From contig NZ_CM002285.1 of the NCBI RefSeq assembly GCF_000497445.1, positions 9,612,605 to 9,640,920 on the forward strand: a stretch of 28,316 bases of DNA, in the 5' to 3' direction. Position 1 is the stretch's first letter, and each line of letters begins with the position of its first letter. Of this stretch, positions 1 through 28,316 are shown piece by piece. The stretch is from Streptomyces roseochromogenus subsp. oscitans DS 12.976 (GTDB lineage: Bacteria > Actinomycetota > Actinomycetes > Streptomycetales > Streptomycetaceae). The position numbers and the translations under genes were made by a program. The notes beneath the pieces are model-generated. The model did not search any database, was not told where the DNA came from, and saw nothing but the letters and a program-made list of their open reading frames with translations.

Positions 1-381
1 CGCCGAGCGCGAGACGGCTGTTGGGTGGTGAACAGAACCATTGCCGACCCGGCACCACTACGTCGGGCGAAGCTCGTCGTTGTGTCGAGACCCCGCTGAC
101 GCCCAGGAGCAGGCCCACGGGGAGACGTCCGGCAGCTGCTGGAAGGTTTCCCCGCTCAGGAGCGCGAGGGACCCCAGTCGCCACCTCCGACGCACAGCCC
201 CGCCAACTCAAGCGCTCATCCGCCAACCGCAACGCTCAGTCACACCGAGGTTCAAAGATGGGTTCTGAGCACCTTGCCCGGCCGGTCAGGTTGCCGGCAG
301 GGCTGGGCGTAGGCGTGTGCTGAGCTGCTGCGGTCCCGTCGTGTTTGGCGGCAAGCCGTATCGCGAGAGTGAGGAGGGCAG
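1..381. other. Gene-poor left edge
   Basis: No convincing gene is seen here. Short open frames exist on both strands but lack a ribosome binding site or a recognisable domain. The last bases (about 371-378, GAGGAGGG) are the ribosome binding site of the TetR gene that follows. Confidence 0.5.
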
Positions 382-1006
382 GTGCAGGCGGAAGCAACAG
401 GGCGGTCGCGAGCCACCGCTCCGGGCGAGGCACCTGTCATGGACGGGTCGCGTGACGCGAAGCGTGCCGTTGCCATCCTCGATGCGACGCTGCGTCTGCT
501 GACCGGGGTCGGCTACGGCCAGCTGCCCATCGAGGCGATCGCGGCCCGCGCCAGGGTGGGCAAGACGACGGTCCGCCGCCGCTACCGTGACAAGGCCGCG
601 CTGGTGGCCGCGGCGATCGACCCTCGAGCGAGCGGTACTTTGCCAACCATCCGGTCATGCGATCTCCGAGAGAATCTGCTGGCAACCGTGCAGTGGCTGG
701 CGCAGGAGATCGCCGAGCAGGAAGTCGGGCTGCTCGGCGCACTGTTCGCCGGCATGCGCAGCGCCCCGAAGCTCGCCGCGACAATACGGCGCATTCTGCG
801 GCGCGATGAGGCGGAGATGACCGACCAGCGCTGCGCAAGGCGGTCGAGCACGGCGAACACCTGACGCCGCACGCCGCCGAACTGTTCGCCGAGGTCGCCC
901 CGGCCATCATCGCGCACCGGATCGTCGTCACCGGCGAGACATGCGGCCCACGCTTCCTCGAGCCCCTCGTCGACGACATTCTCCTGTCGCTGCTGCACAG
1001 CCGCTG
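382..1006 (+). pseudogene. TetR/AcrR-family regulator, frameshifted
   Basis: This is a DNA-binding repressor of the TetR family. A GTG start at 382 follows a strong GAGGAGG ribosome binding site. Residues about 30-76 form the family helix-turn-helix region (IAARARVGKTTVRRRYRDKA). The helical ligand-binding half follows, but the frame hits a stop at 862-864. Shifting frame near 820-835 restores a typical C-terminus (ELFAEVAPAII, then FLEPLVDDILLSLLHSR) ending in TGA at 1004-1006. One base lost or two gained therefore breaks the gene, unless it is a sequencing error. An intact product of about 207 residues would have the normal length for the family. The target operon is not evident: the neighbouring terpene synthase gene is convergent with it, and no divergent transporter gene is visible. 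Family call is firm; loss of function is inferred. Confidence 0.75.
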
Positions 1007-1039
1007 AAGCCAACCGGTTCGCCCGGGAGTAGCCGCGCC

Positions 1040-1203
1040 GCGGTGTCCCACTCGTCCGCGCCAGAACGCCATGCGTTGGCCAATGGGACGACGTCGATCT
1101 GGCGGGCGGAGGTGAAGACCTTGCCGTCGTAGGGGCGGATCCACGTGCCGGAGAGGGCGCGGCACTGCTGGTCCTGGACGACGTCCTTGCGGGTGCGCGG
1201 CGC
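1040..1203 (-). pseudogene. HNH endonuclease fragment
   Basis: Read on the minus strand, this short stretch encodes TRKDVV, then SGTWIRPYDGK, then QIDVVPLANAWRSGADEW. These resemble consecutive blocks of the secreted actinobacterial HNH-nuclease family, whose core usually reads DIDHVVPLAEAW with the catalytic histidine. Here that histidine is missing (QID-VVPLAN). The spacer before the SGTW block is shortened, and similarity ends around 1040. There is no start codon context and no upstream secretion signal. It lies just downstream of the terpene synthase gene and looks like a decayed remnant with no function of its own. Confidence 0.5.
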
Positions 1204-1241
1204 ATGTGTCGCGGAGCCGGGTTCGGCAGGGGCGGAAGGGG

Positions 1242-2441
1242 TCACGTGTTGTTGTAGCGGGCAGTGCCCCTGTGCCACTCGCGGTTGCCGCCGAGCCATG
1301 ACCACACTCCCGTGAGGAAGCGGCGCAGCTCGGGGGAGCCGGTGAGGGCCAGGGCGGTGGCTTCCGCTTCGAAGGTGTGTACCAGTTCGTTGTGGATCTC
1401 CACGCTCCGTTTGACTGCTTCGGGTGGGGAACACTGCTCGTGCGCGGCGATCACGACAGGCAGGTTGAACTCCACGCCCTGGTCGTGGTCTTCCTTGCCC
1501 ATCGAGTACAGGTCGTTGACGAGCGTGCTGGCGTTGGCCGCCATCGTCACGGCGCGTCGCACTCGCGGGTCGGCGTACTCGGCTTCGGTGAGCCGATATC
1601 TTCCCACGACGTCGATCAGCGCGAGGCAGGGCAGGAAGCTGTTGAACTGCCGGTGCGCCAGGTACTCCCAGACGGCTGGCATGCGTTCCTGGACGCGCCA
1701 GGTGCCCTCGTGGGTGTAGGCCACGAACAAGGCGGCGACCTCCTGGCGCAGCCTCGCCACCCGGGGATGGTCCGCGATCTCGGCCAGGTGCTCGAAGGCG
1801 GAGCGGAGCGCGACCCGGACGGGGTCGTTGCGCAGGACCTTCTCCTGTTCGGGCAGGTAGCGGAGCGGGGGGTGAGCGGGGTCGAAGGTTGTGTAGGCGA
1901 TCCCGAGGTGCGCACCGAGGGGTTCCGGCGCGGCCCCGTCGTCGCAGTAGTAATCGTCCGTGGCCCACTCTGCCAAGGCGCACTTCGCGGCCACCAGTAG
2001 CCGGTCCGGGTCGTCGCTGTCGGGGTGGGCCAGCATCATCATGCGCCCGATGTTCACCGCGCGGATGCGGTCGGTCTGTCCCGCGTAGAGCCCGATTTCC
2101 TCGGCCCACTGGACGAGGCGGTCGTTAACGTGTTCGCCGAGTTCCGGGTCGTCGCGGACCGGTGGCGGACAGTACAGCTCGGGGAGGTCGCTATCGGGCG
2201 AGCCGGACGGCTCCGTCGGGGAGGTGCCATGGGCTGCTCGGGCGGGTGCGATGCGAGCGGCGGAGGTGCCCAGCCCGGTCGGTCCGCTCAGCGCTGGGTG
2301 GGCTGCGAAGAGTCTGCCGGTGCCGGGCAGCGCACCTGGGGCAGCGGCGCGGACGCCATGGCGGTGGGAGAGCAGCGTGGCCACGAGCCTGGCCACATCG
2401 GGGTCTGCTGTGCGCGCGGTCATCCGGGAAAGCAGTGACAC
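1242..2441 (-). CDS. 2-methylisoborneol synthase (class I terpene cyclase)
   Basis: The 399-residue protein fits bacterial 2-methylisoborneol synthases, which cyclise 2-methylgeranyl diphosphate to the earthy odorant 2-methylisoborneol. Visible features are a long Ala/Pro-rich N-terminal extension (about residues 1-88) typical of this subgroup, the acidic metal-binding motif DDYYCDD at 162-168, the NSE-type motif NDLYSMGKE at 309-317, and the conserved Arg-Tyr pair close to the C-terminus (395-396). The GTG start at 2441 is preceded by GAGGA at short spacing; an ATG at 2423 lacks a ribosome binding site. In known clusters the gene sits with a geranyl-diphosphate C-methyltransferase gene and an EshA-type cyclic-nucleotide-binding encapsulin gene. 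Here an EshA-like remnant lies directly upstream and the methyltransferase gene is absent from the window, so product formation would need that enzyme elsewhere. No lesion is seen in the synthase itself. Confidence 0.85.
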   Translation of the reverse strand: MSLLSRMTARTADPDVARLVATLLSHRHGVRAAAPGALPGTGRLFAAHPALSGPTGLGTSAARIAPARAAHGTSPTEPSGSPDSDLPELYCPPPVRDDPELGEHVNDRLVQWAEEIGLYAGQTDRIRAVNIGRMMMLAHPDSDDPDRLLVAAKCALAEWATDDYYCDDGAAPEPLGAHLGIAYTTFDPAHPPLRYLPEQEKVLRNDPVRVALRSAFEHLAEIADHPRVARLRQEVAALFVAYTHEGTWRVQERMPAVWEYLAHRQFNSFLPCLALIDVVGRYRLTEAEYADPRVRRAVTMAANASTLVNDLYSMGKEDHDQGVEFNLPVVIAAHEQCSPPEAVKRSVEIHNELVHTFEAEATALALTGSPELRRFLTGVWSWLGGNREWHRGTARYNNT

Positions 2442-2505
2442 CGGTCCTCGTCTCCGTTCTCTGGGTGATGCTGAGTGTCGTGACCAGCGCTGGATACAGC
2501 CGGTG

Positions 2506-2758
2506 TCAGGACGACCTGCGGTAGACCTCGACGTTGTCCAGCTTCAGGACACCCGGCGCGTCGGGGACGAGAACGGCCGCCGAGTAGTAGGTGCTGACCA
2601 GGTAGGAGATGACCGCCTGGTCATTGATGCCCATGAACCCGTACGTTCAGGCCGGGCTCGTGCTGGTCGGGGACGCCGGTGTGACGCAGACCCGACTGCT
2701 TCTGTCCACCCGTCTGCGCGGGCTGTTCAGGAAGCTGCGGGGCTGCTGTGGCCGTCAT
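2506..2758 (-). pseudogene. EshA-like family 2 encapsulin remnant (internal deletion)
   Basis: The N-terminal piece starts at an ATG (2756-2758) with a good GGAGAGG site upstream and reads MTATAAPQLPEQPAQTGG for about 40 residues. It is joined near 2640-2650 to a C-terminal piece in another frame that reads [19 protein letters not shown], then VLVPDAPGV, then LDNVEVYRR, with stop at 2506. That ending resembles, from memory, the C-terminus of EshA-type shell proteins (family 2 encapsulins with a cyclic-nucleotide-binding domain), whose genes neighbour 2-methylisoborneol synthase genes in Streptomyces. A full-length protein is over 400 residues, so about 1 kb has been lost, along with frame. 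The assignment rests on the short C-terminal match and on gene context. The shell and nucleotide-binding domains are gone, so no function remains. Confidence 0.5.
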
Positions 2759-3290
2759 CGCTCATCCTCTCCGTCAGTGCGCCCACGGGGTGAAGGAGCC
2801 TCAGGAACGGACCGGCCGGCCGCTTGGAACCCGCTACGCAAGGTGAAACGTGAAACAACACAATTGCTTTGTGCAGTGAACGTGTGGTGCTCGGCTTATG
2901 AGTTGGGAGTGCCTCGTGCCTGGGCAAAGTAGCGTAGCCGTAACGATTCATCGATTTTTTGGTATCTACTTTCATGCGATCAGGGGGGCTTGTGCCCTTT
3001 AAACCGCACAGCAGGAAGTTCAGGGGCACAACGGTGCGACCGAGGAGCGGATGACCTCGCTGGCCAGTCGGCCGACGGTAGTTGAAGCCCTCACACCGCC
3101 GATGTGGACAGCACCATCCAGGTCCTGACCGGCGTCAACGGATCCGCCACGGACGAGCCCTTCCACATCATCCCCTGATCCGTTGCCCCTGACTCGCCGC
3201 GGTGCGACAAGCCGCCGGACCGGTCATGGCCCGGCAGGGTCGGCGAAGTGCAGGGGGGTGAACGGCAGGGCGCGGGTCAGGCTGGACCCG
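2759..3290. other. Intergenic stretch, no gene recognised
   Basis: About 2820-3010 is locally AT-richer than its surroundings and is the likely promoter region for the minus-strand encapsulin-remnant/terpene-synthase pair, though no clear -35/-10 pair could be assigned. Around 3095-3178 a short plus-strand frame (DVDSTIQVLTGVNGSATDEP) ends in TGA; it looks like the tail of a lost gene but was not identified. Confidence 0.4.
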
Positions 3291-3299
3291 CTACGCGGG

Positions 3300-3488
3300 A
3301 AGCGTTCACGTGGCAGTGGTCAAGGAGGTAGCGGGGCGGGCGGGGACGCGGTTGCTGGCGATATCGGCGGCGAGCCTGTCGGTCACACGGCCCTGCGCGC
3401 CCTGCGGCGGATCCCGTTGCCCACCGGGCGGGTGCCCCGTGTGATCGGTGTAGACGACTTCGCTCTGCCCTTGCTTATCTTGAGTTGA
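3300..3488 (+). pseudogene. ISL3-family transposase fragment
   Basis: Two consecutive pieces in different frames resemble the middle of ISL3-family transposases: AGRAGTRLLAIS around 3330-3370, and then, after a frameshift, a stretch ending PTGRVPRVIGVDDFAL at about 3425-3466. The VDDFAL block carries the first catalytic aspartate region of that family. The frame then runs into unrelated sequence and stops at 3486-3488. No terminal inverted repeats or intact ends were found. It is a degraded insertion-sequence relic at the edge of the integrase-element nest. Confidence 0.55.
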
Positions 3489-3512
3489 TCATTTGAGTAG
3501 GGCTGTGACCTG

Positions 3513-3551
3513 CGTCGTCTCGTCGGGGACAGTGTCGTCGACGAGACGACG
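3513..3551 (-). terminator. Hairpin downstream of the DUF6262/TnpC gene
   Basis: CGTCGTCTCGTCG (3513-3525) and its exact complement CGACGAGACGACG (3539-3551) form a perfect 13-bp stem with a 13-base loop. It lies just after the stop of the minus-strand TnpC-like gene and before the ISL3 relic. There is no T-run, as is common for actinobacterial terminators. Confidence 0.45.
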
Positions 3552-3570
3552 AGGCGGTTGTGGAACCGTG

Positions 3571-4014
3571 TCAGCAGGGTCCGATCGTGATCGAAGAGTG
3601 TCGTGGGACGGCGGCGCCTTCGTCTGCGACAGGTAGGCCGGCCGCGCGGAGTTGGCCGAGTGCCCGGGCGAATTGACGGCAGAGTCGTTGGTTGTCGTTG
3701 GTGAGATCGCGGTTGCGGGCGAGGGCGATTTCGAGGCGTCGAGTGAGGGAGGCTTCCGTTCCTCGTTGGCGTGCGGGTGTTGTCGGTGGCAGGGCTCGGC
3801 GGTTGAGCGACCGGAGTCGTTCGATCTCGGCTCGGATATCGCGCTGGGTGTAGAGCCAGGAACGGGAGACGCCCGCATGGCCGGCGACGATTTCGAAGGT
3901 CACCGGGGTGCCTGCGGTGTCGAGTTCGCGCAGGGTCTTGATGGTCTTGGCGCGGGTGAGCTCGTGGCGTCGCTGGGCCGAGGTCACGAGGTGTGCGCTG
4001 TTGTCAGCCCGCAT
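3571..4014 (-). CDS. DUF6262 / TnpC-like transposon protein
   Basis: This 147-residue basic protein resembles the small third protein (TnpC, DUF6262 type) encoded after the two tyrosine integrases in Tn554-like elements, thought to assist or orient transposition. Residues about 38-60 (VTFEIVAGHAGVSRSWLYTQ) look like a helix-turn-helix. The C-terminal half is Arg/Leu-rich and probably helical (LTRRLEIALARNRDLTNDNQ). It overlaps by 11 bases the stop of an integrase tail at 4004-4215, the expected tnpB-tnpC arrangement with translational coupling. The tnpA and body of tnpB that belong with it are not in the window, so it is an orphan of an older element. Neither nested element in this window carries a TnpC gene. 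Confidence 0.65.
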   Translation of the reverse strand: MRADNSAHLVTSAQRRHELTRAKTIKTLRELDTAGTPVTFEIVAGHAGVSRSWLYTQRDIRAEIERLRSLNRRALPPTTPARQRGTEASLTRRLEIALARNRDLTNDNQRLCRQFARALGQLRAAGLPVADEGAAVPRHSSITIGPC

Positions 4015-4215
4015 CGGCCGTCTCCGTGTCTTCGTCCTGATCGAGGGCGGTGATGATGCGGTCGAGGTTGTCCAGGACCTGTTGGTTCATCTGGACGAGC
4101 CGCTCTTGTCCGCGGGCCTCGGCGGCGGAGATGATCTGCAGGACTTCCTGGCGCTGCTGGCGGTGCTGGGCAAGAAGTCCCGCGTGGTGACGAACATCGG
4201 GCAGGTCAGGCAGGC
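4004..4215 (-). pseudogene. TnpB integrase C-terminal tail (older element)
   Basis: Read on the minus strand from 4215, the tail begins ACLTCPMFVTTRDFLP. This is the Cys-x2-Cys start of the zinc-finger-like tail found in large TnpB-type tyrosine recombinases. A one-base loss at TTCTTGCCCAG shifts the frame, after which it continues RQQRQEVLQIISAAEARGQE, then LDNLDRIITALDQDEDTETADAG and stop. It starts exactly where the right end of the outer element (TAGTTCAGAGAA) ends. The tail is therefore the downstream half of a tnpB whose 5' part is elsewhere. Its sequence differs from the two other tails in the window, so it belongs to another branch of the family. It directly precedes the TnpC-like gene. 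Confidence 0.65.
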
Positions 4216-4227
4216 TTCTCTGAACTA
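4213..4227 (-). repeat. Right-end sequence of the outer element
   Basis: On the minus strand this reads TAGTTCAGAGAAGCC. The first 13 bases are identical in two other places (5291-5305 minus and 14018-14032 plus). Each copy runs straight into an integrase-tail codon series or a foreign gene tail. Confidence 0.65.
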
Positions 4228-4329
4228 CCGGGGCGTCCCGTGATCGGGTGACGGGACGACCAGTCTCGGAAGGGGCCGGTATGGGGCCGGAGAACGGCTG
4301 CGAACAGCACGGGTGTTAGTTTCCTTCCC

Positions 4330-4959
4330 GTGTTGAAACACCAGGACGAGACCAGGGCGGCCTACGACGGGGTCGTCGAGCTGTATGCGTCGATGTTCGC
4401 TAATCGGTTGGAGACGCAGCCGTTCGCGCGGAACATGATCAGCACCTTCGCCGAGCTCGTGCGTGGCACGGGGAACCTGCGGGTGGCTGATGCTGGGTGT
4501 GGACCTGGTCATTTGACGGCCATGCTGCATGACTTGGGGTTGGACGCCTTTGGGCTCGACCTCTCCCCGGCTATGGTCGACCACGCTCGGCGGGCCCATC
4601 CGGCGTTGCGGTTCGGCGAAGCGCGAATGGAGGCCCTGCCGGTCGAGGACGGCGCGCTCGGTGGAGTGCTGGCCCACTACTCGATGATCCATACCCCACC
4701 TGGGGAATTGCCCGCGCTGCTCGCTGAGCAGGTGCGTGTCCTGGCACCAGGGGGCCTGCTCCTGGTGTCCTTCTTCGGGACCGAGGGGCCGGAGCCGGTC
4801 CGCTTCGACCACAAGGTGACGCCCGCCTATAGCTGGCCGGCGGACCGGTTCGCCGAGCTGCTGGCCGGGGCCGGACTCGTCACGTTCGCCCGGCTGCTCC
4901 ACGACCCAGCGACCGAGCGGGGCTTTCTCGACACCCATCTGCTGGCCCGCCGCCCGTAG
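4330..4959 (+). CDS. Class I SAM-dependent methyltransferase
   Basis: This 209-residue cytosolic methyltransferase of the methyltransferase-11/25 type has SAM-binding motif I VADAGCGPGHL (about 52-62) and an acidic ribose-binding motif GLDLSPAMV (75-83). A motif equivalent to post-I/II follows (GALGGVLAHYSMIHTPP), and later VLAPGGLLLVSFFG, the usual motif III. The substrate cannot be read from sequence. It is too short and too different to be the geranyl-diphosphate methyltransferase of the 2-methylisoborneol pathway. The GTG start has no ribosome binding site; a TAGTTT at 4316-4321 suggests a possible leaderless transcript. It is cargo of the outer integrase element, opposite in orientation to tnpA2/tnpB2. 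The start is uncertain (TTG at 4333 is an alternative). Confidence 0.75.
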   Translation: MLKHQDETRAAYDGVVELYASMFANRLETQPFARNMISTFAELVRGTGNLRVADAGCGPGHLTAMLHDLGLDAFGLDLSPAMVDHARRAHPALRFGEARMEALPVEDGALGGVLAHYSMIHTPPGELPALLAEQVRVLAPGGLLLVSFFGTEGPEPVRFDHKVTPAYSWPADRFAELLAGAGLVTFARLLHDPATERGFLDTHLLARRP

Positions 4960-5017
4960 GGCGCGGGTCGTGGCCTGCGTCGGGGTCGTGTAGATCATCC
5001 GCATGGATGAGGCTCGC

Positions 5018-5293
5018 CTAACTTGAGGGTCCTCTTGCCGTACTGATTCGTGTCGCGATCTGGCTGAAGCGGGGCATGCCGAGATCGAGCACTTGGCGTT
5101 GACGGATTTGCTCTGCATCGAGCTGGGTGAGCTTCTCCTCTGCGCTGGCGAGGCTGACTTGGAGTCCTTCGATCTCACCGAGCCACCCGTCCTGTTCTGC
5201 TTCGGCGATTCGGGCGATCAGGTTGTCGCGGATGTCGGCAAGCCGTGACCGTTGGGCCGGGTCAGGTCGGAGGAGCGAGCATCTGACACAAGC
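5018..5293 (-). pseudogene. Displaced C-terminal tail of tnpB2
   Basis: On the minus strand this reads ACVRCSLLRPDPAQRSR and continues in one open frame (ARIAEAEQDGWLGEIEGLQV, AEEKLTQLDAEQ, LDLGMPRF) to TAG at 5018, 91 residues in all. It aligns with the last part of intact TnpB1 starting at its HEHA-CVRC motif. It begins exactly at the right end of the inner element, while the matching tnpB2 body stops at the same motif at the inner element's left end (10192). Rejoining the two gives a protein of about 830 residues, close to TnpB1's 837. The Cys-x2-Cys with downstream basic/helical region is a probable zinc-binding DNA-contact tail. It has no start of its own and is presumably not translated. 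Confidence 0.75.
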
Positions 5294-5305
5294 TTCTCTG
5301 AACTA
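5291..5305 (-). repeat. Right-end sequence of the inner element
   Basis: The minus strand reads TAGTTCAGAGAAGCT, sharing 14 bases with the outer element's right end. It is followed at once by the displaced tnpB2 tail (GC|TTGTGTC...). Confidence 0.7.
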
Positions 5306-5370
5306 TCGCTTGGTTCCCGCCGAATGGGCTGTCGAGCTCATCCATGCCGGTAGGCGCGGGCCTCACGACT

Positions 5371-5880
5371 TCAGCACATCTTCCCGATCTTCAATGCTCG
5401 CGCCCGCTCTCCACTGTTCTCCGGGCGGATGCGCTCGGCCAGGCAGTGCCGGTGGGAGATGATGGTGTGGCTTCCTGGACCGTCGCTGCTGCGCGAGTCC
5501 AGGACGAGGGCGTCTCCACCTGGGCCCAACGTGATCGGTTCACCACAGAAGTCGCATCTCCAGACCAGCGACTCCAGGTCAGCAGGTCGGATGGTGAGCC
5601 GCACTGATACCGGCGGATGCCAGCGGTGGATTTGCTCGATCACTGCTTCGATCTGTGAACCGATGGGTGGAAAGAGCGCGAGTAGTTCGTCGTGGCTGCT
5701 CGTGGTCTGGGAGAACTGCTGGATCATGTCGATAGAGGCCGACAGACCAGCGTTCTCGTAACCAACGATTCCAACGAGCACACCCCATGGGTGATGGCTG
5801 AGGACCCTGGCCTGCACCTTCTGGCCAGGCATGAGCGCCAGACTCTCCGTCTCGAATCTTTCCATGAACCGCTTCCCCAT
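5371..5880 (-). CDS. S1/OB-fold-like protein with Cys motif (element cargo)
   Basis: This 169-residue soluble protein is of uncertain function. Residues about 15-98 have the rhythm of an S1-type OB fold (PGQKVQARVLSHHPWGVLVG, later IGSQIEAVIEQIH and VSVRLTI). The C-terminal part has C109-x2-C112 and a later H143-x2-C146 (HRHC), a possible zinc site. S1-like folds bind RNA or single-stranded DNA, but no catalytic residues are visible. The ATG at 5880 has a weak AAGGG immediately upstream; an ATG at 5865 with GGGGAAG six bases away is an equally good start. It is the last gene of the inner element, 32 bases after the preceding cargo gene, and probably cotranscribed with the integrases. It could be a passenger or an accessory of the element. 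Confidence 0.65.
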   Translation of the reverse strand: MGKRFMERFETESLALMPGQKVQARVLSHHPWGVLVGIVGYENAGLSASIDMIQQFSQTTSSHDELLALFPPIGSQIEAVIEQIHRWHPPVSVRLTIRPADLESLVWRCDFCGEPITLGPGGDALVLDSRSSDGPGSHTIISHRHCLAERIRPENSGERARALKIGKMC

Positions 5881-5912
5881 CCCTTAGCCCAGCAGGCCGC
5901 GCCTGGTGGCGC

Positions 5913-6374
5913 TCATGCGCGCGTGTCGTCGACGTTGGAGCCGATCTCCGCGCTCAGGGCTTGCAAAGCGTCATCGTATTGGTGACGGTCGAACTGGAAC
6001 GGGCCGAATGCCACATAGTCGCGGGCCTTGCGGTGCGGTTGCTCAAAGGCGTCCCAGGTCACGAAGTCGGCCGTCGCGGTGATGCGGGCCATGAGGGGCC
6101 AGCATCCCCACTCGCCGCATTCACAACCGAGAACGGGTGTCTTCGGCCCCATCGTGTTGGTGGACCGTCCGAGGAAGTGATCCTGCATCGGGCCGAACCG
6201 GAAGAACTCCGGGATCAGACCGCCGTAGGCGTCGCCTGCGGGCTGCATCCCGGCGGCGATCTCGAACCCGTCGACCAGCTCGGTGAGTGGTGTTCCGTCG
6301 ATGCGGGGGACGATCACGAGCGGGCCGCCGTCGCCACGGTGCTGGCAGTCGAACCGGATGTCATTGCTGGTCAT
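5913..6374 (-). CDS. Conserved protein with CxCGxxGC motif (element cargo)
   Basis: The 153-residue protein contains GCECGEWGCWPLMARI (C84, C86, C91), followed by a block VTWDAFEQPHRKARDY and then FGPFQFDRHQYDDAL. From memory these blocks recur in unnamed bacterial hypothetical proteins of similar size; no enzymatic role is known to me. The three clustered cysteines suggest a metal-binding site. The ATG start at 6374 lies 14 bases inside the end of tnpB1, so it is probably translationally coupled to it. That makes it part of the inner element's operon rather than later debris. No signal peptide or membrane segment is seen. Reality of the gene is likely; function unknown. Confidence 0.65.
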   Translation of the reverse strand: MTSNDIRFDCQHRGDGGPLVIVPRIDGTPLTELVDGFEIAAGMQPAGDAYGGLIPEFFRFGPMQDHFLGRSTNTMGPKTPVLGCECGEWGCWPLMARITATADFVTWDAFEQPHRKARDYVAFGPFQFDRHQYDDALQALSAEIGSNVDDTRA

Positions 6375-8874
6375 CCAGTGATTGTGTCAGCGAAGCCGTT
6401 CCCTCCGCCTGGGTGGGTTGAGCTGCGGCTATGCGCGGCATGCCGAGGTCGATCGCCGTACCGCCGGAAGCTCGTCGGCCCATCTGAGCAAGTTTGTCTT
6501 CGGCTCCAGCCAGGCTGACCCGGAGCCCTTCGACCTCCCCGAGCCAGCCCTCGCGCTCGGCCTCGGCGATGCGGGCGACGAGGTTGTCGCGGATCTCCTC
6601 CAACCGGCCGCGCTGGGCCGGGTCCGGCCGGAGAAGCGAGCAACGAACGCAAGCGTGTTCATGAACACAAGGGCTTGAAAAAGCGCGACCGCAGGTGCCG
6701 ATGGAGACCTTGCGCTTCTCGAAGTGCGCGAGGAAAGCGTCCCATTCCTCCTCGGTCGGCGTCCGATACTCTTCGCTGGGCCGACTGGCCCGGCGACGGG
6801 CGATGAAGGCGCGGTGGGCCTCGATGGTCTCAGCCGGGTAGATCGCCTTGTAGCCCATCGTCGTATCAAGACTCCGATGCCCGCAGAGCACTTGCGCGAT
6901 GTGCGGTGGCAGACCGTTCATGATGGCGTCCGTCACGAAGATCCTGCGGAAGTCGTGCGGGGAGAAGACGAGCAGTTCTCCGCCGGCATCGGTCAGGCCC
7001 GTGGCGGCCAGCGCGTTGATCAGAAGCTTGCGGAGCGCGGTCGGAGTGAAAGCGCGGTGCTCGGTGCCGATATCGCGCGGGAACAGCAGCGGCATCGGCG
7101 GGTTCCAGACCCGCTCGTGGACATCGTAGGAAGTTACCAGCGGGATCGCACGGCTGCCTCCTCGCAGGCGGCGGACAATGGTGGAAAGGACGTCCGCCAG
7201 TTCTGGGCTGACCAGCAGGAGCCGTTCGCTGTCGGTCTTGGACGGGGCGACCTGCGGCAGGGGCACGACTTCGCCGGTGCTCGGGAGCCGGTATTCGGTG
7301 ACGCTGTGGTGGGTCAGCTCCAGGAGTTCCTCATTGCGGATGCCGGTCAGGCGTAGGACCTCGATCGCGGCGAAGGCCCAGAAGGCTTCAGTCTCCTCGT
7401 AGGTGAGATTCCGCCGCCGTCCGGTCGAGGTCTCCTCGGCCCAGGTCATGTGCCCGGCGGCCTTGGGCGCGACGGCTCTGCGCAAGGCTCCGGCGGTGTC
7501 GGGGATCAGGTCCCCGGGCCGGGTGTGCTCGGCGGCGGCAAGTAGTTCGGCTGCGGCGCGTCGCCTGCGGTCGACGGTGTCGGTCAGCACCGGAAGGACG
7601 GGAAGCCGGTCGCGGGTGCGCTGGTCCATCCGGGCCTTGCGGTGTTTGCGGTCTTTGGCCTTGCTGATCTCGTCGTCGCTGATCGGGCAGGGCACCACCC
7701 ACGGTGCCCAGCGGGCCGGCTCTTCCGCCGCCCAGTGGGCGATGTCAAGATAGAGGGCGCGGACGCGGATGAGCTCGTCTTTGGCGTTCAGCCTGGGGCT
7801 GGCGACCTCAATGGCGGTGCCGTCCGGACCGATCGTGGTGCGTTTCTTGGTGGCGATGTCTGCCTTCCAGGCGCGAGCCAGTGCCGGTGGCAGCCGCAGG
7901 GAGTCGATGCCTGGTGAGAGCGCTTCGATCCGGGTCCAGAACAGCCCGGCCAGGGTTCGCGAGACCGCGTCCAGGCTGGTGTAGTCCAACGACGGCTGCC
8001 GTTCGCGCAGGTAGTCCACGATCAGGTCGCGGACCGGGCGGCACCGGATCGGATAGCGATCCACGAGTTCTTCGATGCTCAGCCGGCCGGCGGCAAGCCC
8101 GAACGCCCGGATTGTGGCCGGGGCGTCCTCAGGGAAGACTCCCAAGGCCCGCAGTCGAAGGTAGAAGTCGACTTTGCGCTGACCCCCGCGGACATGGACC
8201 TGGCGCAAGGTGTCGACCAGCTCCACGCAGTCGCCGACGGTGATGCTCGAGATCGACCCGCCCTTGCAGGCCAGAATCATGGCGATCCGGGTCGCCGCGA
8301 TGGTGGCCTCGCCTCGGGCGCTGGCCGGCCCGGACTCGGCCAGCTGTGCCAGCTGTGCGAACCCCTCGGGGTCGCGGACCTCGGCCATGACGGGAGCAAG
8401 GTGCTTGTGGGTGCGGGTGAGCATCCAGGCCAGGTCGGGACGGATGACATCGCCGCAGGCCAGCATCAACAGCCCGGAGGTCAGGTCACCGCGCTCATAC
8501 GACGGCGACAGCCCACTCTCGTGCAAGAAGCGCAGCGGGAGATCTGTCCAGTCCGCGCCGGGGATCTCCTCGGCGCGACTGGCCTTCCACCGCTGCTGCC
8601 AGGTATCCCCCGGGATGCTGGACAGCCAGCGCAGAAGCTTGGCGACCCCGCGCCGCCGCCCGGCCCTGCTGGCGTTCGCGGCAGCCAAGAAGGGTGGCGC
8701 CGTCAGCCGACGCAGCACCTCGTCCGCTGACTGCTCTGTCGCCGGCCACCATGCCTCCGCAGAGCGGGGCGGGAAGCGTTCCCGCAGCACGTTGTTACGC
8801 GCCCGGGCCTGTTCGACTGTTGCATTCGCGGTCTGCAGTTGGCGGCGCGTCGAGTGCTTCGTGGTGCTGGTCAT
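6361..8874 (-). CDS. TnpB1: large tyrosine recombinase of the inner element
   Basis: This 837-residue transposition integrase acts with TnpA in Tn554-like elements, cutting and joining element ends by a tyrosine-linked intermediate. The catalytic set is present: R513 (LTGIRNEELLEL), H640-x2-R643 (SPHDFRR), GHRSLDTT and the nucleophile Y675 (MGYKAIYP). The tail carries HEHACVRCSLLRPDPAQR at about 739-756, a likely zinc-binding Cys-x2-Cys segment, and then Glu/Arg-rich helices. This copy is whole: its HEHA|CVRC codons (about 6648-6661), the position at which tnpB2 is interrupted, are unbroken. The start ATG overlaps the stop of tnpA1 (ATGA). It is closely similar to TnpB2 throughout, so the elements are sister copies of one family, not recent duplicates. 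Confidence 0.88.
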   Translation of the reverse strand: MTSTTKHSTRRQLQTANATVEQARARNNVLRERFPPRSAEAWWPATEQSADEVLRRLTAPPFLAAANASRAGRRRGVAKLLRWLSSIPGDTWQQRWKASRAEEIPGADWTDLPLRFLHESGLSPSYERGDLTSGLLMLACGDVIRPDLAWMLTRTHKHLAPVMAEVRDPEGFAQLAQLAESGPASARGEATIAATRIAMILACKGGSISSITVGDCVELVDTLRQVHVRGGQRKVDFYLRLRALGVFPEDAPATIRAFGLAAGRLSIEELVDRYPIRCRPVRDLIVDYLRERQPSLDYTSLDAVSRTLAGLFWTRIEALSPGIDSLRLPPALARAWKADIATKKRTTIGPDGTAIEVASPRLNAKDELIRVRALYLDIAHWAAEEPARWAPWVVPCPISDDEISKAKDRKHRKARMDQRTRDRLPVLPVLTDTVDRRRRAAAELLAAAEHTRPGDLIPDTAGALRRAVAPKAAGHMTWAEETSTGRRRNLTYEETEAFWAFAAIEVLRLTGIRNEELLELTHHSVTEYRLPSTGEVVPLPQVAPSKTDSERLLLVSPELADVLSTIVRRLRGGSRAIPLVTSYDVHERVWNPPMPLLFPRDIGTEHRAFTPTALRKLLINALAATGLTDAGGELLVFSPHDFRRIFVTDAIMNGLPPHIAQVLCGHRSLDTTMGYKAIYPAETIEAHRAFIARRRASRPSEEYRTPTEEEWDAFLAHFEKRKVSIGTCGRAFSSPCVHEHACVRCSLLRPDPAQRGRLEEIRDNLVARIAEAEREGWLGEVEGLRVSLAGAEDKLAQMGRRASGGTAIDLGMPRIAAAQPTQAEGTASLTQSLDDQQ

Positions 8875-10115
8875 GAAGACCGCCCGAACAGCACGTCCAA
8901 GGCTTCAGGGTCGTAGCCGGGCGCTGGAGGCGGAGACACCGGCTCGGCGAGCCGGTCTGCCCGCCGGGCGTGGTGGGCCAGCACCTCGGCCACGACCTCG
9001 TCCTGGCGCGGCGCGAGGTAGATCTCGGTCGTGGTCAGATGCGCGTGCCCGAGGACCCACTGCACGTCGGTCAGCGTCAGCGCCGGGTCGCGCACCATCC
9101 GGGCGGCGGCGCTGTGCCAAAGGTCGTGAAGGGTCCAGTCCGCGCCGAAGGTGGCGTTCACCCGCTCGAACATGCGGTGGGCCCCGTGGTAGGTCAGCGG
9201 GTGAAACGGACGCCGCACCGTCCACCACACTGGCTGTGTTCGGCCCCGTGGCACCAGCCCGTGTAGCTCCTGCTGGTAGAGCCGCAGCCACACGAACGCA
9301 TCTGCGGAGGCCGGTACCTGCTGCCGGGCCCGGGAGCCCTTCCGCACAACGCTGATCAGCTGCTGCCCAGGGTCGACGTCGCACTGCCGGACGCGGATCA
9401 ACTCTGAGGCCCGGACTCCGCTGGAGATCCAAAACGCGATCATCGCCCGGTCCCGGTTCGACCGCAGCGCCGCGAACAGCGAGTTGAACCACTCGTCCGG
9501 GATCGAGCGCGGAATCCGGCGCGGAGCCGTGGCCCGGTAGCGGCTGGTCCGCTCTGGCGCCCAGGCTTCCATCGGGTTGTGGTGTGCGTGCGCACGGCCG
9601 GAACGACGAGCCAGGTCCAGCGGGAACGGGTTGAGCAACGGCCCGGATCCGGCATCACGGTGAAGGTCGTAGAACTTGCGCAGCACCGTCTCGCTATGGG
9701 CGACGGTCGACGGGGCATAGCCGAGCCCAGGGCTCGTTTTCCCAGTCACCGGGTTCGGGGCGCCGACTGTACGGGCCGACCGCCGCCTGGCTGCGGTCGC
9801 TCGCGGCTTGAGCGCCAGCTGAATCCAACAGCTGAAATCCCGAGCATCCACGCGTGTCGCTCGATCCCACGGCACCTCGACCGCGTGCAGGAACCGCCAC
9901 CACCGCAGCAGGTCCATGCCATACGAGCGGACGGTCGCCGCCGTCTTCCCGGCTGCGAGCAGTTCCTGGAAGAACACTGCGGCAGGCACCACGGCCGCGC
10001 CGTCGGCGTCGACGAGCCGGTAGGGCTCGTACCGGTCGCCGGTCTCCACCAGCCGACCCCACCGAGGAACGGTCAACCTCGACAGATTCCGCTCGGGCAC
10101 ACCATCGTTCATCAC
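8871..10115 (-). CDS. TnpA1: tyrosine recombinase with catalytic Arg replaced by Trp
   Basis: This 414-residue XerD-like integrase is the first of the tnpA-tnpB pair. The N-terminal core-binding domain (about residues 50-140, TAATVRSYGMDLLRWWRFLH) and the catalytic domain are complete. R235 (SGVRASEL) and Y366 (TEIYLAP) are in place. The box normally HDLRH reads HDLWH: residue 333 is Trp (codon TGG, 9117-9119), where sister TnpA2 has Arg. That Arg is the second arginine of the R-H-R-Y set, and its loss normally abolishes strand cleavage. The GTG start is conserved in position with TnpA2 (GTG-A-x-G-AAC-GAT); no ribosome binding site is evident, and an ATG one codon later is possible. Probably inactive unless complemented by TnpA2. 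Confidence 0.88.
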   Translation of the reverse strand: MMNDGVPERNLSRLTVPRWGRLVETGDRYEPYRLVDADGAAVVPAAVFFQELLAAGKTAATVRSYGMDLLRWWRFLHAVEVPWDRATRVDARDFSCWIQLALKPRATAARRRSARTVGAPNPVTGKTSPGLGYAPSTVAHSETVLRKFYDLHRDAGSGPLLNPFPLDLARRSGRAHAHHNPMEAWAPERTSRYRATAPRRIPRSIPDEWFNSLFAALRSNRDRAMIAFWISSGVRASELIRVRQCDVDPGQQLISVVRKGSRARQQVPASADAFVWLRLYQQELHGLVPRGRTQPVWWTVRRPFHPLTYHGAHRMFERVNATFGADWTLHDLWHSAAARMVRDPALTLTDVQWVLGHAHLTTTEIYLAPRQDEVVAEVLAHHARRADRLAEPVSPPPAPGYDPEALDVLFGRSS

Positions 10116-10153
10116 GACCGCAGACCGTACTGGGCGACGACCTCACCCGTGCC

Positions 10154-10194
10154 CTGAACTGCACAATCAATGTGGTCCGTTCAGTCAACGGGGC
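10154..10194 (-). repeat. Left end of the inner element
   Basis: On the minus strand GCCCCGTTGACTGAACGG opens the element, and GTTCAG recurs further in. On the plus strand the motif starts CTGAAC (10154-10159) and GTTCAG (10179-10184) are 25 bases apart. The sequence between them differs from that in the outer element (13691-13731), but the spacing is the same, suggesting paired recombinase-binding sites. Confidence 0.65.
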
Positions 10195-12411
10195 GTGCTC
10201 ATGAATGCACGGGGTCCCGAAGGCGCGTGCGCAGGTGCCGATGGACACCTTTCGCTTCTCGAAGTGTGCGAGGAAGGCGTCCCACTCCTCTTCGGTCGGG
10301 GTCCGGTACTCCTCGCTGGGGCGGGTGGATCGCCGGCGGGCGATGAAGGCCCGGTGGGCCTCGATCGTTTCGGCGGGATAGACCGCCTTGTATCCGATCG
10401 TGGTGTCGATGCTCTTGTGCCCGCAGAACACCTGGGCGATGTGCGGAGGCAGGCCGTTCATGATGGTGTCGGTGACGAAGATCCGCCGGAAGTCGTGGGG
10501 TGAGAAGGTGAGTGCCTCGCCGTCGGCATTGGTCAGACCGGTGGCGGCCAGTGCGTTGATCAGCAGCTTCCGGAGCGCGGTCGGGGTGAAGGCACGGTGT
10601 TCGGAGCCGATGCCTCGTTGGAACAGCAGCGGCATCGGCGGGTTCCAGACCTTCTCGCGGACGTCGTAGGCGGCCACCAGCGGAATGGACCCGGTGGGAC
10701 CGCGCAGTCGGTTGATGATGGCGCTGAGGACGTCGGCGAGTTCGGGACTGACCAGCAGAAGCCGCTCGGTGTCGGTCTTGGACGGAGCAATCTGCAGCAG
10801 TGGCACGACCTCGCCGGTGGACGGGAGCCGGTACTGGGTGATGCTGTGGTGCGTCAGCTCCAGGAGCTCCTCGTTGCGCACGCCGGTCAGGCGCAAGACC
10901 TCGATCGCGGAGAAGGCCCAGAATGCCTCCTCTTCTTCGTAGGTCAGGTTCCGCCGGCGTCTGCTGTACGTCTCCTCGGCCCAGGTGAGATGGCCTGCGG
11001 CCTTGGGGACGAGGGCTCTTCGCAGTGCAGGATCGGTGCCGGGGATGACGGCCCCGGGCTCGGTGTTCCGTGCCGCCTGGAGCAGGCCGGCGGCTGTGCG
11101 TCGCCGCCGGTCGGCAGTGCTGACCAGGATGGGCAGGACGGGCAGCCGCTCGCGGGTGCGCTGGTCCATCCGGGCTTTGCGCCGCTTGCGTTCCTTCGCC
11201 TTGTGGATCTCGTCTTCGCTGATCGGGCAAGGCACGGCCCAGGGCCCCCAGCGGGTCGGTTCCTCGGCAGCCCATTGCGCGATGTCCAGGTAGAAGGCGC
11301 GGACGCGCATGAGCTCGTCCTTGGCATTCAGGCGCGGGCTGGAGACCTCGACGCTCTTGCCGTCGGGTCCGGTGACCGTACGCTTCTTGACCTTCAAATC
11401 CTCTTTCCAAGCGCGGGCCACTGCCGGCGGCAGCCGTAGCGTGTCGATCCCCGGGGCCAGGGCTTCGATCCGGGCCCAGAACAGACCGGCGAGCGTGCGC
11501 GAGATCGCGTCCAGGCTGGCGAAGTCCAGCGACGGCTGACGCTCGCGCAGATAGTCGACCAGCAGGTTGCGTGCTGGTCGGCACTGGATCCGGTAGCGGT
11601 CCACCAGTTCCTCGACACTCAGCTGGCCCAGGGCGAGTCCGAAGGCTCGGATCGTGGCCGGGGCATCCTCGGGGAAGACCTTGAGGTCCCGCAGCCGCAG
11701 GTAGAAGTCGACCTTCTTCTGTCCGCCGCGGGCGTGCACCTGACGCTGGGTATCAATGAGTTCCACACAGTCGCCGACCGTGATGTCGTCGATCGTTCCG
11801 CCCTTGCAGGCCAGGATGGTGGCGATCCGTGTCGCGGCGATCTGGGCGTCCGTGCGCGAGCTGGCCGGTCCTGCCGCGGAGAGCTGGTGCAGGCGCGTGA
11901 ACCCGTCCGGATCCCGGATCTCGGCCATCGCGGAGGCGAGATACCGGTGGGTGCGGGTGAGCATCCACGGCAGGCCGGGACGGATGACGTCTCCGCAGAT
12001 GAGCATGAGCAGCCCGGAAGGCAGGTCCTCGCGGTCATGGGACGGTGAGGGCCCGTGCTCGCGCAGCCACTGCAACGGGATCTCCACCCAGGCGGCCCCG
12101 GGCCGGTCTTCCGCCCCGGAAGCCTTCCATCGCTCCTGCCAGGTATCCCCGGGCAGGCTGGACAGCCAGCGCAGCACTTTGGTCACCCCGCGGCGACGTC
12201 CGGCTCGGGTTCCGTTGGCCGCCGGGAGGAACGGCGGTGCCGTCAGCCGCCGCAGGGTCTCCTCCAGCGACTGTGTGGTGTGCAGCCACCGACAATCCGG
12301 TGGCCGGGGCGGAAACCGCTCCCGCAACTGGCCATTCCGCGCCTGGGCCTGCTCCGCGGTCGCGTTCGCGACCTTCAGCGGCGTGCGCGTGGAGTGCTTG
12401 ACGAGGTTCAT
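10192..12411 (-). pseudogene. TnpB2: large tyrosine recombinase, truncated by E1 insertion
   Basis: This is the body of a sister of TnpB1, starting at ATG 12411 inside the tnpA2 stop (ATGA overlap). It keeps all catalytic residues: R512 (LTGVRNEELLEL), H639-x2-R642 (SPHDFRR), GHKSIDTT and Y674 (IGYKAVYP). Similarity to TnpB1 stops at residues HEHA (10192-10203), where the left end of the inner element begins. The missing 91-residue Cys-x2-Cys tail lies at 5018-5293. As it stands the frame runs on through the element end and antisense to nothing useful until a stop at 9694, adding about 166 unrelated residues. A chimeric product with an intact catalytic domain but no zinc-type tail is therefore possible. 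Whether that product is stable or active cannot be told. Confidence 0.8.
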
Positions 12412-13652
12412 GACGAGCGTCCGAACAGCACGTCCAGCGACGCCTGGTCGTAACCTGGTGCTGGCGGTGGAGGCGTCGGCTGCACGTCCTCCCGGGCCCG
12501 GCGCGCGTGGTAGGCCAGCACGCCGGACACGACCTCGTCCTTGTGCGGCGTCAGATATACCTCCGTGGCGGACAGATGCGCGTGTCCGAGCACCCACTGC
12601 ACGTCGGCCAGGGTCAGCTTCGGGTCGCGCACCATTCGGGCGGCCGCGCTGTGCCGCAGATCGTGCAGCGTCCAGTCCGCGCCAAGCGAGGCGTTCACTC
12701 GCTCGAACATCCGGTGGGCACCGTGGTAGGTCAGCGGCCGAATCGGGCGTCGCCGTGTCCACCACACCGGCTGCGTACGACCGTGTGGGACCTGCCCGTG
12801 CATCTCCTGCTGATACAGCCGCAGCCAGACGAACGCGTCCGCCGACGCCGGCACTTGTTGGACTGCCCGCGAGCCCTTGCGTATCACGCTGACCAGCTGC
12901 TGGCCGGGGTCGACGTCGCGCTGTCGGATGCCGAGCAGCTCCGAGGCCCGGGCCCCGATGGAGATCCAGAACGCGACCAGAGCCCGGTCGCGATGCGAGG
13001 GCAGGGCGGCGAACAGCTTGTTGAACCACTCCTCGGGAGTGGAGCGTGGGATCCGCCGCGGAAGGCTGGGCCGGTAGCGGCCCACGCGCTCGGGTTTCCA
13101 CCCGTCCATCGGATTGTGGTGTGCGTGCGCGCGGCCCGAGCGGCGCGACAAGTCCAGCGGGAACGGGTTGAGCAAAGGCCCGGTGCCGGCGTCGCGGTGG
13201 ATGTCATAGAAGCGTCGCAGCACCGTCTCGCTGTGCGCGACGGTAGTCGGGGCATAGCCGGGCCCGACCGTCGGCTTGCCGGTCACGGGGTTCGGGCCGG
13301 TTCCGCTCGGTACCCACCGGCGCTTCGCAGTGTTACACCTTCCGGGCTTGGCCGTCAGCTGAATCCAGCGACTGAAATCCCGGGCCTCGACCCGGCTCGC
13401 TCGGTCCCAGGAGATGTCCACGGCCTGAAGGAACCGCCACCACCGGAGCAGATCCATCCCGTAGGAGCGAACCGTCGACGGAGCCTTGCCAGCCGCCAGC
13501 AGTTCCTGGAAGTACACCGCGACCGGCTCCACGGTCGCACCATCGGCATCGAGGAGCCGATAGGGCTCGTACCGGTCGCCGGTCTCCACCAGCCGACCCC
13601 ACCGAGGAACCGCCAACGCGGCCAGATCGCGCTCGGGCGCATCGTTCGTCAC
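12408..13652 (-). CDS. TnpA2: tyrosine recombinase of the outer element
   Basis: This 414-residue integrase is the same length as TnpA1 and collinear with it. The core-binding domain is at about 50-140 and the catalytic domain follows. All expected residues are present: R235 (GARASELL), H330-D-L-R333-H (HDLRHSAAARM), GHAH and nucleophile Y366 (TEVYLTP). The GTG start aligns with that of TnpA1. It overlaps tnpB2 by ATGA, so the pair would be cotranslated. Of the two TnpA proteins in the window this is the one expected to be active, although its partner TnpB2 is broken; pairing with intact TnpB1 is conceivable. It is about 40 bases inside the outer element's left end. Confidence 0.9.
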   Translation of the reverse strand: MTNDAPERDLAALAVPRWGRLVETGDRYEPYRLLDADGATVEPVAVYFQELLAAGKAPSTVRSYGMDLLRWWRFLQAVDISWDRASRVEARDFSRWIQLTAKPGRCNTAKRRWVPSGTGPNPVTGKPTVGPGYAPTTVAHSETVLRRFYDIHRDAGTGPLLNPFPLDLSRRSGRAHAHHNPMDGWKPERVGRYRPSLPRRIPRSTPEEWFNKLFAALPSHRDRALVAFWISIGARASELLGIRQRDVDPGQQLVSVIRKGSRAVQQVPASADAFVWLRLYQQEMHGQVPHGRTQPVWWTRRRPIRPLTYHGAHRMFERVNASLGADWTLHDLRHSAAARMVRDPKLTLADVQWVLGHAHLSATEVYLTPHKDEVVSGVLAYHARRAREDVQPTPPPPAPGYDQASLDVLFGRSS

Positions 13653-13690
13653 GACCGGTGACCGTAGCGACTACAGAGACCGTCTTCCCT

Positions 13691-13731
13691 CTGAACTGGG
13701 AAAATCCCAGTGTTCGTTCAGTCAATGGGGC
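13691..13731 (-). repeat. Left end of the outer element
   Basis: The minus strand begins GCCCCATTGACTGAACGAAC. CTGAAC (13691-13696) and GTTCAG (13716-13721) on plus start 25 bases apart, as in the inner element. Between them lies the palindrome ACTGGGAaaaTCCCAGT. The adjacent sequence on the plus strand is an integrase tail beginning VRCPMLRPDP. Confidence 0.65.
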
Positions 13732-13995
13732 GTCCGCTGCCCGATGCTCCGCCCGGATCCGACCCAGCGTCCCCGCCTTGTCGAGATCCGCGACAACCTC
13801 ATCGCCCGGGTCGCCGAAGCGGAACGGGAGGGGTGGCTCGGGGAGGTCTAAGGACTCCGAGTCAGCCTGGCCGGCGCAGAGGAGAAGCTCAACCAACTGG
13901 ACACGGAGGAGCGGCGAAGGTCGACCGTCGTGCACCTCGGCATGCGGACCTTCGGGCAGATCGCCACACGGACGAGCGAAGTCGCGACTCCATGA
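13732..13995 (+). pseudogene. TnpB C-terminal tail of a third, inverted element (E3)
   Basis: On the plus strand this reads VRCPMLRPDPTQRPRLVEIR and continues ARVAEAEREGWLGEV, stop (TAA 13849-13851), GLRVSLAGAEEKLNQLDTEE and VVHLGMRTF, ending at TGA 13993-13995. It aligns with the TnpB1 tail and closely with the displaced tnpB2 tail, starting just after the HEHA-C codons. It carries one in-frame nonsense codon where TnpB1 has Glu. The orientation is opposite to tnpA2/tnpB2. Its upstream half is not in the window. It is followed at 14018 by the family's right-end motif in the same orientation, so it is the distal end of a separate element, decayed. Confidence 0.7.
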
Positions 13996-14017
13996 CAGGG
14001 CAACAGGCTGCAGTTCT

Positions 14018-14032
14018 TAGTTCAGAGAAGCC
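14018..14032 (+). repeat. Right end of the third element
   Basis: TAGTTCAGAGAAGCC on the plus strand matches the right ends at 4213-4227 and 5291-5305 (both minus). It follows the E3 integrase tail and abuts a foreign gene tail. Confidence 0.6.
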
Positions 14033-14116
14033 GCCTGTGAGTGGATCACCACGGCCGTGGACACCGGCGAGGTCGACGTGGACGAGGAACTGGCGAAACT
14101 GCTGCGAGGCGAGTAG
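14030..14116 (+). pseudogene. C-terminal fragment of an unidentified gene
   Basis: Immediately after the E3 right end an open frame reads AACEWITTAVDTGEVDVDEE followed by LAKLLRGE and TAG. It ends two bases before the RacP start, as in an operon. It looks like the end of the gene that E3 invaded. I do not recognise the family; the stretch is too short for a call. Confidence 0.4.
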
Positions 14117-14118
14117 CC

Positions 14119-14529
14119 GTGTTCCGGTCCCAGCGCCGGGGCGATGCGGCACGCGAACACGCGGAAGTGATCTGGCGGGTGCTGATGCAGGCCCGTCCGG
14201 CCGGGCTCCACATGCCCCAGCTGATGCGGGCCACCGAACTCACCCGCGGCCAGGTGGGCTCGGGGCTGGCGATGATGCGCGACACCATCACGAAGAAGGG
14301 GTGGCCACCGGTGATCTACACCCGCGCGGACGGATACCAGTTCACCGCCGACCCGGACGACCTGGAGGCCTACGAGACGGCCCGGGTGCATGTGCTGCTC
14401 ACCGAGGTCCGCCGCCTGATCACCGGCACCATCGCCCCGCACGCCGCCCTGGACCCGGACGACAAACGCCTGCGCCACATCGTCGCCCAGCTCAACTCCG
14501 TCGAGTCCACCCTCGACCTGATCGCCTGA
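14119..14529 (+). CDS. RacP-like protein
   Basis: A 136-residue protein resembling the actinobacterial RacP family as I remember it. The N-terminus is basic (FRSQRRGDAAREHAEVIWRV), then a winged-helix-like stretch (LHMPQLMRATELTRGQVGSG), then YTRADGYQF and a C-terminal helical part ending in LNSVESTLDLIA. The family occurs on integrative or plasmid-like elements in Streptomyces; its biochemical role is not established. A GTG start at 14119 fits the family N-terminus; longer in-frame starts upstream would run into the truncated preceding gene. Its stop lies at the likely left edge of the following IS5-type element, so the last residues may have been altered by that insertion. Confidence 0.6.
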   Translation: MFRSQRRGDAAREHAEVIWRVLMQARPAGLHMPQLMRATELTRGQVGSGLAMMRDTITKKGWPPVIYTRADGYQFTADPDDLEAYETARVHVLLTEVRRLITGTIAPHAALDPDDKRLRHIVAQLNSVESTLDLIA

Positions 14530-15444
14530 CAAAATGGGAGGCGGACGCAATGAGGCAGCGCCGCTACCCCTCTGACACCACCGATCTTGAGTGGTCTCTC
14601 ATCGAACGGCTGCTGACGGTGCCGGCCTGCCAGACCCAGCGCGGCGGCCGCCCGGAGGCACATCCCCGGCGCGAGATCGTCGACGCCCTGCGCTATATCG
14701 TCGACACAGGATGCAAGTGGAGTGCCCTGCCGCAGGACTACCCGCCCTTCAAGACGGTGTTCGGGTTCCTCACTCGCTGGTCCGCGGCCGGGGTTTTCAA
14801 CCTCATCCGCGACCAGCCGCGGCGCCGCATCCGGAAGAGCATGGGTACCTCCCCGCACCCGGTGGCTGTGGTGATCGACTCGCAGTCGGTCAAGGTCGCC
14901 GCCACCGTGCCGCGCTCCACATCCGGGTATGACGCGGGGAAGAAGATCCCGGGCAGGAAGCGCCATATCGTCGTGGACACCAAGGGCCTGCCGCTGTTCG
15001 TCATGGTCACCCCGGCCGATATGCACGACAGCGTCGCGGCCCGCGAAGCCCTGTTCCGGCTGCGGCTGATGCACCCCGAGATCACCATCGTCTGGGCCGA
15101 CTCGGCCTACGCCGGCACGCTCGTCGACTGGGCCAAGTCCTTCCTCCACCTCACGCTCAAAACGGTGAGCAGACCCAAGGACGCGAAGCGGTTCGTGGTC
15201 CTGCCGCGCAGGTGGGTGGTGGAGAGGTCACTGGCATGGCTGCTCCACGCCCGACGGAACGCGCGGGACTACGAGACGCTGCCCCAGCACTCCGAGGCGA
15301 TGCTCACCCTCGCGGCCATTACCCTGATGACCCGCCGGCTCACCCGGCAACCCATCCACCCCAATGCCGCGGCGCCACGCCCACAGGCCGCACTTCGAGC
15401 CGCTTGACCCCAGTCACCTCGCCCTGATGACGGGCGTTTCTCAG
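14526..15444 (+). mobile_element. IS5-family insertion sequence (tentative ends)
   Basis: The transposase gene at 14550-15407 is intact. Tentative termini are CTGACAAA at 14526 and its imperfect complement TTTCTCAG ending at 15444, giving about 0.92 kb. The match covers only about seven of eight bases and no target duplication is evident, so the edges are provisional. Confidence 0.45.
14550..15407 (+). CDS. IS5-family DDE transposase
   Basis: This 285-residue transposase is in one frame. The N-terminal DNA-binding part has YPSDTTDLEWSLIERLL and the family block LRYIVDTGCKWSALP. The catalytic triad is D110 (VAVVIDSQSVK), D184 (VWADSAYAG) and E225 (RRWVVERSLAWLLHARRNAR). These blocks match the IS5 family common in Streptomyces. 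Start ATG 14550 follows GGGAGG at 14535-14540. All catalytic residues and full length are present, so the element may be active. It sits directly behind the RacP gene and ends before a strong hairpin. Confidence 0.9.
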   Translation: MRQRRYPSDTTDLEWSLIERLLTVPACQTQRGGRPEAHPRREIVDALRYIVDTGCKWSALPQDYPPFKTVFGFLTRWSAAGVFNLIRDQPRRRIRKSMGTSPHPVAVVIDSQSVKVAATVPRSTSGYDAGKKIPGRKRHIVVDTKGLPLFVMVTPADMHDSVAAREALFRLRLMHPEITIVWADSAYAGTLVDWAKSFLHLTLKTVSRPKDAKRFVVLPRRWVVERSLAWLLHARRNARDYETLPQHSEAMLTLAAITLMTRRLTRQPIHPNAAAPRPQAALRAA

Positions 15445-15463
15445 AGCCGATCCGCCCTGATCG

Positions 15464-15507
15464 CCTCGGGTGGGGCGTCCGGCTCCATCCGGACGCCCCA
15501 CCCGAGG
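15464..15507. terminator. Perfect 19-bp hairpin between convergent genes
   Basis: CCTCGGGTGGGGCGTCCGG (15464-15482) and its exact complement (15489-15507) flank a six-base loop, CTCCAT. It lies between the plus-strand transposase and the minus-strand lectin/toxin-like gene, so it can terminate transcripts from both sides. Confidence 0.75.
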
Positions 15508-15546
15508 CCGCTGCATGTTGCAGGCGCTGCGGGTGCCGGCGAGGCG

Positions 15547-16626
15547 TCAGCCCCGGTAACCGTCCAGCACCTCGACGGCCGGGTTAAGGGTGTTCCATTC
15601 CAGGACCTTGGTGCCGTCCATGCGCTCCACGGTGTAGCGGTCTCCCCGGTACCAGAGGCACTCGGCGACCCTTACGCCGTCGGCCTGGTACTCCCGTTCG
15701 ATCGTTTCCTCGGTGGAGTGCTCGTGCACCTCGCCGGTGTAGGTGGTGACTTTCAGCTCGCGGCTGTAGGTGGTGCTCAGGGAAGCGGAGAAGCCCTTGT
15801 AGGCGAACGACGCCTCAGCGGTCACCGAGATGCCGGTCGTCTCTTCTACCGTCTTGCCGGTGCTCGTTGTCAGGCCGACCGTGACCTTCTTCGTCTTCGT
15901 GACCTTGCTGGTGCCAGGGTGCTCGTAGAAGAACACCTTCTGCCAGTAGCCGTAGCGCTTGAGGATGTAGTACGGGCTGTTGTCGACCTGCCACTGGGGT
16001 GAGGAGTCCCCGATCGTGAAGAAGGGCACGGCCAGCTGGCCGATCAGCACCTCCGGTGTGGTGTCCCGCGGGGGCTCCGTAAAGCCTGCGAGCCGGATGA
16101 CGTCGCCGATGTCGTTAGGGTCCCTGTCGATCGGCCTGAGGCCCGTGATCTGCGGGTACTCGTCCTCCACCTCCAGCGCCCAATACTGATGTTCACGCTT
16201 GCCCGGCTCACCGGGGGTGTACTGCTGCAGGTTGGTCGACGGCGACGTGCCCCAGCTCTGGGGTGTCAGTTCGAGACCGCTCTTCTTGTTGACGACGGTG
16301 TAGTAGCCGCTTGTCGCGGGCCTGAGCATCCACTTCTGTGAGGAGGCTACTGCGGGCGACTGGATGTCGTACTGCTGCACGCCCATCGACGGAGCCGTGC
16401 TGTTCTGGTGGACGTTGACGCAGAGGCCGGTCTTCTTGTTGACGATCATGACGTCGTCGTTGTCCAGCGGCATCACGTGCCAGACCTGCCGGATGCGGTT
16501 GCCATCGCTTTGCAGCGGATAGATCTGGAGCTGGGTCTCGCCTGAAGCCCAGTTCTTGGGTGTCACAACCAGGCCGTTGCTCACCTTGTTGCGGATCCGG
16601 TACGTCCTACCTGGCGTGAATGCCAC
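15547..16626 (-). CDS. Ricin-type lectin with aerolysin-like pore-forming region
   Basis: The 359-residue protein starts at GTG 16626, six bases after AGGAGGGG; longer frames upstream have no ribosome binding site. Residues 1-150 form a ricin-B beta-trefoil with its three QxW repeats exactly 50 residues apart: QVW (47-49), QKW (97-99), QYW (147-149). Residues about 195-345 are unlike ricin. A Thr/Ser-rich segment of alternating polar and hydrophobic residues (about 245-300: VTVGLTTSTGKTVEETTG, then FSASLSTTYSRELKVTTYTG) looks like the amphipathic insertion hairpin of aerolysin-type beta-pore-forming toxins. It is followed by a strand-rich end. Lectin-plus-pore modules of this order are known in fungal LSL-type lectins and mosquitocidal Bin toxins. 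No signal peptide is seen, so release may need lysis. The lectin part is firm; the pore-former part is inference. Confidence 0.7.
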   Translation of the reverse strand: MAFTPGRTYRIRNKVSNGLVVTPKNWASGETQLQIYPLQSDGNRIRQVWHVMPLDNDDVMIVNKKTGLCVNVHQNSTAPSMGVQQYDIQSPAVASSQKWMLRPATSGYYTVVNKKSGLELTPQSWGTSPSTNLQQYTPGEPGKREHQYWALEVEDEYPQITGLRPIDRDPNDIGDVIRLAGFTEPPRDTTPEVLIGQLAVPFFTIGDSSPQWQVDNSPYYILKRYGYWQKVFFYEHPGTSKVTKTKKVTVGLTTSTGKTVEETTGISVTAEASFAYKGFSASLSTTYSRELKVTTYTGEVHEHSTEETIEREYQADGVRVAECLWYRGDRYTVERMDGTKVLEWNTLNPAVEVLDGYRG

Positions 16627-17168
16627 GGTATTCCCCTCCTGCTGAGCCCGCACGAGGCTGTCTGCGGGCAACCGAGAAGTCACAGACTGCGCCTGTGATG
16701 CCGAACGTGCCCGCTCCAGCACTCGACCTGATGGGCCATCGCATCGGCGGTGGAAAGCTACCGCCGAACACTGACAGCGGTCGCCCGATTGCAAAGAGCG
16801 ATGATTCTTCTCGCCACGCAACGCCTGTCTGGATATGCCCAAACCTGCTCACTGACCATGTTTGCGATACCTCGTCCGGCGCCTCAGAGACCCGCAAGGA
16901 GCCTCAGGTGGCTAGGCCGCAAACTTGCGACAGGACCGCATGCGCATTCGAACCCACGCCTCTCGGCCACAGGCTGGACCAGCGGAGAACTTGCCAACCT
17001 GCTCGGGACCCAAGCAGCCACCATCGGCCTGATACCTCGGTCAAGTGGGTCGGCCCCTACCTCGTCACCCCGAAGGGCTGCGAGGACACCCCATCCCGGG
17101 AAGGAACCATGCCGTCAGCGTCCTCCGACGCTGACGACACGGTCTTGCAGAAGGTTCAAAGACGGTTT
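16627..17168. other. Intergenic stretch, no gene recognised
   Basis: This 540-base gap is lower in GC than most of the window near 16780-16860. Long open frames cross it on the plus strand, but they lack start context and codon character, and they continue antisense through the minus-strand genes beyond. A short plus-strand piece near 16980-17040 (GELANLLGTQAATIGL) resembles a helix-turn-helix but could not be tied to a gene. Confidence 0.4.
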
Positions 17169-17522
17169 CTACAGCACTTCCTCGCCCAGCAGGCACACCC
17201 CGAAGCCTGCCGCGCGCTCCGCCAGCTCCGTGTAGGCCATGGCGGCCGGCGCGGCGTCCCAGGTCACGAACGCGAGAGCGGAGATCGCCTCGCCACGCGT
17301 CATGCCCTCCTCCCACGGCTCGCCTGCAGCGGTGCACCGCTCTGCGAGTTCGGCATCGGACAGGCTCGAGGTCTCCCGGTCAACACCGGTCTGGACGTCG
17401 GCGACGCCCTCGCACCAGGCCCGGTGGCCCGCAGACAGCAAGTCGCGCAGCACGTCCGGGTCGCTCACGATCTGGGCCCGGGCTGTCAGATCGAGCAGCA
17501 GGGCGGTGGGGTTCATCTCCAT
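17169..17522 (-). CDS. Hypothetical protein
   Basis: A 117-residue acidic, helix-rich, soluble protein (MEMNPTALLLDLTARAQIVS, later GEAISALAFVTWDAAPAAMA). The ATG at 17522 is six bases after GAGGAA; in-frame starts at 17540 (GTG) and 17528 are alternatives. It lies 69 bases downstream of the PAPS-reductase-like gene on the same strand and is probably its operon partner. I do not recognise a family. No membrane segment, signal peptide or metal motif is visible. Confidence 0.6.
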   Translation of the reverse strand: MEMNPTALLLDLTARAQIVSDPDVLRDLLSAGHRAWCEGVADVQTGVDRETSSLSDAELAERCTAAGEPWEEGMTRGEAISALAFVTWDAAPAAMAYTELAERAAGFGVCLLGEEVL

Positions 17523-17591
17523 GGCCATTTCCTCATCCACTGTAGGGGCGCCTGCCGCGCCGTGGGCTTCCCCCGGCGCGGCCGGTGGTCA

Positions 17592-18248
17592 TCAGCTGTG
17601 AACGGTGCAGCCGTCGCACAGGGCGCGGCCGGCGCGGCGCGCCAGTTTGGGTTCCTTGCGGGGTTCCTTCTGCAGCGCCGCCCGTACCTGCATCTTGAGG
17701 GCGGTGAATTCCGGGCCGTCGTCCGGGCAGACGACGCCGGGGTCGGGAGCCCCGCACTGCTCGGCGTGCCGGATCAGGTCGGTGATGCGCCAGTCCGCGC
17801 GGAAGCTGTCGCCCCGCACCCGCTCGACCTCGGCGTACAGGTCGGCCAGCCGCGGCCTGCGGCCGACGGACAGCAGCAGGTCGCGCCGGGAGGCGAATCC
17901 GCAGAGCGCACAGGAACAGCGGGAGTTGCCCAGCCAGTCGCCGGTGCCGGGTACGGAATCGTACGTCCAGGAGTATGGCACCGGCGCGTCGGTGTGCCAG
18001 TCCTTGACGGCGGCGGTCGACCAGTCCTTGACAGGCAGCCACTCGTCCACGATCCGCGCTCCGTTGACCTGCACCGTACGGAAGGCCGGGCGCTTCTTGC
18101 GGTCAGGTCCCTCGTCGCTACGCAGGCCCATGACCTTCAGGATCCGTACCGGGCGGCCGAGCTCGCGCTTCAGGCGGCTGACGATCGGCGTCCAGGCGCT
18201 GGAGACCACGCTCTCCTTCGCGGCCTTGCGGCAGTACGGGCTGCCCAT
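17592..18248 (-). pseudogene. PAPS-reductase-like protein, C-terminal part
   Basis: This frame continues the N-terminal PP-loop part at 18264-18623. Between the two lie only five codons (GRFPR) after an in-frame TAG. The part begins MGSPYCRKAAKESVVSSAWT, a Cys-containing block found after the ATP-binding half in PAPS-reductase-like proteins, and continues VRILKVMGLRSDEGPDRKK. A later CSCALCGFASRRDLL and a C-terminal CDGCTVHS add possible metal or Fe-S ligands. Such proteins activate or transfer sulfur or act in DNA/RNA modification in phages and plasmids; the substrate is unknown. If translated alone from ATG 18248 it would lack the nucleotide-binding loop and have no ribosome binding site in view. 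Confidence 0.65.
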
Positions 18249-18263
18249 GCGGGGGAAACGCCC

Positions 18264-18623
18264 CTAGGCGGCAATCTCGGTCAGCAGGCTGTGCGGCATT
18301 CGAGTGCCGTCCGGACCCGGCATCGTGCGGGTGACCTCGACGTGCCGGTCGGCCGGTACACCGAAGGCGGCACTCTGCAGCGCGGCGAGCTCGGACACCC
18401 CAGGGTAGCGGATGCCGTCGAAGACCACGGGCGGCCACTCCAGCACTCCGAGGCTGGAGTGGTAGGAGATCACCCGGTCGTCGACGCCGGCGCTCCGGGC
18501 GGCTTCCATGAACACGGCCATCATGGCCGCGCTGTCCTTGCCGCCGGACAGTTGGGGTGCCAGGAGATCGTAGGAGGTCAGGTCGGGTGCGGCGGACAGG
18601 TGGTTGGCGGTACGAGAGGGCAT
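18264..18623 (-). pseudogene. PAPS-reductase-like protein, N-terminal PP-loop part (ends at amber codon)
   Basis: The gene starts at ATG 18623 with GGGAG upstream. The PP-loop of ATP pyrophosphatases, LSGGKDSAAMM, is at residues 25-35 and binds ATP or PAPS. Family features continue (RVISYHSSLGVLEWPPVVFD). The frame ends at codon 120, TAG (18264-18266), in the middle of the family block AA-x-GRFPRMGSPYCRKAA, where a tyrosine (TAC/TAT) would be natural. The same frame stays open on the other side to 17592. A single base change therefore splits a protein of 343 residues. Either a true nonsense mutation, a sequencing error, or readthrough would explain this. Neighbouring Mom-like debris also suggests a decaying phage-type modification cluster. 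Confidence 0.7.
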
Positions 18624-18754
18624 GTCAGCTCCCGTGAGTCGATGAGTGGGCGGTGGGACTGGGTGCGCAGGACGGCGTGCGGTCCAAGGCGGACGGCTAC
18701 GCCCAGATCGCTGCGGGCTCGGGGTCGGGCCGCTTGGGGTAGGGGCAGAGGGCG

Positions 18755-19015
18755 GGGAGGTGCGGGCGGTTGCCCGGCCGGCGTACACCGCGTTCGTCGC
18801 CGCGTAGATCGTCCCGACGTGCCCAGGCATGACCATGGCACCGGACGCGGTCCGCGCGGCACAGGGTCGGCGAACGAGACCACGCCGCGCACCCCGGCAG
18901 CGAGCAGGGCGTCGAAGCAGCGGGCGAGGAACCACGACTCGGAATTGCCGGGACACTCATCAAGGAGAACGAACCGCAGGCACACCAACGACTCTGCGTA
19001 GGGCCTGGCGCGCAT
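18755..19015 (-). pseudogene. Mom-like DNA-modification protein, frameshifted remnant
   Basis: From ATG 19015 the minus strand reads SLVCLRFVLLDECPGNSESW and LARCFDALLAAGVRGVVSFA, then DPVPR. At about 18860 the frame changes and continues GAMVMPGHVGTIYAATNAVY and AGRATART. From memory these blocks match the phage/plasmid Mom-type family (adenine methylcarbamoylation, GNAT-like fold). After the second block the family pattern is lost, in any frame, before the PAPS-reductase-like start at 18623, so at least one frameshift and a C-terminal loss have occurred. Mom-type proteins modify adenine in DNA to resist restriction. Here the gene is dead. It is placed directly upstream of the PAPS-reductase-like gene on the same strand. 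Confidence 0.55.
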
Positions 19016-19242
19016 CGGGCTCTCCAGGGCTGTCCGTGCGGTCGCCGCCCTGCATCACCTGGACGGCATATCCGGGAGGGCGGGCGGGGCTCGGGTGGTG
19101 GGAGGGTGGAAGCACCCCTGGGATGTCGTGCCCAGGGGCCTCATGCGGCCCCATCCGCCCGGTCCTTGCCGATGGGTTCTCATCGGCGAGGAGCGGGTGT
19201 CCCGACTGGTCATGGGTCGCGGTGTACGCGAGGAGAGCTGAG

Positions 19243-19857
19243 ATGCGCCATTTTGTTGCGGTTCTTGCGGGGGCGATGGTGATGACCGGTGGTTTGGCCG
19301 CCTGCTCCTCCGGCTCGTCGGCTTCCGGGGCAGGGACACCGACGGCCACGGCGAGTTCCGGTACCAGCGCCGCAGTGCTGGCCTCGGCCGCGTTCGCCGC
19401 CCCGGCAGCCTCCGGTAAGCAGCCCGCAGGGGTCACCTACAACACCGGCCTCGTGCCGACCGGGGCGCAGGCCATCATCAAGGCCAAGGTCGAGGACGGG
19501 GGGAGGGAGATCACCCTCGCCGTGTCGGGGCTGCGGCCCAACCGCACGTACGGTTCGCACGTGCACGCCAAGGCGTGCGGGGCGAAGCCCGCCGACTCCG
19601 GTCCGCACTACCAGGACAAGAAGGACCCGGTGCAGCCCTGGGCCGACCCCGCGTACGCCAACAAGAACAACGAGGTCTGGCTGGACTTCACGACCAATGC
19701 CAAGGGCGAGGCCACCATGACCTCGCATGTGAAGTGGGCCTTCCGCAAGGGCCAGGCGAACTCAGTGGTGATCCACGCGAATCGCACCAGCACCGAACCC
19801 GGCATGGCCGGCATGGCCGGCGACCGTCTCGCCTGCCTCACCGCCCCCTTCTCGTAG
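19243..19857 (+). CDS. Cu/Zn superoxide dismutase-like lipoprotein
   Basis: A 204-residue exported lipoprotein; ATG 19243 follows AGGAG by seven bases. The signal peptide ends in the lipobox LAAC (C21), then a Ser/Ala/Thr linker to about residue 60. The rest resembles the Cu,Zn-SOD beta-barrel: GSHVHAKACG supplies two copper-ligand histidines (H106, H108) and C112; GPHYQD gives the bridging-type H122; VVIHANRT gives H178; C198 can pair with C112. Intact enzymes have a second zinc histidine and an aspartate after the bridging His; here that loop (YQDKKDPVQPW) has no His, so zinc binding looks incomplete. It may be a copper-only or non-catalytic variant at the outer face of the membrane. It is monocistronic, as far as can be seen. 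Confidence 0.7.
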   Translation: MRHFVAVLAGAMVMTGGLAACSSGSSASGAGTPTATASSGTSAAVLASAAFAAPAASGKQPAGVTYNTGLVPTGAQAIIKAKVEDGGREITLAVSGLRPNRTYGSHVHAKACGAKPADSGPHYQDKKDPVQPWADPAYANKNNEVWLDFTTNAKGEATMTSHVKWAFRKGQANSVVIHANRTSTEPGMAGMAGDRLACLTAPFS

Positions 19858-20225
19858 GCGATCCCACGCCCCGGCAGTCCCGAACACCCTCATGGCGGGA
19901 CAGCGGCAGCGTAACCGGTCGAGGTCAGCAGGCCGGCTGGCGTTGGATCCGGCGGCGACGCGAAGCACGCGGACGCGTAAGCCGACGGCAGCCTGTTGGC
20001 CACCCTCGCCGCGGCCGTCCGTGCCACCACCGTGGTGGAACCGGGCACCGCTCTCGGCTACTCCGCCGCCTGGCCGTGTTCACCGCTGTGAGTGACGGTG
20101 ATTCACCTGTCGAGGTTCCGTGCACGACTAAGGAAGATCATCACATTGCCTTCAAATCTGACGCCGCAATAGCATCGCGCCTGACCACTTATTTTTGCTT
20201 TACATCTGTGCATGGGGGACTGCAG
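19858..20225. other. Intergenic stretch between secreted-protein genes
   Basis: No gene is recognised. A plus-strand frame around 19995-20075 (LATLAAAVRATTVVEPGTAL) may be a scrap of a membrane-transporter C-terminus, but it is too short to assign. The AT-richer segment at about 20140-20220 is the likely promoter region for the following gene. Confidence 0.35.
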
Positions 20226-20783
20226 ATGTCCGTCACCCATGCCTGGAAGGGAATTCGGGTGACTCCTGGTATACGCAGGATGCTTCCCATCGCGGGGGTT
20301 GCTGCCATCGTGGCACTCGTGGGCACTCCGATGCTCGCCAGTGCCGACCCGCAGCCGACAGGGGGAACCGCGGGGGCCACGCCGCCGTCCGCGGTGGAGG
20401 ACTTCGCCTACCCGAACGCGGATCAGATCCAGCGGGACAAAGGCATCAAACTGATCAAGGGTGACGGGCACATCACCTTCGCCGCGTGCGACGACTCGGG
20501 CTCGCAGATCAAGGTCCTCACCGTGCAGGGACCCAGCGGCAACCCACAGGGCGCCTACTGCTTCAAGACCACAGCGAAGAGCGGCTACCTCACCCTCGAA
20601 CTCCCGCGTGTCTTCGCGCTGGAGACCACCGACCACCCGATCAGCGCCGACCTCAGGCCTCAGGCCGACCCCTCCGCTCCGGCCAAGACGGTGACCGTGG
20701 ACAAGAACGGCTACCAGAGCGTCGGCGAGGGGGCCGCCGGTGGGGCACCGGCCGTGCTGCTGGAACTGCGGGTCACCGGCTGA
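20226..20783 (+). CDS. Small secreted protein of unknown function
   Basis: This 185-residue exported protein has ATG at 20226, with GTG (VTPGIRR) at 20260 as an alternative. A signal peptide (RRMLPIAGVAAIVALVGTPM, cleavage near ASADPQP) is followed by a mature part with conserved-looking blocks: VEDFAYPNADQIQRDKGIKL, GDGHITFAACD and, later, YCFKTTAKSGYLTLELPRVF. Two cysteines (in AACDD and AYCFK) could form a disulfide. From memory this family recurs in Streptomyces beside trypsin-like/propeller proteins, which is the arrangement here (the next gene starts 53 bases downstream). No enzymatic motif is visible. A role as partner or ligand of the neighbouring secreted protein is a guess from gene order only. 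Confidence 0.7.
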   Translation: MSVTHAWKGIRVTPGIRRMLPIAGVAAIVALVGTPMLASADPQPTGGTAGATPPSAVEDFAYPNADQIQRDKGIKLIKGDGHITFAACDDSGSQIKVLTVQGPSGNPQGAYCFKTTAKSGYLTLELPRVFALETTDHPISADLRPQADPSAPAKTVTVDKNGYQSVGEGAAGGAPAVLLELRVTG

Positions 20784-20836
20784 CCGGTCCATCTGCCTTC
20801 GCGCTCATCGATCTCGCACGACAACGAGGAATGTTC

Positions 20837-22423
20837 ATGCCTGGTTTTCGTCCGCACACCGCGCGGACCAGCGGCCTGATCGCCGCTGCCACCCTGGCTG
20901 CCGCCGCCCTGTCGGCCACGCCCGCGACCGCCATATCGGGCCCGCAGGCCCCCGGCGCCACCTCGGCCGCCCTCGCACGGCTCGACATCGGCAACCAGAC
21001 CGGCGACCAGCGCGGCTGCTCGGCCGTGCTGGTGGCCCCGCAGTGGCTGCTGACGGCCGCGAGCTGCTTCACCGACACCCCCGGCGCACCCCTTAAGTCC
21101 GGCGCGCCGAAACTGAAGACGACGGCCACCCTCGGCGGCAGCGCCCAGCAGGTGGTGAACCTGGTGCCCCGCACCGACCGCGACGTGGTCATGGCCCAAC
21201 TGGCCAAGCCCAGCGGCATCACCCCCGTCCCGGTGGCCGACGCCGCGCCCGTTACCGGGGACGAGGTCCAGGCCGCAGGGTTCGGGCGCACACACGACGA
21301 GTGGGTGCCCGGCCAGGTGCACGCGGCCGCCTTCACCGTCCAGAACACCGGTGCCACCACCATCGATCTGGCTGGAAAATCGGACGGCGCGGCGATCTGC
21401 AAGGGCGACACCGGCGGTCCCGCACTGAACACCACAGGCGGCCGTACCGCGATCGTGGGTGTCAGCAGCCTGTCCTGGCAGGGCGGTTGCCTGGGAACCG
21501 ACCCGGCGGAGACGCGTACGGGAGCGGTGGCGGCACGGGTCGACGACCTGGCCGCCTGGGTCCAGCAGGTCTCCTACAGCACCGCCTTCGCGGCCACGCA
21601 GTGGAAGCACGCCGTGCAGATGACCGCCGGCTACTACACCGGCGGTTCCGCGGGCGGCACCCGCCGTATGGACCTGATCGTCGTCTGGGACGACGGCGAA
21701 GTCACCCTCTACCAGGGCGGCGACGCCAACGACCCGGCTCATCCCTTCGCAGCCGAATACCAGCTGCAGCCCAAGAAGAGCATCTGGACCCACGCCGTCA
21801 ACGTGACCAGCACCAACACCGGCGGCGGCACCGACGGAGTCGTGGTGCGTTGGACCGATGGCGAGATGACCCTGTACACATCCGTCGACGCCAAGGGTTT
21901 CCACGGCGAGAAGCAGCTCGCCCCGCACCACATCGCTGAATGGGAGAACGACGCCCGGCTGATGTCCGCCGGCCGCTTCACCGTCAACGGCCAGCGTGAC
22001 GATCTGCTGGTCGACTGGAAGGACGGCCACGTCTCCCTCTTCGCCGACCTGGCCGCCAACGGGCTGAAGAAGCAGACCCAGATCGTCGCCAAGAACACCA
22101 CCTGGACCTACGCCACCCAGCTCACCAGCGGGTCTTTCACCGGCAAGAACACCGACGACCTGCTGGTGCGCTGGGTCGACGGCGAGACCACCATCTACCC
22201 CGGCATGAACGGCAAGTCCCTGCCCGGCGAGATCAAGATCCGGCCCGGCAAGCCAGACAAGTCGAACTGGGCCGACGCCACCGTCGTCACCGCCGGCGCC
22301 TTCACCGCCAACACCACCGCCGACGACATCATCGTCCGCTGGAACGACGGCCACGTCAGCCTCTTCCCCGGCGTCGACGCCAAGGGCCTGCACGACGAAA
22401 TCCAGCTCGCGCCCGCCAACTGA
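20837..22423 (+). CDS. Secreted trypsin-fold protein with five propeller-like repeats, catalytic residues replaced
   Basis: A 528-residue secreted protein. ATG 20837 is six bases after GAGGA; ATG 20831 is less well placed. The signal peptide runs to about residue 32. Residues about 33-262 have the chymotrypsin/trypsin layout, but the His box reads LLTAASCF with S76 in place of the catalytic His, and the Ser box reads CKGDTGGPAL with T192 instead of Ser. The Asp (RDVVMAQL, D116) remains. Proteolysis is therefore unlikely, although related Streptomyces proteins with these boxes exist. Residues about 270-528 contain five repeats of the pattern W-x-AT/AV ... D-L/I-I/V-V-R/D-W-x-DG-x-V/T-x-L/I-Y/F, resembling a five-bladed propeller of the tachylectin/FG-GAP kind, likely for glycan or protein binding outside the cell. 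Confidence 0.75.
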   Translation: MPGFRPHTARTSGLIAAATLAAAALSATPATAISGPQAPGATSAALARLDIGNQTGDQRGCSAVLVAPQWLLTAASCFTDTPGAPLKSGAPKLKTTATLGGSAQQVVNLVPRTDRDVVMAQLAKPSGITPVPVADAAPVTGDEVQAAGFGRTHDEWVPGQVHAAAFTVQNTGATTIDLAGKSDGAAICKGDTGGPALNTTGGRTAIVGVSSLSWQGGCLGTDPAETRTGAVAARVDDLAAWVQQVSYSTAFAATQWKHAVQMTAGYYTGGSAGGTRRMDLIVVWDDGEVTLYQGGDANDPAHPFAAEYQLQPKKSIWTHAVNVTSTNTGGGTDGVVVRWTDGEMTLYTSVDAKGFHGEKQLAPHHIAEWENDARLMSAGRFTVNGQRDDLLVDWKDGHVSLFADLAANGLKKQTQIVAKNTTWTYATQLTSGSFTGKNTDDLLVRWVDGETTIYPGMNGKSLPGEIKIRPGKPDKSNWADATVVTAGAFTANTTADDIIVRWNDGHVSLFPGVDAKGLHDEIQLAPAN

Positions 22424-22684
22424 ACCGCCTGGACACGGCCTTCGGACCCTCAGCCCAATGGCCTGTCCCCGTCGCTGTGTCCGTAGGCCCAATGAGTACG
22501 GTCGCCCGGCAGCGCCCCGGGCAGGCCCTACCACGCCAGTGAACGCGCCCACGGCGCGGCGAGGGAGCTGACCGGCGCAACTGGGCGGCCGGGCGACGCG
22601 GCTTCACGGCCACTGCCGCAGCTGCACTCACGCGAATTTTCGCCGCAGACATATCCGCGCCACTGACACCGAGGCCCATACCTG

Positions 22685-25600
22685 ATGTGCGGCCGCCGAC
22701 GCCGACTGCTCATTTCGCTTTCCCACGAACGATTCGAGAAACAGTTGAGAAAAATGAAACCCGGCAGTATCGCGGCGAGAACGGTCTCGCATGCGATACG
22801 CGTGCTCTGTCTGATTCTGCTGCCCATCGCACTTGCGGCCGGCCTTCTCGGGAACGCTGCCTCCCGCGCTGTGGCCGACGGCGCTCCAACCGGTGGCGGC
22901 AGTGCCGTCACCGACGAGGTGACCGACCGCGCCCGGGTACTCAACCTGTGGTCGACGGGTGGCCCCGGGGTGCGGGCCGCTGCGGAAGTCGCCCTGACCG
23001 GCAGCGAGGATGACGTACGACACTTCCTCGACACGGAGAACGACGCCGCGTTCCAGGACGAGCGCGTTGCCGTGGCACAGCTCGCCAGTGTCGGCGGGCT
23101 GAGCTTGCAGGACGCGGCCCGCAAGGCTCTGGACGGAACGCAGGACGACCTAGAGGCCTTCCTGTACGACGGCTGGCGGGATCCGTACTTCCAGGATCAG
23201 CGGGTTCAGGTCGCGCAGATCATCGATGCGGGCGGCCCGGAGGTCCGGAAGGCGGGGCAGGCTGCGCTGGACGGGACGCCGGGTGACATCAAGGCGTTCT
23301 TGTCGACCGGTCAGTACGATCGGCGGGCGCAGGACGAGCGGGTCGAGGTCGCGCAGATCATCAGCGTAGGCGGCTCTAACGTGGTGGCGGCGGGCCGGAT
23401 CGCGTTGAACGGTTCGGCGGACGACATCCATCAGTTCTTGGAAGTCGGCCAGTATGTAGCGCGTGCCCGTGATCAGGAGCACGCCACGGTCGCCCAGCTG
23501 GCGGCGCAGGCCACGAAGGCCGGCAGCAAGGCGGCGGCCCAGACCAAGGCCGCCAAGGACGCCTCCGTGCGTGCCGTGAAGGCGGCGAATCTCGCCAAGG
23601 CTGCCGCACAGAAGGCGGCGGCCCAGACCCAGGCCGCCAAGAACGACTCCCTGCAGGCCGCTTCAGCGGCCGGCCGGGCGGCGTCGGCGGCCAAGCAGGC
23701 CGCGGAAGCCGCGCAGGAGGCGATCGACGCGGCGGCCGCCGCCAACAACTCCGCACGGCTGGCGGCCAGCGCCGCTCAGCAGGCTGCTTCGGCGGCGGTG
23801 GGTGCCGCGCAGGCAGCAGCCCAGGCGCAGAGTGCGGCTGCGGATGCGGCCAATGATGCGGGCAAGGCTTCCGCAGCGCGTAAAGCGGCCGAGGACGCCC
23901 GTACCGCGGCCAAGGGTGCGCGGCTGGCGGCGGACGCGGCCACACAGGCCGGCAACGCGGCCAGCGAGGCGGGCAATGCCGCGAAGGCCGCCGCCGATGC
24001 CGGCACCAACGCCGACGCCGCCGCGGACGCGGCCGACCAGGCCAACACCTACGCCACCCAGGCCGGCGTCCACTCCAGCGAGGCCGGCGTGGAGGCAGCC
24101 GCCACCCACCGCCATGCGCAGGAGGCCAACCGCGCCGCGAACGCGGCCGCAGCACTGGCCGCAGAGTCGGCAAGTGCGGCGAACGACGCGCGGGATGCGG
24201 CCAATAACGCGGCCGCACATGCGGACAACGCCGCGAAGGACGCCGATGACGCGGCCAAGCACGCTGGCGAAGCAGCCACGGCTGCCAAGCAGTCGGCGGC
24301 GCATGCCAAGGCCGCCCAGGACGCGGCCGACGCCGCTACCGCGGCCGTCGCCAAGGCGCAGAAGACCCACGCCACCGCCGTCAAGATCGAGACGGAGGAG
24401 CTGACCGAGAGCACCAACGCCGGCATCGCGCAGGCCAAGGACCTCAAGGCCCAGCAGGACCAGCGAGCAGCCGCGGACACGGCGGCTGCCCAGCAGATCA
24501 AGGACACCGACGCGCAGGCGAAGAGCCTGGCCGCGCAGTCCGCACAGTCCGGAGCCGACCCCAAGACCATCGCCCCGGCCGGCCGCAAGGTCGCGCTGGC
24601 GACGATGCAGACCGGCGGCGCGTGGAGCAGGGGCGCCGCCGAGGTGGCCCTGACCGGCACTGACCAGGATGTCGTCGACTACCTCACCACCCGCCGCACG
24701 CAGGGCGCCCAGCAGGACGACCGCTACCGCGTGCAGACCCTGGCCCAGGAGAGCTCCCTGGCCTCGGTACGCAGTGCCGCCGAGGAAGTGCTCAAGGGCA
24801 GTGACGATCAGGTCTCGGCGTTCCTGGCCACCGGGCAGTACGAGGCCGGGGCGCAGGACTTCCGGGTGGCCATCGCCCAGATCATCAACGCCGGCGGACC
24901 GGTGGTGCAGCAGACCGGCCGGGCCGCACTGGACTCAGGCGACCCGCAGAAATACCGCCAGTTCCTCACCACCGGCCAGTACCAGGCGCGTACCCAGGAC
25001 GAACGCGTTCGCGCCGCCCAGCTCGCCGACCCCAAGAACAACGGCAGCGGCCCGCAGGTGAAGTCCGCGGCCCGGATCGCCCTGGAGGGCCCCGATGACC
25101 TGCTGGACCAGTTCATCCAGGTCGGCCAGTACAAGGCCCAGCGCCAGGACTACCTCGGCGCCACCCACACCGCGCAGATCGCCCAGCTGATCGCGGACGC
25201 CGCCGGCATCGCGGCCACCGCCCAGCAGAATGCCGCCCAAGCCCACAAGGCCGCCGCCAACGCGGTCAGGGCTCAAGACCAGGCAGCCGACTGGGCCAAG
25301 AAAGCCGACGCCTCCGCCAAGCAGGCCAAGGGCTACGCCGACCAGGCCGCCAAGTCCGCCAAGGACGCGCAGGCCTCCGCCGACCAGGCAGCCGACTCCG
25401 CCCACACCGCCGCCAAGGCCGCCGCCTCCGCCAACCAGGCCGCGAGCGACGCGGCCACCTCCGCCCTCGACGCCGCCGGCTCCGCCCAGTGGGCCCAGGC
25501 CTCCGCCAGCGCCGCCTACACCGCCGGACAGCAGGCCCGTGCCTCCGAACTCGCGGCCGGCAAGGACTCCAAGGCCGCCGACCAGGCTTACAAGGACGCC

Positions 25601-26803
25601 TTCCAGGCGGCTGTGGAGAAGAAGGAGGCCGAACGCAAAGCCGCCGAGAAGGACACCGGGAGCCAGGCCGAAGCACGCTACCGCTGCGGCATGCTCGGTT
25701 GCGACCCCGTGGAACACCCGGCCCGCTATTGCCAGCACAACGAGGTGCTGTGCGACCTCGCCTCCATGGGCCCCGGCGCCGGGGTCGCGGCCGAAGAGCT
25801 GTGGAGCGTGGAGAAGGACCTCCTCGGTCTCGGACAACTCGACGCCTGCAAGGGCGGCGACGCCGTGGCCTGCCTCCAGCTCGGCGAGGACCTCCTCCTC
25901 AGCTCGAAGTTCAAGTACCTCGAACGCGGAATGGAAGCGCTGCAGGACCTGAGGCTCCGGCGGTACCTCAAAGCGAGCTGTACGCAGTGCTTCCCGGCCG
26001 GGACCAAGGTCCTCATGGCCAACGCCAGTACCAGGAACATCGAGACCGTCCAGTCGGGCGACACGGTCCTCGCGACGGACCCGCTCACCGGCCGCACTGC
26101 GCCTCGCAGGGTCAGCCGTCTCATCATCACCGACGGCGACAAGCACTTCGATGAACTCACCATCACAACCCCGGACGGCCCCCGGAAGCTCACCGCCACC
26201 TACGAGCACCCCTTCTGGAGCCCGTCGGCACACCACTGGGTCAAGGCCCGCGACCTCACCCCCGGCAGCACGCTCCTCAGCACCGGCGGCGCCACTGCGC
26301 AGGTCAAAGCCAACCGCGCCTTCGACCAGCACATCCGCACCTACAACCTCACCGTCGACGACCTCCACACCTACTATGTGCTGGCAGGCCGCACGCCGGT
26401 GCTGGTACACAATTCCAGCTGTACCTCTTTCTCAAAGTGGTACGAGGGAGGCGGTGGAGTCATGGCAGACCTGAACGACGGCGCGTTGACCATGGCGGTG
26501 GAGCGAGGCGAAGGCTCCGTCTCAGGTGGGCAGATGTTCACCGATACCATGGAACATTTCGGCCCCGAGAACGTCACGTCGTTCCACGCCAAATGGGTTC
26601 CCGCAATGCCGACCAACCTTGATGCCTTCAATGCGAACCTCAGGGCTGGCATGTCCTACGAGGATGCGGCCGCCAAAACCTTCACCGGCCATATGGCCGG
26701 AAAGTACGGGCTGACCGTCGTGACGGTCGACAGAAGTAAGCTCGTGGGCGAGTTCGGCCACTACACCAACGCCGAACCTGTGTTTTCGCGACCTGGAGGG
26801 TAG
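22685..26803 (+). CDS. ALF-repeat/HINT polymorphic toxin
   Basis: A 1372-residue exported protein. The start is ATG 22685, or more likely ATG 22754 (MKPGSIAARTVSH), which begins a good signal peptide (LCLILLPIALAAGLLG). Order: ALF-type repeats (about 80-260; units ending DERV-x-VAQ and GGP-V-x-x-A/T-x-x-ALDG); a long Ala-rich coiled region (about 260-590); a second ALF block (about 625-820); a second Ala-rich coil (830-990); a Cys-containing linker (RYRCGMLGCDP); a HINT autoproteolytic domain, C1102 (CFPAGTKVLMA) with H1175 (TYEHPF), ending VLVHN1243; then a 129-residue C-terminal toxin. This is the classic secreted polymorphic-toxin plan in which HINT releases the toxin. The toxin itself (FHAKWVPAMPTNLDAF, YEDAAAKTFTGHMA) is not a family I can name. 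The immunity candidate follows at once. Confidence 0.85.
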   Translation: MCGRRRRLLISLSHERFEKQLRKMKPGSIAARTVSHAIRVLCLILLPIALAAGLLGNAASRAVADGAPTGGGSAVTDEVTDRARVLNLWSTGGPGVRAAAEVALTGSEDDVRHFLDTENDAAFQDERVAVAQLASVGGLSLQDAARKALDGTQDDLEAFLYDGWRDPYFQDQRVQVAQIIDAGGPEVRKAGQAALDGTPGDIKAFLSTGQYDRRAQDERVEVAQIISVGGSNVVAAGRIALNGSADDIHQFLEVGQYVARARDQEHATVAQLAAQATKAGSKAAAQTKAAKDASVRAVKAANLAKAAAQKAAAQTQAAKNDSLQAASAAGRAASAAKQAAEAAQEAIDAAAAANNSARLAASAAQQAASAAVGAAQAAAQAQSAAADAANDAGKASAARKAAEDARTAAKGARLAADAATQAGNAASEAGNAAKAAADAGTNADAAADAADQANTYATQAGVHSSEAGVEAAATHRHAQEANRAANAAAALAAESASAANDARDAANNAAAHADNAAKDADDAAKHAGEAATAAKQSAAHAKAAQDAADAATAAVAKAQKTHATAVKIETEELTESTNAGIAQAKDLKAQQDQRAAADTAAAQQIKDTDAQAKSLAAQSAQSGADPKTIAPAGRKVALATMQTGGAWSRGAAEVALTGTDQDVVDYLTTRRTQGAQQDDRYRVQTLAQESSLASVRSAAEEVLKGSDDQVSAFLATGQYEAGAQDFRVAIAQIINAGGPVVQQTGRAALDSGDPQKYRQFLTTGQYQARTQDERVRAAQLADPKNNGSGPQVKSAARIALEGPDDLLDQFIQVGQYKAQRQDYLGATHTAQIAQLIADAAGIAATAQQNAAQAHKAAANAVRAQDQAADWAKKADASAKQAKGYADQAAKSAKDAQASADQAADSAHTAAKAAASANQAASDAATSALDAAGSAQWAQASASAAYTAGQQARASELAAGKDSKAADQAYKDAFQAAVEKKEAERKAAEKDTGSQAEARYRCGMLGCDPVEHPARYCQHNEVLCDLASMGPGAGVAAEELWSVEKDLLGLGQLDACKGGDAVACLQLGEDLLLSSKFKYLERGMEALQDLRLRRYLKASCTQCFPAGTKVLMANASTRNIETVQSGDTVLATDPLTGRTAPRRVSRLIITDGDKHFDELTITTPDGPRKLTATYEHPFWSPSAHHWVKARDLTPGSTLLSTGGATAQVKANRAFDQHIRTYNLTVDDLHTYYVLAGRTPVLVHNSSCTSFSKWYEGGGGVMADLNDGALTMAVERGEGSVSGGQMFTDTMEHFGPENVTSFHAKWVPAMPTNLDAFNANLRAGMSYEDAAAKTFTGHMAGKYGLTVVTVDRSKLVGEFGHYTNAEPVFSRPGG

Positions 26804-27085
26804 GTGAGTGCCATGACGGACGAAGTGGCGGCGCTGCGAAATCTTGTGGCTGAGGGCGCAACGTTTCTGGAGGTGCTCGAATTCCTGTCCCGACGGGGCC
26901 CTCGACCCCTTACTCCTCTTGAGTTTCTCAGGGTGTTCCAGGAGGAGCTCGGAATCTCGTTCATCGAATCACGGAACATGTTGGAGTATTTCGACCCCGA
27001 CATGAAACCGATGGTCGATGCAGCGCTCATCAACGAGCGTGGGCGCCTCCTTCTGCAGAGGCGAGCCGACTGGCCGATGGAGTAA
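26804..27085 (+). CDS. Candidate immunity protein for the upstream toxin
   Basis: A 93-residue cytosolic protein (VAALRNLVAEGATFLEVLEF, later ELGISFIESRNMLEYFDPDM) whose GTG at 26804 immediately follows the toxin stop TAG at 26801-26803; GGAGGG lies at 26795-26800. ATG 26813 is a possible alternative start. Complete overlap of regulation with the toxin, small size, no signal peptide and a helical acidic character are the usual signature of an immunity protein, which binds and neutralises its toxin in the producer. I do not recognise the family, and no active-site motif is visible. A strong terminator follows directly, so toxin and immunity gene share one transcript. Confidence 0.65.
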   Translation: MSAMTDEVAALRNLVAEGATFLEVLEFLSRRGPRPLTPLEFLRVFQEELGISFIESRNMLEYFDPDMKPMVDAALINERGRLLLQRRADWPME

Positions 27086-27090
27086 CCGAA

Positions 27091-27127
27091 GGAAGGGCCG
27101 CACCGAACGTCTCGGTGCGGCCCTTCC
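27091..27127 (+). terminator. Perfect 16-bp terminator of the toxin/immunity operon
   Basis: GGAAGGGCCGCACCGA (27091-27106) and its exact complement TCGGTGCGGCCCTTCC (27112-27127) flank a five-base loop. It starts six bases after the immunity gene stop. Confidence 0.8.
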
Positions 27128-27384
27128 AACGTCGCCCATTGCTGCGGGCCGGTTCAACAAGGGCGTCGATCTTTACAAGCTGGAGACGACGCTGCCGAAT
27201 TTGAGCCCATGCTGCAAGACAACGCAATTATGTGACAAATCCACGAAGGATCACTGTGTGAGTGATGCGTTGAGCTGCTGATCTAGTGATCGTTGCGGGA
27301 TTCCTGGTCGTCGTGCCGTATTGATCTGAGCTGGGATTTCCGTGGAGGTTCAGGAGTTAAAGGGCCCTCTGAAGTGCGAGTTCA
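27128..27384. other. AT-richer spacer with mobile-element-like repeats
   Basis: No gene is seen. It contains AGTGATCGTTGCGGGAT (27285-27301), nearly repeated as AGTGATCGTTCCGGAAT at 27384-27400 (15 of 17 bases), 99 bases apart in the same orientation, of a kind often seen at insertion-sequence edges. The second copy coincides with the first codons of the next gene. Confidence 0.35.
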
Positions 27385-28299
27385 GTGATCGTTCCGGAAT
27401 GTGGTGATCGTCGAAGGATTTTTTATTGCCGGATGGATCAGCCGGAGCGAGTCTGTGCTGGTCATGGGTGGCGTGGGGGAGTGAGGTGGGCCAAGAGCGC
27501 GGCTGCGGGCGCTGCAGCGCAAATGGGAAGGCACACCGACGCGGGGGAGTGGGACATCGTGGGGGAGCAGCAGCCGGCGGGCGGGGACATCCAGGACGCG
27601 CTGGAGTGGGCACGGCTGCGTCTGACGGAGTTGGGCTTCTTCAAGACGCAGGACGGACTGCGGTGGGCAGCCGCTTACGGGCTGGTCCGGTCCGTGTGGC
27701 GCAACGGCCCGATCGAGAACGCGCATGCCTCACAGCCGACCAGTCGGCGCAAGGCATTGCACGACGGGACGATGTTCGCCCGCAACACCTGGCTCACCCG
27801 GCAGGCCTTCGACGTCCTGGGCTGCGACGACCAGTTCCGTCTCTACGAGCTGGAGGATCTGGTCCTGGACCGGGACCAGGTCTGGCCGGGATGCGAGGGA
27901 ACCCTGACGGACTTCGGCTGGGGATTCCTCGGAGACATCAAGAAGCACGCGAAACAGCGCATCGACATGCTCGCGCACCTCGAGCAGAGGCTGTCGCCGG
28001 ACGACTTCCTTGTCTTCGCCAGCGCACCTTGGTTCGGGTTCCGCGACGACCACTACGGGATGCCGAGATGGCCTGCTTGCGTGGAAGCAGCGGCGTGCCG
28101 CCTGCGCGGCGAGGACGAGGAGTTCTGGCGTGCGGAGGGCGACTGGATGGCCCGGATTGGCCCGGCGCCAGCTGCCGTCACCGCGGACCTTGAGGCAACC
28201 CGGGAACTGCTGCTGGAGTCGCCGTGGGAACTGGGTGCCAAGAACCTGGACTGGTTCGCCTGGAACCCGATCCTGCGACCACGCTGCACGCAGGCCTAG
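27385..28299 (+). CDS. Hypothetical protein
   Basis: The open frame allows 304 residues from GTG 27385; ATG 27433 and GTG 27481 are in-frame alternatives, and typical high-GC codon usage is clear only from about 27530, so the true start may be later or the 5' end may be disturbed. The conserved-looking core begins WARLRLTELGFFKTQDGLRW, with ARNTWLTRQAFDVLG, ELEDLVLDRDQVWPGCEG and GFLGDIKKHAKQRIDML following. It is Trp-rich, soluble and acidic, with no signal peptide or membrane segment. I recognise no domain or catalytic motif. The upstream repeats suggest that a mobile element once lay here. The gene stops 17 bases before the window end. Confidence 0.65.
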   Translation: MIVPECGDRRRIFYCRMDQPERVCAGHGWRGGVRWAKSAAAGAAAQMGRHTDAGEWDIVGEQQPAGGDIQDALEWARLRLTELGFFKTQDGLRWAAAYGLVRSVWRNGPIENAHASQPTSRRKALHDGTMFARNTWLTRQAFDVLGCDDQFRLYELEDLVLDRDQVWPGCEGTLTDFGWGFLGDIKKHAKQRIDMLAHLEQRLSPDDFLVFASAPWFGFRDDHYGMPRWPACVEAAACRLRGEDEEFWRAEGDWMARIGPAPAAVTADLEATRELLLESPWELGAKNLDWFAWNPILRPRCTQA

Positions 28300-28316
28300 C
28301 GTTTCCTTCGGATCAC

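Follow-up and report, generated by a model that had tools for sequence, protein, structure and literature searches.

The question raised by this locus is why the long recombinase gene of one transposon is split at a conserved protein motif by another element that carries an intact gene of the same kind. The window, that is the whole analysed stretch of 28,316 nucleotides from Streptomyces roseochromogenus subsp. oscitans DS 12.976, holds both the inserted element (E1) and the older element that received it (E2), and the sites of their relatives were compared with the site of E1.

E1 and the tnpB gene that it divides

E1 is a complete two-recombinase element of 4901 bp on the minus strand (5294–10194), with ends common to its relatives, and lies in tnpB2 of E2, an older element of the same clade (4216–13731, minus strand). 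The left end of E1 reads GCCCCG-TTGACTGAAC (10194–10179, minus strand), of which the hexamer GCCCCG (10189–10194) is identical or nearly identical in clade members regardless of target, and the right end reads GTTCAGAGAA (5303–5294, minus strand). All four genes of E1 are on the minus strand. The 414-aa tyrosine recombinase is encoded by tnpA1 (8871–10115; Pfam Phage_integrase 7.2e-15, Phage_int_SAM_1 6.5e-08) and a long one of 837 aa, with its own tail intact, by tnpB1 (6361–8874; Phage_integrase 1e-09). The likely catalytic residues of TnpB1, R513, H640, R643, H666 and Y675, are invariant in an alignment of 30 sequences, and its fold matches XerH and the Tn1549 integrase; searching its sequence against those of solved structures gave nothing at 0.01, and TnpA1 had zero matches at 1e-40 among phage records. 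The two cargo genes, for proteins of 153 aa (5913–6374) and 169 aa (5371–5880), are without a Pfam or NCBIfam match at 0.001. An intact match to the target consensus in its HEHAC/HENAC form lies within tnpB1 (6640–6663, minus strand), and was the one exact match in a pattern search of the whole genome, the reversed-pattern control giving 0. Unlike in Tn554, no match to DUF6262 (TnpC) was found with Pfam among the scanned genes of E1 and E2. By its gene content E1 is a Tn554-like transposon without TnpC, with a short TnpA and a long TnpB.

The 5′ part of tnpB2 (10195–12411, minus strand) is open for 739 codons from the ATG at 12411 to ...GTPCIHEH at 10195 and breaks off after CIHEH. It retains the catalytic domain, its HMM match reaches position 780 of 867, and it is 86–87% identical to the relatives L012, L017 and L013. 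The likely catalytic residues, in TnpB1 numbering, precede the break, which follows H740 and is placed by AlphaFold in a low-confidence segment with two helices after it. The tail (5018–5293, minus strand; HMM 778–864) starts with the hexamer GCTTGT at 5293–5288, followed by the codons for VRCSLLRP..., and thus reads ACVRCSLLRP... in frame for 91 codons and a stop (5020–5018). Its best match is L017 with 92% over 90 aa and its second is L046 with 88%, while L012, nominally top for the 5′ part and level there with L017, is 12th among 51 by the tail. The initial annotation had described an interrupted tnpB2 with its tail about 4.9 kb away and had asked whether the tail at 5018 really belongs to that gene; exactly the 4901 bp of E1 separate the two parts and, as far as can be told from the match to L017, the tail is that of tnpB2.

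Occupancy of the tnpB site and the wider range of targets

Relatives were picked by TnpA similarity, and the flanks were not used in the choice. Duplicate contigs, identical TnpAs and the TnpA fragments L135 and L136, which are without a left end, were dropped, L026 with a split TnpA was kept off the tree, and five outgroup rows were removed from the 124-row tree; the counts are exclusive of L138, L139 and the plasmid records beyond the eight that were read. The tnpB site was occupied in 30 of the 35 distinct relatives of E1's recombinase clade, beyond what chance would give, by the left junction in 28 of 33 that were readable and by the right junction only in L013 and L020. Both halves of the target gene were found on their proper sides in 20 of these 30 (13 direct, 7 inverted), and in L007 both halves share the best relative L046 (94% and 98%). 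The targets belong to several TnpB subfamilies, one of them with the motif ANACLTCP (L022 and L030, with a variant in L146), and rankings by tail and by 5′-part similarity agreed weakly in several cases. A right end was found for 29 of the 35; 24 of these adjoin tnpB, three do not (L024, L144, L145) and two are ambiguous (L019, L143). Five relatives were not placed in tnpB: L024, the target of which resembles a TetR-type gene by eye, the Rhodococcus branch L144 and L145, inserted in an HNH endonuclease gene, and L143 and L116, the flanks of which, like that of the tree-excluded L026, were assigned to no gene. In the plasmid set two of the five clade members read were at the tnpB site (L142, L146) and three were outside tnpB. 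The earlier proposal that at this motif the family inserts into the tnpB genes of its relatives, against which a majority of right ends in unrelated sites would have spoken, is hence upheld as a pattern by both junctions. It is not absolute, as the TetR-like and HNH targets demonstrate, and it is broader than proposed, since other clades lie in the transposase genes of unrelated elements.

The left end is common to members of this wider family, and among its 119 elements 68 lie in mobile-element genes, 22 in others and 29 are unassigned. The sites include Tn3, IS110, IS21 and IS1380 transposases, a group II intron reverse transcriptase and a serine recombinase. The lineage-wide reading given below names as targets Tn3, IS110, IS21, IS1380, IS256, IS5, the group II intron reverse transcriptase and the serine recombinase, and also counts the family's own tnpA, tnpB and tnpC. 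As background, mobile-element genes made up 10 of 71 CDS, hand-counted in eight annotated plasmid neighbourhoods without the genes of the elements themselves and three genes of target transposons. Relative to this background, 68 of 119 gives a P of about 1e-27, though the elements are related to each other. Counting distinct sites, with the 29 unassigned taken as separate non-mobile ones, leaves 18 of 59 (P 0.0009), and with the least certain labels (AAA ATPase, TnpC and rve) also taken as non-mobile 15 of 59 (P 0.015).

It is possible, but in our judgement rather unlikely, that the recombinases read a DNA motif without any special link to transposons, which the Cys-rich codons of tnpB merely happen to match. 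What a recombinase recognises must be DNA, and its choice is therefore not absolutely tied to tnpB; L024 and the Rhodococcus elements L144 and L145 are indeed in other genes. Such a reading does not account well for 30 of 35 elements at a single codon position in TnpBs of several subfamilies, nor for sister clades which use different motifs and yet lie mostly in genes of mobile elements (68 of 90 with an identified gene), and more insertions in housekeeping genes would be expected if mobile targets brought no advantage. We cautiously favour the reading in which one entire lineage of Tn554-like transposons from actinobacteria makes its living in conserved codons of the transposase and recombinase genes of other elements. 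In this reading its target has changed many times, it puts competitors out of action and is carried along as they spread, and recombination at the 6-bp core may in addition shuffle the C-terminal tails of TnpB.

Junctions, insertion and the older layers of the window

The left junctions at tnpB are direct in 16 cases and inverted in 12, and the joints of the two orientations are exactly 6 bp apart, which points to a crossover of 6 bp in a conserved Cys/His motif, likely a zinc-knuckle, at its Ala/Ser-Cys codons. The left hexamer is mostly GCMCCR and the right one is the Ala/Ser-Cys hexamer. Two elements, L023 and L130, have TCCTGC (Ser-Cys) instead of Ala-Cys at the right end and still GCCCCG at the left, which makes the target the source of the right hexamer. 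There is no target duplication, the flanks being adjacent target codons in two-sided cases such as E1, L007 and L023. It is very probable that TnpA and TnpB insert E1 at one DNA site in the tnpB genes of other Tn554-like transposons. The near-constant left hexamer is borne by the element and the target hexamer lies on its right side; insertion would go by way of a circular form of the element and a staggered exchange of 6 bp by TnpA and TnpB. Neither a circle nor an empty site was encountered.

Insertion of E1 severs the last 91 residues of TnpB2 and spares the catalytic domain, and with the loss of these residues the host transposon is probably disabled. A conserved motif in a gene that spreads and is dispensable would offer a target in many genomes together with carriage on mobile DNA. 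With repeated insertion at one spot, the element looks like a parasite specialised on other mobile DNA, not like a random jumper. The targeting part of the earlier phrase that this transposon parasitises transposons is borne out, but the verb is a functional one, of which sequence alone is no proof; the mobility of E1, and gain or loss for the host transposon, we infer. The idea that elements shield their own target by silent changes was considered and rejected: sequences like those in their own tnpB genes (GCTTGTGTCAGATGC) also occur interrupted, for example in tnpB2, and this comparison, made by eye, showed no immunity signature.

Older layers are found on both sides of E1. E2 has the right end GTTCAGAGAA (4225–4216, minus strand), the left hexamer GCCCCA (13731–13726, minus strand), a tnpA2 (12408–13652, minus strand; Phage_integrase 7.4e-16) with 76% identity to TnpA1 at the protein level, and a cargo gene for a SAM-dependent methyltransferase (4330–4959, plus strand; Methyltransf_25 9e-18). 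At its right end lies the tail of another tnpB, of the ANACLTCP type (4004–4215, minus strand), which reads ACLTCPMFVTTRDFLP and then apparently shifts frame; comparable tails occur in L022 and L030, and a tnpC-like gene (3571–4014, minus strand; DUF6262 3.4e-09) follows outside E2. A third tnpB tail at the left end of E2 (13732–13995, plus strand; HMM 772–819 and 821–863) is inverted relative to E2, reads VRCPMLRPDPTQR... from the joint and has an in-frame stop after WLGEV. Beyond it, at 14020–14029 (plus strand), is the right end GTTCAGAGAA of a third element, the E3 remnant, the flank of which is not tnpB-like (ACEWITT..., unlike a TnpB tail). The two further tails reported in the initial annotation are thus real and begin at the same codons, although in the damaged or inverted state just described, and of its three independent junctions, all of which exist, one is of E1 and two are of E2. 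E1 is the youngest layer in the window, because its host gene is otherwise open and both tails at the ends of E2 have decayed. The two ends of E2 adjoin tails from different tnpB genes, L017, at contig ends, and perhaps L019 are similar, and L016 has an additional tail within the element, so that these cases call for the assumption of further rearrangement. An origin of the tail–LE...RE–tail order by deletion between two left ends, a candidate drawn from L016, was rejected, the inner tail there having no adjoining clade-type right end.

In 50 intact TnpBs, tail identity had a rank correlation of 0.46 with identity in the 5′ part, compared with 0.80, 0.69 and 0.59 in three segments that precede the joint. 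Of six pairs, only L013/L075 has its jump in DNA identity at the joint itself, with 0.68 and 0.75 in the two complete 60-bp blocks nearest to it upstream and 0.92 in the first downstream; identity changes about 70 bp downstream of the joint in L017/L046 and upstream of it in L012/L042. This gives a hint that TnpB tails may be exchanged at the 6-bp core. Tails which seem swapped in a few pairs (L013/L075, L017/L046), E2 flanks derived from different genes and the position of the window near a contig end might also be put down to homologous recombination between tnpB genes or to fortuitous nesting in a chromosome arm of high plasticity, but the same-codon joint in many species, in both orientations and with constant element ends, makes this highly improbable. 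Least probable of all is that the tnpB tails are parts of the element, such as a carried gene end that repairs the target as in some phages: tails do regularly adjoin right ends, but the tnpB1 of E1 is complete, tail included, and the foreign tail lies beyond the right end of the element, the 5′ half lies on the opposite side in 20 cases, the halves at L007 match one gene, and inverted insertions put the tail at the left end.

Significance and comparison with known systems

Well-known site-specific elements of bacteria use tRNA genes, radC and other host loci as targets. If conserved transposase codons are the address of the present family, it would show transposons under the control of other transposons in nature, the guest gaining a target that many genomes contain and the host element being crippled. 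A small two-recombinase system would make hyperparasitism among mobile elements testable, and its enzymes would be natural tyrosine recombinases with clade-specific, apparently switchable target sites.

Tn554 has radC as its target, and E1 lies in tnpB instead. In the available passages on Tn554 and Tn552-II (PMC12486829, PMC10214605) these elements, like E1, have tyrosine recombinases and no target duplication, and 6–7 bp differ between their junctions, as likewise in the E1 clade. The same passages describe the staphylococcal elements as carrying tnpC, which E1 is without, and give a plasmid CDS as the target of Tn552-II, in contrast to tnpB for E1. In the Tn552-II and SE models the target bases are at the left end, which in the former is the tnpA side by our reading of passages where this is implicit, whereas in the E1 clade they are at the right, non-tnpA end (L023, L130). 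SEs resemble E1, in the parts of their description at hand, in having one large and one ordinary tyrosine recombinase, a site preference and a 6-bp footprint, and one insertion in insJ of IS3 is mentioned there. They differ in their four core genes, including Tfp and Srap, and in being found mainly in Gammaproteobacteria, and those parts describe no specialisation on transposase genes. The res-site hunters of the Tn5053 family and IS4321/IS5075 also target other mobile elements at specific sites, but with different enzymes, and their targets are res sites or transposon ends and not transposase-gene codons.

RIT elements share tyrosine recombinases with E1, and a transposon related to Tn6049 is reported to contain one RIT group in its transposase gene; they have three tandem recombinases versus two in E1, and near-identical copies lie at the same genomic location according to the authors (PMC3414803, as excerpted). 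A search of the open-licence literature by title and abstract opening gave no report of transposase-gene homing by such elements. Tn554-like elements without TnpC were described as a class in 2012, as Famint36/41 by Van Houdt et al. (PMC3414803, in the sections available), and E1 has the features of the TnpC-less class in its adjacent normal and long recombinase genes (414 aa and 837 aa) of the same direction. Gene content, host phylum and occurrence on both plasmids and chromosomes are alike, and plasmid pBD2, present in a table of that paper, carries the clade member L144. In those sections no target gene is named for Famint36/41 and several similar attB sites are only suggested; relative to them, the targeting of transposase genes, the insertion in both orientations and the 6-bp offset are new.

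E1 and the interrupted tnpB2

The window is situated close to one end of a contig of 9.66 Mb (G000 C1:9612605-9640920). Within it E1, on the minus strand, holds an intact tnpA1/tnpB1 tyrosine recombinase pair and two genes of unknown function between two sharp ends, the left end GCCCCG-TTGACTGAAC starting at 10194 and the right end GTTCAGAGAA ending at 5294. Beyond the left end tnpB2 has 739 open codons with the final residues ...FGTPCIHEH, after which the frame is lost, and beyond the right end A-C-V-R-C-S-L-L-R-P resumes a TnpB tail of 91 residues (stop 5020-5018), bearing out the initial annotation of tnpB2 as interrupted by E1. That this tail is tnpB2's own is favoured by the related locus L017, which is close to both parts (tail 92% identical), but the agreement is incomplete: the 5′ part is 86-87% identical to the TnpBs of L012, L017 and L013, and L012, level with L017 there, is merely 12th for the tail.

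E2, the older element owning tnpA2/tnpB2, has its right end (4225-4216) against an apparently frameshifted tnpB tail followed by a DUF6262 gene, while its left end (13731) abuts a third tnpB's tail, which is on the other strand and contains a stop. The proposed three junctions thus all place tnpB tails at element ends, although the tail at 4004 appears frameshifted and that at 13732 is inverted with a stop. Since tnpB2 is otherwise open, E1 would be the youngest layer of the nested elements.

At 14020-14035 the right end of a third element is followed by the codons AACEWITTAVDTGEVDVDEELAKLLRGE*, which do not resemble tnpB, and relics of a tnpB1-like gene (L005, L006) occur about 9.5 kb beyond the window at G000:C1:9602800-9603080. 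By eye, an IS5-type transposase-like frame lies to the right of the nested elements (14550-15407) and a terpene synthase-like frame at 1242-2441. A large Ala-rich protein with a HINT-module-like C-terminal part (22685-27085) and the small gene downstream are perhaps a polymorphic toxin and its immunity gene.

Recurrence at the tnpB site

Relatives were chosen by their match to TnpA1 alone, the flanks having no role in the choice. The query gave 78 loci in one-genome-per-species contigs (best 80 of 142 relatives kept), further loci came from genomes of the genus (392) and of the class (394), and eight of the 95 plasmid records matching at 1e-80 were read. Together with a TnpB profile, a tree of the TnpAs gave a supported clade of 35 distinct TnpAs to which E1 and E2 belong; L026 was left off the tree, its TnpA being split.

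The tnpB site is occupied by 30 of the 35 clade members, 28 by their left junction and two (L013 and L020, with left flanks too short) by their right end. Left junctions were readable in 33 members and 28 of these fall at the same TnpB codons, 16 being direct, with the target's 5′ part at the left end (E1, L007, L009, L010, L012, L015, L018, L021, L022, L023, L025, L027, L030, L086, L090, L146), and 12 inverted, with its tail there (E2, L008, L011, L014, L016, L017, L019, L029, L079, L087, L091, L142). Both target halves stand on their proper sides in 20 members, 13 direct (E1, L007, L009, L010, L012, L015, L021, L022, L023, L025, L030, L086 as L129, L146) and seven inverted (L008, L011, L014, L016 with an additional tail inside, L029, L079, L087 as L130). 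Right ends were found in 29 of 35, and far from lying mostly in unrelated sites 24 adjoin tnpB, three do not (L024, L144, L145) and two are ambiguous (L019, L143). L024, L144, L145, L143 and L116, together with the off-tree L026, are outside tnpB or have flanks without an assigned gene. The claim that the family targets the tnpB genes of relatives at one Cys-x2-Cys motif is accordingly supported. In a second clade of nine rows, five are at the same tnpB codons (L082, L083, L084, L106, L109), L112 is in a Tn3 transposase gene and three have no assigned gene.

In L144 and L145 an HNH endonuclease gene is interrupted at a Cys-rich stretch; these are the two records read out of 15 listed Rhodococcus plasmid records with a clade member about 68% identical.

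The broken TnpB and the joint

R513, H640, R643, H666 and Y675 of TnpB1 are invariant in an alignment of 30 TnpBs and, as in the tyrosine recombinase family, would be the catalytic residues. Because the top row of the alignment begins after the start Met, its numbering is one lower than that of TnpB1. The motif C728-x7-C736-x-H738-E-H740-x-C742-x2-C745, which would bind zinc, is invariant or nearly so. The AlphaFold model of TnpB1 (836 residues, mean pLDDT 76) has low confidence at 717-749, followed by helices 751-774 and 777-802, and tyrosine recombinases (XerH, Tn1549 integrase, Cre) head its Foldseek list. Since H740 is the last residue before the break and lies past the likely catalytic residues, a broken TnpB retains its catalytic domain but lacks the helical tail and part of the putative zinc knuckle.

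In direct insertions the left end adjoins ...HEH or the corresponding residues and Ala-Cys-x-x-Cys codons come right after GTTCAGAGAA, while inverted insertions have the same six bases cut on their opposite side, offsetting the two orientations by six base pairs. In L023 and L130 the right end is followed by TCCTGC (Ser-Cys, frequent here in other TnpBs) and the left end is nonetheless GCCCCG, so the left hexamer belongs to the element and moves with it and, given the joints of both orientations, the target neither loses nor duplicates any bases. The joints fit a 6-bp staggered exchange, which a tyrosine recombinase would perform. The target's bases thus remain at the right end in the E1 clade, in contrast to the left end in the Tn552-II and SE models as set out in the relevant passages of PMC12486829 and PMC10214605.

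L013:3532 and L075:12447, at TnpB Cys/His-motif codons in different clades, have tail DNA about 92% identical from the joint onward, against 68% and 75% in the two full 60-bp blocks nearest to it on the upstream side, a pattern that hints at tail exchange within the 6-bp core.

Targets of the wider family and known systems

Of 119 elements (five outgroup rows removed), 100 carry the exact left end TTGACYGAAC in the 450 bp preceding tnpA, 14 carry it with a single mismatch and three with two mismatches, and in two it was not found; left joints can therefore be located in the wider family too. Joint genes were identified by Pfam/NCBIfam on the flanking frame, our TnpB profile or the right flank, several matches being below Pfam's own cut-off, and by peptide reading or a close relative's match for L022, L024, L030, L041, L072, L107, L117/L120 and L145. 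The joint gene was a mobile-element gene in 68 elements, another gene in 22 and without assignment in 29, in a sample whose closeness to TnpA1 gives an uneven picture of the family. These 68 elements are spread over 18 different sites. Of them, 35 are at the tnpB Cys/His motif; the remaining sites are Tn3 transposase (three positions), IS110 (two), IS21 (two), IS1380, IS256, IS4/5, group II intron reverse transcriptase, a TnpA-like recombinase, TnpB at a different site and a serine recombinase, with weaker labels for an rve-domain protein, TnpC (E 0.007) and an ExeA-like AAA ATPase, which may not be a mobile-element gene. The gene was seen on both sides for, among others, Tn3 (L033, L047, L050, L147), IS110 (L029, L064, L068, L069, L078), IS1380 (L060, L071) and IS21 (L062, two insertions). 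Against a rough baseline of 10 mobile-element genes in 71 CDS of annotated plasmid neighbourhoods, the most cautious distinct-site counts gave P 0.0009 to 0.015, and the excess is unlikely to be due to chance.

In L062:9001-16853 of Rhodococcus koreensis two members occupy two positions of apparently one IS21-type transposase gene. The genes hit by the 22 other elements include Ku, T2SS-type ATPase, DUF6192, endonuclease VII, SPDY-domain, NlpC-like and HNH genes; by eye, L117, L120 and L125 (three loci in two genomes of other genera) are inserted at the YLWGGDG codons of NlpC/P60-like genes.

The actinobacterial Tn554-like class, TnpC-less variant included, was defined by Van Houdt and colleagues, whose section 10 on this class names no target gene; the same paper mentions RIT elements inside a transposase gene and inside radC (PMC3414803), and entry of SE-6945 into insJ of IS3 was observed (PMC10214605). 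No report of a transposase-gene preference in E1's wider family was found in searches of an open-licence library. The finding is real and its earlier interpretation largely right: the preference adds a new behaviour to a known class, and the pattern of insertions supports the stronger reading that this lineage may specialise in parasitising transposase genes. Among mobile elements that target other mobile elements, the res-site hunters and IS4321/IS5075 come closest.
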